A DNA stretch of 64,000 bases from contig NZ_VFMM01000003.1 in NCBI RefSeq assembly GCF_006715085.1, positions 558,001-622,000 on the forward strand, in the 5' to 3' direction. Positions 1-64,000 of this stretch are shown one piece after another. Made by a program: the position numbers and the translations under genes. Below the pieces are notes generated by a model. That model did no database searches and was not told the DNA's origin. It saw only the letters and a program-made list of their open reading frames with translations. The number at the start of each line of letters is the position of its first letter. Within the stretch, counting starts at the first letter, position 1. This stretch comes from Kribbella jejuensis (lineage in GTDB: Bacteria > Actinomycetota > Actinomycetes > Propionibacteriales > Kribbellaceae).

Positions 1-1905
1 GATCGGTGCGCGGACGCTCCGGGACCGCGCCCGTCACCGGTTGGTAGCGTTCGAACGCCGACTGCAGGACGCCTTCGCCACGGGTGAGGGCGGGGAGTTG
101 CTGTTCGAGTTCGTACACGGCGGCCGCGGGGATTTCTCCTTCCAGAATTGAGGTTTCCGCGGCGAGCGCAGGTACTTGTGGGATCGCCCGGAGGCGGGCG
201 AGGGCCGCGAGTACGGCGCGGGTCGTGTCGGTCGGGATCTCCAGCTGGAACCGGTGCAGCGGCTCGTGCACCGTCGTACCGGCCTGCTGGAGCGCGGTCA
301 TCAGCACCAGCGGGGTGAGGAACCGGAAGTCGCCGGCGGTGCTCGACATGCTCTTGTCGAAGACGGCGTGCGCGTGACTCTGCCGCGCCGAGTAGCCGGA
401 GTGTGTCATCACCACGCGGGCGTCGGGGATCTGCCAGCCGTGCAGGCCTTGGTGCAGGGTCTCGCGGACGGTTTCCTCGACGGCCTTGATGAACGCGTAC
501 GGCATCGATCCGAGTTCGACCTCGAGTTCGAACGTGACGCCCGCGTCCACCGGCGCGGGTTCGACCCGCAGGCCCACCGTGGCGAGGAACGGGTTGGCGT
601 CCTTCTTGTTGAACTCGACCGCGTGTCCGATGCCGTCGATCCGCTCGATGCAGATCGTGGTGGTCTCGCGGAAGTCGACCGCGATCCCGTACTCGGTGGC
701 GAGCGTGGTCTCGATGACCTCCTTCTGTACTTCGCCGTAGAGCGACACGTACGTCTCCTGGCGGAGGTCGTCCTGGCGCAGGTTGATCAACGGGTCCTGC
801 TCGGCGAGCTGGGTGAGCGCGACGCGCAGGTTGCCCTTGTCGGACGGGCGGCGCGGCGTGACCACGGTCTCCAGGGTCGGTGGGGCGAACCTCGCCTGGA
901 TGTGTCGGGCTGTTGCCGGGTGGTCGGGGTCGGTGATCGTGTCGCCGATCCGGATGTCGGGCAGGCCCCAGAGTTTGCCGATCTGCCCGGGGCCGAGGCC
1001 GTCGCCCGGGTCGCTGTCGCCGTACGTCTGCAGGGCCGTGATCTTGCCGTCGCTGTCGCCGTACCGGACGCGGTCGCGAACGGACGCCGTACCGTCGAAG
1101 ATCCGTACATAGCGATCTTCTCGCCCGCGGGTCCACGCTCGACCTTGAAGACCGTGCCGTCGAGTGGACCGCCGGTCGAGCGGGCGCGGGGAAGCAGGTC
1201 GCGGATGCCGTCGGTGAGAGCGTCGGTGCCGGCGCCGGTGATCGCGGACCCGAAGTAGACCGGGTGGACCAGTGCGCGCCGGGTCTGCTGCGCGAGTACG
1301 TCGTGCAGCGCGAGCGGAGCGCCGTCGACGTACCGCTGGAGAAGGTCGTCGTCGTGCTCGGTGAGGACGTCGAGCAGTACGTCGTCCTGCACGATCGGCT
1401 TGAACGCCGCCGCCGCGGTGCCGAGGTCGGCGGCCTCACCCATCGGGACGATCCTCGAGGTCAGCTTCTGCGCGATCTGCCGCAGCACACCCTCGTACAG
1501 CGCGCCGGCACGGTCGAGTTTGTTGACGAAGATCAGGGTGGGGATGCAGAGACGCTGCAGGGTGCGCATCAGTACGCGCGTCTGCGCCTGCACGCCTTCC
1601 ACCGCCGAGATCACCAGTACGGCACCGTCGAGCACACCCAACGCCCGCTCCACCTCAGCGATGAAGTCCGGGTGCCCCGGCGTATCGATCAGATTGACCC
1701 GCAGCTCGTCGATCGCGAACGTCGCCACCGCCGTCTTGATGGTGATGCCCCGCTGCCGCTCGAGCGCCAACGAGTCGGTCTGGGTGCTCCCGTCATCGAC
1801 GCTGCCCACCACGTCGATGACACCGGCGGCGTAGAGCAACCGCTCCGTCAGACTCGTCTTCCCGGCGTCAACATGCGCCAAAATCCCAAGATTCAGTACT
1901 TCCAC
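1..1905 (-). CDS. Tetracycline ribosomal-protection GTPase (Tet(M)/Otr(A) type), frameshifted and 3'-partial
   Basis: EF-G-like GTPase that in known relatives removes tetracyclines from the ribosome. The GTG start at 1905 gives all G motifs: AHVDAGKT (residues 10-17), RGITI (52-56), DTPGH (74-78) and NKLD (128-131). One base is missing between 1111 and 1110 (expected Ala-Tyr-Val-Arg-Ile-Phe). After it the -1 frame stays open to the window edge and reads as the rest of the family, including SSTAGDFRFLTPLVL and the EPLHRFQLEIP core near the C-terminus. About 635 codons are visible, so only a few C-terminal residues are cut off. The gene is either a young pseudogene or intact with an assembly error. 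A leader ORF and pairing RNA precede it. Confidence 0.88.
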
Positions 1906-1969
1906 GTAGCTTCATGTCCTTAGAACAGGTGAGGTCCGTTTCCACGCAAGACATGAAGCGAGATCGCAT
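1868..1969 (-). CDS. Leader ORF (33 codons) overlapping the tet-like start
   Basis: ATG at 1969 preceded by AGGAG with a 6-nt spacer (plus-strand CTCCT at 1976-1980). It encodes 33 residues beginning MRSRFMSCVETDL and ends at TGA 1870-1868, inside the first codons of the tet-like gene in another frame. It sits in the loop of a pairing leader RNA. Leader peptides of this kind control Tet(M)- and Erm-type resistance genes, so a sensing role is inferred from context. No homologue is recognised. Confidence 0.45.
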   Translation of the reverse strand: MRSRFMSCVETDLTCSKDMKLRGSTESWDFGAC

Positions 1970-1996
1970 GACGGACTCCTATCAATCACCTGTTCT
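1909..1996 (-). promoter_or_regulatory. Leader RNA with two mutually exclusive stems (putative translation attenuator)
   Basis: In transcript order the arms are 1996-1986 (AGAACAGGTGA), 1959-1950 (GCTTCATGTC), 1932-1922 (TCACCTGTTCT) and 1918-1909 (GACATGAAGC). Arms 1 and 3 are perfectly complementary over 11 bp, and arms 2 and 4 over 10 bp. Arm 4 starts within the AAGGA ribosome binding site (1921-1917) and runs to just before the GTG at 1905, so the 2:4 stem would block tet translation. A ribosome held on the leader ORF would cover arm 2 and release arm 4. The upstream TTGTGG-N18-TGTACT could be the promoter, but this is weak. Confidence 0.55.
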
Positions 1997-2061
1997 CAGT
2001 ACGCCCCGAGTACACCAACTCCCTCCGAGACCCCACAAACCATTTAGCCCGGGACTACATG

Positions 2062-2769
2062 TCAGTTGATGAGCGTTCCTACGGGGGTGCCGGTGGCGAT
2101 GGTGGTGGCGGCGTGGGGGCGGTCTATGTCGAAGACGTGGAGGGGGAGGTGGTGGTCCCGGGCGAGGATGAAGGCGGACTGGTCCATGACGCCGAGGCCT
2201 CGGTCGATCACCTCTTGGTAGCTGAGGTGGTCGAAGCGGGTGGCGTCCGGGTGCTGGTTCGGGTCCGCGTCATACACTCCGTCAGTGCCGTTCTTGGCGA
2301 CCAGGAGGGCGTCGGCCTGGAGTTCGATCGCTCGCTGGACGGACGGGTAGTCGGTCGTGGTGAACGGCTGACCGTTGCCGCAGGCAAGCAGGACGATCGA
2401 GCCCTTCTCCAGGTGCCGCAGCGCCCGGAGGCGGATGTACGGTTCGGCGAGGGTCTCGATCGGGAGCGCGGTCATCAGCCGTACGCCGTGGGCGCCGAGC
2501 GCCGCGAGCCGGCCGCGGAGCAGGACCGCGTTGATGACCGTGCCGAGCATGCCGATGTTGTCGGCCTCGACGCGGTCGATACCCCAGTCCTCGGCGCGGT
2601 TTCCGCGGAACACGTTGCCACCGCCGATCACCACCGCGACCTGGACACCGGTGGCCCGCAGCGCGATCACCTCGGCGGCGAGATGGGTGAGCCGGTCACT
2701 GCTGAAACCGAACTCGTTGGAGCCGGCGATCGCCTGCCCGGACAGCTTGAGCACGAGCCTGCGATACAT
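2062..2769 (-). CDS. pyrH: UMP kinase (PyrH-type), stand-alone copy
   Basis: Amino-acid-kinase-fold UMP kinase that converts UMP to UDP in the cytosol. The 235-residue product has the usual length. It starts MYRRLVLKLSGQ, has the glycine loop VVIGGGNVFRG, the UMP-site region NIGMLGTVINA, and the GTDGVYDADP segment typical of PyrH. ATG 2769 follows GGAG at a 4-5 nt spacing; upstream in-frame sequence is not PyrH-like. It lies 14 nt after the mycothiol-type gene and probably shares its transcript. The usual rpsB-tsf-pyrH-frr neighbours are absent, so it is likely a second copy. Confidence 0.85.
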   Translation of the reverse strand: MYRRLVLKLSGQAIAGSNEFGFSSDRLTHLAAEVIALRATGVQVAVVIGGGNVFRGNRAEDWGIDRVEADNIGMLGTVINAVLLRGRLAALGAHGVRLMTALPIETLAEPYIRLRALRHLEKGSIVLLACGNGQPFTTTDYPSVQRAIELQADALLVAKNGTDGVYDADPNQHPDATRFDHLSYQEVIDRGLGVMDQSAFILARDHHLPLHVFDIDRPHAATTIATGTPVGTLIN

Positions 2770-2783
2770 GCCACTCCATTCGA

Positions 2784-3428
2784 TCAGAAGGCGGTGATGG
2801 TTGCCGGCGCACGTTCGGCGCGAGACAGCGCCCGGACCACAGCGGCCGGACCGTGGCGCCGTACCGACAACCGCGTCAGCAGATCTATCACGGAATCGGT
2901 CACGTTCACCGGGAACTCGGGGGTGGCCAGGCCCACGCTCACCGCGAGGTCGTCGGCGTGGACGACCAGCTCCATCGTGCGGGTCAGCAGCAGGTCGTCG
3001 AGCGTCAGCGACCACGACCCCCAGAAGGCGATCCGCACCGGGCGGTTCGCCGTACCACCGAGGCTCCGGCGGAATTCGCCGAGAACCGCCTCGACCCGAT
3101 CGGCCAGACTTTCCGCTCCGTCCGCTGCGACCTGTTCGCCACCGCTGCGGATCCGGACGCTGATCTCGTCGTCGAGCGCCGCGTCGATCCACGCCACCCG
3201 GGCGTAGTGCTCGAGCACCGGTACGGTCTCCTCGCTCGGCAGCGGCGCCGCGAGGATCTCGGGAACGGCGAGCACCTGGAAGGCCAGATGCCCCGCCAAC
3301 CCCGCCACGCTGAACTCCGGAAGCGCACTCGGCCGTTCCCAGCTCGCCGCCACAGCCGGCGCACGCAGCAGCCGCGACGCAACCTCAGCCGCAGCAATGA
3401 AGTCCTCCCGAACACCCATGCGAGCCAT
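2784..3428 (-). CDS. Maleylpyruvate-isomerase/DinB-fold mycothiol-dependent-type protein
   Basis: About 214 residues with an N-terminal four-helix MDMPI/DinB-like domain. Visible landmarks are GVREDFIAAAEVASRLL, the buried SVAGLAGHLAFQVL helix, and MELVVHADDLAVSVG, which holds the His/Asp positions used for metal binding in the family. Members are mycothiol-dependent metalloenzymes or uncharacterised relatives; the substrate is unknown here. Starts at 3428 (MARMGVRED) or 3419 (MGVRED) are both possible, with no strong ribosome binding site. It is upstream of the UMP kinase by 14 nt, but no functional link is evident. Confidence 0.7.
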   Translation of the reverse strand: MARMGVREDFIAAAEVASRLLRAPAVAASWERPSALPEFSVAGLAGHLAFQVLAVPEILAAPLPSEETVPVLEHYARVAWIDAALDDEISVRIRSGGEQVAADGAESLADRVEAVLGEFRRSLGGTANRPVRIAFWGSWSLTLDDLLLTRTMELVVHADDLAVSVGLATPEFPVNVTDSVIDLLTRLSVRRHGPAAVVRALSRAERAPATITAF

Positions 3429-3524
3429 TCTCGCCGAAGAGCCCGAACACCGCCGCCACGCCACAACCTTGCCTGCGGGAACTGTCGGTGGGACGTTCTA
3501 GGGTCGATGTCGGAGGTGGACAGG

Positions 3525-4112
3525 GTGTCTGACGAGGGTTTGGCCGACTGGCGGAAGCTGGCTCAGGCTTGGCATGCACGGTTCCGTACGGCGTCGCTCG
3601 CTGAAGGCGCCCGGTTCGCGCAGGCGGTGGGTGACGTGTGCGATGACCCGCGACTTGAAGTGCGTCTCGGCTCGACGTACGTCGACGTCGCGACGCGCGA
3701 CCCGGCCGCGGCCGGGCGGATCAGCGCACACGCGGCTGAACAGGGGCTCGCCGCCGATCCGGCCGCGGTCGCGCAGCTGGAGATCGCACTGGACACTGCG
3801 GAGCTGGTGGAGATCGGGCCGTTCTGGGCGGCAGTGCTGACCGGCAGCGCGGACGCGTTCACCGGCAACGACGTCATCGATCCAAGCGGCCGCGTCGCGA
3901 ACCTGTGGTTCCAAGGCACGACACCACATGAGCCACCCAGGCAGCGGTTCCACCTCGACCTGTGGGTGCCGCCCGAGGTCGTACCGGCGCGGATCGAGGC
4001 GGCACTCGCGGCGGGCGGCAAGGTCGTGTACGACGACGAGGCGCCGGCGTTCACTGTGCTGGCGGATCCGCAGGGGAACAAGGTTTGTTTGTGTACGTCG
4101 GAGGGGCGTTGA
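3525..4112 (+). CDS. Two-domain protein: pterin-dehydratase-like N-half plus VOC/glyoxalase C-half
   Basis: 195 residues. The N-terminal 95 or so (LADWRKLAQAWHARFRT through VAQLEIALDTAE) resemble the small pterin-4a-carbinolamine dehydratase-like domain found on some actinobacterial VOC proteins. The C-terminal half (EIGPFWAAVLTG, RFHLDLWVP, VLADPQGNKVCLC) is one VOC module with the expected His and Glu/Asn-region residues. GTG 3525 is preferred because GGAGG lies 8 nt upstream. A -10-like TAGGGT at 3499-3504 would place the transcript start after the alternative ATG at 3507. Substrate unknown. Confidence 0.7.
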   Translation: MSDEGLADWRKLAQAWHARFRTASLAEGARFAQAVGDVCDDPRLEVRLGSTYVDVATRDPAAAGRISAHAAEQGLAADPAAVAQLEIALDTAELVEIGPFWAAVLTGSADAFTGNDVIDPSGRVANLWFQGTTPHEPPRQRFHLDLWVPPEVVPARIEAALAAGGKVVYDDEAPAFTVLADPQGNKVCLCTSEGR

Positions 4113-4116
4113 GATC

Positions 4117-4125
4117 TGCTAGCGT
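4117..4125 (+). promoter_or_regulatory. Extended -10 promoter for the leader ORF/Rsm22 unit
   Basis: TGCTAGCGT is an extended -10 element (TGn then TAGCGT) just after the stop codon of the VOC gene. It would start transcription about 7 nt downstream, giving a short 5' UTR ending in the strong GAGGAGGTG binding site of the leader ORF. No clear -35 is visible. Confidence 0.45.
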
Positions 4126-4150
4126 TTGAAGTGACGCGAGGAGGTGTGTG

Positions 4151-4207
4151 ATGGCTAGGAAGGTTATCCGGTTCCGCGCCGTTCCCTCCTCGACTGCTGC
4201 CTGCTGA
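4151..4207 (+). CDS. Leader peptide (18 aa) upstream of the Rsm22-type methyltransferase
   Basis: ATG 4151 follows the near-perfect ribosome binding site GAGGAGGTG. The product is MARKVIRFRAVPSSTAAC, basic at the front and small-residue-rich at the end. Its stop at 4205-4207 is only 9 nt before the strand that could pair with the methyltransferase ribosome binding site. Good initiation signals on so short an ORF next to pairing RNA are the mark of translation attenuators. The peptide itself matches nothing I recognise. Confidence 0.6.
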   Translation: MARKVIRFRAVPSSTAAC

Positions 4208-4216
4208 CAGCGTCTT

Positions 4217-4305
4217 CTCCGGACCGATCGGTGCGTCGCGGCGTCTGGCCGCGGATCACGCACGTCGCTGTGACCGCGACGTGCTCCGTGCCGATCGAAC
4301 CGGAG
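4217..4305 (+). promoter_or_regulatory. SD-sequestering leader hairpin (putative ribosome-controlled switch)
   Basis: CTCCGG at 4217-4222 pairs with CCGGAG at 4300-4305, which contains the GGAG ribosome binding site of the gene starting at 4313. The stem continues, after a 2-nt mismatch, with 4225-4231 pairing 4291-4297 (7 bp). Inside is a separate perfect hairpin, 4260-4268 with 4276-4284 (9 bp, 7-nt loop). A ribosome paused at the end of the leader ORF would cover 4217-4222 and free the binding site. The pairing is seen directly; the switch behaviour is inferred. Confidence 0.65.
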
Positions 4306-4312
4306 CTTCCTC

Positions 4313-5248
4313 ATGTCCTCCGTGGACACCCAACTTCATGCTGCCCTCGCCCGCGCGCTGCACGGCGTACCGCATCACGAACTGCGACGCCGCGTCGACG
4401 CCCTCTCCGCCCGGTATCGCAACGAGCAGATCAACGACACGACGCCGGGGATGAGCGACGACCTCGATGCCCTCGCGTACGCCGTGGTCCGCATGCCGGC
4501 CACCTACCATGCGATCCACGCCGCACTGGCCGCGGTCGCGCGTCACGTCGACGCGCCGATCAACACTCACCTCGACCTCGGCGGCGGTACCGGAGCCGCA
4601 GCGTGGGCCGCCGCCGCGCACTGGCCGGGTCTACGCACCGAGATCGTCGAACGCCAACCGGCCGCCATCCACCTGGGCAAGACCATTGCTGCAGGCAACA
4701 AGTGGCGCTGGACCACCGGCGACCTTCGCAAGTGGTCTCCCGGCGGATCAACCGACTTGCTGACCATCGCCTATGTCCTCAACGAACTGACGGACGACGC
4801 ACGGCGTGCACTGGTCGACGCAGCGGTCCGATGCGCGCAGACGGTGGTCGTCGTCGAACCCGGTACGCCGCGAGGTCATCGCCACATCCTCGAAGCGCGC
4901 GACCAACTGCTCGCCCACGGTTTCCGCATCGCCGCGCCTTGCCCGCACGAAGCACCGTGCCCCGCGACCTGGTGCCACTTCGCCACCCGCCTCCCGCGCA
5001 CCGAACTGCGCCGCCTGCTCAAGAACGGCACCCGCAACTTCGAGGACGAGAAGTTCATGTACGTCGTCGCCACCCACAGCCCGATCCGCACGGCCCCGGC
5101 TCGGGTGATCGCCCGCCCGACCACCCCGAAGAACCGCGTCGTACTCGACCTGTGCACGGCGGCCGGCGCGGCGGAGCGGATCGTCGTACCGAAGTCCTCT
5201 GAGCTGTACCGGGCCGCCCGCCGTACCAGCTGGGGTGATGCCTGGTAG
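4313..5248 (+). CDS. Rsm22-family small-subunit rRNA methyltransferase
   Basis: 311 residues of the Rsm22 family, SAM-dependent methyltransferase-like proteins of the small ribosomal subunit. The SAM-binding motif I is THLDLGGGTGAAAWAAA (about residues 83-99). A second family landmark is DLLTIAYVLNEL. A four-Cys cluster (APCPHEAPCPATWC) matches the metal/FeS-type cluster of Rsm22 proteins and is followed by the conserved FEDEKFMYVVAT. The C-terminal 50 residues carry the usual basic PKNRVVLDLCTAAG tail. ATG 4313 follows CGGAG by 7 nt, and that site can be masked by the upstream hairpin. Specificity is not known. Confidence 0.82.
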   Translation: MSSVDTQLHAALARALHGVPHHELRRRVDALSARYRNEQINDTTPGMSDDLDALAYAVVRMPATYHAIHAALAAVARHVDAPINTHLDLGGGTGAAAWAAAAHWPGLRTEIVERQPAAIHLGKTIAAGNKWRWTTGDLRKWSPGGSTDLLTIAYVLNELTDDARRALVDAAVRCAQTVVVVEPGTPRGHRHILEARDQLLAHGFRIAAPCPHEAPCPATWCHFATRLPRTELRRLLKNGTRNFEDEKFMYVVATHSPIRTAPARVIARPTTPKNRVVLDLCTAAGAAERIVVPKSSELYRAARRTSWGDAW

Positions 5249-5261
5249 AGCGGCAACCACG

Positions 5262-6023
5262 CTAGAGCTCGTACCCGCCGGACGCCTCGATGGTCTGCGC
5301 GGTGATCCAACCTGCGTCGGGGGAGCCGAGGAACGCGATCACCTTGCCGACGTCGTCGGCCTCGCCGATCCGGCCGAGCGCGGTGCGTTCGGCGATCGGC
5401 GGAATCAGCTCTGGGTACCGCGCGAACGCGTCGTCACCGAGTCGGGTCCGGGTGACGCCGGGCGCGACCGCGTTCACCCGGATGCCGCGGTCGCTGAGCT
5501 CCTTGGCGAGGTACCGGGTGAGAACGATCTGGGCGCCCTTGACGCTCGCATAGACGGAGTACCCAGGACTAGGCCGCGCCGACTCGAGCGCCGACGTACT
5601 CGTGGTGTAGACGATCGAGCCGTGATCGGCGAGCAGCGGGAGCAGCGTCTGGGTGAGGAAGTACGGACCTCTGAGGTGCACGTCGACCATCTGGTCGAAC
5701 AGCTCCGCGGTCGTCTCCTCGAACCTCACCGGCGGCTGCCCGACACCGGCATTGCTGACCAGGAAGTCGAACGTCGTCCGGTCCCAGCGCGCGAGTACGT
5801 CGGTCAGCGCCCGGCGGAACGCGTCGAAGGTGTCCGACCGCGCGACATCGAGCGGCAGCGCAACCGCCGTACCGCCGTCCTTCTCGATCCGCTTGACCGT
5901 CTCCAGGGCGCGTTCGCGGCCGCCGCGGTAGGTGAGAACCACGGCCGTACCGCGTCTCGCCAGTTCGAACGCCGCGCCCTGCCCGATGCCGGAACTTCCG
6001 CCGGTGATCACAGCAACCTGCAT
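5262..6023 (-). CDS. SDR-family oxidoreductase
   Basis: 253-residue classical short-chain dehydrogenase. It has the Rossmann motif TGGSSGIG, the NAG motif (SNAGVG), a catalytic Ser in TTSTSALES, YSVYASVKG supplying Tyr and Lys, and the C-terminal SGGYEL. It should use NAD(P)H; the substrate is not predictable. The next gene upstream on the same strand is an AraC regulator (gap about 70 nt), a frequent pairing in which the regulator controls the reductase. ATG 6023 (MQVAVITGG) is chosen over ATG 6035, which abuts the GAGGAG site without spacing. Confidence 0.85.
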   Translation of the reverse strand: MQVAVITGGSSGIGQGAAFELARRGTAVVLTYRGGRERALETVKRIEKDGGTAVALPLDVARSDTFDAFRRALTDVLARWDRTTFDFLVSNAGVGQPPVRFEETTAELFDQMVDVHLRGPYFLTQTLLPLLADHGSIVYTTSTSALESARPSPGYSVYASVKGAQIVLTRYLAKELSDRGIRVNAVAPGVTRTRLGDDAFARYPELIPPIAERTALGRIGEADDVGKVIAFLGSPDAGWITAQTIEASGGYEL

Positions 6024-6093
6024 GATCGTGTACATCTCCTCGTGGGTCTGGAACAGGTACTCGTCCAGTACACGTTCCAGAGCACGGAAGCTG

Positions 6094-6963
6094 TTAGATC
6101 ATTGCTGCCACGGACTTGCCTGATCCTGCCTGATCGCGGCTCGGCGGCGTTCCGAACTCGCGCCGATACTCGCGGCTGAACTGGGACGGACTCTCGTACC
6201 CGACGGCGTACCCGGCACTCGTCACGTCCTCACCGAGCCCGACCACCCGCAGTCGCGCCTCCTGCAACCGGATCTTCTTCTGGAACTGGATCGGCGTGAG
6301 CTCGGTGACGGTACGGAAGTGCCGGTGGAACGCCGACGTACTGAGACCGGCCATGTCGGCCAGGTCGTCGATCCGGAACGGCTCGGCGTAGTGCTCGCGG
6401 ATCCACCGGATCACCCGAGCGACATGCGACAGGCTGCTGTCGGCGAGGCCGATGTCGCGAACGGCGGCTCCTTGAGTACCGCGCAGCAACCGCCAGAGGA
6501 TCTCCTGCTGCACCAACGGCGCGAGCACCCGCGCATCGTCCGGCGAGTCGACCAACCGAAGCAGCCGCACGACTGCATCCACCAACTCGTCCGACGCGCG
6601 GCTGACCACCAGCCCCCGAACCGGCGCACCGGGCTTGTCGGCCACGTCGAGCAACAACGCCGCGATCGCCTCGGCCCGCAACTCGAGCCCGACCCCGAGA
6701 CAAGGCTCGTCGACCGATGCCTCGACAAAGTGCCCGGTCACCGGCAACTCCACCGACACCACCAGGTAATCCCCAGCCCCGTACTCGAACACCTCCGAGC
6801 CCAACGCCAACCGCTTCCGCCCTTGAGCCACCAACGCAAACGTGGGCGAGGCCAACCCGCTGGTCGGCGGCGTCGTCGCCTCCACCACCGACACCAACAA
6901 CCCGTCGATCACCGCCTCCCGCCCGGCGGCCCTCAAAATCAACCGCCGCAACTCGTCCATCAC
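6094..6963 (-). CDS. AraC-family regulator (AraC_N cupin type)
   Basis: 289 residues. The N-terminal ~150 form the cupin-like AraC_N domain (PTFALVAQGRKRLALGSEVFEYGAGDYLVVS). The C-terminal ~100 form two helix-turn-helix units: DDLADMAGLSTSAFHRHFR and AGYAVGYESPSQFSREYRREFG. This is the YqhC-like arrangement often found next to reductases, so it probably regulates the SDR gene downstream. The start may be either of two adjacent Met codons. Confidence 0.85.
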   Translation of the reverse strand: MMDELRRLILRAAGREAVIDGLLVSVVEATTPPTSGLASPTFALVAQGRKRLALGSEVFEYGAGDYLVVSVELPVTGHFVEASVDEPCLGVGLELRAEAIAALLLDVADKPGAPVRGLVVSRASDELVDAVVRLLRLVDSPDDARVLAPLVQQEILWRLLRGTQGAAVRDIGLADSSLSHVARVIRWIREHYAEPFRIDDLADMAGLSTSAFHRHFRTVTELTPIQFQKKIRLQEARLRVVGLGEDVTSAGYAVGYESPSQFSREYRREFGTPPSRDQAGSGKSVAAMI

Positions 6964-7033
6964 TCAGCTCACCACGAGGCCGCAGAATCCGGCGCGGAGA
7001 TGTCAAGTTCCTGGACGGTCATGGCATCCGACC

Positions 7034-7969
7034 CTACGCGCTGCGGAACGAACGCCGGTACGCGTTCGGCGGTACGCCGACCACGCGCTGGAAGTGCCGC
7101 CGCAACGTGGTCGCGGTCCCGAGTCCGGTGGCGGCGGCGACCTTCTCGATCCCGTCGTCGGTCGATTCGAGCAGTTGCTGCGCGCGGCGTACCCGCTGGG
7201 TCAGCAGCCACTGGAGCGGTGTCTGGCCGGTGATCGAACGGAACTGCCGGCCGAGGTGCCTCGGGCTGGTGTTGGCGTGCCGCGCGAGGTCGGTGACCGT
7301 CAGCGGCTGGTCCAGCCGCTCCTGCGCCCAGGCCAGCAGTTCGGTGAGCGAATGGTCGCCGCTGACCTGGACCGGAGTCGACACGAACTGCGCCTGACCG
7401 CCGGTGCGATGCGGCGGTACGACGAGACGCCGGGCGACGGTGTTGGCGATCGTGGCGCCGTGGTCGAGGTGGACCAGGTGCAGGCAGAGGTCGACCGCGG
7501 CGGCCTTGCCGGCTGCTGTCAGAACAGTGCCGTTGTCGGTGTAGAGGACGTCTGGGTCAACATCCGCCTCTGGGTAGGCCGCTTGAAGGTCTGCTGTGTG
7601 GGCCCAGTGGGTGGTGGCTCGGCGGCCGTCGAGCAGTCCGGCCGCGCCGAGGACGAAGGCGCCCGTGCAGAGGGAGGCGATGCGCGCCCCAGAACTGTGG
7701 GCTGAACGGACGGCGTCTACCAGTTCGGGAGGTGGAGGCTGGTCGGGGTCGGCCAGGGCGGGGACCAGGACCGTGTCGGCGGCGGACAGGTGGTCCAGCG
7801 TGTGCGACGGATTGACTGCGAACGGGCCGACTTGAGTGGGGCCGTCGCCGCAGAGGCGTACGTCGTACCACTCGTCGACTCCGACGGGTGGGTTGCCGAA
7901 AATCTCGTAGGCGATGCCCAGCTCGAAGTGCAGCAGGTGGCCGGCCGTTGCCAGCGCGACGGTGTGCAT
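7034..7969 (-). CDS. DJ-1/PfpI-AraC (FtrA-type) transcriptional regulator
   Basis: 311 residues. An N-terminal GATase1/DJ-1-like domain (1-175) has the nucleophile-elbow cysteine kept at C101 in ASLCTGAFVLG. The C-terminal AraC domain (215-311) includes LARHANTSPRHLGRQFRSITGQTPLQWL. Such regulators sense small molecules by an unknown route. ATG 7969 faces the divergent dehydrogenase gene at 8042 across 72 bp, so the two probably share a control region. A second protein of this family lies at 16449. Confidence 0.87.
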   Translation of the reverse strand: MHTVALATAGHLLHFELGIAYEIFGNPPVGVDEWYDVRLCGDGPTQVGPFAVNPSHTLDHLSAADTVLVPALADPDQPPPPELVDAVRSAHSSGARIASLCTGAFVLGAAGLLDGRRATTHWAHTADLQAAYPEADVDPDVLYTDNGTVLTAAGKAAAVDLCLHLVHLDHGATIANTVARRLVVPPHRTGGQAQFVSTPVQVSGDHSLTELLAWAQERLDQPLTVTDLARHANTSPRHLGRQFRSITGQTPLQWLLTQRVRRAQQLLESTDDGIEKVAAATGLGTATTLRRHFQRVVGVPPNAYRRSFRSA

Positions 7970-8041
7970 GTCCGAAAGTGTACGGACAGCGTCGTTCCGG
8001 CCGCTCACACTCGGAGCGGCCGACGCCGCAGACTCGACGGC

Positions 8042-8992
8042 ATGAACGCGATCGTGGTGTACGGCGCCACCGGTCACACCGGCCGGTTCGTCGTCGAGGA
8101 ACTCCTCCGTCAGAACCTTCCAGCCGCCGTCTCCGGCCGCAACGGGCTCGCTCTCGCCGAACAATGGGGCGGCCTCGACGTACGGCCTGCCGCCGTCGAC
8201 GATCCGCACGCTCTCGACCGGGCACTGAAGAACGCGGCCGCGGTCGTCAACTGTGCGGGTCCGTTCGCGACGACGGCCGAACCGCTGATCCAGGCCGCCG
8301 CGCGGCAACGGATTCCGTACGTCGACGTCGCCGCCGAGATCGAGGCGAACGCAGCCACCCTCGCCCGGCAGAGCACCACGCCGGTCGTCCCCGCGATGGC
8401 CTTCTTCGGTGCCCTGGGTGACCTCCTCACCACTGCGATTGTCGATCAGCCCGCGCCGGTGCACGTCGCCTACGGCTTGAGTAGTTGGCATCCGACCCCC
8501 GGCACGCGCGTCGCGGGGAAGGTGTCGCACGATCGGCGGGCCGGGCGGCGGGTGCGGTACGCCGACGGGCGATTGCAGTACCACGACGACTCGCCGGTAC
8601 AGCAAAACTGGACGTTCCCCGAGCCGCTCGGGACGCGCCGGGTGATCGCGGAGTTCAGCATGGCCGACATCGTCACGATCCCGAGCCACCTCGCCGTACC
8701 CGAGGTCCGCACCTACATGTCCGTCGAGGCCGCCGGCGACCTGGCGGACGCGGACACCCCGCCGCCACCGCGCGACTCCGACCAGACCTTCGTCGTCGAC
8801 GTACGGGTAGGGGATGCACGTGCGTCGGCCGCCGGGCAGGACATCTACGCCATCACGGCCCCGCTCGCGGTCGGCGCTGTCCGGCGGATCCTGGCCGGCG
8901 AGACCCGCGCGACCGGCGTGGCCTCAGCGGGGGCGATGTTCGACGCCGTCGAGTTCCTCAAGGAGTTACCACTCACGGTCGACCTACCCTGA
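8042..8992 (+). CDS. Saccharopine-dehydrogenase-like NAD(P)-binding protein
   Basis: 316 residues starting MNAIVVYGATGHTGRFVVEELL, a Rossmann fold with GATGHTG. It continues with ALKNAAAVVNCAGPFATTAEPLIQAA and IPYVDVAAE, typical of saccharopine-dehydrogenase-fold proteins that act on unknown substrates rather than saccharopine. It is divergent from the DJ-1/AraC regulator at 7969, its likely controller. The ATG start is fixed by alignment with the fold. Confidence 0.75.
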   Translation: MNAIVVYGATGHTGRFVVEELLRQNLPAAVSGRNGLALAEQWGGLDVRPAAVDDPHALDRALKNAAAVVNCAGPFATTAEPLIQAAARQRIPYVDVAAEIEANAATLARQSTTPVVPAMAFFGALGDLLTTAIVDQPAPVHVAYGLSSWHPTPGTRVAGKVSHDRRAGRRVRYADGRLQYHDDSPVQQNWTFPEPLGTRRVIAEFSMADIVTIPSHLAVPEVRTYMSVEAAGDLADADTPPPPRDSDQTFVVDVRVGDARASAAGQDIYAITAPLAVGAVRRILAGETRATGVASAGAMFDAVEFLKELPLTVDLP

Positions 8993-9043
8993 ATCTGAGC
9001 AGGTCCAGCCTTCTTATCAGGTTCCGTGACATAGCCTGGGGGT

Positions 9044-10009
9044 GTGGAGGGGGAACCGCTGGGGCGGCGGTCCGTGGGGATCGTGATCGCCGCATTGTTG
9101 CCGTGGGCATGGTTCGTGCTGCGTGACCGGCTCGGTGTAGTCACCGACGTGGTCGCGATCGTGCTGCCGATGCTCGCACTGGTCGTTGCGGTCGGCGTCG
9201 GCGCGTACGGCCTGATCGGCCGGCGCCGCCGGGCCGCGATCGCGTTCGCGGTGTCGACGCTGCTGGTCGGGGTCGTCGCGACCTTCGGTCCGTGGATCCC
9301 GCACGGCTCCGGCACGGTCGACCCCAGTCGCGCCGTCCGGTTCGCGGCGGCGAACATCGGGATCGGCGAGCTCGAGGGCGCGGACACGCTGCTCGGGCTG
9401 AAGGCCGACGTACTGGTGGTGTCCGAGATCGGCGAGCCGCTGACGAACCGGTTGGCGCAGTCGTACCCGAATCACGTGGCCGACTGGAACGGGCCGTCGA
9501 TCGGCATCTTCAGCCGCTGGCCGTTGACCGTACTCGAGCAGCCGGGACCGGATCTGCCCGGCTTCCTGCTCCGCGTGCAGGCGCCGTCGGGGGACTTCGA
9601 CCTGATCGCGGTGCATGTCCCGCGGCCGTGGTGGACGGCGGACGGGTCGACGTACGACAAATCGTCCGACAACGGCCAGCCGTACGAGACGACGGTCGCC
9701 GGGCATCACCGGCTGATCCAGCAGATCGCGGCCCGTGCCGCGCGGGACGACCGGCCGGTCGTGGTCGCCGGCGACCTGAACACGACCGACCGCGGCCGCG
9801 ACTACCGGCTGCTCACCGACCACCTGAACGACGCGATGCTCGACCGCTGGGGCCGACCGTCCCAGGTCGCCAAGTGGGCCGCCCTGCTGGTCCGGATCGA
9901 CCACCTGCTGGTCAAACCCGGGTGGTGCTCGGACAACAGCGGCTGGTACCCGATCCCGAGCTCCGACCACCACGGCCTGGTCGCGACGATCGGGCCCTGC
10001 CGATCATGA
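9044..10009 (+). CDS. Membrane-anchored endonuclease/exonuclease/phosphatase-family protein
   Basis: 321 residues. Two or three N-terminal hydrophobic segments (GIVIAALLPWAWFVL, VVAIVLPMLALVVAVGVGAYGLIG, AAIAFAVSTLLVGVVATFG) precede an extracytoplasmic EEP domain. EEP metal/active-site motifs visible are AANIGIG, SEIGE, VVAGDLNTTDRG and the final SSDHHGLV. It is probably a surface phosphodiesterase or phosphatase; the substrate is unknown. TAGCCT at 9032-9037 ends 6 nt before the GTG, indicating a leaderless mRNA and supporting this start. Confidence 0.8.
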   Translation: MEGEPLGRRSVGIVIAALLPWAWFVLRDRLGVVTDVVAIVLPMLALVVAVGVGAYGLIGRRRRAAIAFAVSTLLVGVVATFGPWIPHGSGTVDPSRAVRFAAANIGIGELEGADTLLGLKADVLVVSEIGEPLTNRLAQSYPNHVADWNGPSIGIFSRWPLTVLEQPGPDLPGFLLRVQAPSGDFDLIAVHVPRPWWTADGSTYDKSSDNGQPYETTVAGHHRLIQQIAARAARDDRPVVVAGDLNTTDRGRDYRLLTDHLNDAMLDRWGRPSQVAKWAALLVRIDHLLVKPGWCSDNSGWYPIPSSDHHGLVATIGPCRS

Positions 10010-10049
10010 GTGCTCGATCGGCCGCGGTTGATATGGCAGGATCTCTACC

Positions 10050-10493
10050 GTGAGTAGCGGGACGACGGATGCGCAGCGCCTGGAGGACCTGGCGCGGCTG
10101 CGGCGCGTGAAGGACCGGATCGACCGCGAGTACGCACAGCCGCTCGACGTCGAGGCGCTCGCCCGGGGTGCGCACATGTCGGCCGGGCACCTGAGCCGCG
10201 AGTTCAAGCGCGCTTACGGAGAGTCGCCGTACGGGTATCTGATGACGCGGCGAATCGAGCGCGCGATGATGCTGCTGCGGCGCGGCGGGATGAGTGTCAC
10301 CGACGTCTGCTTCGAGGTCGGCTGCCAGTCGCTCGGCACGTTCAGCACCCGGTTCACCGAGCTGGTCGGGATGCCGCCGAGCGTCTACAAGGACGCCGCC
10401 GCCGACGCCACCGTCGGAATTCCGTCGTGTGTCGCGAAACAGGTGACGCGACCGATCAGGAATCGAGAAGCATCTCCGGCCTCCGGCACGTAG
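10050..10493 (+). CDS. Short AraC-family regulator of the VOC/UvrA-like locus
   Basis: 147 residues, almost only an AraC DNA-binding domain: VEALARGAHMSAGHLSREFKRAYGESPYGYL then VTDVCFEVGCQSLGTFSTRFTELVGMPPSVY. It lacks a separate sensing domain. GTG 10050 starts the gene. It precedes a VOC gene by 10 nt, and the 19-bp operator-like sequence of this locus lies within its last 40 bases. The same sequence stands before the VOC gene at 13860, so this protein is the most likely reader of that site. Confidence 0.85.
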   Translation: MSSGTTDAQRLEDLARLRRVKDRIDREYAQPLDVEALARGAHMSAGHLSREFKRAYGESPYGYLMTRRIERAMMLLRRGGMSVTDVCFEVGCQSLGTFSTRFTELVGMPPSVYKDAAADATVGIPSCVAKQVTRPIRNREASPASGT

Positions 10494-10496
10494 CGT
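10454..10496 (+). promoter_or_regulatory. Operator/promoter copy 1 before VOC gene
   Basis: GATCAGGAATCGAGAAGCA (10454-10472) is followed 18 nt later by the -10-like TAGCGT (10491-10496). Transcription would start at about 10503, at the VOC ATG itself (10504), so the message is leaderless. An identical 19-mer with the same -10 occurs at 13767. An activator bound in the -35 region would fit AraC proteins. Confidence 0.65.
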
Positions 10497-10503
10497 GACC
10501 CGC

Positions 10504-10914
10504 ATGAGCCTGAAGATCCTGAACAGCTTCCTGCCGCACACCGACCCCGAGCAGTCGCTGAAGTTCTACCGCGACCTGCTCGGCTTCGAGGTCCGGATGG
10601 ACGTCGGCTACGAGGGGATGCGCTGGATCACGGTCGGACCGCCCGGCCAGCCGGACACCTCGATCGTGCTCACCCCGCCGGCCGTCGACCCGGGGATCAC
10701 CGAAGAGGAGCGGCGAACGATCTTCGAGATGATGGCCAAGGGCACGTACGCCACCGTGGTGCTGCAGACCGACGACGTCGACGCCCTGTTCGACCGGCTG
10801 CAGGCCAGCGACGCCGAGGTGATCCAGGAACCGGTCGACCAGCCGTACGGCGTCCGCGACTGCGCGTTCCGGGACCCGGCCGGCAACCACGTCCGGATCA
10901 ACCAGGCCCGCTGA
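10504..10914 (+). CDS. VOC-family (glyoxalase-like) protein 1
   Basis: 136 residues forming a two-module VOC fold: KILNSFLPHTDPEQSLKFYRDLLGFEV, then YATVVLQTDDVDALFDRL and CAFRDPAGNHVRINQ. Relatives include glyoxalases, extradiol dioxygenases and drug-sequestering proteins; there is no basis to choose. ATG 10504 agrees with the promoter, whose -10 ends 7 nt upstream. It is followed after 22 nt by the UvrA-like ATPase, with which it is probably co-transcribed. Confidence 0.85.
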   Translation: MSLKILNSFLPHTDPEQSLKFYRDLLGFEVRMDVGYEGMRWITVGPPGQPDTSIVLTPPAVDPGITEEERRTIFEMMAKGTYATVVLQTDDVDALFDRLQASDAEVIQEPVDQPYGVRDCAFRDPAGNHVRINQAR

Positions 10915-10936
10915 ACTTCTTCGGGGAGAGGACGAC

Positions 10937-13294
<2,358 letters not shown>

Positions 13295-13300
13295 GTCGTC

Positions 13301-13768
13301 GTGACTGAGGACATGCTCGACGACGCCGGTCAGGAGACGCCGGAGCGGCTCCGGCGGCGGGCCAGCCGGCTGCTGTCGCATGTGACCATGCAGTCGGATC
13401 GGCTGGTGACCGACGGGCTGGCGAAGGTCGATGCCCGGCGGTGGCACTACGCGGTGCTCGCCTCGCTGGAGGAGTTCGGTCCTGGTAGTCAGGCGACGTT
13501 GAGCCGGCGTACCGGCATTTATCGCAGCGACATGGTCGGAGTACTGAACGAGTTGGCGGAGCGTCACCTCGTCGAGCGCGCGCCGGATCCGGGCGACCGG
13601 CGGCGCAACGTCATCACGATCACTGCCCAGGGGCGCCGTCAGCTGGGGCGGCTCGACAAGGTGCTCGACGACCTGCACGAAGAGCTGCTCGCGCCGCTGC
13701 TCCCGGCCGAACGGGAACAGCTCATGGACCTGCTCACCCGGCTCGCCGACCATCACCGCGGCAACTGA
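13301..13768 (+). CDS. MarR-family regulator
   Basis: 155 residues with the MarR winged helix: GSQATLSRRTGIYRSDMVGVLNELAERHLVERAPDPGDRRRNVITITAQGRRQL, followed by the C-terminal dimer helix. GTG 13301 lies 6 nt after the UvrA-like stop, so the genes are co-transcribed. MarR proteins usually repress their own operon and release it when they bind a ligand, so it may tune this locus with the AraC protein. Confidence 0.87.
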   Translation: MTEDMLDDAGQETPERLRRRASRLLSHVTMQSDRLVTDGLAKVDARRWHYAVLASLEEFGPGSQATLSRRTGIYRSDMVGVLNELAERHLVERAPDPGDRRRNVITITAQGRRQLGRLDKVLDDLHEELLAPLLPAEREQLMDLLTRLADHHRGN

Positions 13769-13810
13769 TCAGGAATCGAGAAGCAGCCGGTACGGGTGCG
13801 GAAATAGCGT
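13767..13810 (+). promoter_or_regulatory. Operator/promoter copy 2 before second VOC gene
   Basis: The same 19-mer as at 10454 (GATCAGGAATCGAGAAGCA, 13767-13785) overlaps the MarR stop codon. It is followed after 19 nt by TAGCGT (13805-13810). Unlike copy 1, the transcript has a leader of roughly 40 nt with an AGGAG site before ATG 13860. Confidence 0.65.
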
Positions 13811-13859
13811 TGAGTCATCGGAAGTCAGGGGCTGCGGCCCAGAAACAGGAGATGACGAA

Positions 13860-14204
13860 ATGACCAGCACGCAAGGTGTCCAGACGATCCTGCACCCGGT
13901 GACCGACCTCGAGAAGGCCAAGCCGGTGTACGCCGCGCTGCTCGGCGTCGAGCCGGTCGCGGACTCGCCGTACTACGTCGGTTTCGAGGCCGCCGGGCAG
14001 CAGATCGGCCTGGTACCGAACAGCGACATGACCGCGCCGGTCGCACACTGGCACGTGACCGACATCGAGGACCGGATCAAGGCGATCGTCGAGGCCGGCG
14101 GCACCCTGAAGCAGCCACCGCGCGACGTCTCCAACGGCCGCCTGGTAGCCCTCGTCACCGACCCCGACGGCAACGTCCTCGGCCTCCTCCAAGACCCCTC
14201 CTGA
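13860..14204 (+). CDS. VOC-family protein 2
   Basis: 114 residues: VQTILHPVTDLEKAKPVYAALLGVEPV, YYVGFEAAGQQIGLVPN, HWHVTDIEDRIKAIVEAGG and VTDPDGNVLGLLQ, a compact VOC domain. An AGGAG site precedes the ATG. The shared operator ties it to VOC 1, the UvrA-like ATPase and the AraC gene. It ends in TGATG, overlapping a 39-codon ORF. Confidence 0.85.
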   Translation: MTSTQGVQTILHPVTDLEKAKPVYAALLGVEPVADSPYYVGFEAAGQQIGLVPNSDMTAPVAHWHVTDIEDRIKAIVEAGGTLKQPPRDVSNGRLVALVTDPDGNVLGLLQDPS

Positions 14205-14323
14205 TGTGCAACCTCCCCCCGGAGATCCGCGCCGCGCTGTACGGGATTCCCGAGGACGCCGACGTACCGGACGAGTCGGCTGACGATTGCGCGGAGGACC
14301 TCGACTCCTGGGAGACTGTGTGA
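14204..14323 (+). CDS. Small acidic protein (39 aa), coupled to VOC 2
   Basis: ATG 14204 overlaps the VOC stop (TGATG), a sign of translational coupling. The product begins MCNLPPEIRAALYGIPEDAD and ends in an acidic stretch with a second Cys and the tail SWETV. It is strongly acidic with two cysteines (residues 2 and 29). I recognise no family. The coupling and normal codon use favour a real gene. Confidence 0.45.
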   Translation: MCNLPPEIRAALYGIPEDADVPDESADDCAEDLDSWETV

Positions 14324-14382
14324 GTGCCGGCGGGTTGTCTCAGGCTGGTCCTGTGACAGCCCGCCCGTCCGAGGTGGTGCTG

Positions 14383-15021
14383 ATGCCGATCGAGCACGTG
14401 TTGTTCGATGCTGATGGGGTGCTGCAGGAGTTGCCGGGTGGGTGGTATTCGGCGATGGAGCCGTATCTGGGGGAGCGGGCGCGGGAGTTCTTGCACGAGA
14501 CGTGGAAGGACGAGTTGCCGATGCTCGCGGGGCAGGGCGACTACCTGCCGGTGCTGGCGGCGACGTTGGAGCGGTACGGCGTACGGACACCGGTGACCGA
14601 GGTGTACGACGCCGTGTGGAAGAACATCGTGCTGATCGAGGAGTCACTCGAGATCGTGCGGACACTCCGGCGGAACGGGTACGGCGTACACCTCGGCACG
14701 AACCAGGAGTCGTACCGCGGGACGCACATGCGCACCGTGCTCGGGTACGACGAACTCTTCGACGTGAGCTGCTACTCCTACGACCTCGGCGTCGCCAAAC
14801 CCAACCCCGAATTCTTCACCCGCGCCGCGGCCCGCATCGGCGCCCACCCCAGCACCATCCTCTTCATCGACGACAACCCCCACAACATCACCGCCGCCCG
14901 CACCGCCGGCCTCAAAGCCGAACAATGGACCTTCCCCCAAGGCCTCCCCACCCTCCACACCACCTTCGCCGCCCACGGCGTGGACGCTGGCCCGGCTTCC
15001 CCGTTTTCAGACGTGAGTTAG
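14383..15021 (+). CDS. HAD-superfamily hydrolase
   Basis: 212 residues from ATG 14383. Motif I is VLFDADGVLQ (the nucleophile Asp is kept; the usual second acidic position is DADG), motif II Thr/Asn is LGTNQ, the motif III Lys is in GVAKPNPEFF, and motif IV is ILFIDDNPHN. An alpha-helical cap lies between motifs I and II. It is probably a small-molecule phosphatase of unknown substrate. Its 3' end overlaps the convergent membrane-protein gene by 15 nt. Confidence 0.82.
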   Translation: MPIEHVLFDADGVLQELPGGWYSAMEPYLGERAREFLHETWKDELPMLAGQGDYLPVLAATLERYGVRTPVTEVYDAVWKNIVLIEESLEIVRTLRRNGYGVHLGTNQESYRGTHMRTVLGYDELFDVSCYSYDLGVAKPNPEFFTRAAARIGAHPSTILFIDDNPHNITAARTAGLKAEQWTFPQGLPTLHTTFAAHGVDAGPASPFSDVS

Positions 15022-15525
15022 GGGAGTGGTTCGGGTGAGGCGGGTTGCGGAGATGAGGAAGAAGATGCCGCCGAGGAGGGCGTAGCCGGCGACGGTTCGG
15101 AGGGAGGGGTTTGAGCCCGCCATTGCGATGAAGCTGGTGCCGGCGAGTACGGAGATGGCGCCGGCGAGGATCATCGGCCATTGGGCGCCGAGACGGTAGC
15201 GCAGTACGGCGACCACTAGTTGCACGATTCCTGCGGTGATCGCCCACGCGCCCCAGATGCGTAGTACACCGGGGATTCCGGATGCGACGGCCAGTGCGAT
15301 CGCGGCGAGCAGGCTGAGGGCCATGTTCACGTAGAGCGGGGACTTCGGGCGGGCGTTGCCCGACGTACGGAAGTCGACCACGGCCGCGGCGACGTCGAAC
15401 AGCGGGTAGAGCACGAGCAGCACGGTCACTCCGGGGCTGATCGACTTCGCGACGGCCAGCGTCAGCGCGGCCCAGACGAGGGCGAATCCGAAGCGGACGA
15501 AGTACAACGTTCGCAGTGCCTTCAC
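15007..15525 (-). CDS. Small integral membrane protein (HdeD/DUF308-like)
   Basis: 172 residues with about six hydrophobic segments (FALVWAALTLAVA, VTVLLVLYPLFDVAAAVV, LSLLAAIALAVASG, WAITAGIVQLVVAVL, LAGAISVLAGTSF, LLGGIFFLISATRL). Weakly like the DUF308/HdeD stress-linked membrane family. GTG 15525 has GGAG 9 nt upstream. It is divergent from a TetR gene with two TetR-type operators between them, so it is probably repressed by that TetR. Confidence 0.7.
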   Translation of the reverse strand: MKALRTLYFVRFGFALVWAALTLAVAKSISPGVTVLLVLYPLFDVAAAVVDFRTSGNARPKSPLYVNMALSLLAAIALAVASGIPGVLRIWGAWAITAGIVQLVVAVLRYRLGAQWPMILAGAISVLAGTSFIAMAGSNPSLRTVAGYALLGGIFFLISATRLTRTTPLTHV

Positions 15526-15540
15526 GGCAGCATCTCCAGT

Positions 15541-15612
15541 AGATAGAACGATCGGTCTACCTCGGAGTCTGCGCCAACAAACGCAAAGACGTCAAGACCG
15601 ACCGTTCTATCT
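15541..15612. promoter_or_regulatory. Two inverted TetR-type operators in the divergent promoter region
   Basis: Site 1 is AGATAGAACGATCGGTCT (15541-15558) and site 2 is AGACCGACCGTTCTATCT (15595-15612). Site 2 is the reverse complement of site 1 except for one base. Each is itself a near palindrome with a CGATCG/CGGTCG core. Site 2 ends 2 nt before the TACCGT -10 (15615-15620) of the TetR gene, and site 1 lies at the start of the membrane-protein gene, so one regulator could repress both. Confidence 0.75.
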
Positions 15613-15627
15613 GCTACCGTCGACGAC

Positions 15628-16197
15628 ATGTCGGAAGCGCGGATGCGGCTGCTCAGCACGGCCACCGGACTCTTCTACGCCGAAGGCATCCACGCGGTCG
15701 GCGTCGACCGGGTGATTGCCGAGGCGCAGGTCACGCGCGCCACGCTGTACCGGCATTTCCCGAGCAAGGACGACCTGATCGTCGCGTACCTGACCCAGGC
15801 CGACGACACGATCCGCGAGCGAGTGGACGCCGCACGAGCCGGCCACACTGACCCTGACGACGTGATCCGCGCGGTCGCCGAGTTCATCGCGGCCGACATC
15901 CGGAGCCCCGGTTTCCGCGGCTGCGCCTTCCTCAACGCCGCCGCGGAGTACCCGGACCCGGAGTTCCCGATCCACCAGGCCGTACTCAAGCACCGCCAGT
16001 GGTTCCTCGACACGATGACCGAACTCTTCGCCGCCACCGGCAAACCGGACGCCGAACCCGCCGCCCGCCACTTCGTCATGCTCCGCGACGGCGCCATGGC
16101 CGCCGGCTGCCTGACCGACCCCGAACCGATCTGCGCCACCTTCCTCCGCGGCGTCGACGGCCTCCTGACCTACCGATCAGCCCTAGACGAAGCCTGA
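15628..16197 (+). CDS. TetR-family regulator
   Basis: 189 residues. The N-terminal HTH is LLSTATGLFYAEGIHAVGVDRVIAEAQVTRATLYRHFPSKDDLIVAYL. The C-terminal ligand domain includes SPGFRGCAFLNAAAEYPDP, common in a TetR subgroup. ATG 15628 is 7 nt after the -10, so the message is probably leaderless. It likely represses itself and the divergent membrane-protein gene through the paired operators. Confidence 0.88.
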   Translation: MSEARMRLLSTATGLFYAEGIHAVGVDRVIAEAQVTRATLYRHFPSKDDLIVAYLTQADDTIRERVDAARAGHTDPDDVIRAVAEFIAADIRSPGFRGCAFLNAAAEYPDPEFPIHQAVLKHRQWFLDTMTELFAATGKPDAEPAARHFVMLRDGAMAAGCLTDPEPICATFLRGVDGLLTYRSALDEA

Positions 16198-16378
16198 CAA
16201 CCACCTCGCGCCTCGCCCTGATGAGGCGCGCGCCGATCCCAGCGCCCCGTGGCGTCTCGTCCGCGGTGACGCGCCGCGCCCAGCGGTCGACGTCAGGACC
16301 GAGGAGGCGCTGGGTCAGTAGGCCCATTGCGACGAACAGGCCGATCCCACCGGCCGTGAATAGGACGTTGAGCACCAT
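16076..16378 (-). CDS. Possible small membrane protein
   Basis: An ATG at 16378 opens 100 codons starting MVLNVLFTAGGIGLFVAMGL, a plausible transmembrane helix, then LTQRLLGPDVDRWARRVTADE. The last 40 codons run antisense to the end of the TetR gene and look like shadow sequence (arginine runs). The true product may be shorter, or this may not be a gene. It fills the otherwise empty 250 bp between the TetR gene and the next regulator. Confidence 0.35.
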   Translation of the reverse strand: MVLNVLFTAGGIGLFVAMGLLTQRLLGPDVDRWARRVTADETPRGAGIGARLIRARREVVVRLRLGLIGRSGGRRRRGGRWRRSVRGRSGSRRPWRRRGA

Positions 16379-16448
16379 GTCCCCATCGTCCGGACTGTCC
16401 ACGCTCCATGACAGTGGCAAGAATGCCCGTCTGCGATAGATTCTCGCC

Positions 16449-17429
16449 ATGCACCGGATCGCGGTTGTCGTGGTGGACGGGATCCACAGCTTCGACCTGG
16501 CGATGCCGTTGCAGGTGTTCAGTACGGCGCACTCGCTCGACACGGAGCCGGGCGAACTGTTCGGTCCGCGGCTGTACGACATCCATGTCTGCGGCAACGG
16601 TCGGGACCTGCTCGTGGCCGGTGTCGGCGGCGTCGAGATGTACCGGATGACGCCGCCGTACCCGTTGGCCGACGCGCTCACCGCTGACACCATCGTCGTG
16701 ATCGGCGCCCCGCGTGACCCCGAACCGTTGGCGGAAGGGCTGGAGCTGCTGCGCGAGGCACATCGTCGCGGGATCAGGATCGCTTCGATCAGCACCGGAG
16801 GTGCGTGGGTGATGGCAGCGTCCGGCCTGCTCGACGGCCGGCGGATGGCGACACACTGGTCCCGCGCGAACGTGCTGGCCGAACGTTATCCACAGGTCCA
16901 CGTGGACACCGACGTACTGTTCATCGACCACGGCGACGTCCTGACCTCGGCCGGCGCGGCCAGTGGCATTGATATGTGCCTGCATATGATCCGTCAGGAC
17001 TTCGGCTCCGCCGTCGCCGCGGACGTCGCCCGGCACATGGTCGTACCGCCGCAGCGCGACGGGGGACAGGCGCCGTACATCGCGCACCCCGACCCCGGCG
17101 ACGACCACGGATCGCTCGAGCCGGCGATGCGGTGGCTGCGGGAACGGCTGGGGGAGCAGGTGACGTTGGCGGAGATCGCCTCGTACGTCGGTACGAGCCC
17201 GCGCACGGTGAACCGCCGATTCCGCGAACAGACCGGCACCACGCCACTGCAATGGTTGTTGCGGCAGCGGGTGTACCGCGCGCAGGAGTTGCTCGAGACA
17301 ACGGATCTGCCGATCGAGGAGATCGCGCGGTACTGCGGGTTCGGTACGTCGATCGCGATGCGCCAGCACTTCGCGAAGCACATCAAGACCTCGCCGACGG
17401 CGTACCGGCGTACGTTCCGCGCGTTCTGA
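16449..17429 (+). CDS. DJ-1/PfpI-AraC regulator lacking the nucleophile Cys
   Basis: 326 residues with the same architecture as the regulator at 7034: DJ-1/PfpI domain 1-185 and AraC HTH 230-326 (LAEIASYVGTSPRTVNRRFREQTGTTPLQWLL). The elbow reads ASISTGGAWVMA, so Ser115 stands where the other copy has Cys. A catalytic or redox role of that residue is therefore doubtful. The -10 TAGATT (16437-16442) ends 6 nt before ATG 16449, suggesting a leaderless mRNA. Confidence 0.87.
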   Translation: MHRIAVVVVDGIHSFDLAMPLQVFSTAHSLDTEPGELFGPRLYDIHVCGNGRDLLVAGVGGVEMYRMTPPYPLADALTADTIVVIGAPRDPEPLAEGLELLREAHRRGIRIASISTGGAWVMAASGLLDGRRMATHWSRANVLAERYPQVHVDTDVLFIDHGDVLTSAGAASGIDMCLHMIRQDFGSAVAADVARHMVVPPQRDGGQAPYIAHPDPGDDHGSLEPAMRWLRERLGEQVTLAEIASYVGTSPRTVNRRFREQTGTTPLQWLLRQRVYRAQELLETTDLPIEEIARYCGFGTSIAMRQHFAKHIKTSPTAYRRTFRAF

Positions 17430-17492
17430 GTGGCCGGTTGCCTTGCGAGGTGCTGGGTACCAGTGATGCGCAGCCGAGCCGAAGGAGCAGCC

Positions 17493-18314
17493 GTGGTCGA
17501 CCCTCAGCTTCGTGCGATGACCTGGAACATCTGGTGGCGTTTCGGTCCCCGCTGGCAGGAGCGGCAGTCCGGGATCCTCGCGACCCTCGAGCGGTTCACT
17601 CCGGACGTGATCGCGCTGCAGGAGGTCTGGGCCACGGATGCGACCACGCAGGCCGACGAGTTCGCCGACAAGCTTGGATTCCATGCGGTGTTCGCGTCAC
17701 CGTCGTACCCGCGGACGCCGGAGCCGGTCATGACGCCCGACCACGACGGCGTACGGCTGGGCGTCGCGTTGCTGAGCCGATGGCCGATCCTCGAACACGA
17801 AGCGATTCCGCTGCCGGCCCGCCATCGTTCGTGGGATCCCGTCGCGCTGAAGGCGCGGGTGGCTCATCCGGCCGGGCCGTTGCCGATCGTCGTGGCCTGT
17901 ATGGAACACGCGACGACCTACAGCGACGACCGGAAGGCGCAGGCCGCGCTGCTCGCCGACCTCGGCACCGATCCCTCCACCGACGGTCCCTGCCCGTCGA
18001 TCGTGATGGGCGACCTGAACGCCGCGGCGGACAGCGCCGTACTGCGTCCGCTCCGGGACGTGATGATCGACGCCTGGCTGGCCGGAGGCGGCGCGGCTGA
18101 TGCGGTGACGCTGCCGTCGACCCATCCGTCCGCTCCGCTCGCGGCCGGTCCGGAACTCGTCGACCAGCGCATCGACCACATCTTCTACCGGCCCGGCCAC
18201 GAGGATCAGCTCGTCAACGTCGAGTCGGCGGTACTCGCGGGTGACGCTGTCGACGGCACGTTCCCGTCCGATCATAGGGGCGTGGTCTGCGACTTCCGCT
18301 GGCGTGAACGCTGA
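17493..18314 (+). CDS. Endonuclease/exonuclease/phosphatase-family protein
   Basis: 273 residues of soluble EEP fold: MTWNIWWRFG (motif 1 Asn), LQEVWA (metal Glu), HA-type MEHATTY, VMGDLNAAAD (Asp/Asn), DQRIDHIFYRPG and PSDHRGVV (final Asp-His). No signal peptide or membrane segment is seen. GTG 17493 follows AAGGAG by 7 nt, which favours it over the upstream in-frame starts. It may be a phosphodiesterase or phosphatase; substrate unknown. Confidence 0.82.
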   Translation: MVDPQLRAMTWNIWWRFGPRWQERQSGILATLERFTPDVIALQEVWATDATTQADEFADKLGFHAVFASPSYPRTPEPVMTPDHDGVRLGVALLSRWPILEHEAIPLPARHRSWDPVALKARVAHPAGPLPIVVACMEHATTYSDDRKAQAALLADLGTDPSTDGPCPSIVMGDLNAAADSAVLRPLRDVMIDAWLAGGGAADAVTLPSTHPSAPLAAGPELVDQRIDHIFYRPGHEDQLVNVESAVLAGDAVDGTFPSDHRGVVCDFRWRER

Positions 18315-18352
18315 ACAATCCCACGAGCCGTGACGTCGTACTGATCGTTGTC

Positions 18353-18364
18353 CTACCGCGGTAG
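18353..18364. promoter_or_regulatory. Perfect 12-bp palindrome CTACCGCGGTAG
   Basis: It lies directly before the AGGAG binding site of the methyltransferase gene at 18378. A regulator bound here would block initiation, or the RNA would form a 6-bp stem next to the binding site. No regulator gene lies beside it. Confidence 0.4.
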
Positions 18365-18377
18365 AAGGAGCGATTGG

Positions 18378-19076
18378 ATGCCGAAGACCGACTACGACGA
18401 ATTCGCCGCGGCGTACTCCGCCGACAACGAGGTCAACCTCCTCAACGGCCACTACGAACGACCCGCGATGCTGGACCTCGCAGGCGACGTGGACGGGCGC
18501 CGGATCCTCGACGCCGGCTGTGGCTCCGGTCCGTTGTCCGCGGCGCTCCGCGATCGGGGTGCGATCGTGAGCGGCTTCGACCTGAGTGCGTCGATGCTCG
18601 AACTGGCGCGGCGCAGGCTGGGTGACGACGTCGACCTTCAGGTTGCCGACCTGGCCAAGCCGCTGCCGTACGACGATGCCGCCTTCGACGATGTTGTCGC
18701 CTCTCTTGTCCTGCACTATCTGAAGGACTGGACGGGACCGCTCGCCGAACTCCGCCGCGTACTGAAGCCAGGCGGCCGGCTGATCCTGTCGCTCAATCAC
18801 CCGTTCGTCTATACGGCGCTGAATCCTGACGGCAAGTACTTCGACGTCGCCGAGTTCTCGTTCGACGCCGAGCATGCCGGTCGGACCGTCACGTACACGA
18901 TCTGGCACCGGCCGATCCACGCGATGTCCGACGCGTTCACGCAGGCAGGTTTCCGCATCTCGACAATCAGTGAGCCACCGATCTCTGCGGATACACCGCT
19001 CGAACTGCGCCCCGAGGGCGTGCCACATCCGGCCCGATTCATCAGCTTCATCTTCTTCGCACTCGAGGCGTGCTGA
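18378..19076 (+). CDS. Class I SAM-dependent methyltransferase
   Basis: 232 residues: motif I ILDAGCGSGPLSAAL, VSGFDLSASMLELARRRLG, motif II-like ADLAKPLPYDDAAFDDVVASLVLHYLKDW, and LKPGGRLILSLNHPF. This is the UbiE/Methyltransf_11 type, probably acting on a small molecule. ATG 18378 follows AGGAG by 7 nt. It ends one base before a decayed GNAT gene. Confidence 0.86.
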   Translation: MPKTDYDEFAAAYSADNEVNLLNGHYERPAMLDLAGDVDGRRILDAGCGSGPLSAALRDRGAIVSGFDLSASMLELARRRLGDDVDLQVADLAKPLPYDDAAFDDVVASLVLHYLKDWTGPLAELRRVLKPGGRLILSLNHPFVYTALNPDGKYFDVAEFSFDAEHAGRTVTYTIWHRPIHAMSDAFTQAGFRISTISEPPISADTPLELRPEGVPHPARFISFIFFALEAC

Positions 19077-19317
19077 ATGGACATCCGTATTGCCAACGGT
19101 CACCAACCGGCGCTCGGCCGACATTCAGAGCGTGTTCGTCGTACCTGAGGAACGTGGGAAGGGGATTGGTTCGGCACTCGTCCGAGCCGCTGCCGATTAC
19201 GCGTTCCAGCTCGGGGCCGGTCATGTGACGGTTCATTCCGGGCGTAAAGCCGTAGCTGTGTACGAGAGGCTCGGGTTCGCGTCGTCCCGGCAACTGCTGC
19301 AGAAAGAATTCAGGTAG
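19077..19317 (+). pseudogene. GNAT acetyltransferase remnant with internal deletion
   Basis: ATG 19077 begins MDIRIANGHQPAL, a normal GNAT N-terminus, but its frame stops after 23 codons. In another frame the C-terminal half follows: VFVVPEERGKGIGSALV (acetyl-CoA P-loop), then VTVHSGRKAVAVYERLGFA. The N-terminal sheet region (roughly 50-60 codons) is missing, so an internal deletion plus frameshift has destroyed the gene. Confidence 0.7.
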
Positions 19318-19339
19318 ACACGGGTTCTAGGCTTTGGAT

Positions 19340-19828
19340 ATGGCCGAGGTTGTGGTTCCGCTGACCGTGCGCGATCTCACCGAGGACGATCTGCCAGCCT
19401 GCAGCTGGTACGGGAATGCGACGGCGCTGGCGGCTGTAGCTGAGGCGATCCGGCGTAGGCGTCGTGGTGAAGTCGACTACCTCGCGGTCTGCACACCGTC
19501 GGGTCTACCGGTGGCCGTCGGGGGAGCGGACTATACGAAACCACCTGGCGCAGCGACCATCTGGCAACTATCAGTCCAGGCAGAACTACGCTCGTGCGGC
19601 ATCGGCACCCTACTCATCAACGCCTTGGAACAACGAATCCGCGCCCGGGGCCTGCACTGGGCCGAACTAGGCGTCGACGACAACCGCTCCCGTCCGCGCG
19701 CCTTGTACGAGCGCCTGGGCTACGTCGTCAGCGGCACCGAACCCGGTGCATGGGACGAGGAAGGCCCCGACGGCACCATAACCCGCTACGAAACCCGAAT
19801 AACGCTCCTCCGCAAGCAACTGCTCTGA
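19340..19828 (+). CDS. GNAT-family N-acetyltransferase
   Basis: 162 residues of GNAT fold: LTVRDLTEDDLPACSW, IWQLSVQAELRSCGIGTLLINALEQRIRARG (acetyl-CoA loop with SCGIGT) and YERLGYVVSG. ATG 19340 is chosen because the -10 TAGGCT (19328-19333) ends 6 nt before it, giving a leaderless message; the TTG at 19334 would lie upstream of the transcript. The acceptor is unknown. Confidence 0.85.
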   Translation: MAEVVVPLTVRDLTEDDLPACSWYGNATALAAVAEAIRRRRRGEVDYLAVCTPSGLPVAVGGADYTKPPGAATIWQLSVQAELRSCGIGTLLINALEQRIRARGLHWAELGVDDNRSRPRALYERLGYVVSGTEPGAWDEEGPDGTITRYETRITLLRKQLL

Positions 19829-19832
19829 GGGC

Positions 19833-20246
19833 TCAACGGTTCGCAGCGGTTGCTGTTTGGACGGCGGACAGGATGTTCGACAGGCCGGCTGGATTGGCCA
19901 GCTTCAGGTCGGCGAGATCGGTGGGGTGGAACCAGCGGAGGTCGTCGTGCTCGTCGGGCTCGGCGTTGACGGGCTCGCCGTCCCAGCGGGTGACGACGAA
20001 CGCGTACATGTGCAGCGCCGGGTCGCTGATCGTCATCGGGAACGGTACGGCGTCATGGATGTGGACGCCGAGTTCTTCCAGGCATTCCCGGCGTACCGCC
20101 TGGTCAGGTAACTCGCCGGCGTCGACATGCCCGCCGACCAGGTCCCAGCAATCGGGATAGTTCTGGCGCGCCGGGTGGCGATGCACCAGGAGCACCAGAC
20201 CGTCCCGTACAAGAGCAGCGACTGCGATCGGGATCTGGGCAACCAT
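19833..20246 (-). CDS. NUDIX hydrolase
   Basis: 137 residues with a complete Nudix box, GGHVDAGELPDQAVRRECLEELGV: G-x5-E-x7-R-E-x2-E-E-x-G is satisfied. It hydrolyses a nucleoside-diphosphate-linked substrate with a divalent metal; the substrate is not predictable. It converges on the GNAT gene with a 4-bp gap. Confidence 0.9.
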   Translation of the reverse strand: MVAQIPIAVAALVRDGLVLLVHRHPARQNYPDCWDLVGGHVDAGELPDQAVRRECLEELGVHIHDAVPFPMTISDPALHMYAFVVTRWDGEPVNAEPDEHDDLRWFHPTDLADLKLANPAGLSNILSAVQTATAANR

Positions 20247-20272
20247 GCCGGAACTCTAGGGGCCCTTCCTGC

Positions 20273-21070
20273 CTACTGTCCGGCGAGCTTAGCCACGACC
20301 GGTGCGAGGGTGTCGGCGAAGTCGGCGCCGATGACGAAGTACGAGAAGCCGATCTCCTCACGCCGGCGTTCGATCTCCTCGGCGGCCGCGGCGGGATCAC
20401 TCGGAAGGATGACGAGCGAGTCGGCCGTGCGCAGCGCCGCGGTGTCGAGGTCGGGCGGCGCCATGAACGGCGCGACCCCGTCACCGACGGCGGCGATGTG
20501 CTGGGAGAGTTCGATGTCCCGGCTGGTCGAAAACCCGCGGACCATCTTCGTGGTTTCCGCCCGGTCGTTGTCCGGTCCGAGTACGAACGTGACCGCGTCA
20601 GCGACCTCGAGCGCCAGCGCCTGCGACTTCGGCCCGGCGACCGCCATGACAACCGGCGTGTGCAGCTCGGATCCGTCGAACGTACGCAGCTGCTCGACGG
20701 TCTCGCGCATCCTCGTGCGACGCTCAGCGGGGGAGACGGCGGGCAGTCCCAACTCCACCTCGATCCCGGGGCGCCCGGCGCCGATGCCCATCTCGAAGCG
20801 ACCGTCCGTAAGTACTGAAAGCGAGTGCGCCTCCCACGCCATACTCAACGGCTCACGCAGCGCCGCCGCGTACACCCACGACCCGACCCGCAGATCAGTC
20901 AACGCAGCCGCGGTCGCCAGCGTAGGCGCAAGTGCAGGCTGCCACGTGGGTACGTCGGGCATCAACAACGTCGAGTACCCGAGATCAGCGATCCGCCGCA
21001 CCCGATCCCGCCACGCCGGCAGCTCCGAAGTAATCGGCGCAACAACCCCAAACCGAAACGCTCGCGTCAT
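20273..21070 (-). CDS. LLM-class F420-dependent oxidoreductase
   Basis: 265 residues of luciferase-like TIM-barrel type: FRFGVVAPITSELPAWRDRVRRIADLGYSTLLMPD, LTDLRVGSWVYAAALREPLSMAWEAHSLSVLTDGRFEMGIGAGRPG. The GRFEMGIGAG segment is diagnostic of F420/FMN LLM proteins. ATG 21070 has AGGAG 8 nt upstream. The upstream in-frame 44 codons are not family-like and are excluded. Confidence 0.87.
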   Translation of the reverse strand: MTRAFRFGVVAPITSELPAWRDRVRRIADLGYSTLLMPDVPTWQPALAPTLATAAALTDLRVGSWVYAAALREPLSMAWEAHSLSVLTDGRFEMGIGAGRPGIEVELGLPAVSPAERRTRMRETVEQLRTFDGSELHTPVVMAVAGPKSQALALEVADAVTFVLGPDNDRAETTKMVRGFSTSRDIELSQHIAAVGDGVAPFMAPPDLDTAALRTADSLVILPSDPAAAAEEIERRREEIGFSYFVIGADFADTLAPVVAKLAGQ

Positions 21071-21183
21071 CACACTTCTCCTCAACTCTTGAACCCATAT
21101 CCGGCTCTTCAACCACTCAACGAACCAACCACGCTTCATCCGACAACCGCGGTACAACCTGTGAGTGTGCCAGGCTGACAACT

Positions 21184-21708
21184 GTGAAAGGTTCCTTCCC
21201 AACCGGCGCCCCAGTCTGCATTCGAGACGCAGCGCCGGGGGAGGCCGATGTGCTCGCGGAGCTGCATGCCCGCTCGCGGGCTGCGTACTACGGCGCCGGC
21301 GGTCATGACGTACCAGCGGTCCCTGACGATCAGTACCGCGAAGCGTGGCGGAAGATGGTGCTGGATCCTCGCCTCGAGGTCCTCGTAGCGGTCGTAGGCG
21401 CTGACATCACCGGTGTACTCACGCTGGACGCCAACGGAGTCTTCCCAACGAATGCGCCGAACGAAACGCGCGTCCGCCTGGTCGGCATCTTCGTCGACCC
21501 AAGCAATTGGTCGAGCGGCATCGGCAGCACCCTGATGGACCGTTTCCTCACCACCACCCGCCACGCTGACGCCGTAGGCGAGGTCGACGTCTGGGAGCGA
21601 AACTCCCGCGCAATCCGCTTCTACAAACACCACGGCTGGACCCGCGACGGAACCACCCGCCCAGGCCCCGCCAACACAAACTATGTAGGTTTCGTACACC
21701 TACCATGA
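21184..21708 (+). CDS. GNAT-family N-acetyltransferase
   Basis: 174 residues: VCIRDAAPGEADVLAELHARS, VRLVGIFVDPSNWSSGIGSTLMDRFLTTTRH (acetyl-CoA loop SSGIGS) and VWERNSRAIRFYKHHGWTRDG. This is a typical small-molecule acetyltransferase. It starts at GTG 21184. It is the last intact gene before the decayed mobile-element island. Confidence 0.85.
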   Translation: MKGSFPTGAPVCIRDAAPGEADVLAELHARSRAAYYGAGGHDVPAVPDDQYREAWRKMVLDPRLEVLVAVVGADITGVLTLDANGVFPTNAPNETRVRLVGIFVDPSNWSSGIGSTLMDRFLTTTRHADAVGEVDVWERNSRAIRFYKHHGWTRDGTTRPGPANTNYVGFVHLP

Positions 21709-21871
21709 CCTGACGCAACTGGCAGGGAACGATCATCGTGGCCCGTCGTCGAGAGTTGCTCGATGCGGACGAGGCCCGTGGCTGGTGCCCGAGATGAGTT
21801 AGCCGGCATTGCCGCAGTTCAGCGGTGTCGGCGGCGCTCGAAAACTGAACACTTTCGGCGGTGAAAAGTGA

Positions 21872-22864
21872 GCACTCGACGGGTGGACCGGATCGATCCG
21901 GTGGTTCCGCGAGAACGTGGCGCGGTTGCGGCCCGAGCAGCGGCCGATCGATCCGGTCGACCGGATCGTGTGGGCGGCTGGTGATGCCGCGCAGTGTGAT
22001 TTGTGGTTCCCGCCGCGGAAGATCCCGTTGGAAGACGGCAGCGCGAAGTTGTTGCCGGTGCTGGTGATCACGGCCGCGTATTCGAGGTTCGTGACGGCGC
22101 GGATGATCCCGACCCGCAAGACCGAGGACCTGCTGCTGGGGTCGTGGGAGCTGATCCAGCAACTGGGCCGGGTTCCGCGCCGGCTGATCTGGGACAACGA
22201 ACCCGGCATCGGCCGCGGGCAGCGTCGCGCCGAAGGCGTTGGGGCGTTCATGGGCACGCTGGCCACCAAACTCGTGCTGCTGCCGCCCAGAGACCCTGAA
22301 TCCAAGGGCATCGTGGAGCGCCGCAACGGCTGGTTCGAGACCTCGTTCATGCCCGGCCGGACGTTCAGTTCACCGGCAGATTTCAACGCCCAGTTCACCG
22401 ACTGGCTGACGAAGGCGAACGCCCGGGTGGTCCGCATGATCAAGGCCGCACCGGCCGATCTGGTCGACACGGATCGGGCGGCGATGCTGGCGTTGCCGCC
22501 GATCCCGCTGCACCTGGGCTGGCGCAACAAGATCCGGCTGGCCCGCGATTACTACGTCCGGCTCGACACCAACGACTACTCCGTCGATCCAGCCGTGATC
22601 GGCCGGATGGTCGACGTCGCCGCAGACCTGGAACGGGTGCGGGTCCGCGCCGAAGGCCGCGTCGTGGCCGAACACTGCCGGGTCTGGGCCAGAGGAACCA
22701 CCGTCACCGACCCCGGCCACGTTCAGACAGCCGCCTGGCTGCGCAAACAGTTCCAGCAACCCCGTGCCGTCGGGGGTGTCGCGGCCGCCGGTGATGATCT
22801 GGCCCGCGATCTCGCCGACTACGACCGCGCCTTCGGGCTCACCGCCGAGGAAGGAATCAGCTGA
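21872..22864 (+). pseudogene. istA: IS21-type transposase IstA, N-terminally truncated
   Basis: The frame opens after an in-frame TGA at 21869. Recognisable protein begins near 21884 (WFRENVARLRPEQRPIDPVD). The DDE catalytic domain is present: QCDLWFP (first Asp), RRLIWDNEPG (second Asp) and PRDPESKGIVERRNGWF (Glu). The Mu-C-like tail includes LDTNDYSVDP. The N-terminal helix-turn-helix, roughly 80-100 residues, is missing. Internal starts are not expected to give an active protein. Confidence 0.82.
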
Positions 22865-23016
22865 TGGCCGCCACCAAATCAACGAGGAACGCCGCTGCGG
22901 CCACGGAGGCACTCAAGCAGATCACCTATCTGGCCGCCGCGCTGAAAGCACCCCGGATCACCGAGGCCGCCGCCCGGCTGGCCGATCAAGCCCGTGACGC
23001 CGGCTGGACCCACGAG
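22864..23016 (+). pseudogene. istB: IstB ATPase, N-terminal stub
   Basis: ATG 22864 overlaps the istA stop, as is usual for IS21. The stub reads as IstB for about 50 codons (EALKQITYLAAALKAPRI, LADQARDAGWTHE) and then changes to unrelated sequence at about 23016. The Walker ATPase domain is absent. Confidence 0.8.
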
Positions 23017-23156
23017 GTACCGCACCCGAGCTCCAAGACACGTCCGCCTTGCCGATCGGCCGCAGACCTGTAGAAGTCGACAGCCTGCGCACTTCCGGGG
23101 AACAACCAGTCGTACAACGTCGCGTCCGAGTAGAACTGCTCGCTGATGAGACTCAC
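23017..23156 (-). pseudogene. N-terminal fragment of a SAM-dependent methyltransferase
   Basis: GTG 23156 has AAGGAG just upstream. The frame reads MSLISEQFYSDATLYDWLFP and on to GGRVLELGCGT, the start of class I motif I, then runs into IstB antisense sequence. About 46 codons of a gene that should have about 240 remain. The IS remnant or a later deletion removed the rest. Confidence 0.7.
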
Positions 23157-23309
23157 GCTCCTTGCCGGATCTGCCTTTTCGGCCAACAACAACGTGGGCC
23201 ATTGTCGCGAGCAGGCCGAGATCCTTCTACGGCTTATCGAAGCGACCGCACGTCGGCACGATCGAGCGTTCTGCGTGCACACAGGGCGTCCGGGCGATCA
23301 GGCCATCTG

Positions 23310-23475
23310 ATGCCTGGCTGCGATGTATTGGTAATGGAGCCGATGGCGTGGTGCTCGATGGTCGACGGGTGGTAGCCAAGCGCACAGCCGATGATCGGCA
23401 GCGGGCCGACCTTGGTCAGCTCGTGCAACGTGCCGAGCCGCGCTGCGCGCGTGCTGAAGACCGCCTTGAGCCTTC
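23310..23475 (-). pseudogene. Possible tail of a tyrosine-recombinase-type integrase
   Basis: On the minus strand the frame reads RAARLGTLHELTKVGPLPI then IGCALGYHPSTIEHHA. This resembles the conserved C-terminal extension of many actinobacterial site-specific integrases (leucine-rich helix, then a LGxHxxTxxxxA helix). No catalytic residues are present. The rest of 23157-23765 holds nothing else recognisable. Confidence 0.35.
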
Positions 23476-23765
23476 GCCGCAGGCTGGGACCGTGAATGTG
23501 CCGGCCGGGGGAGTAGCCGCCGTTCGGGTGCGATGCGGTGAGGTCATTGCCGGACGTGACAGCGAGTTGGCGTACGGGCCCGTCCGAGGGGGAGAGAGAG
23601 AGCAAATTCAGTCTTTCACAAGCGGATGGTGACGACGTCGGTCGAGGTGACGTCGTCCCAGGCTGGCAGGAACGGGAGTTGATCAACCGGGAGTTGGAGT
23701 GTCTCTCTGGCATGCTCGCCAGATGTTTCGGCACCTGGCGGAGCGCCATTCGCGCCGACCGATGG

Positions 23766-24827
23766 TCAGCTGGTTGTGAGCCACGGGCCGACGGGATGCC
23801 GGGGCAGGGCTGAGCGCGGGTCATCGAGGATCGCTCTGGTCTGCGCCGCGTACTCGCGGCTTGCCCGCCAGCATCCCTCCGGCGGTTGCAGGCCGTCGGC
23901 GAACCGGGACCCCATCGCCTCGAGGGTGCCGCGCAGGGATTCGATCACGGCTGCGCCATGCCGGGTACGCCAGGTCCGTTCGACCTGTGTCACCCGCTCG
24001 ATGTAGGCGTCACGCTCCCGTAGCCCTGCCGGGGTCAGTACGGCGACCCTGCCACGGCTCGTCTCGGCCGGACGTAGGGTGATCATTCCCGACCGTTCCA
24101 GCACTCCCAGCGCCGGGACCACCGGTCGGCCCGTCAGACCGGTCCGCCCGGGCAGCTCCCGGACCCGGACTGGGTGGGCACCGAGCGCCGGCAAGAAATT
24201 CGCGGCGATCGCCATCGGCAGTGGCGAATCGTTCTCGACCTCCCGCGCGAAGGCCTGTAGTGCGGCCGCGAGCGGATCAGCGATCGAACCGTCCGCGGCC
24301 ATGCCCGTCACTACCTCCAGCAAACTTCGGAGCTCACCCATCGCGTCCTGGCCGAAGCGTTCCGTCCACCGATCGTCCGTCGCCGCGATGATCGGCGGCC
24401 AGAGTTCCTTGGCGCGGCGACAGACAGCCTTCGGGCTGAGCACCGAGGTACCGCGCAGCCGGCGACTGCTGCCGTATCCGTCCCTCGACGGTCGCCGGAT
24501 CGGTGCATCGGTCTGCAGCCGTACCTCGACGTACCCCCACCGCTCGACGCCGCCGATCATCGGGAACAGCTCTTTCTCGGTCCAGCCCGTCCGCTCGAGC
24601 AGCGCGGCGACCGTCGTACCCGGGTCGTCGACGTGGCGCAGCAGCGGCCAGAACACGACAGGCAGCTTGAACCCGGGGAATCGCGACCGTGCCAGTTGTG
24701 CTTCGAACTCGTTGTCCAGCTCGATCCGGTACGCGATCAGCGCCTGTGCCAGCAAGGTCGACAAGGCAGGCTCCGGCACCCGCCGCGAGTCACAGTCATC
24801 GTCGCCGAGGACCCTTTTGTTGGTCAT
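23766..24827 (-). CDS. Winged-helix (MarR-like) regulator, duplicated-domain type
   Basis: 353 residues with two winged-helix-like segments. One is at about 60-105 (VAALLERTGWTEKELFPMIGGVERWGYVEV). The other is at about 215-275 (HPVRVRELPGRTGLTGRPVVPALGVLERSGMITLRPAETSRGRVAVLTPAGLRER), the clearer MarR-type wing. Helical linkers lie between and after. It is likely a DNA-binding regulator of unknown target. It is intact and GC-rich, unlike the decayed DNA on both sides. ATG 24827. Confidence 0.6.
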   Translation of the reverse strand: MTNKRVLGDDDCDSRRVPEPALSTLLAQALIAYRIELDNEFEAQLARSRFPGFKLPVVFWPLLRHVDDPGTTVAALLERTGWTEKELFPMIGGVERWGYVEVRLQTDAPIRRPSRDGYGSSRRLRGTSVLSPKAVCRRAKELWPPIIAATDDRWTERFGQDAMGELRSLLEVVTGMAADGSIADPLAAALQAFAREVENDSPLPMAIAANFLPALGAHPVRVRELPGRTGLTGRPVVPALGVLERSGMITLRPAETSRGRVAVLTPAGLRERDAYIERVTQVERTWRTRHGAAVIESLRGTLEAMGSRFADGLQPPEGCWRASREYAAQTRAILDDPRSALPRHPVGPWLTTS

Positions 24828-24951
24828 GCGGTGATGCTAGGAGCCGACGCCGACAGCCGATGTCGTTGCATTGCCTTGACGTGCACAAACGGCGTCAGCA
24901 CGGGAGTTGGTAAGCCGGGAGTAGCAGGAGAGCGGGCGCCCGCGTTGCGGC

Positions 24952-26008
24952 GTGAACGAGCCGGGTATGCGTCCCCACATGCAGGCGCGATCGGAGGACG
25001 ACAGGACTGGCGGCCGCACTCTGGCTGTCAGACTTGCATTATGGCTGAGCGGCAGCTGGATGGCGGGATCGCGAACGCAGGCCGGGTTGTCCGTGTCGGT
25101 CCGCATGCTAGCCCTCGCCGACAGGCTGCTCTTAGGCCAAAACCAGCAAAAATGGGCTCCTGGCCTAACTCAAGCGAGCGGCGGCTGGGATGACGACCAA
25201 AACCGAGTGATCATCCTTGCCCGGAATGACGCCGGTGAAAACTCGGCCTGGACCGAGCGTGTGAGCGCGTTGCACGACGACAGGGTTCGGCTCCAACTCT
25301 TTACACCGAAGCCGGGCGTGCCTCTCGTAGAGCCCCTTGGTCGGCTCACCGACCACGAACCATGGTATGGCGGTGACTGGCTGCACCCTAGGGCCATCAC
25401 CGCCATTTACAACAATTCGATCTGCACCTCGGGGTTCAACTGGAAGCTCTGGTCGACTGGCAGGTATCTCGGCAGCACCGCCAACCACTGCTACCAAGGA
25501 ACGGACATCTGGTACCACAACAAGCAGGTCTACGGAGAGATCCTCGACAGATTTCCAGCGGTCGACACCATGCTGATCCAGGACAACAGCAACCCGTATG
25601 CCTACTACGCTGCTGTCTGGGTGGGACCTGTGGATACCGACGTTTCGCGGGCCGTCCGGGGCATTAAAACTTCTTATGCAGTAGGCCAGTTGGTTGCGTT
25701 CAGCGGGTCACGAAGCGGACTTCACACGGCGCACATAACGCACACCAGGGAAAATTTTCAACGGTATCCCCGTCGTTGTGACGGATGGTTCTTTCGCGCA
25801 GATGGGTGACTCGGGAGGGCCATGGTTGACTACCATGGGCCCAAACGACCCCTACCCGGGCGACGTATGGGCGTGGGGTCAACTGTCGGGCCACAGCAGT
25901 GCCCCCGGATACGAGGGAGACGTGTTCGTGGGACTTAACGACATCAGCAGTACTGTCTCTGCATCTATCTGCATAGCTGCCTCCGCGGGTAGCATTACCT
26001 GTCGTTGA
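24952..26008 (+). pseudogene. Trypsin-fold secreted serine protease, frameshifted
   Basis: The frame to 25758 holds the catalytic His in YLGSTANHCYQG, an Asp in FPAVDTMLIQD and a CTSGFN segment. An extra T in the TTTT run at 25755-25758 shifts the frame. The +1 frame continues VVVTDGSFAQMGDSGGPWL, with the catalytic Ser, to a stop at 26008. The catalytic triad thus survives but is split. The N-terminal 100 residues are poorly conserved and give no clear signal peptide, so the start is uncertain. The base composition is visibly poorer in GC than the flanks, suggesting transfer. Confidence 0.75.
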
Positions 26009-26131
26009 CAAACGACCCGCAAGACCAAGGGGTCCGCGCGGGTGGTACCGCGCCCGGCTTCCTTGTCGGCCGGTACTCGAACCGTCGCCGCGCATCTACA
26101 CCGGGCGGTACCCACCCAGTTTGGGGGATTG

Positions 26132-26521
26132 ATGGTTGACGAGACGGGGAATCCCGCGAATGGTGCGAAGCCTCGCAGAGGCAAACCGCGCCCGGCCATG
26201 CCAGGTCTGTCCCTTCAGCGGGGACTTCCCCTCCTGCAAATGCTTGCACAACTGACGGGTACCTTGGAGATCGATACGTCGACCAACTGCCTGACAGTCA
26301 ATAACGGGATAACGCTGGTCGACGTCGCTTGGCCACCAGGCTGGACTGTCGCCACCCGCGACAATGAAATCGCCCTGATCGATGCAGCCGGCCACACGGC
26401 CGGCAAGCTGGGCGACGAGGTCTACGTCGGCGGAGGCATGGTAGACCTGGCCAGAACGAACGTTGTTTCGTGCACGGGTCGCAAGGATGTGTTCGTGGCG
26501 ACTGGGCTCTCAGGTCCCTGA
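26132..26521 (+). CDS. Hypothetical protein with a small beta-rich domain
   Basis: 129 residues from ATG 26132 (GGGGA 6 nt upstream). After a basic proline-rich front, TGTLEIDTSTNCLTVNNGIT, VDVAWPPGWTVA and GDEVYVGGGMV resemble a beta-rich domain seen in actinobacterial secreted or lipoprotein hypotheticals (Cys, WP and GGG landmarks). There is no lipobox. Composition is like the neighbouring protease, about 120 nt upstream; the two may have arrived together. Function unknown. Confidence 0.5.
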   Translation: MVDETGNPANGAKPRRGKPRPAMPGLSLQRGLPLLQMLAQLTGTLEIDTSTNCLTVNNGITLVDVAWPPGWTVATRDNEIALIDAAGHTAGKLGDEVYVGGGMVDLARTNVVSCTGRKDVFVATGLSGP

Positions 26522-26837
26522 AGCAAGCACGTTTGGTATGCCGCCTAGGGTCGTCAATCACCTGCTCGAGGTTGGACATCGGGCTCCGGCACCGCAGCGA
26601 TCCTGCTGGCCAAAGGAAGGGCTGCTCGAGCCCGCAGGCCAGCGGCGCCGACACCCAGTTCGGGGCGCGGCGGAGCCGCCGCAGCATGTTCGGCCTGACC
26701 TCGCCGCAAGGTGCGATCATGAGCCCACGGCGGCGATGTCAGGGGCCCAGTGGTCGACATCGGTCATCCTGGCGGACCAATCGGCGTCGGCGAGCCGGTC
26801 CGGTCTTTGGCAGCGACGGGTTTCGAAGCTGCCTTTG

Positions 26838-26946
26838 TCAGGTGGGCTCGTGCGTGAGCCGGTAGGACTCGGTGCCGGTTTCGATGAGGTTGCCGCCAAA
26901 GGTGAGCCGGTCGACGATGGCGGCGGCCACGCCGAACTCAGCGCCT
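26838..26946 (-). pseudogene. istB: IS21-family remnant B: IstB C-terminal tail
   Basis: On the minus strand the frame reads AEFGVAAAIVDRLTFGGNLI, then ETGTESYRLTHEPT and stops at 26838-26840. AIVDRLTFGGNxIETGTxSYRL is the typical end of IstB. Upstream sequence is decayed. The rest of 26522-27180 shows no other gene. Orientation is opposite to remnant A. Confidence 0.6.
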
Positions 26947-27182
26947 GCCGAACGGTGCGCCAGCCCCACGCCATACTTGCGCTCCAAAGCCCTGTTCGAC
27001 AGACCGCCCACGAGTCACGGCGCAGAGCGGCATACAGGCTCCACCTTCGACTGACCTGGCGGCATCGGCTGCGCCCCCTCACTGCGCACAACGATCCTCC
27101 CCACCGCAGCCCCACCTGTGACGGCAAAATTCGCTGACAACTTCCGGCCCAACCAGCAGGTGCCGTCGCAATTCACGGAGAT

Positions 27183-27425
27183 CTGACGTCACAGAACGCC
27201 GTCAGAGCCAGGGTTCCGGAAGTCAAGCAGGGCAAGAATCGAATGCACCTCGACCTCCGGGTGGAAGACTTGCCGGCCGAGGTAGAGAGACTCGAGCAGC
27301 TTGGCGCCCGGCCGCTCTCCAACGAACTCACTGAACACGGCTTCCGTTGGGTCGTTCTCGCTGACCCAGAAGGAAATGAGTTCTGCGTCTTCGTTCCGCC
27401 GACGACCTCAGGTACGGCGGGATAG
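27183..27425 (+). pseudogene. C-terminal half of a VOC/glyoxalase-like gene
   Basis: The open frame reads RVPEVKQGKNRMHLDLRVED, then FRWVVLADPEGNEFCVFVPP, the second half of a VOC protein (KNRMHLDL and DPEGNEFCVF are family landmarks). The N-terminal half and a start signal are missing, although an internal ATG at 27243 exists. It is another truncated gene in the decayed island, about 140 bp from the dif-like site. Confidence 0.6.
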
Positions 27426-27565
27426 GCCAGGTCAGTTACACTGAGCAACTTCCCGGATTCGGCAAGAGTGCGCCCGCGATCAGGTGTCACGGACTACGGC
27501 GAAGTAGCGGGCGTAGGCAGCGGCAGAGTCGAGGGCGTGCCGCTCGATGCAACTCCCGTGATTTA

Positions 27566-27593
27566 AGTGCCGATAATGGACATTATGTCAACT
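27566..27593. other. dif chromosome-dimer resolution site (XerC/XerD target)
   Basis: Left arm AGTGCCGATAA, central six bases TGGACA, right arm TTATGTCAACT. From CCGATAAT to TGTCAA this matches the published actinobacterial dif consensus at every defined position, and it aligns with E. coli dif in an 11-6-11 layout. Dif lies in the terminus region of circular chromosomes. The surrounding intergenic stretch 27426-27919 contains no convincing gene. No xerC/xerD gene is nearby, as expected for a chromosomal site. Confidence 0.82.
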
Positions 27594-27919
27594 AGTCGGC
27601 TTCTGGCGGTGGTTGATGGGGTCGGGCCTGCTGTCCCCTGGTGAATGGCTCGCGCCCATGGCAGGCGGCTGTGGCCGTTCGTGGAGACTTCATGTACTGA
27701 GCCGGTGCTGGCTGGCAGTCGAGTGCTTGGTTGAAGGTCGAGGCATGGCGTACGTCGTGCGACTGAACGACGGACAGTTTCGCTGTCGTCAGCTGCTGGC
27801 GTCGGCGATGGCCCGGATGCTCGGTGCGTTGGTCGCGGCGATGGTTGGCTGTGGTGTGTCTCTGGGCCGATGGATGGGTGAAGGCTGTGGGTCAGGTGGG
27901 CGTGGCGGTCTGTGGATGG

Positions 27920-28690
27920 CTATGGGCGGGATGCTGTGAGTAGGTAGGTGGCAGGGAGGTGGGATGCCTGCTCCCCCAGGCCGTCGTACAAATCTGGTTC
28001 GGGGAATTCTTGGAGGGATTGGAGGGTGAGGCCTGCGTTGAGGGTGGCTGTGGCGACGGCGGCTAGGCTCCAGATGTAGCTGCGGTGTGGGACGGTTGGT
28101 GTGCCGATGCGCTGCGTTACTTGTGGGGCCTTGGAGGGGTCGGTGTAGCCGTCGCGGTGGGTGCCGAAATAATCGCTGCTGATGGACAGGGAATTCGGGC
28201 CGCGGACGGTGAGTACTTCCCATAGGGGATGGTGTTCGCTGATTACCAGTACTCCCCCGGGGTTCAAGCGTTCGGCGACTATTTGGGTCCATTGTGTAAT
28301 ATCTGGGACCCAGCATAAACCGCCCCAGGAAATGTAGATGATGTCGAATCCGGTGATGGCCGGGTCGAGAGTCATCATGTCCTGCTCGATGAATTCGACC
28401 GGTAGGCCGAGGGCCTCCGCCTTGACGCGGCCCGTGGTCAGGTGGGACGGGGCGAGGTCGACGGCGGTCACTATTGCGCCGCGTTGGGCGAAGGTCAGGG
28501 ACTCGTCGCCTACCGAGCATGCCAGGTGGAGCACGCGGCGGCCGCGGACGTCCCCGATGGCTGCCAGTTCGGGTTCGGTCAGCGCGCTGCCGCCCTCGCG
28601 GAAGAACTCGAGCGGCTCCCCCGGGCGATGTGGAGCTAGCTGTTCCCAGTAGGTTCGGTTCTCGCGCACGACCTCCGAAGATTCAGTCAC
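27920..28690 (-). CDS. Class I SAM-dependent methyltransferase
   Basis: 256 residues: an N-terminal NRTYWEQLAPHRPGEPLEFF motif, then VLHLACSVGDESLTFAQRGA (motif I; the usual GCGxG reads ACSVG), VTAVDLAPSHL, IIYISWGGLCWVPD and LNPGGVLVISEHHPLW. The substrate is unknown. It is divergent from the phosphotransferase gene at 28734 with only 43 bp between them. Confidence 0.82.
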   Translation of the reverse strand: MTESSEVVRENRTYWEQLAPHRPGEPLEFFREGGSALTEPELAAIGDVRGRRVLHLACSVGDESLTFAQRGAIVTAVDLAPSHLTTGRVKAEALGLPVEFIEQDMMTLDPAITGFDIIYISWGGLCWVPDITQWTQIVAERLNPGGVLVISEHHPLWEVLTVRGPNSLSISSDYFGTHRDGYTDPSKAPQVTQRIGTPTVPHRSYIWSLAAVATATLNAGLTLQSLQEFPEPDLYDGLGEQASHLPATYLLTASRP

Positions 28691-28733
28691 AACACGTCAC
28701 GCTAGCAAGCGGAACTCGTGGAAAGGTGTTGGT

Positions 28734-29477
28734 GTGGACTTTGAGGCGGTGGCGCGCGCTGAGGTGGCCAATGCGCAAGCGAGGCCGGTGCGGATTGTTG
28801 ATGGCGTTGTGACACGGCCGGCGGGTTCCAACGCGGAGACTGTGCAGGGGTTTTTGCGGTTTCTGCGTGGGCGTGGGCTGGAATGTGTGCCCGAGCCGCT
28901 CGGGTTCGGCGACGGTGTGGAGATGCTACGGTTCATTCCCGGTGACAGCGGTGGCGATGCTTGGCGTCATCAGCACACGGATGAAGGTCTGGCGTCTGCG
29001 GCACGTTTGCTCCGGAGGATTCACGACGAGAGTCAAGCCTGGAACTCCCCCGCCGACGATCTCGTCTATTGCCACGGCGATCCCGGCCCGTGGAATTTCG
29101 TCTGGAAAGACAACAGCGCGGTCGGCCTGATCGATTGGGACTATCTTTACCGCGGCCCGCGCCTCGACGACATTGCGTACGCGTTGCACTGGTTCGTGCC
29201 ACTCCGTTCCGACGAGCTCGCCCTGCGCTGGCATCATTTCCCGGAAGTGCCCGATCGACGACATCGCATCAAGGTGTTCCTCGACGCGTACGGCGATCTG
29301 CCGAAATTCGACGTTGTCGGCGTGGTCACCGGCCGGATGGAGGCCACCCGCGACCTGGTACGCCGGCTCGCACACGAAGGACAGGAGCCACAACGGACTT
29401 GGGTCCACGACGGAGCCCTCGAACGCGAGGACGAGGAAATCGCCTGGGTCCGCCAGAATCGGACCCTCTTCACCTGA
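28734..29477 (+). CDS. Aminoglycoside-phosphotransferase-family kinase
   Basis: 247 residues of APH/choline-kinase fold. The catalytic loop is VYCHGDPGPWNFVWKD (Asp and Asn), followed by the metal-binding LIDWDYLYRGPRLDDIAYAL. The GTG start is at 28734. Many such proteins phosphorylate unknown small molecules, so the name does not prove aminoglycoside resistance. It is followed after 40 nt by the ABC exporter pair, possibly co-transcribed. Confidence 0.82.
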   Translation: MDFEAVARAEVANAQARPVRIVDGVVTRPAGSNAETVQGFLRFLRGRGLECVPEPLGFGDGVEMLRFIPGDSGGDAWRHQHTDEGLASAARLLRRIHDESQAWNSPADDLVYCHGDPGPWNFVWKDNSAVGLIDWDYLYRGPRLDDIAYALHWFVPLRSDELALRWHHFPEVPDRRHRIKVFLDAYGDLPKFDVVGVVTGRMEATRDLVRRLAHEGQEPQRTWVHDGALEREDEEIAWVRQNRTLFT

Positions 29478-29517
29478 AGCTTTGTGAATGGGATCACGAG
29501 CTGGCAGGATCTGCGCC

Positions 29518-31245
29518 ATGGGGCGTCTGCGAGAGCGGTTGGACAGGATGCCGGAGCGCTGGATCCCGCCAACAGATAGGGATCTCGCGAGCCCGTACCG
29601 CCTCCTGCTCTGGCTGACGCGCTCGCAGTCGCGCCGCGTCGCCCTCGGCGCGACACTCGGGATCTGCTGGATGGTCGGCCTCACGATCCCGCCCTGGGTA
29701 CTCTCCCGCGCGGTCGACCAAGGACTCGTCGCACGCAACACGCCCGCCCTGATCGAATGGGCCCTGATCCTCCTAGCCGTCACCGTCCTCAACGCACTCA
29801 TCGGCATCGCCCGGCACCGCACGATGACGAAGATCCGCATGGACGCCGCGTTCCGCTCCGTCCGCGCGACCGTCTGGCACACGTCTCGCCTCGGCGCATC
29901 GCTCAGCAGACGCATGACCGCAGGCGAAGTCGTCACGGTCGGCATCTCCGACGTCTACACAGTCGCGATGGCCCTCACCGTCACCGGTCCGGGCATCGGC
30001 GCGGTCGTCGCGTACGCCGTGGTCGCGGTCGTCCTCTTCACCATCTCTCCCCTACTCGCCGCCGTCGTTCTGGCCGGCGTACCGCTGCTCGCCATCGCCG
30101 TCGGCCCGTTCCTGCAACGCATCGAGCGCACCGGCGGCACGTACCGCACTCACCAGGGCACGCTGACGACGCGCCTCGTCGACGTACTCGCCGGCCTGCG
30201 CGTCCTGAACGGCCTCGGCGGGAAGAGGTACGTTGCCGAGAGGTACGGACGCGAGTCGCAGAACCTGATCGCCCACGGCTACCGCGTCGCCGGCCCGTCC
30301 AGTTGGGTCGGTGCATTGTCGACCGGCTTGCCTGCGCTGTTCCTCGCCGCGGTCGTGTGGTTATCCGCCCGGATGGCCGCCACGCACGCGATCACGATCG
30401 GCGACGTCGTCGCGGTCTACGGGTACGTCGCCGTACTGGTCGTCCCGGTCGCGTCGCTGATCGAGGGCGGCGGCGACCTCGCCCGCGCGCGCGTCGCCGG
30501 GCAGCGCATCATCGATCTCCTGAACCTGCCGGTCGCACCCGGCACCAACGGTCGTACGCCGACTCAGGACGGCCCGCTGATCGATCCCGAATCCGGCGTG
30601 ATCATCCGCCCGGGCCTCCTCACCGCGCTCGTCGCCGCGAAACCCACGGAGGCGATCGCCGTGATCGAGCGCCTCGGCAACCTCAACACCAACAGCGTGA
30701 CCTGGGCCGATATCCCCATCGAAGAACTCGACCGCGAGCAGTTCCGGCATCGGTTGGTTGTCGCCGACAACGATGCCGAGATCTTCGCCGGCACACTGCG
30801 CGACGTCGTTGCGGGACGGCTGCAAGCGGAGGACGACAAGATCCGTACGGCGCTCAACGTCGCCGTCGCGGATGACATCGTCGAGGCACTCCCCGACGGC
30901 CTCGACACCGCGATCGCCGCCGGCGGGACCGATCTGTCCGGCGGCCAGCGCCAACGGATCCGCCTCGCCCGCGCGGTCTACGCCGAACCCGACGTACTGC
31001 TTGCGATCGACCCCACCTCAGCGCTCGACGCCAACACCGAAGCAGCCGTCATCGACCGCATCCGCGAAGCCCGCTCCAACACCACGACCGTGATCACCAC
31101 GACTTCTCCACTCGTACTCGACCGCGCCGACGAGGTCATCGTCCTGGTGAACGGAAAGTTGTCGGCGGCAAGCACCCACGCGACCTTGCTGCGCAGCGAT
31201 CCCTACTACCGCGACCTGGTCTCGCGCGCCCAGGACGACGAATGA
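29518..31245 (+). CDS. ABC exporter half 1 (TMD-NBD) with degenerate Walker A
   Basis: 575 residues: six membrane segments (about 45-310), then an ATPase domain. Where Walker A should be, the sequence reads GLLTALVAAKPTEAIAVIERL, with no GxxGxGK(S/T). The signature LSGGQRQRIRLARA is intact, and the Walker B region reads LLAIDPTSALD without the usual catalytic Glu. It should not bind ATP normally but can supply the signature to the partner. ATG 29518 is preferred. Its stop overlaps the partner gene start (ATGA). It probably exports a drug or lipid. Confidence 0.86.
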   Translation: MGRLRERLDRMPERWIPPTDRDLASPYRLLLWLTRSQSRRVALGATLGICWMVGLTIPPWVLSRAVDQGLVARNTPALIEWALILLAVTVLNALIGIARHRTMTKIRMDAAFRSVRATVWHTSRLGASLSRRMTAGEVVTVGISDVYTVAMALTVTGPGIGAVVAYAVVAVVLFTISPLLAAVVLAGVPLLAIAVGPFLQRIERTGGTYRTHQGTLTTRLVDVLAGLRVLNGLGGKRYVAERYGRESQNLIAHGYRVAGPSSWVGALSTGLPALFLAAVVWLSARMAATHAITIGDVVAVYGYVAVLVVPVASLIEGGGDLARARVAGQRIIDLLNLPVAPGTNGRTPTQDGPLIDPESGVIIRPGLLTALVAAKPTEAIAVIERLGNLNTNSVTWADIPIEELDREQFRHRLVVADNDAEIFAGTLRDVVAGRLQAEDDKIRTALNVAVADDIVEALPDGLDTAIAAGGTDLSGGQRQRIRLARAVYAEPDVLLAIDPTSALDANTEAAVIDRIREARSNTTTVITTTSPLVLDRADEVIVLVNGKLSAASTHATLLRSDPYYRDLVSRAQDDE

Positions 31246-32978
31246 ACGGCCAGCTGCCAGTCGCGACCCCCGCCGAGGTCCGCGCCGCCGCAATCCGCGA
31301 CCTCGGAGCCGATCGGAGAGCCGTCGCCGGAATCATCCTCGTCAACGGCCTGGCCGCCGCCGCGGGCCTGGTCGCACCCTGGCTCCTCGGCCGCATCATC
31401 GACACGATCCGCGCCGGCGACGGCAACGTGCTCGGCGCGGTCGACCGTCTCGCGTTCGGCGCACTCGTCTTCACCGTCGTCCAGACCGTGCTGTCGTGGT
31501 GGGCGCTGAAGATCGGCTACCGCTTCGGCGAACGTACGGCGGCGCGCGTGCGCGAACGCTTTCTCAACCGGACGCTCGCGCTGCCTCCTCGTTCCGCTGA
31601 CCATCTCCCGGCCGGCGACCTGATCGCCCGCGGCAGCACCGACGCCTCGCTCGTCGCCTCCACGCTGCGGTCTGCCGTACCCGAGGTTCTGGTCGCGATC
31701 GTCCACGCGCTGTTCCTCATTGTCGCGGTCCTCGTACTCGATCCGCGCCTCGGCCTGTGCGGAATTGTCTGCCTGATCGGTGTCGCGGCAGCCGTCCGGT
31801 GGTACGTGCGGCGCGCGCGCCCGGCGTACCTCGCCGTCGCCGCGACCGGCGCCGAGCTGGCTGACGCGGTAGCCGGTACGGAGAAAGGCGCGCGGACGAT
31901 CGAGCTGCTCGGCCTCGAGCGCCGGCGGCAGGAGGTCACCGAGAACGCGATCACCCGCGCCCGGTCCGCGCGGCTCGACGCGTTGTGGCTGCGGACCGTT
32001 TTGTTCCCGTGGGCCGATATCTCGCTCGCGCTGCCGGTGGTCGGCGTGCTGCTGGTCGGCGGCGCGCTGTATTTCAACGAACTCGTCAGCCTCGGCGTCG
32101 TGGTGACGGCAACCGTGTACCTCCGCCAACTGGTCGGACCGCTCGACACGTTGATGCTGTGGATCGAACAGCTGCAAGGCGCCGGCGCGTCATACGCCCG
32201 CGTCGAAGGCCTAGCCGATCTGCCGGCCGAGAACCACGCGGCCGCGCCGACCCGCACCATCGGCGACCGGATCCAGGTGACGAACGCGCACTACAGCTAC
32301 ACCGGCGCTCGCGACGTACTTCGTGGGATCGACCTGCAGGTACAACCCGGCGAACGCCTCGCGATCGTCGGTACGTCCGGCGCCGGAAAGTCGACGCTCG
32401 CACGGCTCCTCGCGGGTCTCGACCGGCCGCACACCGGGTCGGTGACGATCGGCGGTACGCCGGTGGCCGAGCTCCCGCCGGAGCAGCTCCGCGAACACGT
32501 CGTACTGATCACCCAGGATCATCACGTCTTCCACGACACAATCCGCGACAACCTGCTGATCGCGAAACCGGACGCTTCGGACGCCGAGCTGTACGCCGCA
32601 CTCACCGCAGTCGGAGCCGATGTGGGGGCCGACGGCTGGAACGAGCTGGACCGCCAGATCGGCGACGACCTCGACGACGCCTCCGCTCAGCAGCTGTCGC
32701 TGGCGCGCGTCGTCCTCGCGAACCCGCACACACTGATCCTCGACGAGGCGACCGCCCTCCTCGACCCGAAGACGGCCCGTCGTACCGAGCAGTCGCTGGC
32801 CGGCGTACTGCGAGGCCGCACGGTGATCGCCATCGCCCACCGCCTGCAAACCGCACACGACGCGGACCGAATCGCCGTCATGGAAGCCGGCCAACTCGTC
32901 GAACTCGGCACCCATGACGAACTGGTCCGAGCCGACGGAGTCTACGGCCGCTTGTGGCGCGCCTGGCATGCTGAGTGA
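31242..32978 (+). CDS. ABC exporter half 2 (TMD-NBD) with degenerate signature
   Basis: 578 residues: six membrane segments, then an ATPase domain with intact Walker A (GTSGAGKSTLARLL), Q-loop (LITQDHHVF), Walker B with Glu (LILDEATALLD) and H-loop (IAIAHRL). The signature is broken: DDASAQQLSLARVVL in place of LSGGQ. Together with half 1 it leaves one complete ATP site. It overlaps half 1 by 4 nt, so the two should be made in equal amounts as a heterodimer. Confidence 0.88.
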   Translation: MNGQLPVATPAEVRAAAIRDLGADRRAVAGIILVNGLAAAAGLVAPWLLGRIIDTIRAGDGNVLGAVDRLAFGALVFTVVQTVLSWWALKIGYRFGERTAARVRERFLNRTLALPPRSADHLPAGDLIARGSTDASLVASTLRSAVPEVLVAIVHALFLIVAVLVLDPRLGLCGIVCLIGVAAAVRWYVRRARPAYLAVAATGAELADAVAGTEKGARTIELLGLERRRQEVTENAITRARSARLDALWLRTVLFPWADISLALPVVGVLLVGGALYFNELVSLGVVVTATVYLRQLVGPLDTLMLWIEQLQGAGASYARVEGLADLPAENHAAAPTRTIGDRIQVTNAHYSYTGARDVLRGIDLQVQPGERLAIVGTSGAGKSTLARLLAGLDRPHTGSVTIGGTPVAELPPEQLREHVVLITQDHHVFHDTIRDNLLIAKPDASDAELYAALTAVGADVGADGWNELDRQIGDDLDDASAQQLSLARVVLANPHTLILDEATALLDPKTARRTEQSLAGVLRGRTVIAIAHRLQTAHDADRIAVMEAGQLVELGTHDELVRADGVYGRLWRAWHAE

Positions 32979-33066
32979 CCGCGCCCGGCCGCCCGCGACG
33001 TACGAATTGTCGGATGGGCGTGGTTAGGTTCGTTGCAGTGGTGTGGCCCACTGAACGGAGATGGTG

Positions 33067-34230
33067 ATGGCGGGTGGCGGGTTCTCGTCGCGGCGGCTGG
33101 CGCGGTTGCGGGAGTTGCAGGAGCGGTACGTCGCGTCGGGTGTTGTGCCGGGGGTGCTGACGGTCCTCGCGCGGCGGGGTGAGGTGTACGTCGAGGCGAC
33201 CGGGCGGCACGCGTTCGAGGGGGCCGGGGCGGAGCGTCCAATGGCGACCGACACCGTTGTCCGGATGGCCTCGATGACGAAGCCCCTGGTTGCGGCGTGC
33301 GTGATGACGCTGATCGAGGACTGTACGTTGCGGCTCGACGATCCGATCGACGAGTTCGTACCGGAGCTGGCGAACATGAGGGTGCTCGCGGATCCGGCCG
33401 GTCCGTTGGAGGACACGGTCGCGGCGGCGCGGCCGATCACCGTACGGGACGTGCTGACATTTACGCTCGGGACCGGCATGGCGCCCGAGAATTCTCCGAT
33501 TTCGGCCGCGATGGACACGCTCGGCGGACCGACGTTGGACGAGTGGGTGGCCGGGCTGGGGCAGCTTCCGCTGGTTCATCAGCCGGGCGAACGGTGGCTG
33601 TACGACACCGGTGCCGACGTGGCCGGCGTACTGATCCAGCGGGCTGCGGGGAAATCGTTCGGTGCGGCGTTGCGGGAGCGGATCCTCGAGCCGCTCGGGA
33701 TGAAGGGAACCGGCTTCAGCGTGGATCCGGCGAGCCTGGACCGGTTCGCGGCGGCGTACCACCAGGACAATGCGCCGACCGGTGAGGCCGTCGTACTGTC
33801 CGACGAGGAGTACTGGAGCAAACCGAAGACGCTCGAAGCCGGCAGTGGCGGACTCGTGTCGACGGCCGACGACTACCTAACGTTCGCGTCGGCGCTGATG
33901 GCGGGCGGCGCGGGAGTCCTGTCCCGCGCCTCGGTCTCACTGATGACAAGCGACCAGCTGACGCCGAAGCAGCGCGAGATCTCCGGCTTCTGGCCCGGCT
34001 ACTTCGAGAACACCAGCTGGGGCCTCGGACTCGGACTGGTCACCCGCCGCACCACGCTGGGCCCATCAGCCGGCAGTTACGGCTGGTCCGGCTTCTACGG
34101 CACCGCCTGGTACAACGATCCGGCCGAAGACCTCGTCGGGATCCTGATCCAGCAACGGGCCCACGCGGGCGACTCCCGGCTCCCCCTCCCCCGAGACTTC
34201 TGGACCACCGTCTACCAAGCCCTCGACTAA
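33067..34230 (+). CDS. Class C beta-lactamase-like serine hydrolase
   Basis: 387 residues of the beta-lactamase/esterase (PBP-like) fold. The nucleophile motif is SMTK (about residue 69), with WLYDTGADVAGVLI at the YxN position and a C-terminal GWSGFYGTAWYNDP at the KTG position. No signal peptide is visible, suggesting a cytosolic esterase or peptidase rather than an antibiotic-degrading enzyme. ATG 33067 has CGGAG 6 nt upstream; the ATG at 33061 abuts that site. Confidence 0.82.
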   Translation: MAGGGFSSRRLARLRELQERYVASGVVPGVLTVLARRGEVYVEATGRHAFEGAGAERPMATDTVVRMASMTKPLVAACVMTLIEDCTLRLDDPIDEFVPELANMRVLADPAGPLEDTVAAARPITVRDVLTFTLGTGMAPENSPISAAMDTLGGPTLDEWVAGLGQLPLVHQPGERWLYDTGADVAGVLIQRAAGKSFGAALRERILEPLGMKGTGFSVDPASLDRFAAAYHQDNAPTGEAVVLSDEEYWSKPKTLEAGSGGLVSTADDYLTFASALMAGGAGVLSRASVSLMTSDQLTPKQREISGFWPGYFENTSWGLGLGLVTRRTTLGPSAGSYGWSGFYGTAWYNDPAEDLVGILIQQRAHAGDSRLPLPRDFWTTVYQALD

Positions 34231-34256
34231 CTGGCCGGCAAAGAATGTAGGGGCGG

Positions 34257-34285
34257 TGTCGTAGTGGGCGGTTCCGGTTCGTTGG
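34257..34285 (+). promoter_or_regulatory. Possible ECF42-dependent promoter
   Basis: TGTCGT (34257-34262), 17 nt, then CGTTGG (34280-34285). ECF42 sigma factors are reported to recognise a TGTCGA-type -35 in front of their DGPF-protein genes. The match here is one base off and the -10 is weak. Confidence 0.35.
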
Positions 34286-34318
34286 AGGGGTGTACGGGGT
34301 TACTGGAGGGAGATGGGG

Positions 34319-34642
34319 ATGCAGTATCTGATTTCGGTGATCGATGACAAGACCGGGTCCGCTACGGACGACGAGATGGCGGCAATCACCGCGTTCAACA
34401 AGCAGTTGGTGGCCGACGGGCACTGGGTGTTCGCGGGCGGATTGAGTTCGCCCAGCGACGCGACCGTGATCGACGGGCGCGGCGGCGAGCCGATTTTCAC
34501 CGACGGGCCGTTCGTGGAGACGAAGGAGTACATGGCCGGGTTCTGGGTGTTCGAGGCCGACGATCTGGACGTCGCGCTGAAGCTCGCGGCCGGGGCGTCG
34601 AAGGCGTGCAACCGGCGGCTCGAGGTGCGGCCGTTCCTGTGA
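34319..34642 (+). CDS. YCII/DGPF-domain protein
   Basis: 107 residues: MQYLISVIDD, WVFAGGLSSPSDATVI and TDGPFVETKEYMAGFWVFEADD. The TDGPF motif names the DGPF family, genetic partners of ECF42 sigma factors. The biochemical role is unknown. ATG 34319 has GGAGGG about 8 nt upstream. The stop overlaps the sigma gene start (GTGA), so the two are translationally coupled. Confidence 0.88.
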   Translation: MQYLISVIDDKTGSATDDEMAAITAFNKQLVADGHWVFAGGLSSPSDATVIDGRGGEPIFTDGPFVETKEYMAGFWVFEADDLDVALKLAAGASKACNRRLEVRPFL

Positions 34643-35862
34643 GCGATGTCGAGGAAGCGATCACCCAGGCCCATCGCAACGAGTGGGCGCGGGTGGTCGC
34701 GTCCTTGGCGAAGCGGTTCGGCGACCTCGACATCGCCGAGGAATCGGCCGCGGAGGCGTTCGCGGCCGCGGTCGAGCGCTGGCCGGCCGACGGCGTACCG
34801 CCGAACCCCGGCGCCTGGCTGACCACCACCGCGAACCGCAAGGCGATCGACCGGATCCGCCGCGAGAACAAGCGTGACGACAAACAGAAGGAGGCTCAGA
34901 TGTCGTACGACGAACCGCCCGAGCCTCTCGGCGTGATCGACGACGAGCGGCTGCGGCTGATCTTCACATGCTGCCACCCCGCGCTGGCGATGGAGACCCG
35001 CGTCGCGCTCACGCTCCGCCTGGTCGGCGGGCTGACCGTACCGGAGATCGCCCGCGCGTTCCTCGTCCAGGAGACCGCGATGGGCCAGCGGATCACCCGC
35101 GCGAAGGCGAAGATCAAGGCGGCGCGGATCCCGTACCGGGTGCCGGCCGCGGAGGACCTGCCGAGCCGGATGTCCGGCGTACTCGCGGTGCTGTTCCTGG
35201 TGTTCAACGAGGGGTACCTGGCGACCGGTCCGGACACCGACCCGGTCCGCCAGGATCTGACCGCGGAGGCGATCCGGCTCACGCGGCTGATCCGCGCGCT
35301 GCTGCCGGAGGACGGCGAGGTCGCGGGGCTGCTGGCGTTGATGCTGCTCACCGAGGCCCGCCGGACCGCCCGCGTCTCGCAGACCGGCGAGCTGGTTGCC
35401 CTCGACGAGCAGGACCGCGGCGCTTGGGACACCGCGATGATTGCCGAGGGCCACGATCTCGTCCGGGAGCGGCTCGCGACCCGGGTCCCGCCCGGGCGTT
35501 ACCAGATCCTTGCCGCGATCAACGCCGTACACACCTCGGCGCGCGACATCCGCGACACGGACTGGTCGCAGGTCGTCGCGCTGTACGACCAGCTCGCGCG
35601 GATCGACCGCTCGCCCATCGTCGCTCTGAACCGCGCGATCGCGGTTGCGGAGCTGGACGGACCGGACGTCGCGCTGGCGATCGTCGACGGGCTGGGCGAC
35701 AAGCTGTCGGCGTACCACCTGTTCCACGCGACCCGCGCGGATCTGCTCCGCCGCCAAGGGCGGAGCGAGGAGTCGCGGGCGGCGTACGACGCGGCGATCG
35801 AGCTCGCGGGGAACACCGCGGAGGTCGCCTACCTGACTCGCCGGCGGGCGCAGCTGTGCTGA
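34639..35862 (+). CDS. ECF42-group sigma factor
   Basis: 407 residues. Sigma region 2 is AHRNEWARVVASLAKRFGDLDIAEESAAEAF. Region 4 is LTLRLVGGLTVPEIARAFLVQETAMGQRITRAKAKIK. A long C-terminal extension (about 200 residues, helical TPR-like) includes the family segment LFLVFNEGYLATGP. ECF42 sigmas have no anti-sigma factor and rely on this extension for activity. The overlap with the DGPF gene confirms the group. Confidence 0.9.
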   Translation: MSDVEEAITQAHRNEWARVVASLAKRFGDLDIAEESAAEAFAAAVERWPADGVPPNPGAWLTTTANRKAIDRIRRENKRDDKQKEAQMSYDEPPEPLGVIDDERLRLIFTCCHPALAMETRVALTLRLVGGLTVPEIARAFLVQETAMGQRITRAKAKIKAARIPYRVPAAEDLPSRMSGVLAVLFLVFNEGYLATGPDTDPVRQDLTAEAIRLTRLIRALLPEDGEVAGLLALMLLTEARRTARVSQTGELVALDEQDRGAWDTAMIAEGHDLVRERLATRVPPGRYQILAAINAVHTSARDIRDTDWSQVVALYDQLARIDRSPIVALNRAIAVAELDGPDVALAIVDGLGDKLSAYHLFHATRADLLRRQGRSEESRAAYDAAIELAGNTAEVAYLTRRRAQLC

Positions 35863-35863
35863 G

Positions 35864-36577
35864 TCATCGACGACCGTAGCGAGCCAGGCAGTGCCAGACG
35901 TACTTGACCGCTTGTGGTGGACACGTCGCTCCACCGAGGCGGTACGGCGTCAGTACCGGGCCGAACTGGTGGGCGAGCTCAACGGTCTCGACGCCCCGGT
36001 ACGCCGGGTCGAAGTCGGCCGGCTCGGCGCGGAAACCGGGGTGGTACTCGATCGGGCAGCCGAGTTCGCGCGCCGCGGTTTCGATCGGGGTGCCGGCGAA
36101 GGACGGGTCGAGTACGAGCGCGTCGACGTCGGTGTCGAAGCGGACCGGGCCGTGGATGTGCGCCTCGATGTAGTGGTCGAGGTCGTCCGCCGGTGTCGCG
36201 TCGGCCAGTTTGCACAGCTGCGGCAGTGCGGTCTGGTCGCCGAAGTGCGCCGGGCCGACGGCGGAGTCCGGGAAGCAGAAGGTCGTACGGTCGATCACGT
36301 CCGCTGTCAACCGCAGGTACGACGACCCGAAACGAATCGCGCCGCCGTACACGTCCCCGTGCCGATTCCACACCCCGTACACCGGCCGCGCCGCCGCCGG
36401 CTGCTCGTCGTACCGCCCGGAGAAGAGCCGACTCTCCCACACCCACCGGTCTCCCCCGAGTCCCCCGTTGGAGATCCCTGTCGAGAACTGCGACTTGTAA
36501 ACCCCGTCCACCACCATCGACTCGATCACAGTCCGCCCCGCGTGCGGCCAGTTCGGGTGGAACTGCACCGTCAACAC
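35864..36577 (-). CDS. DUF3626 protein
   Basis: 237 residues: VQFHPNWPHAGRTVIESMVV, YKSQFSTGISNGGL, RPVYGVWNRHGDVYGGAIRF and STYLRL-like GSSYLRLTADV. These are the landmarks of DUF3626, a family of unknown function; some members may be toxins, but nothing here shows that. It starts at GTG 36577, 12 nt after the tautomerase gene, so the two form an operon. It may be slightly short at the N-terminus for the family. Confidence 0.7.
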   Translation of the reverse strand: MLTVQFHPNWPHAGRTVIESMVVDGVYKSQFSTGISNGGLGGDRWVWESRLFSGRYDEQPAAARPVYGVWNRHGDVYGGAIRFGSSYLRLTADVIDRTTFCFPDSAVGPAHFGDQTALPQLCKLADATPADDLDHYIEAHIHGPVRFDTDVDALVLDPSFAGTPIETAARELGCPIEYHPGFRAEPADFDPAYRGVETVELAHQFGPVLTPYRLGGATCPPQAVKYVWHCLARYGRR

Positions 36578-36589
36578 GAAGACACCAGG

Positions 36590-36985
36590 TCAGACGTTGA
36601 TGGTGAAGCCGAGGTCGAGGTCTGAGGCGGCTTGGCCGGCGCGGATGCCCCAGTTGGTGGTGGGGTGGTCGCGGACGAGGATGGTGGTGTGGTCGGGCGG
36701 GATGTTGAAGGCTTTGAGGTTGGTGACGATCTCGGTGTAGAGGTTGCGCTTCGCGTCGACGGAGCGGCCGGCGAAGCAGTCGATCGTGACGAGCGTGAAG
36801 TACTCCGGTTGCGTCAAGCGCGGTGAACAGGCGAAACGGTGCGGTTCATGCACCACCAGCCGAACGTCCTTGTCCTGCGGCGGGATCTTGAACGCGCTCA
36901 CCAGCGCCGCGTGAACCGCCTCGATGAGCCCGGCCTCGTCCGCCGCGGAGTACTCCCGGCGTACCTCAATCTGTGCACTCGGCAT
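36590..36985 (-). CDS. Tautomerase-family protein
   Basis: 131 residues. Start MPSAQIEVRREYS differs from 4-oxalocrotonate tautomerases by having Met-Pro1 (the catalytic Pro after Met removal is kept). Further segments are FTLVTIDCFAGRSVDAKRNLYTEIV and TTILVRDHPTTNWGIRAGQ, typical of the tautomerase_3/MIF-like group. Upstream is a GAGGAAG binding site. It is followed by the DUF3626 gene. Confidence 0.78.
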   Translation of the reverse strand: MPSAQIEVRREYSAADEAGLIEAVHAALVSAFKIPPQDKDVRLVVHEPHRFACSPRLTQPEYFTLVTIDCFAGRSVDAKRNLYTEIVTNLKAFNIPPDHTTILVRDHPTTNWGIRAGQAASDLDLGFTINV

Positions 36986-37088
36986 GAACTGCTTCCTCTC
37001 CCGATCAACCGCGCCTCCTCGAACCCCACCACGAAGCCCCCACTTCGGCGACCCAATTTGTCGGTGGCGCCCGCCAGACTCCGATTGC

Positions 37089-37547
37089 ATGAAGATCCCA
37101 CGCGCCGCCGCGGTCGTCATCGAGTCCCGCAAGGTCCTGGTCATCAAGCGCTACCTCCGGAGTAAGACGTCCGCGGAGTGCGTTATGTGCGAGTACGGCG
37201 GTACGCCCGGACCGCAGTGTGGCGGGCATCGGTACGCCGTACTTCCCGGCGGGCATGTGGAGCCGGGCGAATCGGCCGCGGCCGCCGCGCTGCGGGAGCT
37301 CGAAGAGGAGACAACGCTGACCGGGGCGATCGACCGGCTCCTGTGGACAGGTACGCACAACGGGCGGCCGGCGTACTACTTCCGGATCAAAGACGTGAGC
37401 GGTGTGCCCGAGCTCTCCGGTGATGAGGCTGCTGCGCATTGCTCGACCAACCACTTTGAGCTGTGCTGGGCTGGTGCCGACCAGCTCGAGGAGATCGGCA
37501 TCTATCCGGTGGAGTTGTCGGCGAGGGCGGCGGCCAGCATGCGGTGA
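37089..37547 (+). CDS. NUDIX hydrolase
   Basis: 152 residues with Nudix box GGHVEPGESAAAAALRELEEETTL. A CVMCEYGGTPGPQCGGH insertion before the box brings three cysteines, which could bind metal. ATG 37089. Its 3' end overlaps the convergent phosphotransferase gene by 46 nt. Substrate unknown. Confidence 0.85.
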   Translation: MKIPRAAAVVIESRKVLVIKRYLRSKTSAECVMCEYGGTPGPQCGGHRYAVLPGGHVEPGESAAAAALRELEEETTLTGAIDRLLWTGTHNGRPAYYFRIKDVSGVPELSGDEAAAHCSTNHFELCWAGADQLEEIGIYPVELSARAAASMR

Positions 37548-38344
37548 CCTTGTTGTTCGAAGGGTTCTTCGCCGACTTGGTACGCCCAGACGGCGGTGCT
37601 GACTGCTTCGCGTAGGCGGGTGCGTTGCCAGGCTTCGGGTTCGCGTGGGTCGGAGCCGTAGCCAGCCAGGAGGGCGGGCTCCAGGGCTGGGTCGCGTTGG
37701 AACTGCTGGGCGGCGAGGCGGGCCAGGTCGGTGTACGCGGGGCGCAGGTCCGCGCGGCCGAAGTCGATCACGCGGACGACGCCGTGGTCGATCAGCCAGT
37801 TGCGGGGTTGCCAGTCGCCGTGGGTGGGGACGACCAGCGCGGGCGGAGTCGGCCAGTGCGCGATCGTCGTACGGACCTGCTCCACGACATCGGGGGCGAT
37901 GCGGTGCGGCATCCGCAGGTAGCGCCGGATCCGCTCGTTCTCGCGGTCCTCGTACGTGTCGTCCGGTACGGCGGACTGCTCGTGGAGCGCCGCGAGCAGC
38001 TCACCGGCCTGGTGATAGGTCTCCGGCATCCACTCGTACGGCGTACCTTCGACCAGTTCGCCGGGCAGATACCGGGTGAGGAGCAGCTTCGCGTCGTCGT
38101 CGGCGTGGATCAGTTCGGCGGCGCGGCCGATCGTCGTCCACGGGCGCAACCAGTTGCGGTGGGCCCGTAGTTCGCGGGCGAGGTGGTGGTCCTCGGCGTC
38201 GGCGGCCTTCGCGATGTAGTGGGCGCCTGCGTGCTCGAGCTCGAGCACGCAGGTGCCGATGATGCCCCAGCTGTGGTCGCGCACGATCGTCGCGGACGGC
38301 AACCACTCGTCCAGCAGCTGCTGCTGCCGCTCAGAAAGTCCCAC
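37502..38344 (-). CDS. Aminoglycoside-phosphotransferase-family kinase
   Basis: 280 residues: an N-lobe with IVRDHSWGIIGTCVLELEHAGAHYIAKAA (Lys of the ATP site), the catalytic loop VPTHGDWQPRNWLID, and VRVIDFGRADLRPAYTDLARL (DFG-like metal site). Related to APH and fructosamine-type kinases; the substrate is unknown. It is convergent with the NUDIX gene. Confidence 0.85.
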   Translation of the reverse strand: MGLSERQQQLLDEWLPSATIVRDHSWGIIGTCVLELEHAGAHYIAKAADAEDHHLARELRAHRNWLRPWTTIGRAAELIHADDDAKLLLTRYLPGELVEGTPYEWMPETYHQAGELLAALHEQSAVPDDTYEDRENERIRRYLRMPHRIAPDVVEQVRTTIAHWPTPPALVVPTHGDWQPRNWLIDHGVVRVIDFGRADLRPAYTDLARLAAQQFQRDPALEPALLAGYGSDPREPEAWQRTRLREAVSTAVWAYQVGEEPFEQQGHRMLAAALADNSTG

Positions 38345-38416
38345 AGCTCCGAGACTAACCCAGAAAAGAGCCGGAGAATGCTGGACGAAATTCCCCGGAG
38401 GATTTATCCTGACCGA

Positions 38417-39352
38417 ATGCAGAATTCACAGGGAAATGTCTCTTCACCATTAAACCTATCATCGGAAATTACCGAAAGCAAGTCCGGCGAATTCTGGCAG
38501 CTCGGCACCGACCGGGTGCGGCGGATCGGGTTCGGGGCGAAGCGGCTCGCGGGTTCCGCGGTGGCCGACGGGCCGGACGTGCAGGAGCGAGCGGTCACGC
38601 TGGTACGGCGGGTGGTCGAGCTCGGCGTGAACCACATCGACACCGCCGCGTTCTACCCGAGCCACGGGCGGAGCGGTGAGACCGCGTTCGAGAGCCTGGA
38701 CTGGGCGAACGACGTGATCCGCCGGGCGCTCTCGCCGTACCCGGAGGAACTCGTGATCGCGACCAAGGTCGGTCCGACGCGCCACGGTCTGGCACGACCG
38801 GACGAGCTGCGCGGGTTGGTCGAGGCCGATCTGAAGGCGCTCGGGGTGGACTCGCTCGACCTCGTGTACCTGCGACAGATGCGGCTGGAGTCGATCGCGG
38901 AGCACTTCGGCGTGCTCGCCGAACTGCAGACGAAAGGCATGATCCGGCAGCTCGGCATCTCGAATGTGAAGGTCGCGCATTTGCACGAGGCGCGCGAGAT
39001 CGCGCCGGTGGTCGCGGTGCAGAACCGGTACAGCGTCGGCTTCGGCCGCGTGAACGACGAAATCCTGGAGCTGTGCGGCCAGCTCGGCATCGCGTTCGTA
39101 CCGTTCTTCGCGGTGACCGCCGAGTCGCGCGAGGCCGGCGGCGTCCCGGCATCGGGCGTCGTACAGGAGATCGCGAAGCGGCACGGGGCGACCGAGGCGC
39201 AGGTCCGGTTGGCGTGGACGCTGAGCCGCGGTCCGCACGTACTGGCGATCCCGGGCACGTCGAGCGAGCACCACCTTCAGCAGAACCTCGCGGCCGCCGA
39301 CCTCGCCCTCTCCCCCGACGACCTGGACGCATTGAACTCGCTGACGGACTGA
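38417..39352 (+). CDS. Aldo/keto reductase
   Basis: 311 residues, TIM-barrel AKR: IGFGAKRLAG, VNHIDTAAFY (Asp and Tyr) and VIATKVG (Lys). At the usual catalytic His position the sequence reads LVYLRQM, so His is replaced by Arg, as in one actinobacterial AKR subgroup. The NADP-site VLAIPGTSSEHHLQQNL is present. ATG 38417; an in-frame upstream ATG at 38378 is possible. Confidence 0.85.
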   Translation: MQNSQGNVSSPLNLSSEITESKSGEFWQLGTDRVRRIGFGAKRLAGSAVADGPDVQERAVTLVRRVVELGVNHIDTAAFYPSHGRSGETAFESLDWANDVIRRALSPYPEELVIATKVGPTRHGLARPDELRGLVEADLKALGVDSLDLVYLRQMRLESIAEHFGVLAELQTKGMIRQLGISNVKVAHLHEAREIAPVVAVQNRYSVGFGRVNDEILELCGQLGIAFVPFFAVTAESREAGGVPASGVVQEIAKRHGATEAQVRLAWTLSRGPHVLAIPGTSSEHHLQQNLAAADLALSPDDLDALNSLTD

Positions 39353-39449
39353 CGGCTGCGGCGTTGAGTCACCGTTGGCCTGAAGGCACGGGTCGGCGGT
39401 GACACGACCCGATGCTCTGCAAGGGTGTGGCCCAGCGGAAGGGGTTCGA

Positions 39450-40108
39450 GTGCTGACGACCGTGCTGGTCGATCTCGACGGGACGTTGGTTGACCACGAG
39501 TCGGCCGCGGCTGCTGCGGTTGTCGTGTGGGCGGCGGAGTACGGCGTAGTCGGGGCGGGGTTGCCGCGGACTGGGCGGCTGTATCGGACAAGTACTACCG
39601 GCGGTACCAGCGGCGGGAACTGACCTTCGCCGAGCAGCGGCGCCTGCGGGTGCGCGAGTTCCTAGGCGTCGAAGTGAGCGATGCCGAGGCGGATGCCATG
39701 TTCGAGGGTTATGTACGGCGGTACGAGGCGGGCTGGGCCGTGTACGACGACGCCGTACCGGCGTTGCGGTCTGTCCGCGCCGCCGGGCTGCGGGCTGTTG
39801 TACTGACGAACGGCAATACCGCGCACCAGCGGTACAAGCTCGATCGGATGGGGCTGACCGCGGAGATCGACGAGCTGATCACCGGCGACGACCTGCCCGC
39901 GACCAAACCCGATCCGCGGGCGTTCGCGTACGCGCTCGAACGTGTCGGTGCGGTTCCGGCCGGGGCGATGATGGTCGGCGACTCGCTCGAGAACGACGTC
40001 CGCGGCGCGCAGGCGGCTGGGATATATGCCGTGCTGGTTGATCGGTACGACAGGCATCCGCGGGGCGGCGTGCCGCGGGTTCGTGGGTTGGAGGAGATCA
40101 GGCTGTGA
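39450..40108 (+). pseudogene. HAD-superfamily hydrolase, single-base frameshift
   Basis: GTG 39450 gives TTVLVDLDGTLVDHESAAAAA (HAD motif I). One base is missing near 39570 (Gly-Leu-Pro, then Ala-Asp-Trp expected). The next frame continues WAAVSDKYYRRYQRREL, VVLTNGNTAHQ (motif II), DLPATKPDPRAF (motif III Lys) and MMVGDSLENDVRGA (motif IV). The two pieces make one complete phosphatase of about 219 residues. All motifs are kept, so either the mutation is recent or the base was lost in assembly. Confidence 0.8.
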
Positions 40109-40814
40109 GGCGGCGGCGGTGGGCGCGTTGGCGGCAGGTGGGGCCGCAGTAGCGGGCTGGGCGGCCGGTGGTTCGGAGTGGGAGTGGGGCGCCGCAGTCG
40201 GCGCAGAAGCCGGTGGGGTTGTCACGGAACGCCGATTGTTCCGTGACACCGGATCGCAAGCCGTCCAGGACCAGTTGGACGAGCCGGAGGCCCGCTGCTG
40301 GGTCGCGGCGGGTCGCGAGCATCGAAGCGCAACCGGCGGTCAGTGACACGACGTCGTCCGGGCTGACGTCGGTCCGGACGCCTCCGGCTCGCTGAGCCGC
40401 GTGCAGCAGTGCGCCCACGACTTGGCGGAATCGCCTGACGGACGCGCGGAGCAGCGGACGCGGCCAGCTGGCGTCCTCGGTGACAACGTCGCAGAGGCGC
40501 CCGCGGCGATCCGACTTCTCCACCACGTCCAGCAAGAACCCGAAGAACGCCGGTGTCGGGGCGAATCGCGCCATCCGTTGCTCGCCTGAAGCAACCAGTT
40601 CGTCGAGGTGCTGGACGAATACCGCTTCCTGGAGGCCCTGCTTGGTCGGAAAGTGCCGGTAGACCGTGCCGGCACCGACGCCTGCCCGGCGCGCGATCTC
40701 GCCGAGCGGGACGTCGAGTCCCTGCTCGTCGAAGGCCTCGCCGGCGGCAGCGAGCATCTTGGCGCGGTTCCGGCGCGCGTCGGCGCGATCGCCGCCGCTG
40801 GTCGCTGTCGTCAT
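40098..40814 (-). CDS. TetR-family regulator with C-terminal zinc-ribbon
   Basis: 238 residues. The HTH is MLAAAGEAFDEQGLDVPLGEIARRAGVGAGTVYRHFPTKQGL and is followed by a ligand domain. The last 40 residues hold CADCG and, 17 residues on, CGPTC, ending in QRAHRRR: a small Cys4 metal-binding module with a basic tail, an unusual addition to a TetR protein. It is divergent from the NmrA gene and likely represses it. The 3' end overlaps the HAD gene by 11 nt. Confidence 0.86.
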   Translation of the reverse strand: MTTATSGGDRADARRNRAKMLAAAGEAFDEQGLDVPLGEIARRAGVGAGTVYRHFPTKQGLQEAVFVQHLDELVASGEQRMARFAPTPAFFGFLLDVVEKSDRRGRLCDVVTEDASWPRPLLRASVRRFRQVVGALLHAAQRAGGVRTDVSPDDVVSLTAGCASMLATRRDPAAGLRLVQLVLDGLRSGVTEQSAFRDNPTGFCADCGAPLPLRTTGRPARYCGPTCRQRAHRRRLTA

Positions 40815-40840
40815 GTCACGAAATCCCTTGTGTCGGCCCC

Positions 40841-40853
40841 TCAACCGGGTTGA
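40841..40853. promoter_or_regulatory. Perfect inverted repeat TCAACCGGGTTGA (TetR operator candidate)
   Basis: A 6-bp inverted repeat around one central G, in the 72-bp gap between the divergent TetR and NmrA genes. Position and symmetry fit an operator for the TetR protein. Confidence 0.55.
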
Positions 40854-40886
40854 AGTATTCCAGATATTCGTGAACGAGAGGACGAC

Positions 40887-41789
40887 ATGACCACCGAATC
40901 GAACAGCCCTGTAGCCGTCACTGGCGCAACGGGCAAGCAGGGCGGCGCGACAGCGCGTCGGCTCCTGGCCGGCGGGAGGCAAGTGCGCGCAGTAGTACGG
41001 GACACGGCATCGCCCGCCGCCGCAGCGCTCGCGGACGCCGGTGCCGATCTGGCTGTCGCGGACTTCGACGAGCCCGCGAGCTTGGCGCCGGCGCTCGAGG
41101 GAACGAGCGCGTTGTTCGCCGTACCACCGAGTGCCTATGGGCCGTCCGGGAGCAATCCGGAGCTCGAGTTCGCGCGTGGTCGTGCCCTGGCGGATGCCGC
41201 GGCGGCTGTCGGAGTCCGGCAGGTGGTGTTCACGGGCGTCGCGTCGACGAGCGGAGATGCATTCGCCGCGCCGGGCAAGCGGCGCACCGAGGAATACCTG
41301 CGGGAACACATTCCGCTGGTGACCGTGTTGCGGCCGGTGCGGTTCATGACGAACTATCTCGGGGCGCCGGGGCTCGGATTGGAAGGTTTCGTCGACGGGG
41401 TTCACCGGCATCTGTTCCCGCCGGACGAGCCTGTGCAGATCATCGCGCTCGAGGACATCGCGGAGTTCGCGGCGTTGGCGTTCGAGCAGCCGGAGCGGTT
41501 CGCCGGCCGCACCCTGGAGTTGGCCGGTGACGAGCTGACGCCGGTGGAAGCGGTCACGGCGATCGCTGCGGCGACCGGAGTCCCACTGCGGTACGAGCAG
41601 CTCACGCACGAGGAGGCCGCCGCGCTCAACGCGGAGATCGCCGAGACGCGGCAGCGGTGGATTGCCGGACAGCGCTGGCATGCCGACATCGAAGCGCTGC
41701 GCGTGATCCACCCAGGACTGCGCACCCTGGACGACTGGCTGGCCGAATCCGGCGCGGCCGCGCTCCGCAGCCTGCTAGGCGCCGCCTAG
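40887..41789 (+). CDS. NmrA-like NAD(P)-binding protein
   Basis: 300 residues: VAVTGATGKQGGATARRLL (Rossmann motif GATGKQGG), VRQVVFTGVAST and LRPVRFMTNYLG. It belongs to the NmrA/isoflavone-reductase type of atypical SDRs, which sense or reduce with NADP(H). GAGAGGACGAC precedes ATG 40887. It is divergent from the TetR gene, with a candidate operator between. Confidence 0.85.
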   Translation: MTTESNSPVAVTGATGKQGGATARRLLAGGRQVRAVVRDTASPAAAALADAGADLAVADFDEPASLAPALEGTSALFAVPPSAYGPSGSNPELEFARGRALADAAAAVGVRQVVFTGVASTSGDAFAAPGKRRTEEYLREHIPLVTVLRPVRFMTNYLGAPGLGLEGFVDGVHRHLFPPDEPVQIIALEDIAEFAALAFEQPERFAGRTLELAGDELTPVEAVTAIAAATGVPLRYEQLTHEEAAALNAEIAETRQRWIAGQRWHADIEALRVIHPGLRTLDDWLAESGAAALRSLLGAA

Positions 41790-41865
41790 CCGCACACGGG
41801 CGCCCGGCTTGCCCCAGCCGTCTGCTCTGCGGCACCACCTACGTCTGCGTACAAAGGGCCGCCCG

Positions 41866-42414
41866 TCAGAAGCTCACCTCGTCGGTGTTCTTGACGGCGG
41901 CGGTCCGACCTGGCGCGCGGTGGTTCTCCCAGTAGAGGTTGGTGTGGGCGATGACCTTGTCCGGAGTGGGTGCGCCCCACTCCGAGAGGTCTTCGGTGGT
42001 GTGCGCGTCGCCGACGAGCGTCACGTCGTACCCACGAACCATCGCGCCGTGGATCGTCGAGCGGATGCATTCGTCGGTCTGGGCGCCGCTGACGACCAGG
42101 TGGCCGATGCCGGCGCGGGCGAGCACGTCCTCCAGATCGGTCGCCTCGAACGAGTCGGCGTACGTCTTGTGGACGACCGCCTCCGAGCCGTCGCGGGACA
42201 GTTCCGGTACGAGCTGCCAGTTGTCGCTGTCCTTCTGGAGATTCTCGCTGGAGTGCAGAACCCAGACGACCGGTACTCCCCCGGCGCGTGCCTTGCCGAC
42301 GAGCGTGCCGATGTTCGCGACGACGCGGTCGCGCTCGTGCGCCTCGCTCACGACACCGTTCTGCACGTCGACCACGAGCAGGCCCGTGTTCGGCCGATCC
42401 GACAGCGTGGACAT
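41866..42414 (-). CDS. Isochorismatase-family cysteine hydrolase
   Basis: 182 residues. Catalytic triad: Asp16 in LLVVDVQNG, Lys in VVHKTYADSFE, Cys in SGAQTDECIRSTI, with the preceding cis-peptide region VVSGAQT. Such enzymes hydrolyse amides such as nicotinamide or carbamoyl groups; the substrate is unknown. AAAGGAG lies 8 nt before ATG 42414. Confidence 0.87.
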   Translation of the reverse strand: MSTLSDRPNTGLLVVDVQNGVVSEAHERDRVVANIGTLVGKARAGGVPVVWVLHSSENLQKDSDNWQLVPELSRDGSEAVVHKTYADSFEATDLEDVLARAGIGHLVVSGAQTDECIRSTIHGAMVRGYDVTLVGDAHTTEDLSEWGAPTPDKVIAHTNLYWENHRAPGRTAAVKNTDEVSF

Positions 42415-42468
42415 GTCCGCTCCTTTCGATCAGGTACGACGGAACGCTAGACAACCCCACCGACAGTT

Positions 42469-42759
42469 TCAGCTCCGCAACCGCAGCCGCACCACCGGCT
42501 CGTCCCCGTCGTCGAGATGCTCGGCCCGCCGCACCGCTGCCTTCACCGGCAGGATGTACCGCCCGTCCTTGGGAAACATCGACGTCTCCCAAACACTCCC
42601 CCCGATCTCCGCGGTGACCGGAATCATCCCCCACCCGTACGAGACGTGCCCCGCCTCCGCCTCGAAGTACCCACACTCCTCCTCCGGCACCGTAATGAAG
42701 TACCAAGGCGCCGGCCCCCGCCAATACCAAATCTCCCCCGAAAACTCGATGTCGTTCAT
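42469..42759 (-). CDS. DUF1905 protein
   Basis: 96 residues: EFSGEIWYWRGPAPWYFITVPEEE, GWGMIPVTAEIGGSVWETSMFPKDGRYILPVKAAVR. This is a single DUF1905 beta-barrel domain, function unknown. Its ATG overlaps the stop of the WYL regulator gene by 4 nt, so it is co-translated with the regulator. Confidence 0.82.
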   Translation of the reverse strand: MNDIEFSGEIWYWRGPAPWYFITVPEEECGYFEAEAGHVSYGWGMIPVTAEIGGSVWETSMFPKDGRYILPVKAAVRRAEHLDDGDEPVVRLRLRS

Positions 42760-43709
42760 TCCTCCCCCAATGTGCCGGCGGCCAGGAGGCGGGTGGCTAG
42801 GTTGCGGGAGGCTTCTTGGAGTTCGGGGCTTGCTTGGATTCGGTAGGGGGCTTTGATGGCGGTTAGTTGGGTGGCGTACCACTCTGGGTCGTCGGTGCTG
42901 GCCAGTAGGCGGGTGTGGGTTTCGTCTATGGGTTCCAGGCGGCCCATGCTTCTGGGGATCCACCAGCGTGTGGCTTCTAGTGAGGCGTCGATTTCTACTT
43001 CGATCGGGTAGCGCCAGCCCATGGCCAGGTGTTCTTCTACGGCGGCCAAGGGGTCCAGGTCGGCGGGCGGGGTGAACGTGGTGGGCTGGGGGTCGACCTT
43101 GGTGATCTTGTCGACTCGGAGGACTCGTTGGGCGTCCTTGGTGTGGGACCAGCACAGCAGGTACCAGCGGCCGCGGCGGACTACTACTGCCCACGGGTCG
43201 ACGTCCATCGGCCACTCTTCCTGGTGGCGGCGGTAGGTGATGGTGATGCGGCGCGCGGAGGTGCTGTGCGAGACCAGGGCCGCGGTGATCTCCGGGTCGG
43301 GGGTACGGGCGCCGGGGTCGGGTCCGCGGGCGCTGACCCGGCGGATCGCGTCGGTGGAGCGGGCGACCGGTTCGGGCAGCACCCGGATGATCTTGCCGAG
43401 CGCGTTCTCGACCGGATCGGCCGCGCCACGCGGGCCTTCGAGCACGGCCATCACCAGGCCAAGGGCCTCGGTAGGGCTGAACATCAGCGGCGGCAACCGC
43501 AGGCCGCGGCCGACGCGGTAACCGCCGTACGGCCCGCGGACCGACTCGATCGGGATGTCCGCCTCGCGCAGGATCGCGACGTACCGGCGGGCGGCGCGCT
43601 CGGACACCCCGAGCTTCTCGCCCAGGTGTTCCGCGGTGATCCCGGGACTGTTCTGGATCAACTCCAGCACCATCAGGGTGCGCGCGGTCGGGCTCACGTC
43701 GTACGCCAT
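42756..43709 (-). CDS. WYL-domain transcriptional regulator
   Basis: 317 residues. The N-terminal HTH is ILELIQ-like LMVLELIQNSPGITAEHLGEKLGVSERAARRYVAILREAD. The WYL domain (about 145-230) includes ITYRRHQEEW, PWAVVVRRGRWYLLCWSHTKDAQRVLRVDKI. WYL domains bind nucleic-acid or nucleotide ligands. It is divergent from a second WYL regulator 93 bp away and coupled to the DUF1905 gene. Confidence 0.88.
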   Translation of the reverse strand: MAYDVSPTARTLMVLELIQNSPGITAEHLGEKLGVSERAARRYVAILREADIPIESVRGPYGGYRVGRGLRLPPLMFSPTEALGLVMAVLEGPRGAADPVENALGKIIRVLPEPVARSTDAIRRVSARGPDPGARTPDPEITAALVSHSTSARRITITYRRHQEEWPMDVDPWAVVVRRGRWYLLCWSHTKDAQRVLRVDKITKVDPQPTTFTPPADLDPLAAVEEHLAMGWRYPIEVEIDASLEATRWWIPRSMGRLEPIDETHTRLLASTDDPEWYATQLTAIKAPYRIQASPELQEASRNLATRLLAAGTLGEE

Positions 43710-43802
43710 CGTCCACCATTCCGGAAGAAGTCCGTCCGGCTCCGAGGGTAGACCACCAGAAAGTGCTCAACAGGTGAGCGGTTTGTCTGCGACGATCGAG
43801 GC

Positions 43803-44762
43803 GTGCGGGCGGATCGGTTGGTGGCGGTGCTGTTGCTGATGCAGGCCCGCGGGCGGGTCACGGCCAAAGAGGTCGCGGACGAGCTGCAGATCTCGCTCGC
43901 GACCGCGCGGCGCGATCTCGAGGCGTTGTCCACAGCCGGCATTCCGGTTTATCCACAGCCCGGGCGGCATGGCGGCTGGCAGCTCGTCGGCGGCGCCCGT
44001 ACCGATCTGAGCGGCCTGACCGCGACCGAAGCGCAGGCTCTCTTCCTCCTCGTCGGCCCCGCGGCATCGATCGCGCCAGACGCGAAGGCCGCGCTCCGCA
44101 AGCTCGTCCGCGCGCTCCCGGACACCTTCCGCGAACATGCGCAGGCCGCGGCCGAGGCGGTCGTGATCGACCCGGCTCGCTGGGGTGAGCACGTCAAGGA
44201 ACGCCCAGAGCTGGTACGTCGTCTGCAGGGCACCGTCGTACGCCGGGAACGTGTGCGACTCGTCTACTCCGGCCGCGGACGCGGTACGTCGGAACGCGTC
44301 GTCGAGCCGCTCGGGCTGGTCGACAAGGACGACGTCTGGTACCTGATCGCGGGTACACCCAACGGCCGGCGCACGTTCCGGGTCGACCGGATCGAGGAGG
44401 CCACGGCAACCGGTGATCTCTTCGAGCGACCGGACGACTTCGAACTGTCATCGGCGTGGGCCGAGATCGTCGAGCGGATGGAGGAACGCCGATCGGGGCT
44501 GACGGCAACGGTCCTGATGGACGAGCGGAACGTCCGGGTGATGCAGGACCGGCTCGGCCGGAACTGCGAGCTGGACGGGACGGTCGGCGATCGCGTGCGG
44601 ATCCGGGTCACCGCGCCGACGCCGTTGATGATCGCGCAGCACCTGGCCGGCTGGGGCGGGTCGATCGAGGTGCTGGATCCACCGTCGGTGCAGGCCGAGC
44701 TCGCGCGTCTTGGCCAGGAATTGATCGATCGTTACGGCTCGATGGACCGCCTTGGTGAGTAA
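43803..44762 (+). CDS. WYL-domain transcriptional regulator
   Basis: 319 residues with a similar layout: MRADRLVAVLLLMQARGRVTAKEVADELQISLATARRDLEAL (HTH), LSGLTATEAQALFLL, and a WYL core VRLVYSGRG, LGLVDKDDVWYLIAGTPNGRRTFRVDRI. It starts at GTG 43803. It shares only fold with its divergent neighbour, so the pair is not a recent duplication. Confidence 0.88.
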   Translation: MRADRLVAVLLLMQARGRVTAKEVADELQISLATARRDLEALSTAGIPVYPQPGRHGGWQLVGGARTDLSGLTATEAQALFLLVGPAASIAPDAKAALRKLVRALPDTFREHAQAAAEAVVIDPARWGEHVKERPELVRRLQGTVVRRERVRLVYSGRGRGTSERVVEPLGLVDKDDVWYLIAGTPNGRRTFRVDRIEEATATGDLFERPDDFELSSAWAEIVERMEERRSGLTATVLMDERNVRVMQDRLGRNCELDGTVGDRVRIRVTAPTPLMIAQHLAGWGGSIEVLDPPSVQAELARLGQELIDRYGSMDRLGE

Positions 44763-44768
44763 GGTGCC

Positions 44769-45725
44769 ATGGTTCAGCGTGTCCCGTTCAAGCCTCAGGA
44801 ACCATTCGTGACCACATCCCCTCCCCAGCCGCCGCAGGGTCCGTACGCACCTCAGCCGGGCGGCTACGGTCCGCCACAGCAGCAGCCGTACCCGCAGTAC
44901 TCCCAGCCGGGCCAGCAGGTCCCGCCTCCGGGTCAGCCGTACCCGGGTCCGCCGCAGTACGGTCCCCAGGACGGCCAGCAGTACCAGGGCCAGCCCGGTG
45001 CGTACCAGCAGCAGTACGCCGGTCAGCAGGCACCGCAGTACGGCCAGTACCAGCAGCAGGACCAGTACCAGGGTCAGTACCAGGGCCAGCAGGGTCAGCC
45101 GTTCCCGCAGCCGGGATACGCCCCGCAGGGCCAGCTGAGCTGCCGCTTCTGCGGTGGTTACCCTGCCGTGGACGCCACCGTCCGCGGTCACCAGGGCATG
45201 ATCATCCTGATGCGGTTCCTGAAGCTGCGGGGTCCATTCTGCCGCACCTGCGGGATCGCCTCCGTCCGCGACATGACCTCGAAGAGCCTCTGGCAGGGCT
45301 GGTGGGGCATCGGTTCGTCGATCATCAACCCGATCACGATGCTGATGAACATCGGCCCGATGCAGAAGTTCAAGCGCCTCCCCGAGCCCACGCCGGGTCC
45401 GGGACAGCCGATGAACCCGGGCAAGCCACTCTTCCAGCGCCCGGCGATCCTGATGCTGCTGCTGCCGGTCGTGGTCATCGCACTGCTGATCGTCGGCAAC
45501 CTCAACTCGACCGAGTCGAAGGCAGAGGTCGGCTCCTGCGTCGTGAACAAGGGCACGTCGTCGAGCCCTGACGTGAAGGTCGTCAAGTGCAGCTCGTCGG
45601 ATGCGGAGTACCGGGTGATCGACCGGATCGACTCCACCGACGAAAGCAAGTGCGGTGAACAGACCGACGCGACGTACGTCGACGAGGGCGCCGACTACAC
45701 CCTCTGTCTGGCGCGAATCAAGTAG
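44769..45725 (+). CDS. Pro/Gln/Tyr-rich zinc-ribbon membrane protein (LppU-like)
   Basis: 318 residues. A low-complexity cytoplasmic front (about 1-120, rich in Gln, Pro and Tyr repeats such as QYQGQYQGQQGQ) is followed by CRFCGG and CRTCG (zinc-ribbon), one membrane helix (AILMLLLPVVVIALLIVGNL) and an extracellular domain with four Cys (GSCVVNKG, VKCSSS, SKCGEQ, TLCLARI) like LppU/SCO3897-type proteins. ATG 44769 follows AAGG closely; GTG 44808 after AGGA is an alternative. Role unknown. Confidence 0.72.
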   Translation: MVQRVPFKPQEPFVTTSPPQPPQGPYAPQPGGYGPPQQQPYPQYSQPGQQVPPPGQPYPGPPQYGPQDGQQYQGQPGAYQQQYAGQQAPQYGQYQQQDQYQGQYQGQQGQPFPQPGYAPQGQLSCRFCGGYPAVDATVRGHQGMIILMRFLKLRGPFCRTCGIASVRDMTSKSLWQGWWGIGSSIINPITMLMNIGPMQKFKRLPEPTPGPGQPMNPGKPLFQRPAILMLLLPVVVIALLIVGNLNSTESKAEVGSCVVNKGTSSSPDVKVVKCSSSDAEYRVIDRIDSTDESKCGEQTDATYVDEGADYTLCLARIK

Positions 45726-45732
45726 CTAAGTG

Positions 45733-45765
45733 CGAAAGGGGTCCCGATAGCGGGACCCCCTTTCG
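45733..45765. terminator. Bidirectional transcription terminator hairpin
   Basis: CGAAAGGGGTCCCG, loop ATAG, CGGGACCCCCTTTCG: a 14-bp stem with one bulged C between the convergent genes ending at 45725 and 45766. It is GC-rich with a short T/A side and serves both strands. Confidence 0.85.
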
Positions 45766-46191
45766 TCAGCTGTAGTAGCCCTCCACAGGTACTCGGGCCT
45801 CGTCGTAGAGCGCAGGGCCTTCCATTGGAACTGCAGGGAAGTCGCCTGTGGACTTCAAGCCGTTCAGCTGTTCGCCGGACAGTGCGTAGACGACCCTGCC
45901 CAGGCCTGAGCGTGCCAGGGCTCCTGTGCACATGGGGCAGGGCTGGCAACTGGTGTACATGGTGGTGCCGGCTGCTTGCTCCGGGGTGAGGTGCTGGGCT
46001 GCCCAGACCGCGAGCTTCAGTTCTGGGTGGTAGCTGATGTTGCCTTCGCTGAGGGTGGTGTTGTGGTCCTCGGCCAGTACGTCGCCGTCGGGGCCGACCA
46101 GCAGCGAGCCGAACGGTGCGTCGCCGGCCTCGCGGGATGCCGCGGCCAGCGCGATCGCTCGGCGCAGGAACTGTTCTGCTTCAGGTGTCAC
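45766..46191 (-). CDS. Nucleoside/cytosine-type deaminase
   Basis: 141 residues of the CDA fold. Zinc site: His55-Pro-Glu57 in SYHPELKLAVWAA and the PCPMC motif (Cys85, Cys88). The shape resembles guanine or tRNA-adenosine deaminases, but the usual HAE is HPE and the substrate is unclear. Its 5' end overlaps the LLM gene by 11 nt, so the two form an operon. A terminator follows immediately. Confidence 0.85.
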   Translation of the reverse strand: MTPEAEQFLRRAIALAAASREAGDAPFGSLLVGPDGDVLAEDHNTTLSEGNISYHPELKLAVWAAQHLTPEQAAGTTMYTSCQPCPMCTGALARSGLGRVVYALSGEQLNGLKSTGDFPAVPMEGPALYDEARVPVEGYYS

Positions 46192-47002
46192 GTCGTCTCC
46201 AGTTGTCGATGATCGTCGCCAGTTGCTGCCAGGCTGCTTCAGGGCGTTCGGTCTCGGCCGGGTCGCCGACGAACGGGTCGAGTACGACGGTCGAGGCGCC
46301 GAGCTCCCGCAGCACGGCGAGGTCGTCCAGCACCTGCTCGACCGAGCCCTCGCCGGCGATCCGTTCGTCGTCGGCCAACGGTTCGTCGGTCAGCCGAAGC
46401 AAGATGCGCGGAGCAAACCCAGGCGTAGGCGATGTCTGGTCCGCGGTTTTCGCGAGCGCGTACAGGCGCGCGAGGCCGGTGCGTAGTTGCGGGAGGGTTT
46501 GGCGGAGAGGGTGCCAGGCGGTTCCGAAGCGAACGGCCCGGCGGAGGGCCGCGGGGCTGTTGCCGCCTATCCAGAGCGGGATGTCCTTGGGTAAAGCTGC
46601 CAGCACTTCGTCGGTGGCCCGGCCGCGGGCCGCGAAGTCGGCGCCCAGCGCGGCGAACTCCTGTTGGGCCCAGCCGGCGCCGACGCCGAGGATCAGCCGG
46701 CCGTCGCTCAGCGCGTTCAGGTTGGTCGCCATCCTTGCCGTCAGCAACGGATGGCGGTACGGCGCGATCAGCACCGTCGTACCGAGCCGGACCCGGTCGG
46801 TGATCCCGGCAAGCCAGCTCAGCGTGGTGAACGGCTCGAAGAACGGCTCCGGGTACTGCTCCTCCACGTCCGGTGTGATCACCACATGGTCCGACACCAT
46901 CAGCAGGTCGTACCCGAGCCCTTCGACGACTCGCGCCCAGTCCCGCAGCCGCGCCGGGTTCGTCTCCGGTCCGAAGTTCGGTACGTTCACGCCAAGTTCC
47001 AC
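46181..47002 (-). CDS. LLM-class F420-dependent oxidoreductase
   Basis: 273 residues: LGVNVPNFGPETNPARLRDWARVVEGLGYDLLMVSDHVV, VRLGTTVLIAPYRHPLLTARMATNLNALSDGRLILGVGAGWAQQEF. These are typical F420-LLM signatures, and the protein is related in family only to that at 20273. It is the first gene of a two-gene operon with the deaminase, perhaps acting on a related heterocycle. Confidence 0.87.
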   Translation of the reverse strand: MELGVNVPNFGPETNPARLRDWARVVEGLGYDLLMVSDHVVITPDVEEQYPEPFFEPFTTLSWLAGITDRVRLGTTVLIAPYRHPLLTARMATNLNALSDGRLILGVGAGWAQQEFAALGADFAARGRATDEVLAALPKDIPLWIGGNSPAALRRAVRFGTAWHPLRQTLPQLRTGLARLYALAKTADQTSPTPGFAPRILLRLTDEPLADDERIAGEGSVEQVLDDLAVLRELGASTVVLDPFVGDPAETERPEAAWQQLATIIDNWRRRDT

Positions 47003-47095
47003 GCCCTCAGGCTATCCAGGCGACAGCCCGTCCTTGAAGAGAATCCTCACGGCACAACAGCCGACGGGCCGTGGAATCACCGGTAGATTGCCCGT

Positions 47096-47554
47096 ATGAC
47101 CGAGACTCTCGATCCGACCGACTGGGCGATCATCAACGAGCTGCAGGAGGACGCGCGGCTCTCGCTGACCCAGCTCGGCCGGCGCGTGAACCTGAGCGCC
47201 TCGGCGACCACCGAGCGGGTACGGCGGCTCGAGGCGATCGGCGTCATCACCGGGTACCGCGCCGAGGTCGACCTGACGAAGGTCGGCTACCCGGTGCTGG
47301 CCGTCGTACGGCTGAAGTACCCGGGCAACAAGCACGAGCCGCTGCACCGGCTACTGGCCGAACGCCGCGAGATCCTCGAGTGCCTGCGCACCACCGGGGA
47401 CGACTGCTACACGCTCAAGGTGGCGGCGGGCTCGATGCCGCACCTGGAGGAGCTGGTCAACGAGCTGACCGAGTTCGGTAGTACGACGACCAACCTGGTG
47501 TATTCGCAGACGCAGCGGTACCGCGGTCCGCAAAAACCGGTGACCCTTCGATGA
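47096..47554 (+). CDS. Lrp/AsnC-family regulator
   Basis: 152 residues: HTH at about 5-60 (DWAIINELQEDARLSLTQLGRRVNLSASATTERVRRLEAIGVI), then the RAM ligand domain (VLAVVRLKYPG, TGDDCYTLKVAAGSMPHLEELVNEL). The -10 TAGATT (47084-47089) ends 6 nt before ATG 47096, so the mRNA is leaderless. The stop overlaps the next gene (ATGA). Confidence 0.9.
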   Translation: MTETLDPTDWAIINELQEDARLSLTQLGRRVNLSASATTERVRRLEAIGVITGYRAEVDLTKVGYPVLAVVRLKYPGNKHEPLHRLLAERREILECLRTTGDDCYTLKVAAGSMPHLEELVNELTEFGSTTTNLVYSQTQRYRGPQKPVTLR

Positions 47555-48242
47555 CCCCAGTGCTGAAGGTGCTGGGGATAGAGGTCTCCCCCGCGTTGCT
47601 GGACCGGTGGGTCGACTGGCTCGCCCCTGATGAGCAGCCGTTCTTCGTCACGGCGAAGCAGGCTCGTGCCTGGAAGTTGACGGATGATGAGCGCGAGCCC
47701 AGTCGCGAGGACCGCGATACCTACTGGATCTACGCGATTGACCGGAAGGCAGCCCGGACGGTTTGGCTGACCGAGGACGCATTCCTCGACCTGCCTCGCA
47801 GCACCCGCGCGGGGTTGGTGCGGCAACAGGTCGCCTGCGGTCGCGGGGCGGCTCCCACGACGCGGAGGTGGTCGGGTGTCCTCGGGTCGCGCGTGAGGGA
47901 GCAGGCGGACGGGCATCGGTTCGTTTGGTGGAAGTCCTTGCTGACTGATCCGGAGGCAGTACTTCCGCTGATCGTCAGCCAGGGGCTAGGAGCGAGTAGA
48001 CACACGGAAGTTCGCAGCTGGCCGCGGCAGTTTCCGAGAGCCCGTGAGTTGGCCGGAACGTTCGCGCCGGGCAGTGGGCCCAACTGTTTTGGGACCGTGA
48101 TGGCGGCGTGTGGGGTGGGTGGATGTTGCACAAGCCGTCGCAGTCCTGGATGTCGCCGCGGAAGGTTCGGAGTGTTGGGGACGTCAAGCGCGCCACGCGG
48201 ACCATCGGTTGGCGGTTGGGACGCCATAGAGTTGTCGTGTGA
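47551..48242 (+). pseudogene. Uncharacterised protein, single-base frameshift near 48113
   Basis: ATG 47551 overlaps the Lrp stop. The frame reads LKVLGIEVSPALLDRWVDWL through SGPNCFGTVMAACGV. Near 48113 one base appears to be missing: the next frame continues GWMLHKPSQSWMSPRKVRSV to a stop at 48240-48242. That stop overlaps the following gene's GTG (GTGA), which supports this frame as the true end. About 229 residues in all. The conserved-looking NCFGTVMAA hints at a cysteine-enzyme-like motif, but I recognise no family. Confidence 0.55.
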
Positions 48243-49018
48243 GGCTTCTCGTCACCGGAGCCGCGGGACTTCTGGGGCGGGAGCTCCTGCGGACCGCGGA
48301 CCACGACGTCGTACCGGCGTACCACTCGCAAGCTGTGCCGGGCGGAGTACAGCTCGACATCCGGAGGCGGGACGACGTCCGAGCGGTCATGCGCGACGTG
48401 CGGCCGGACGCCATCATCCACACTGCCTACCGGCAGGACGATTGGATGACGACCGCCGACGGTGCGGTCAACGTCGCGCTCGCCGCCGAGGGAGCGCGGC
48501 TCGTGTTCGTGTCGAGCGACGCGGTCTTCGGGCACCGCGCCGCTGCCTACACCGAGGACGAGCCGCCGTGCCCGACCACGCCGTACGGCGCCGCGAAGGC
48601 AGCGGCCGAGACGACCATCCGCACGATCCGGCCCGACGCACTCGTCGCCCGTACGTCGCTCATCGTGGGATCGAACGGCGATTCGGGCGAGGAACAGCGG
48701 GTACGACGTCTCGCAGCCGGCGAGCCCGGTACGTTCTTCACCGAGAACATCCGCTGCCCGATCCACGTCAGCGATCTCGCGGCCGCACTGCTCGAACTGC
48801 TCGTCACCGACGCCGATGGCATCGCCCACCTGTCCGGACCGCAGGCGCTCAGCCGGCACGAACTCGGGTGCCTGATCGCGACCCGAGACGGTCTCGATCC
48901 GAACGTGTTGCCGTCCACACAGGGAACAGCGTCGGTCATCCAGCTCGACAGCAGCCGTACCCAGCGACTGCTGAAGACCCGCCTCAGACCGGCAGCCGAG
49001 TTCTTGCTCAGTCGTTGA
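48239..49018 (+). CDS. RmlD-like (dTDP-4-dehydrorhamnose-reductase type) extended SDR
   Basis: 259 residues: MRLLVTGAAGLLGRELLR, LDIRRRDDVRAVMRDVRPDAIIHTAYRQ, VFVSSDAVFGHRAAAYTED, and YGAAKAAAE with Tyr/Lys of the catalytic pair. Similar to RmlD-family sugar-nucleotide reductases, but without other rhamnose genes nearby the substrate is open. GTG 48239 is coupled to the preceding frame. Confidence 0.82.
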   Translation: MRLLVTGAAGLLGRELLRTADHDVVPAYHSQAVPGGVQLDIRRRDDVRAVMRDVRPDAIIHTAYRQDDWMTTADGAVNVALAAEGARLVFVSSDAVFGHRAAAYTEDEPPCPTTPYGAAKAAAETTIRTIRPDALVARTSLIVGSNGDSGEEQRVRRLAAGEPGTFFTENIRCPIHVSDLAAALLELLVTDADGIAHLSGPQALSRHELGCLIATRDGLDPNVLPSTQGTASVIQLDSSRTQRLLKTRLRPAAEFLLSR

Positions 49019-49436
49019 CCGTGGTCGTCACCGGCGTACCGAGCTCGACTGTGCGGCTGACCGTGCAGAGCCGGTCGTGGGACATCTTCACCGCACGCGG
49101 CAGCGCCTCACGGGCCTTGTCACCGTCCTCGCCCTCCGCGAAGCGCACGGTGAACTCGACCGCGAGGTTCTCCATCCGGTTGCCCTCGTCGGCGTCCCGG
49201 ACCTTGTCGCCGTGGACCACGGCGCTGAACTCGGTCGGTTCCGCGCGCCGGCTGACGACGACGTCGACATCGATCGCCGAGCAGGTGCCGATGGCGGCCA
49301 GTAGCAGCTCGACCGGCGTGAAGTCGGTGTCCGCGCCGCCGGACCCGACCCGGATCGTACCGCCGCGGTCGTTCTTCACCTCGTAGCTGCTGTTCGCCAG
49401 GCGCTCGAAGCTGATCTGGCGAAGGGTGTCTGCCAT
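49008..49436 (-). CDS. OsmC/Ohr-family peroxiredoxin-like protein
   Basis: 142 residues: FTPVELLLAAIGTCSAIDVDVVVSRR with one catalytic-position Cys (about 60), and AVKMSHDRLCTVSRTVELG with the second (about 125). The two-Cys layout fits OsmC-type thiol peroxidases that reduce organic hydroperoxides. The start MADTLRQISFERL at 49436 is preferred. It is convergent with the RmlD-like gene with an 11-bp overlap. Confidence 0.85.
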   Translation of the reverse strand: MADTLRQISFERLANSSYEVKNDRGGTIRVGSGGADTDFTPVELLLAAIGTCSAIDVDVVVSRRAEPTEFSAVVHGDKVRDADEGNRMENLAVEFTVRFAEGEDGDKAREALPRAVKMSHDRLCTVSRTVELGTPVTTTVND

Positions 49437-49478
49437 CGTCGGCTCACATTCTGTTGCTTGTGGCAACTCAAAGGGTGT

Positions 49479-50129
49479 TCAGAGGTTGTCGAGGGCGTCC
49501 CGGACCGGGGTGTCCCCGGCCACGAGTTCGAGGGTCCGGCCGATCGCGGCCGGGGTGTCGCAGAGGCCGGCCAGCACCAGCGCGACGTCGTCGCGGCTGA
49601 TCCGGCCGTTGCCGGTCTTGTCGGCGAGGTACACCGTGCCGGTGCCCGGGTCGTCGGTGAGGCTGCCCGGCCGCAGTACGGTCCAGTCCAGGTCGCGGGC
49701 GCGCAGGTCCTCCTCGGCGGCCCACTTGGCTTTCAGATACACAGTGAAGGTCGAGTCGTCGGTCAGCGAGTCGGCTCGGTCCGCGCCCATCGAGCCGACC
49801 TGGATGTGCCGCCGGACGCCGGCCTGCTCGGCAGCCTCGGCGAACAGCGCGGCCGCGCCACGGTCGACGGTGTCCTTGCGCGCGTTCCCGCTGCCGGGCC
49901 CGGCGCCGGCGGAGAAGATCGCCACGTCGGCACCACGCAGTACGTCGGCCACCGCGGCGGCGTCCGCCTGTTCGAGATCGAGTACGGCGGCCTGTCCGCC
50001 CGCGGCGGCGATGTCGGCCTCGTGATCCGGGTTGCGGACCACCCCGACGACCTCGTGCCCGTCGGCGCTCAGCAGCCGGGTCAGGCGCAGCGCGATCTGT
50101 CCGTGTCCACCCGCAATCACGACTCGCAT
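49479..50129 (-). CDS. NAD(P)-binding atypical SDR (NmrA/YwnB-like)
   Basis: 216 residues: MRVVIAGGHGQIALRLTRLLSADGHEVVGVVRN (Rossmann GGHGQIA), VAIFSAGAGPGSGNARKDTVDRG, LDWTVLRPGSLTDDPGTG. This small atypical SDR group often acts as a flavin- or NADP-reductase-like redox protein; substrate unknown. It is divergent from the hydrolase at 50147 across 17 bp. Confidence 0.85.
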   Translation of the reverse strand: MRVVIAGGHGQIALRLTRLLSADGHEVVGVVRNPDHEADIAAAGGQAAVLDLEQADAAAVADVLRGADVAIFSAGAGPGSGNARKDTVDRGAAALFAEAAEQAGVRRHIQVGSMGADRADSLTDDSTFTVYLKAKWAAEEDLRARDLDWTVLRPGSLTDDPGTGTVYLADKTGNGRISRDDVALVLAGLCDTPAAIGRTLELVAGDTPVRDALDNL

Positions 50130-50146
50130 ACCTGCACACTATCTCT

Positions 50147-50920
50147 GTGCCGTACGCCGTCGCCGCCCAAGGGACCAGGATCGCCTATCAGGTTAGTGGC
50201 GAAGGGCAACCACTTGTCCTGCTCGCCGGGCAGTCCAACAACCACACCTGGTGGGATCCGGTGCGAGCGGACTTCGAAGCGGAGTACCGGACGATCACCT
50301 TGGACTGGAGAGGAACAGGAGCCAGCGACAAGCCGGATGAGGTCTACAGCACCCGCGGTTTCGCGCAGGACGTCACGGCTGTTCTGGACGCTCTCGGAGT
50401 GAACACCGCCCACATCTATGGGACCTCGATGGGTGGCCGGGTCGCGCAGTGGCTCGCCATCGACCATCCGGAGCGCGTCGACAAGCTCATGCTGGGATGC
50501 ACCTCACCCGGGGCCGCCCACGGGTATGAACGCAGTCAGGCGATCCGGAGAGCACTGGCGGACCCAGCACGCACAGAGCAGGTACTGCTCGGGCTGATGT
50601 ACACGCCGGGCTGGCTGGCCGACCACCCCGGCCCGTACTACGTGCTGGGTGACGCGAGCATGCCGCCGTACGCCAAAGGCCGGCATCTCGTCGCGAGCAA
50701 CAAGCACGACGCGTGGGACGGTCTCCCGACCATCGCCGCGCCGACCCTCGTCCTGCACGGCACCGACGACCTGTTCAGTCCGGTCGCCAACGCCCAGCTC
50801 CTCGCCGACCGGATCCCGAACGCCCGCGCCGAGCTCATCGAAGGCGCCCGGCACGCGTACTTCCACGAGTTCCGCGACGTCGCGAGTGCCGCGGTACTAG
50901 CCTTCCTGAGCGCCGCGTAG
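50147..50920 (+). CDS. Alpha/beta hydrolase
   Basis: 257 residues: GEGQPLVLLAGQSNNHTWWDPV, the nucleophile elbow YGTSMGGRVAQWLA (Ser), the acid in LHGTDDLFSPVA, and His in GARHAYFHEF. Probably an esterase or lactonase; substrate unknown. GTG 50147. Its 3' end overlaps the convergent propionyl-CoA synthetase gene by 24 nt. Confidence 0.87.
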   Translation: MPYAVAAQGTRIAYQVSGEGQPLVLLAGQSNNHTWWDPVRADFEAEYRTITLDWRGTGASDKPDEVYSTRGFAQDVTAVLDALGVNTAHIYGTSMGGRVAQWLAIDHPERVDKLMLGCTSPGAAHGYERSQAIRRALADPARTEQVLLGLMYTPGWLADHPGPYYVLGDASMPPYAKGRHLVASNKHDAWDGLPTIAAPTLVLHGTDDLFSPVANAQLLADRIPNARAELIEGARHAYFHEFRDVASAAVLAFLSAA

Positions 50921-52783
50921 CACCGGCCGGAGCGCGTCGAGTACGGCAGGATCCTCGATCGTCGACGGCACCGGTTCGTCCCGGCCGTCCGCGATCCCGC
51001 GCATCGTCCGGCGCAGGATCTTCCCCGACCGCGTCTTCGGCAGCGCCTCCACCACCGACACATCGCGGAACGCCGCGACCGGCCCGATCTCCCGCCGTAC
51101 GGCACCCACCAGCTCGTCCCGCAGTACGTCCTCGGGGACTGTCGCGCCCGCCTTGAGTACGACGAGCGCCCGCGGCAGCTGCCCCTTCAACGGGTCGTGT
51201 ACGCCGATCACCGCGCACTCGGCGACCGCCGGGTTCGCCGCGACAACGGCCTCGATCGACCCGGTCGACAGCCGGTGCCCGGCCACGTTGATCACGTCGT
51301 CGGTGCGGCCCATCACGAAGATGTAGCCGTCGTCGTCGATGTAGCCGCCGTCGCCGGTCAGGTAGTAGCCGTCGTATTCCTTGAGGTAGCTGTCGATGTA
51401 GCGCTGGTCGTCGCCCCACAGCGTCGGCAGCGCACCCGGCGGCAGTGGGAGCTTGATCGCGATCGACCCTTCCTCGTGCGGCTGGAGCTCCTTGCCGTGC
51501 GGGTCGAGGATCTGCACGTTCCAGCCTGGCATCGGCACGGTCGCCGACCCGGGTTTGGTCCGCAGCGGTTCGAGCCCGCGCGGATTCGCGGCGATCGGCC
51601 AGCCGGTCTCGGTCTGCCACCAGTGGTCGACGACCGGTACGCCGAGATGGTCGTGCGCCCAGTGGTACGTCTCCGGGTCGAGCCGCTCCCCCGCCAGGAA
51701 CAACGTCCGGAACGACTCCATCGTGTACTTCGTCAGCTCGGCGGCCTCGGGATCCACCTTCTTGATCGCGCGGATCGCGGTCGGCGCGGTGAAGAGCGCC
51801 TTCGCCCCGTGATCGGAGATCACTCGCCAGAACGCGCCGGCGTCCGGCGTACCGACGGGCTTGCCTTCGTACAGGACGGTGGTCGCGCCGACCAGGAGCG
51901 GCGCGTAGACGATGTACGAGTGGCCGACGACCCAGCCGACGTCCGACGCGGTCCACCACACGTCGCCGGGGCCGATGTCGTACACGTTCCGCATCGTCCA
52001 CGCCAGCGCGACCGCGTGGCCGCCGTTGTCGCGGACCACGCCTTTCGGGCGCCCCGTCGTACCGGAGGTGTAGAGGATGTAGAGCGGGTCGGTCGCCGCG
52101 ACCTGGACCGGATCCACCGGCTGCGCGTCGGCGACCAGCGACGACCAGTCGAGGTCGTGTTGCCCCAGCTGAGCCTCGGCCTGCGGACGCTGCAGTACGA
52201 CGGTGTGCGCGGGCTGATGCGACGAGAGCCTCAGCGCCTCGTCGATGATCGGCTTGTACTCGACGACCCGTGCCGGCTCGATCCCGCACGACGCGGCGAC
52301 GATCACCTTCGGACCGGCGTCCTCGATCCGGGCGGCGAGCTCTCGCGGAGCGAAACCGCCGAACACCACGGAATGGATCGCTCCGAGGCGGGCGCACGCG
52401 AGCATCGCGACGACCGCTTTCGGGACCATCGGCATGTAGATGATGACCCGGTCACCTTTACCGACACCGAGCGACGCGAGTGCGCCGGCGAACGTGGCAA
52501 CCTCGTCGCGCAGCTCGGCGTAGGTGAACGACGCGCCCGACCCGGTGACGGGTGAGTCGTAGATGAGCGCTGTCCGGTCGCCGGCGCCGGCTTCGACGTG
52601 GCGGTCGAGGGCGTTGTAGGACGTGTTCAGCACGCCATCGGGGAACCACCGGAAGATCGGGGCCTCGGTCGCGTCGATCACCCGGGTCGGCGAGCGCGTC
52701 CAGGAGATCGCCTCGGCCGCCTCCAGCCAGAACCCGTCCGGGTCCTCCAGGCTTCGCCGGTAGCTCTCGTCGTACGCACCCAT
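50897..52783 (-). CDS. prpE: Propionyl-CoA synthetase (acetyl-CoA synthetase family)
   Basis: 628 residues of the ANL superfamily. It carries ACAS_N (YRRSLEDPDGFWLEAAEAISW), the P-loop-like LYILYTSGTTGRPKG, WWQTETGWPI, the hinge region YLTGDGGYIDDDGYIFVMGRTDDVINVAGHRLSTG, and the acylation-regulated Lys in PKTRSGKILRRTMR. The PrpE-like sequence pattern favours propionate over acetate. It activates the acid with ATP to the acyl-CoA. ATG 52783 (MGAYDESYRRS) fits the family start. Confidence 0.88.
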   Translation of the reverse strand: MGAYDESYRRSLEDPDGFWLEAAEAISWTRSPTRVIDATEAPIFRWFPDGVLNTSYNALDRHVEAGAGDRTALIYDSPVTGSGASFTYAELRDEVATFAGALASLGVGKGDRVIIYMPMVPKAVVAMLACARLGAIHSVVFGGFAPRELAARIEDAGPKVIVAASCGIEPARVVEYKPIIDEALRLSSHQPAHTVVLQRPQAEAQLGQHDLDWSSLVADAQPVDPVQVAATDPLYILYTSGTTGRPKGVVRDNGGHAVALAWTMRNVYDIGPGDVWWTASDVGWVVGHSYIVYAPLLVGATTVLYEGKPVGTPDAGAFWRVISDHGAKALFTAPTAIRAIKKVDPEAAELTKYTMESFRTLFLAGERLDPETYHWAHDHLGVPVVDHWWQTETGWPIAANPRGLEPLRTKPGSATVPMPGWNVQILDPHGKELQPHEEGSIAIKLPLPPGALPTLWGDDQRYIDSYLKEYDGYYLTGDGGYIDDDGYIFVMGRTDDVINVAGHRLSTGSIEAVVAANPAVAECAVIGVHDPLKGQLPRALVVLKAGATVPEDVLRDELVGAVRREIGPVAAFRDVSVVEALPKTRSGKILRRTMRGIADGRDEPVPSTIEDPAVLDALRPVLRGAQEG

Positions 52784-52833
52784 CGATCGGCCTCCCGTCC
52801 GTCCGCTCCTTTCCATCGTGGCAGGGTTGGACC

Positions 52834-53754
52834 ATGACGGTAAGCCTCGACGACGTGCAGCGTGCCGCGGAACGGATCGCCGGGCGGGTACGGCGTACTC
52901 CGGTGATCCAGGTCGCGCCTGGCCTCACGTTCAAGCTCGAACTGCTCCAGCACACCGGCTCGTTCAAGCCGCGCGGAGCGTTCAACCGGTTGCTCAGCGC
53001 GAAGGAGAGCGGCGAGCTGACCGGCCAGGGGATCGTCGCGGCGTCCGGGGGGAACCACGGGCTCGCGGCGGCGTACGCGGCCCGCGAACTCGGCGTACCG
53101 GCCCGGATCTTCGTGCCCGTCACCACCCCGGCGGCCAAGCTCGACAAGTTGCGGACGCTCGACGCGGACGTGGTGCAGATCGGGAACGAGTACGCCGAGG
53201 CGTACCAGGCGGCGCTCGCGGCGCGGGAGGAATCCGGCGCGGTGCTGGTCCACGCGTACGACCAGCCGGAGATCGTCGCCGGCCAGGGCACGGTCGGCCT
53301 CGAACTGCTCGACCAGGCCGGCACGTTCGACACCGTGCTGGTCGCGGTCGGTGGCGGCGGCCTGATCGCCGGCATCGCCACCGCCCTCGGCGACCACGCC
53401 CAGGTCATCGGCGTCGAACCGGCCGCCGCGCCCACGATGAACCGCGCGTTGCAGGCCGGCCGGCCCACCGACGGTCCGGTCGGCGGCGTCGCAGCCGACT
53501 CACTGGGTGCCCGCCGCCTGGGCGACCTCGCGTTCGAAGCAGTCCAGAACCATCACGTACGGTCGATCCTGGTCGACGACGACTCGATCGTTGCCGCCCG
53601 CAGCGAGCTCTGGCATCAGTACCACCTGGCGACCGAGCACGGCGGTGCCACGGCGTACGCTGCGCTGGTTTCAGGTGCCTACAAACCGACAGCCGGCGAA
53701 CGCGTAGTAGTGGTGGTCTGCGGCGCGAACACCGACCCGAGCACGCTTACTTAG
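52834..53754 (+). CDS. Threonine/serine dehydratase-like PLP enzyme
   Basis: 306 residues, fold type II PLP enzyme. Lys45 in TGSFKPRGAFNRL forms the aldimine, SGGNHGLAAAYAA binds substrate, and VGGGGLIAGIATAL holds the phosphate. There is no ACT regulatory domain, so it is a catabolic-type threonine/serine dehydratase or racemase. ATG 52834. The 3' end overlaps the convergent rhomboid gene by 8 nt. Confidence 0.87.
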   Translation: MTVSLDDVQRAAERIAGRVRRTPVIQVAPGLTFKLELLQHTGSFKPRGAFNRLLSAKESGELTGQGIVAASGGNHGLAAAYAARELGVPARIFVPVTTPAAKLDKLRTLDADVVQIGNEYAEAYQAALAAREESGAVLVHAYDQPEIVAGQGTVGLELLDQAGTFDTVLVAVGGGGLIAGIATALGDHAQVIGVEPAAAPTMNRALQAGRPTDGPVGGVAADSLGARRLGDLAFEAVQNHHVRSILVDDDSIVAARSELWHQYHLATEHGGATAYAALVSGAYKPTAGERVVVVVCGANTDPSTLT

Positions 53755-54355
53755 CCCGCGCCTGCTTGTCGTCGGCGAGCACCCACGCCGCCAGCACGCC
53801 GGCGATACCTCCGCAGAGGTGGCCCTGCCAGGAGATCCCGTCCTGTGGCAGCAGACTGGTCAGTAGCGCGCTGCCCCACACCATGATCACCACGATCCCG
53901 ATCAGCACCTGACCGATCCGCCGGTTGAACAGTCCCCGCACGATCAGGTACGCCGCGTACCCGAAGACCACGCCACTGGCACCGATCGTGATCATGTTCG
54001 GCGGCGAGATCAGCCAGGTCCCGAAGCCACCGATCACCGCGACGATCGCAGTCACCTGGAACAGCCGGGCCGCGCCGTTGATCGCGATCAGCAGACCGAG
54101 CGTGACCAGTGGCAGCGTGTTCGAGATCAGGTGGCCGAACCCCAGGTGCAGGAACGGCGCGGTCAGGATCCCGACCAGGCCACGCGGCTCGCGCGAGATG
54201 ATCCCGTACTGGTTGAGCGACCCGTTCATCGCCGTGTCGATGACCTCGACCAGCCACATCAGCCCGACCAGCACACCGAGCAGCTTCAGCCCACCACCGA
54301 TCTTGGCGGTGTCCACACTGCGTCCGGTCCGCCTCGCGGGAGTCTGCGAGCTCAT
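53747..54355 (-). CDS. Rhomboid-family intramembrane serine protease
   Basis: 202 residues with six or so membrane helices. The catalytic Ser is in TIGASGVVFGYAAYL and the His in SWQGHLCGGIAGVLAAWVL; FLHLGFGHLISNTLPLVTLG supplies the oxyanion-side His-Asn. It cleaves membrane-spanning substrates; the target is unknown. Start MSSQTPARR at 54355. Confidence 0.9.
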   Translation of the reverse strand: MSSQTPARRTGRSVDTAKIGGGLKLLGVLVGLMWLVEVIDTAMNGSLNQYGIISREPRGLVGILTAPFLHLGFGHLISNTLPLVTLGLLIAINGAARLFQVTAIVAVIGGFGTWLISPPNMITIGASGVVFGYAAYLIVRGLFNRRIGQVLIGIVVIMVWGSALLTSLLPQDGISWQGHLCGGIAGVLAAWVLADDKQARAK

Positions 54356-54404
54356 ACCTCCACCATGCCGCACCCCTCCAAGTCTGCGCCCTCCGACAGG
54401 CGCG

Positions 54405-55802
54405 TCAGTTCACAGGGCCTTGCGGGTCGAGGTGCGACGGATCGAACTCGGCGTGCCGCTTGAACACGTACTTGTTGAGCAGCCACGTCAGCGCCCACAG
54501 TCCGACGCCGACGACCATCAGCCAGCCGGCGATCTTGTAGTCGGCCGAGTCCCGTCCCGACAACGGGCTGGCCAGGTAGACACACAGTACGACGCCCGCG
54601 ACCGGCAGCGCGGTCGGTGCGTGGAAGTGCTTGTGCTCGACCCTGTCCCGGCGCAGCACGAGCACCGCGACGTTGACGACCGCGAACACGCACAACAGCA
54701 GGAACGCCGTCGTACCACCCAGCGCCGCGAGGTCGGCGTACCCGATCAGGGCGAACGCGAGCAGCGTCGTGAACAGGATCGCGACGTACGGCGTACGCCG
54801 CTTGCGCAGCACCCGGCCGAGCGGACCGGGCAGCACCTGCTCGTGCGACATGCCGTACAGCAGCCGGCTCGCCATCAGCATGTTGATCAGCGCCGAGTTG
54901 GCGACCGCGAACATCGTGATCCACGCGAACACCTCGAGCGGGAACCCCGGCGCGCCGGCCTGGACCACCTTCAGCAGCGGAGTCGCGCCCTTGTTCAGCT
55001 CGTCCGGCGAGACCAGCGCGACCGCGGAGATCGCGACCAGGACGTAGATGACGCCGGTGATGCTCAGCCCGATCAGCATCATCCGCGGGAAGATCCGCAC
55101 CGGGTCCTTGGTCTCCTCGGCCATGTTCACCGAGTCCTCGAACCCGACCATCGCGAAGAACGCCAGCGCGGTCGCCGCCGTCACCGCACCGAACGGCGAC
55201 TCGCCCTCGGGTACGTGGAAGTCGGTGAGCCGGGAGGTGTCGCCGTCGCCGCCGAGCAGCGCCCACGCGCCGATGCCGATCACGATCAGCAGACCGCTGA
55301 GCTCGACACAGGTCAGTACGACGTTCGCCTTGACGCTCTCCCCGACGCCGCGCAGGTTCACCAGCGCGATCAGCGTCATGAACGCGAGAGCCGTGATCAT
55401 CAGCAGCGCGCCGCGGTCCGGGTCGATGTGGGCGGCGGAGAAGAAGTTCGCGGCGAACGCCTTCGACGCGCTGGACGCCGACGTCAGACCCGAGCACATC
55501 ACCGCGAAGGTCAGCAAGAACGTGAGGAAGTGGATCCCGAACGCCTTGTGCGTGTAGACGGCAGCACCACCGGCCTTCGGGTACTTGGTCACCAACTCCA
55601 GGTACGACGTCGCGGTGAGCATCGCGACGACGAACGCGCACAGGAACGGCAGCCACACCGCTCCCCCGACCTCACCGGCCACCTTCCCGGTCAGCGCGTA
55701 GACGCCGGTGCCGAGAATGTCGCCGACCACGAACAACAACAGCAGCCCTGGCCCCATGACGCGCTTCAACTCGGGGCGTTGCGCTACGGCCCGCTCACTC
55801 AT
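54405..55802 (-). CDS. APC-family amino-acid permease
   Basis: 465 residues with 12 predicted membrane helices. LLFVVGDILGTGVYALTG is the conserved first helix (unwound GxGxY substrate region). ATSYLELVTKYPKAGGAAVYTHKAFG, FFAMVGFEDSVNMAEETKDPVRIFPRMM and the APxxxG-like tail follow. Likely proton-coupled uptake of amino acids or amines. Start MSERAVAQRPELKR at 55802. It is divergent from the DUF389 gene. Confidence 0.88.
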   Translation of the reverse strand: MSERAVAQRPELKRVMGPGLLLLFVVGDILGTGVYALTGKVAGEVGGAVWLPFLCAFVVAMLTATSYLELVTKYPKAGGAAVYTHKAFGIHFLTFLLTFAVMCSGLTSASSASKAFAANFFSAAHIDPDRGALLMITALAFMTLIALVNLRGVGESVKANVVLTCVELSGLLIVIGIGAWALLGGDGDTSRLTDFHVPEGESPFGAVTAATALAFFAMVGFEDSVNMAEETKDPVRIFPRMMLIGLSITGVIYVLVAISAVALVSPDELNKGATPLLKVVQAGAPGFPLEVFAWITMFAVANSALINMLMASRLLYGMSHEQVLPGPLGRVLRKRRTPYVAILFTTLLAFALIGYADLAALGGTTAFLLLCVFAVVNVAVLVLRRDRVEHKHFHAPTALPVAGVVLCVYLASPLSGRDSADYKIAGWLMVVGVGLWALTWLLNKYVFKRHAEFDPSHLDPQGPVN

Positions 55803-55897
55803 CGCGCCTCCCTCACCTCGCTGCGTCACCCCATCGTCGCATCTGAGAGCAAACTGAGAGGGAGTGACGCGCGCGTTGGGGCATCATGTGGCGCGTG

Positions 55898-56851
55898 ATG
55901 CACCTTCGGCTGATTGCCCCAGCGGACCGCAGCGAACGAGTCCTGGACACGCTCGTCACCGACCCGCGTGTGACGAGCATCGTGCGGATCCCCGGCGCGG
56001 CCCACCGCCCCGAGGGCGACGTGATCGAGTGCGACGTCACCCGCGAGGCGACCTCCGAGGTCCTGGCGTTCCTGCGGTCCGAGGGCCTGTACGACGACGG
56101 CGCCGTCGCGCTGACCTCCGTCGACTCGGCACCGTCGCGAAACGCGCAGGCCGCCGAGAAGGCCGCACCCGGCGCACCCGACGACGCGGTGATCTGGGAC
56201 GCGGTCGTCGACCAGGCGTACAACGAGGCCGGCGGCTCCTGGGTGTACTACGCGTTCCTGACGCTCGCGACGATGATCGCCTCGGTCGCCGTGATCACTG
56301 ATTCGTCGATCCTGGTCGTCGGCGCAATGGTCGTCGGGCCGGAGTTCGGTGTGGTCGCGGCGCTGGCGGTCGGACTGTTCCTGCGCAAGGGCAAGCTCTC
56401 GCGCGCGTCGCTCGTACTGCTTGTCAAAGGGTTCGTACTCGCGATCGCGCTGACCGCGATCGCCGCATTGCTGGCCCGCGCGGTCGGCTGGGTGGACGTC
56501 ACCGACGTGACCGGGGCGCGCCCGCTGACCGGATTCATCTGGCGGCCGGACCGGTGGTCGGCCGTGGTCGCCGTACTCGCGGGCTGCGCCGGCGTACTGT
56601 CCCAGACGGCCGGCCGCGGCAACGCGCTGGTCGGGGTGTTCATCTCGGTCACCACCGTCCCGGCCGCGGGAGATCTCGCGCTGTCGCTCGCGTTGTGGGC
56701 TCCGCACCAGATCGGCGGGTCGGCCGCGCAGTTGGGTATCAACCTGGCCGGGATGACCGCAGCGGGAGTGGTGACGCTGATGCTGCAGCGGCTGATCTGG
56801 CGCAGCTACCTGCGGGTGAAGAGAAGGGCGGGCGCGCGCGTTGAGGCTTGA
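55898..56851 (+). CDS. DUF389 membrane protein
   Basis: 317 residues. An N-terminal soluble domain (MHLRLIAPADRSERVLDTL, about 90 residues) precedes six helices of DUF389, with landmarks DSSILVVGAMVVGPEFGVVAALA and AGRGNALVGVFISVTTVPAAGDLALSLAL. Function unknown; relatives are called TIGR00341 membrane proteins. ATG 55898 is favoured over 55886. The following 56852-57006 gap shows no gene. Confidence 0.85.
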   Translation: MHLRLIAPADRSERVLDTLVTDPRVTSIVRIPGAAHRPEGDVIECDVTREATSEVLAFLRSEGLYDDGAVALTSVDSAPSRNAQAAEKAAPGAPDDAVIWDAVVDQAYNEAGGSWVYYAFLTLATMIASVAVITDSSILVVGAMVVGPEFGVVAALAVGLFLRKGKLSRASLVLLVKGFVLAIALTAIAALLARAVGWVDVTDVTGARPLTGFIWRPDRWSAVVAVLAGCAGVLSQTAGRGNALVGVFISVTTVPAAGDLALSLALWAPHQIGGSAAQLGINLAGMTAAGVVTLMLQRLIWRSYLRVKRRAGARVEA

Positions 56852-57006
56852 CCGGGCGTCCCCTGTCCGGTCCGCGCGCGCCCAGCACAGTAGACATACC
56901 CCACCAGCAGGGGTCCTGCACCTGTCCCGGTACTGACCTATGTCGGCCATGACCTGAAGTCGCCAAACCGGTCGAGCCCGTCCGGCAGACGAGATAGCCT
57001 GATCGG

Positions 57007-57954
57007 ATGCTGGAGTCGGTGGGGGTGGAACCGCCCGATGAGGAGGCGTACCGGGCCGTGCTGTCGGCCCCGGGCTGCGAGATCCAGGAGCTGGCCGCGA
57101 CCCTCGGCCGGGACGAGCTCGACGTACTGGAGACGGTCGGTCGGCTGGAGAAGCTCGGGCTGCTGACCGCCACGTCCGACGACCCGGTCCGGCTGATCCC
57201 GACCCGTCCGGACGTCGCGGTCGACGCGCTGGTCGCGGTCCGGCGGGCCGAGCTCGACCGCGTCCGCGCCGAGGCCCGGGTGCTGCTGTCCGAGCTCAGC
57301 ACGCAGGAGCAGTACCGGCCGGAGAACCTGGTCGAGGTGATCGTCGGACAGGAGGCGATCGCGGCCCGGTTCGCGCAACTGCTGAACGGGACACGCAACC
57401 AGCTACTCGTCCTCGACAGGCCGCCGTACGCCGCGCAGGCCGAAGAGTCCGACACTACCGTCCGCGGACTGCTCGGCGACGGGGTCGTTGTGCACGGCAT
57501 CTACTCCCCCGACTCGCTCGACATCCCGGGCGGTGTCGACGAGGCGTACAGCGCGGCCGACGCGGGCGAGACCTCGCGGGTGCATCCGCAGGTACCGATG
57601 AAGCTGGCCGTCTTCGACGCGAAGATCGCGTTACTGCCGTTGTCGGTGGACCAGCTGGTCGACAGCGCGCTCGTCGTCCATCCGTGTGCACTGCTCGACG
57701 CGTTGATCGAGATGTTCTGGCTGCTGTGGGACCAGGCGGTTCCCGTCGTACCGGCCGCGAAGGCGGACCCGACCGACGCGCGGTTGATGACGTTGCTCGC
57801 GGCGGGGTTCAAGGACGACGCGATCGCGCGACAGCTCGCCCTGAGCAGCCGCACCGTCGGCCGCCGGGTCGCCGAACTGATGGAGACGCTCGGCGCCCGC
57901 ACCCGCTTCCAAGCCGGCATCCAAGCCCAACGCCGCCACCTCCTCGAGGACTAA
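57007..57954 (+). CDS. TrmB/LuxR-type transcriptional regulator
   Basis: 315 residues. The N-terminal TrmB-like winged helix is LSAPGCEIQELAATLGRDELDVLETVGRLEKLGLLTA. The middle domain resembles a phospholipase-D/TrmB sensor. The C-terminal LuxR HTH is TLLAAGFKDDAIARQLALSSRTVGRRVAELMETLGARTRFQAG. The -10 TAGCCT ends 6 nt before ATG 57007, so the message is leaderless. Target unknown. Confidence 0.85.
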   Translation: MLESVGVEPPDEEAYRAVLSAPGCEIQELAATLGRDELDVLETVGRLEKLGLLTATSDDPVRLIPTRPDVAVDALVAVRRAELDRVRAEARVLLSELSTQEQYRPENLVEVIVGQEAIAARFAQLLNGTRNQLLVLDRPPYAAQAEESDTTVRGLLGDGVVVHGIYSPDSLDIPGGVDEAYSAADAGETSRVHPQVPMKLAVFDAKIALLPLSVDQLVDSALVVHPCALLDALIEMFWLLWDQAVPVVPAAKADPTDARLMTLLAAGFKDDAIARQLALSSRTVGRRVAELMETLGARTRFQAGIQAQRRHLLED

Positions 57955-57967
57955 CAGCCACCGAGCG

Positions 57968-58729
57968 TCAGTCGTGTTCTACGACGGTGAGGGTCCAGCC
58001 TGAGGTTGTGCGGTCGAGGTCGGTGTTCCAGCGGTCGCTTACCAGCTTGTGCAGGGACTTCGGGGTGCCGGGGTCCTTGCCCGACTCGAGCAGGTGGCGT
58101 GCGACCAGGCCTCGGGTGTGCTTGGCGTTGTGTGAGACGACGGTGCGTACGCCGTTCCGCTCGCGGACCACGTTCACCGACACCCACTTGTCCGCCTGCG
58201 GACCGCTCGGGCGCCACGCCGCGACGTACGTCGACGAACGGCAGTCCACGATCACGCCGTCGATGTCCTTGAGTGCGGTGGTGAGCGGATCGCGCCACAC
58301 CGACGCCAGCGGTCCGTGGCCCGGCAGCGTCGTACTCATCGAGAGCCGGTACGGCGGGACGCGGTCGGCCGGGCGGAGCGCGCCCCACGCGGCGGAGATG
58401 ACCAGCAACCGGTTCGCGGCGCGGCGCTTCGATCCGGCCGAGAGCGTGGCGTAGTCGAGGGCGTCGTACAGGACACCGGAGTACAACTCGGAGACCGGGA
58501 CCGACGGCTCGGTCCGCCAGCGGGTGTTGCGCTCGACCTCGTGCTGCAGCGACGCGCCGACCTCTAGTACATCGTGCGCGTCGGCCGACGCGGACACCTT
58601 CGCGAGCGTCTCGAGGACCTGCTCGCGCACCGGGTTCAGCTCCGGGAACGACAGCGTCTCCAGGTCCACGGCCCGGCCGCGCGACCGCCCGGTCTTGCCT
58701 TCCGAAGGCGGTAGCAGGATCAGCGTCAC
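57968..58729 (-). CDS. yaaA: YaaA/DUF328 peroxide-stress protein
   Basis: 253 residues: LILLPPSEGKTG at the start, PVSELYSGVLYDALDYATL, RLLVISAAWGALRPADRVPPYRLSM and VVSHNAKHTRGLVARHLL. In E. coli YaaA lowers free iron under peroxide stress and binds DNA; the role here is inferred from family. GTG 58729 overlaps the aldo/keto reductase stop (4 bp), so the two are co-translated. Confidence 0.85.
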   Translation of the reverse strand: MTLILLPPSEGKTGRSRGRAVDLETLSFPELNPVREQVLETLAKVSASADAHDVLEVGASLQHEVERNTRWRTEPSVPVSELYSGVLYDALDYATLSAGSKRRAANRLLVISAAWGALRPADRVPPYRLSMSTTLPGHGPLASVWRDPLTTALKDIDGVIVDCRSSTYVAAWRPSGPQADKWVSVNVVRERNGVRTVVSHNAKHTRGLVARHLLESGKDPGTPKSLHKLVSDRWNTDLDRTTSGWTLTVVEHD

Positions 58730-59670
58730 GTCAGCTCGTCCAGGATGGCGAGGTCGGCGGCGGTCGGGTCCCAGGTGCCGGCAGCGACGTTCTGGGCGAT
58801 CTGCTCCGGACTCGTCGCGCCCGCGATCACCGACGCGACCGCGGGCTGCGCGGCCAGGCCACCGATCGCGACGTCGATCATCGTCAGGTCCCGCTCCGCG
58901 GCGAACGTCTCCAGCGCCTCGATCTTGTCGAAGTCGGCCTGCGCGAGCCGCTCCGGCTGGGTCGCGAGCCGGCTGCCCTCGGGTGCCGTCGTACCGCGCT
59001 TGTACTTGCCCGACAGCAGACCGGACGCGAGCGGGAAGAACGGCAGGATGCCGATCCCGAGGTGTTCGCAGGCCGGCACCAGTTCGTCCTCGACGTCGCG
59101 GTCGAGCAGCGAGTACTGGTTCTGGGCGCTGATGAAGTGCTCGAGGCCGTTGGACCGAGACGTCCAGTCCGCGTCGACCACCTGCCAGGCGGCGAACTGC
59201 GAACTGCCGATGTACCGCACCTTGCCCTCGGCAACCAACTCGGAGAGCGCTGAGAGGGTCTCCTCGATCGGCGTCACCGGATCCGGGAAGTGCAGCTGGT
59301 AGAGGTCGATCCAGTCGGTGCCGAGCCGCTGCAGGCTGGACTCGACGGCCTTGCGGATGTACCGCCGGGAGCCGCGGACGCCCCAGTCCGGGCCGTTCAC
59401 GCCGCCCATGTCGCCGCCGAACTTGGTCGCGATCACGACCTCGTCGCGGCGCGATCCGAGCGCCTTGCCGAGCAGTTCCTCGCTGAAGCCGTGCTCGCCG
59501 CGGTAGATGTCCGCGGTGTCGAACAGCGTGATCCCGGCGTCGATCGCGGCGTTCACCACCGCGTCGGTGCGGCCGGCGTCGAGGCGCCGCCCGAAGTTGT
59601 TGCACCCCAGCCCGACAACGCTCACGGTCAAGCCCGAGTCGCCCAATTGACGGTACCCCATAGTGGCCAT
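58726..59670 (-). CDS. Aldo/keto reductase
   Basis: 314 residues. The catalytic tetrad is visible: Asp and Tyr in LFDTADIYRG, Lys in VIATKFGG, His in LYQLHFPDP. The NADP site is VASVIAGATSPEQIAQNV. It is the first gene of the operon with yaaA, which suggests an oxidative-stress setting. Substrate unknown. Confidence 0.88.
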   Translation of the reverse strand: MATMGYRQLGDSGLTVSVVGLGCNNFGRRLDAGRTDAVVNAAIDAGITLFDTADIYRGEHGFSEELLGKALGSRRDEVVIATKFGGDMGGVNGPDWGVRGSRRYIRKAVESSLQRLGTDWIDLYQLHFPDPVTPIEETLSALSELVAEGKVRYIGSSQFAAWQVVDADWTSRSNGLEHFISAQNQYSLLDRDVEDELVPACEHLGIGILPFFPLASGLLSGKYKRGTTAPEGSRLATQPERLAQADFDKIEALETFAAERDLTMIDVAIGGLAAQPAVASVIAGATSPEQIAQNVAAGTWDPTAADLAILDELT

Positions 59671-59704
59671 GTGATCAGCCTAGTCACGGCATACAGTGGC
59701 CCTC

Positions 59705-62161
59705 ATGCCGAGTCTCACCGTCGACGGCGCTCGCACTCGGGCCGCCGCGCTTTCCGTCCAGTCGTACGACGTCGATCTCGACCTCACCCAGGGCGAGTCG
59801 ACGTTCGGGTCCACCACCACGATCCGGTTCACCGCCACCGAACCCACCAGCTGGGTGGACGTGAAGCCTGACGCGCTCACCTCCGTCACGCTGAACGGCG
59901 AAGCGGTCGACGTCGCCGGCCTGAACGACGGCCGCCTCGAACTCACCGCCCTGCAGGCCGACAACGAGCTCGTCGTGGTCGCCACCATGGCGTACTCGAA
60001 CGACGGTGAGGGCCTGCACCGCGCGGTCGACGCCGCCGACGGTCTCGCCTACACGTACGCGATGTCGTTCCTGGACGCCGGCCCGCGGATCTTCGCCTGC
60101 TTCGACCAGCCCGATCTGAAGGCGCCGTACCGGTTCAAGGTCACCGCGCCGCGGGACTGGATCGTGCTCGGCAACGGCGCCGCGACGCAGGTCTCCCCCG
60201 GCCGCTGGGAGCTGGCCGAGACGAAGCCGCTCTCGACGTACTTCGTCACCGTGGTCGCGGGCCCGTACCACCAGCGCACCGACTCTCACGACGGCATCAA
60301 CCTCAGCGTCGTGTCCCGGCAGTCGCTCAAGGACGCGCTCGACCGCGAGGCCGCGGACATCTTCGAGGTCACCAAGCAGTCCTTCGACGAATACCACCGG
60401 ATGTTCGGCTACCGCTACCCGTTCGGCGAGTACCACCAGGCGTTCGTGCCGGAGTTCAACGCGGGCGCGATGGAGAACCCGGGCTGCGTGACGTTCCGCG
60501 ACCAGATGGTGTTCCGTTCCGCGGTGACCGACGGCGAGCGCAGCCAGCGGGCCCGGACGATCGTGCACGAGATGGCGCACCAGTGGTTCGGCGACACCGT
60601 GACGATGAAGTGGTGGAACGACCTCTGGCTGAACGAGTCGTTCGCCGAGTACATGGCGCACCGCGTCTCCACCGCCGCCACCCGGTACACCGACAACTGG
60701 ATCGACTTCGCCTACATCCGCAAGTGGTGGGGCCTACAGGCCGACCAGCGGTCCTCGACCCACCCGGTCGCGGCGGACGCCGTGAAGGACGCGCTCGCCT
60801 CGCTCGACGACTTCGACGGCATCTCGTACGCGAAGGGCGCCGCCGCGCTCAAGCAGCTCGCGGCGTACCTCGGTGACGACGTCTTCCTGGCCGGCGTGAA
60901 CGCGCACATCGCCGCGAACGAGTTCGGCAACGCCACCTTCGCCGACCTGCTCGCGAAGTGGACCGAGGCCGGCGCGGTCGGGCTGGACGACTGGGCGCAG
61001 GCGTGGCTGCGGACCCCGGGGGTCGACACGCTGACCGTCGTACGGACCGACGGCGGGATCAAGTTGCAGCGCAAGGCGCCCGCGGAGTACCCGGCATCAC
61101 GACCGCACAAGCTGACCGTCGCCGGGTACGACGCCGACGGCACGCGGACCGCTGTCGACGTACTGGTCGACGCCGACGAGGTGTCCGTCGACCTCGACCC
61201 GTCGCTCGCGGTGGTGATCCCGGACGCCGGCGACGACAGCTGGGCGAAGATCCGGCTCGACGCGGACAGCCTCGCGAACCTGGCCGGGCTGCTCCCGAAG
61301 ATCACCGACGGCGTGACGCGGGCCGTCGTACTGAACAGCGTCCGGGACGCGGTCGCCGACGCCGAGCTCGACCCGAAGGTCGGGTTCGACGTCGTGCTCG
61401 GGATGCTGCCGACCGAGACCAGCGACATCGCGGTCGGGACGCTGCTGAACTGGTCGGCCTCCACGCTGCTCGGCGTCTACCTGCCGTACGAGCCGTACCG
61501 CGGGCAGCTGGCCGACGTACTGGCCGCGCGGCTGGAGACCGTCGAGGTCGGGAGCAGCGTGCAACTGTCCGTCGCGCGCGGGTTCGCCCGGTTCTCCGAC
61601 GATGCGGACCGGCTGAAGGGCTGGCTCGCCGGCAACGGCGTACCGGACGGCGTCACGATGGACGCGGACCTGCGCTGGATCGTCACGCTGCAGCTCGCGC
61701 GGCTCGGCGCGATCGGTGCGGCCGACATCGACGCCGAGCTCGAGCGCGACTCCTCCTCCGAGGGCATCGTGCACGCGACCCGTTGCCGGGCCGCGCTGCC
61801 GACCGCCGAGGCGAAGGACCGGGCCTGGGCGCAGATCACCACCGACGCCGACATCGCGAACTACGAGCTGTACGCCGCCTGCGAAGGGTTCTGGCACCCG
61901 ACCCAGACCGAGCTGACCGATCCGTACGTCGACCGGTACTTCGCCGAGATCGCCGGAACCGAGAAGCTCCGCTCCGGCTGGGTGGTCGCCAGCAGCGCCA
62001 AGCTCGCGTTCCCGCGGTACGCCGTCACGCAGCACGTCGTCGACCGCGGCACCGACCTGATCGCGGACGAGTCGGTCGCGGCCGGCATCCGTCGATCGGT
62101 GGCCGACAGTGTGGACGACGTGAAGCGTGCACTTGCGGTGCGTTCCGCCTTCGGAAGCTGA
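59705..62161 (+). CDS. pepN: Aminopeptidase N (M1 metallopeptidase)
   Basis: 818 residues. The exopeptidase motif is GAMENPG, and the zinc site is HEMAHQ (residues 288-293) with the third ligand Glu in WLNESFAEYMAH. The C-terminal ERAP1-like helical domain extends over the last 350 residues. Cleaves N-terminal residues from peptides in the cytosol. ATG 59705 is chosen because TACAGT (59692-59697) ends 7 nt before it, giving a leaderless mRNA; the GTG at 59696 lies inside that -10. Confidence 0.93.
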   Translation: MPSLTVDGARTRAAALSVQSYDVDLDLTQGESTFGSTTTIRFTATEPTSWVDVKPDALTSVTLNGEAVDVAGLNDGRLELTALQADNELVVVATMAYSNDGEGLHRAVDAADGLAYTYAMSFLDAGPRIFACFDQPDLKAPYRFKVTAPRDWIVLGNGAATQVSPGRWELAETKPLSTYFVTVVAGPYHQRTDSHDGINLSVVSRQSLKDALDREAADIFEVTKQSFDEYHRMFGYRYPFGEYHQAFVPEFNAGAMENPGCVTFRDQMVFRSAVTDGERSQRARTIVHEMAHQWFGDTVTMKWWNDLWLNESFAEYMAHRVSTAATRYTDNWIDFAYIRKWWGLQADQRSSTHPVAADAVKDALASLDDFDGISYAKGAAALKQLAAYLGDDVFLAGVNAHIAANEFGNATFADLLAKWTEAGAVGLDDWAQAWLRTPGVDTLTVVRTDGGIKLQRKAPAEYPASRPHKLTVAGYDADGTRTAVDVLVDADEVSVDLDPSLAVVIPDAGDDSWAKIRLDADSLANLAGLLPKITDGVTRAVVLNSVRDAVADAELDPKVGFDVVLGMLPTETSDIAVGTLLNWSASTLLGVYLPYEPYRGQLADVLAARLETVEVGSSVQLSVARGFARFSDDADRLKGWLAGNGVPDGVTMDADLRWIVTLQLARLGAIGAADIDAELERDSSSEGIVHATRCRAALPTAEAKDRAWAQITTDADIANYELYAACEGFWHPTQTELTDPYVDRYFAEIAGTEKLRSGWVVASSAKLAFPRYAVTQHVVDRGTDLIADESVAAGIRRSVADSVDDVKRALAVRSAFGS

Positions 62162-62348
62162 CGAGTCGTCAGCAGTCACGCCGTGTTGTGACTAGTGTGA
62201 CTGGTGTGACCAGGAGGACCCTGGTGACCAGGCAAGATGTGTTTTCGTGACGTAACCTCCACAATGACCGCGCGGCACGGCGCGCCGGTCTTGGTCAGGC
62301 CCAGCGTCCGGGAGAGACTGTCTAGAACCGCACAGGAGAACAAGGTCA

Positions 62349-63974
62349 ATGCGCGAGGCGAGGCTCGTCGGTCTGAGCCAGGACGGGACACAACTCATCC
62401 TGGCCGTGGCAGAGACGGGTGAGGAGTTCGCCGTTCCGGTCGACGACCGGTTGCGTGCGGCCCTCCGCGGCGACCGTGCCCGACTCGGCCAGCTGGAGAT
62501 TCAAATGGAGAGCGCGCTGCGCCCACGAGACATCCAGGCTCGTATCCGCGCCGGCGAAAGTCCCGAGGCGGTCGCGGCGGTCGCCCAGATGCCGATGGAA
62601 CGCGTGATGGCGTTCGCCGGCCCGGTACTGGCCGAACGGGACCATATCGCCAGCCTCGCGCAGCGGGCCTCCGTCCGCCGCCGTGGTGGTGGCGACGCTC
62701 CGACACGCAACCTCGGCGCGTGGGTGACCGACCGGCTGCGGCTGCGGCAGGTCGACCCGGCCTCGGCCGACTGGGACGCGTGGCGGCGCGAGGACGGTCG
62801 CTGGGCGGTTCGCGTGTCGTACTTCGTCGAGTCCGAGGACAACGACGATCCCGCGGCGGAGAAGAAGGACGAGAAGGTCGCGATGTTCGCGTACGACGCC
62901 CCCGGGCGGTACGCCGTACCTGACGACGACGAAGCGCGCTGGCTGGTGGGTGAGCAGGCGCAGGTGCTGCCGACGCCGGTCCAGCCGCAGCCCGGCGAGC
63001 GGCGGCTCGCCGCGGTCGCGGACATCGATCCGCTGATCGCGCCGGATCACGGCGCCGACAGCTACGAGGCCGGCTTCGAGGACACCATCGCCCTCCGCCG
63101 CCGAAACCACCCGGTTTCCGACGCTCCCCGACGCGATGCCGAACGCGGACCCCGACGGGTCCACTCGGTTCCCAACCCCGACGAAGAACCAACCCTCATC
63201 GACGTCCCCGTCGACCAGCCCCCCGCACCCCGCCCGTCGGTCCGCGCAGTAGAACGCCCCACCTTCCCCACCGACGACTACCCGGAAGACCACACGGCCC
63301 GCACCCACCCCGCCGACCCTTACGCGGAGAACCCACAGCCCACCCGCAGCCGCCCGGAGGACCCGCACCCGGGCCGCACGCGCCCGGCCGACCGTCGCCC
63401 GGAGCACGCCCAGCCCGACCGCGCGCGTCCGGCGGACTCCCGCCCGGCCGACCCTCGACCGGAACACGCGCAGCCGACCCGGCCGGGCCCGGCCAACTCT
63501 CGCCCGGGGTATCCGCAGCCCGCCGAGGCACACCGCGCCGAACCTCCCCGCCCCGCCGACCCACGCCCGGCGCCCTCACGCTCGACCGAGCCGCTCCGGA
63601 CTGAGCCGCACCCGACCGAATCCCGTCCGGCCGCGGCCCGACCGGCGGAGCCGCGCCCGACCGAGGGCCGTCCCGCCGAGCCCCGTCCTGCGCCGGCCGC
63701 CCGCGCCGAGCAGGCTCCACGTTCGGCCGACCCACGGACCGCGGCGGCACGCTCGACCGACCCCCGCCCGGAGCCGCTGCGCGAGCAGCCGCCGACCGCT
63801 CAACCAAACCCCGAAGCCCCCGCCGCAAGCGCTCAGGCGGCCAGGCCCGACGGTGCCGAGACCGTCCCGGCGCAAGATACCGCAGCCGAGCCGAAGAAGA
63901 AGCCGGCCCGCCGCGGCAAGCGAGCAAGCGTACCGAGCTGGGACGAAATCATGTTCGGCAAGAAAGCCGACTGA
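62349..63974 (+). CDS. sepH: Cell-division protein SepH
   Basis: 541 residues. The N-terminal DUF3071 domain (1-190; LVGLSQDGTQLILAV, SALRPRDIQARIRAGESPEAVAAVAQMPMERVMAFAGPVLAERDHIA) contains the helix-turn-helix needed to bind and stimulate FtsZ. A long disordered middle part follows (about 270-500, rich in Pro, Arg, Ala and Glu, with repeated RPADPRPE-like units). The short conserved C-terminal tail is RASVPSWDEIMFG. SepH promotes FtsZ assembly in actinobacteria. A leader of about 190 bp with repeated GTGAC/ACCAGG units precedes it. Confidence 0.92.
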   Translation: MREARLVGLSQDGTQLILAVAETGEEFAVPVDDRLRAALRGDRARLGQLEIQMESALRPRDIQARIRAGESPEAVAAVAQMPMERVMAFAGPVLAERDHIASLAQRASVRRRGGGDAPTRNLGAWVTDRLRLRQVDPASADWDAWRREDGRWAVRVSYFVESEDNDDPAAEKKDEKVAMFAYDAPGRYAVPDDDEARWLVGEQAQVLPTPVQPQPGERRLAAVADIDPLIAPDHGADSYEAGFEDTIALRRRNHPVSDAPRRDAERGPRRVHSVPNPDEEPTLIDVPVDQPPAPRPSVRAVERPTFPTDDYPEDHTARTHPADPYAENPQPTRSRPEDPHPGRTRPADRRPEHAQPDRARPADSRPADPRPEHAQPTRPGPANSRPGYPQPAEAHRAEPPRPADPRPAPSRSTEPLRTEPHPTESRPAAARPAEPRPTEGRPAEPRPAPAARAEQAPRSADPRTAAARSTDPRPEPLREQPPTAQPNPEAPAASAQAARPDGAETVPAQDTAAEPKKKPARRGKRASVPSWDEIMFGKKAD

Positions 63975-64000
63975 CCCACCGCCCACCAACTAGCTGACAC

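What the first reader, a model, noticed from the sequence alone, without database searches (positions are those of the whole stretch)
27566..27593. Chromosomal dif site, marking the replication terminus
The 28-bp site (arms AGTGCCGATAA and TTATGTCAACT around TGGACA) matches the published actinobacterial dif consensus (CCGATAAT-two bases-ACATTATGTCAA) at all defined positions in that core. It lies in an intergenic stretch beside a decayed mobile-element island. Established knowledge: XerC/XerD recombine dif to resolve chromosome dimers, and dif sits where replication ends on circular chromosomes. So the window probably spans the terminus.
Basis: partly seen in the sequence, partly recalled or inferred. 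Interest (0 to 1): 0.82.

Follow-up and report, generated by a model that had tools for sequence, protein, structure and literature searches.

The report
Chromosome dif site of a Kribbella
This 28-base site is very probably the spot where a soil bacterium's own enzymes separate two accidentally joined chromosome copies before division; it is a standard landmark, correctly recognised, and the short DNA arrows that may lead the cell's DNA pump to it can be read as well.

Summary
The genus, inferred to be Kribbella from contig lengths, has one exact core CCGATAA-NNN-ACATTATGTCAA in each of 38 of 38 genomes. In 8 of 8 single-contig relatives among 20 searched for dnaA it lies 0.42-0.50 of the chromosome from dnaA. 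A 7-mer polarity scan that did not use the dif position put the strongest switch of the 1.07-Mb contig in a 4.4-kb interval that holds dif: GGGGGAG points toward dif in 281 of 289 copies, and in 339 of 342 in six relatives. XerD, XerC-like and FtsK-gamma genes are present. Two corrections. The GC-skew maximum is 21 kb from dif, on the XerD-arm side (16-36 kb in six relatives), so dif marks the terminus region, not a proven fork-meeting base. The neighbourhood is an insertion-prone gap with one transposase-like gene, not a clear mobile island. New member of a known kind; the useful extra is GGGGGAG as candidate FtsK-orienting motif.

The parts
27566..27576 (+). XerC-side arm AGTGCCGATAA (first 4 bases vary in the genus, the last 7 invariant)
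   Evidence: arm assignment by alignment with E. coli dif (recalled) and F. alni dif (PMC3025954)
27577..27582 (+). 6-bp central region TGGACA; first 3 bases vary in the genus, last 3 (ACA) invariant
27583..27593 (+). XerD-side arm TTATGTCAACT; positions 27583-27591 invariant in 38 of 38 genus genomes
   Evidence: no second TTATGTCAACT within 1 mismatch in the window
23588..23594 (+). nearest GGGGGAG on the left, pointing toward dif
   Evidence: contig position 581588
27971..27977 (-). nearest GGGGGAG on the right, pointing toward dif (three more within 1.5 kb of dif)
   Evidence: contig position 585971
2800..37500 (.). variable gap around dif: about 35 kb here between blocks that are about 2.5 kb apart in relative G028; the nearer relatives G020 and G029 share parts of it
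   Evidence: blocks end at -24.8 kb and start at +9.95 kb from dif here; -1.7 and +0.8 kb in G028
21917..22861 (+). transposase-like frame (Mu-transpos_C_2; weak rve), the only mobile-element gene seen near dif
27138..27422 (+). glyoxalase-family piece matching only profile positions 44-106 of 106, 144 bp before dif

Best explanation
It is the single chromosomal dif site of a Kribbella with, by inference, one circular chromosome. XerC binds the left arm and XerD the right arm and they exchange strands at the borders of the 6-bp centre, turning a chromosome dimer into two monomers at division. FtsK is loaded in the right direction by short G-rich oriented motifs, here most likely (C)GGGGGAG(T), pumps DNA until it reaches dif and activates XerD. 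Shown here: site, uniqueness, conservation, position opposite dnaA in relatives, the motif polarity switch at the site, presence of xerD, ftsK and a xerC-like gene. Inferred from E. coli: binding, cleavage and activation, and that GGGGGAG is what FtsK reads.
For: Unique in the genome. One exact core in each of 38 of 38 genus genomes; in the 30 with loci, conservation falls off outside the site except for the first base after it (0.93). About opposite dnaA in 8 of 8 single-contig relatives among 20 searched. GGGGGAG 148:6 left and 2:133 right of dif, strongest of the 7-mers with 40 or more copies in a scan that did not use dif; 0 of 2000 strand shuffles reach its statistic (not corrected for having picked the best word). 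339 of 342 toward dif in six relatives. GC skew changes sign nearby. XerD over its curated cut-off (337.1 vs 329.6 bits), FtsK gamma 83.1 vs 30.6 bits. With up to 2 mismatches the core is in 4 of 4 sampled genomes of the order and 45 of 46 of the class outside one large-genome family.
Against: The GC-skew maximum is 21 kb off (16-36 kb in six relatives), always on the XerD-arm side. The XerC candidate is below its curated cut-off (296.9 vs 335.15 bits). In relative G028 one wrong-way motif puts the switch 504-615 bp off dif. Circularity and distance to dnaA cannot be measured in the own 4-contig assembly. No binding or recombination data; Kono et al. 2011 state that no experimentally confirmed dif was available for Actinobacteria (passage).
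Confidence: 0.95

Rival explanations
1. The site is a Xer-type attachment site left by an integrated element (IMEX or phage that uses dif), not the resident dif.
For: It lies in an insertion-rich gap with a transposase-like frame 4.7 kb away; phage contigs and a Rep-like contig elsewhere carry the same core.
Against: Only one copy in the genome and no second right arm in the window; main flanking blocks keep the same order and direction relative to dif in own and six relatives; present in 38 of 38 genus genomes; no tyrosine-integrase or phage family among the 20 window frames scanned.
Confidence: 0.02
2. It is the dif, but replication forks normally meet 15-35 kb away on the XerD-arm side, so the site does not mark the terminus itself.
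For: Cumulative GC-skew maximum displaced to that side in 7 of 7 genomes; in this window the excess G right of dif (27594-50000) is in uncalled DNA (+327) and minus-strand genes (+213) more than in plus-strand genes (+55). Kono et al. argue that termination need not be at dif (passages); [quoted passage not shown]
Against: The seven genomes share the flanking genes, so this is one inherited observation, not seven; skew is weak (about 0.02); G028 has a nearly equal maximum 40 kb on the other side (350 vs 379); relatives were read only within 100 kb of dif.
Confidence: 0.3
3. The GGGGGAG polarity is only leading-strand mutation bias and says nothing about FtsK.
For: The G-rich strand follows the G-richer leading strand over most of what was read. 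Right of dnaA both the motif and the skew are slow to turn: cumulative skew has its minimum at +2.5 kb but stays nearly flat to about +59 kb.
Against: Bias of this word (97%) far exceeds the skew (about 2%) and the bias of most other G-rich 6-8-mers. The switch at dif is sharp although the skew maximum is 16-36 kb away.
Confidence: 0.3

Closest known systems
dif sites of Actinobacteria predicted by Kono et al. 2011 (PMC3025954; passages seen), e.g. Frankia alni CACGCCGATAATGCACATTATGTCAAGT
   Same: 23 of 28 positions, 18 of 22 arm positions; near the skew shift; single copy
   Different: Differs in the first bases and in the centre; Kribbella is not mentioned in that paper's main text
E. coli dif / XerCD / FtsK / KOPS (GGGNAGGG; PMC2680272, PMC13342612, passages seen)
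   Same: 11-6-11 layout, 21 of 28 positions (E. coli sequence recalled); motif polarity switches at dif
   Different: Candidate motif is (C)GGGGGAG(T), not GGGNAGGG; no binding shown
AIMS (architecture imparting sequences; PMC5993296, passages seen)
   Same: Strand-biased oligomers oriented toward the terminus
   Different: Within about 585 kb left and 482 kb right of dif the density shows no clear rise toward dif (19-36 copies per full 100-kb bin); nearer the origin only sampled

Membership tests
chromosomal dif (XerCD) | 28 bp, two 11-bp arms around 6 bp, matching known actinobacterial dif | tested here: met
chromosomal dif (XerCD) | single copy per chromosome | tested here: met
chromosomal dif (XerCD) | lies opposite the replication origin | tested here: met
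   8 of 8 single-contig relatives among 20 searched, shorter arc 0.42-0.50; own genome is in 4 contigs, so only compatible there
chromosomal dif (XerCD) | near the GC-skew shift | tested here: met
   21 kb from contig maximum; displaced to the XerD-arm side, see text
chromosomal dif (XerCD) | oriented FtsK-guiding motifs converge on it | tested here: inconclusive
   GGGGGAG converges on it; that FtsK reads this motif is not tested
chromosomal dif (XerCD) | xerC and xerD in the genome | tested here: inconclusive
   XerD over cut-off; XerC best family match but below cut-off
chromosomal dif (XerCD) | ftsK with gamma domain in the genome | tested here: met
chromosomal dif (XerCD) | bound and recombined by XerC/XerD | not testable with these tools
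   needs purified proteins or a plasmid assay
IMEX / phage attachment site at dif | duplicated or hybrid dif at element ends | tested here: not met
KOPS | polarity switch at dif | tested here: met
KOPS | polarity switch at the origin | tested here: inconclusive
   switch somewhere right of dnaA, ragged over tens of kb or more
KOPS | bound by FtsK gamma and orients translocation | not testable with these tools
   gamma domain resembles the P. aeruginosa domain of 2ve8, no binding data

The most novel reading that the evidence does not exclude
(C)GGGGGAG(T) is the FtsK-orienting motif of Kribbella, distinct from E. coli KOPS; it converges sharply on dif, while the GC-skew switch lies about 16-36 kb to the XerD-arm side and the motif's origin-side switch lies tens of kb or more to the right of dnaA, so pump orientation and replication polarity are set by separate landmarks.
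Probability: 0.4. Interest if true: 0.45.

Novelty: new member of a known kind. Interest (0 to 1): 0.3.

Why it matters
It fixes the terminus region of this genus's chromosome and the reading direction of its arms, which helps to order contigs. The candidate motif makes FtsK guidance in an actinobacterium directly testable: a passage read states that no experimentally confirmed actinobacterial dif was available in 2011, and full-text searches of the held library for GGGGGAG with FtsK (2 papers, unrelated by title, not read) and for CTCCCCC with 'replication terminus' (0 papers) found nothing on it.

Tried and rejected
IMEX or prophage attachment site: rejected, single copy and no half-site repeat in the window. 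Chance match: rejected. Gene strand as the cause of the displaced skew maximum: not supported in the window, where uncalled DNA and minus-strand genes right of dif carry the excess G, but only 64 kb was tested and uncalled DNA left of dif has an excess too (+239). The question whether GGGGGAG converges on dif in other families of the class did not complete. Literature: 'Kribbella' with 'dif' and with 'replication terminus' found 0 papers in the held library; KOPS with Actinobacteria and FtsK listed 9 papers, of which passages of five were seen (PMC3025954, PMC5993296, PMC11898615, PMC13342612, PMC11537254); this says nothing of subscription papers.

Full report
WHAT WAS CLAIMED. A 28-bp dif site at 27566-27593, marking the terminus.

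OBSERVATION. The letters are there exactly. The site is unique in the window, with no match in any of 100 shuffles, and unique in the 7,505,702-base, 4-contig genome at up to 3 mismatches. The window is contig 3, 558001-622000; the site is 585566-585593 of that contig, whose length is 1,067,679. From base composition the 19 defined core positions are expected about 8e-7 times.

ORGANISM. The genus is therefore Kribbella, by inference. The same scan of named genomes listed four places: three Kribbella and one MAG labelled Candidatus Nanopelagicales.

CONSERVATION. The full 28-mer is found within 3 mismatches in 26 of 38 genus genomes. The core CCGATAANNNACATTATGTCAA, sought with up to 3 mismatches, is exact and occurs exactly once in 38 of 38; three genomes (G017, G027, G028) have one extra 3-mismatch place each. 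In the 30 genomes with loci, columns 5-11, 15-26 and 28 are invariant, 12-14 vary, and conservation falls off outside the site except for the first base after it (0.93). A variable centre between fixed arms is what Xer recombination allows, since only the two partners need to agree (established knowledge). In a phylum sample of 398 genomes (core, up to 2 mismatches) 90 match: own, 4 of 4 of the same order, 45 of 46 of the class outside family f4, 0 of 23 of family f4, and 40 of 324 of the rest of the phylum, where the pattern may be too narrow to mean absence. Family f4 consists in this sample of one genus of 5.8-11 Mb genomes; that it is Streptomyces, with linear chromosomes that need no dif, is a guess, not a result.

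POSITION. Of the 20 relatives searched for dnaA, 8 are single contigs; in 8 of 8 the shorter arc from dnaA to the site is 0.42-0.50 of the chromosome, G017 being the least balanced (sizes of G033 and G034 are rounded). In the own genome dnaA is on contig 1 at 3,151,388, so the distance cannot be measured; contig lengths and motif strands are compatible with a balanced arrangement.

SKEW AND POLAR MOTIFS. Contig 3 shows mostly positive GC skew on the left and mostly negative on the right, in 25-kb windows with exceptions on both sides; the cumulative maximum is at 606,532, 21 kb from dif. A scan of the 7-mers with 40 or more copies for a strand switch, made without using the dif position, ranks GGGGGAG first (289 copies) with its switch between 581,588 and 585,971; dif lies in that 4.4-kb interval, 0.4% of the contig. 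Several of the next-ranked words overlap GGGGGAG and are not independent; TGGGGGA, CCGGGGG and GGGGGAC put their switch 19-68 kb to the left. 281 of 289 copies of GGGGGAG point to dif; CGGGGGAG 175 of 177, GGGGGAGT 86 of 86. In six relatives read for about 100 kb on each side, 339 of 342 GGGGGAG copies point to dif, and the switch interval holds dif in 5 of 6; in G028 it is 504-615 bp off.

RESULTS AGAINST A TIDY PICTURE. First, the GC-skew maximum lies on the XerD-arm side by 21 kb here and by 16-36 kb in six relatives. These genomes share the flanking genes, so this counts as one inherited fact, and in G028 a nearly equal maximum lies 40 kb on the other side. It may reflect fork meeting beside dif, or gene content. 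Second, the motif does not switch at dnaA: in the 98 kb to its right, 10 of 12 copies keep the left-arm strand. The cumulative skew has its minimum 2.5 kb right of dnaA but is nearly flat to about +59 kb, so the two do not clearly disagree there. With the 9-mer CGGGGGAGT, 79 of 81 copies left of dnaA on contig 1 are on the minus strand and 9 of 10 right of it on the plus strand, the first plus copy 72 kb and the last minus copy 142 kb to the right (the first 100 of 190 places are listed, among them 8 of 9 plus on contig 2). The read-backwards control word is much rarer (31 against 190). So the origin-side switch is displaced or ragged.

GENES. The genome has a XerD over its curated cut-off and a XerC-like protein below its cut-off, and one FtsK gamma domain. 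The gamma domain aligns with the P. aeruginosa domain of 2ve8. At the positions that I take to match E. coli R1300, E1303 and E1306, residues named as contributing to KOPS recognition (PMC2680272, passages), it has R, D and E; this mapping is by eye through the P. aeruginosa sequence, with E. coli numbering recalled, and is weak.

SURROUNDINGS. dif sits in a gap between conserved blocks. The gap is about 2.5 kb in G028 and about 35 kb here; G020 and G029 share parts of it. Among the frames scanned here are a transposase-like one, a NUDIX and a luciferase-family gene, a glyoxalase piece, a methyltransferase and an APH-family frame, an ABC-transporter pair and a PF00144 (beta-lactamase/serine hydrolase family) protein. 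No duplicated half-site was found in the window, so the insertions show no sign of using Xer. A variable origin-distal region is described for Micromonospora (PMC11537254, passages).

VERDICT. A genuine, ordinary dif site. The part worth a specialist's time is GGGGGAG as candidate KOPS in an actinobacterium and its imperfect fit with the skew and origin landmarks.

Noticed in passing
L004:4706-4727, L007:106-127 (IMG/VR contigs): Two small viral-collection contigs share an identical actinobacterial dif core with identical near flanks; L004 has a Rep_1 (replication protein) match just below cut-off. Possibly an element that uses the host Xer system.
   Followed up: partly
L006:870-891: A 12-kb viral contig with terminase, portal and head-protease genes carries the dif core next to the terminase gene; a candidate dif-using phage.
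   Followed up: partly
L005:11744-11765: A viral contig with an RIIA-like gene about 1 kb away also carries the dif core.
   Followed up: partly
own genome C1:3151388-3250000: GGGGGAG mostly keeps its left-arm strand (10 of 12) in the 98 kb right of dnaA, where cumulative GC skew is nearly flat to about +59 kb.
   Followed up: partly
window 27594-64000 and six relatives: Cumulative GC-skew maximum lies 16-36 kb to the XerD-arm side of dif in seven Kribbella genomes.
   Followed up: partly
own genome C3:627487-627987 (L012): A tyrosine recombinase of 370 aa, XerC/XerD-like but far below cut-offs, lies 42 kb from dif just outside the window; its role is unknown.
   Followed up: no
family f4 of the phylum sample (23 genomes, e.g. 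G059, G129, G424): None of 23 large genomes of this one family has the core within 2 mismatches, while 45 of 46 other genomes of the class do; would fit a linear-chromosome genus.
   Followed up: no
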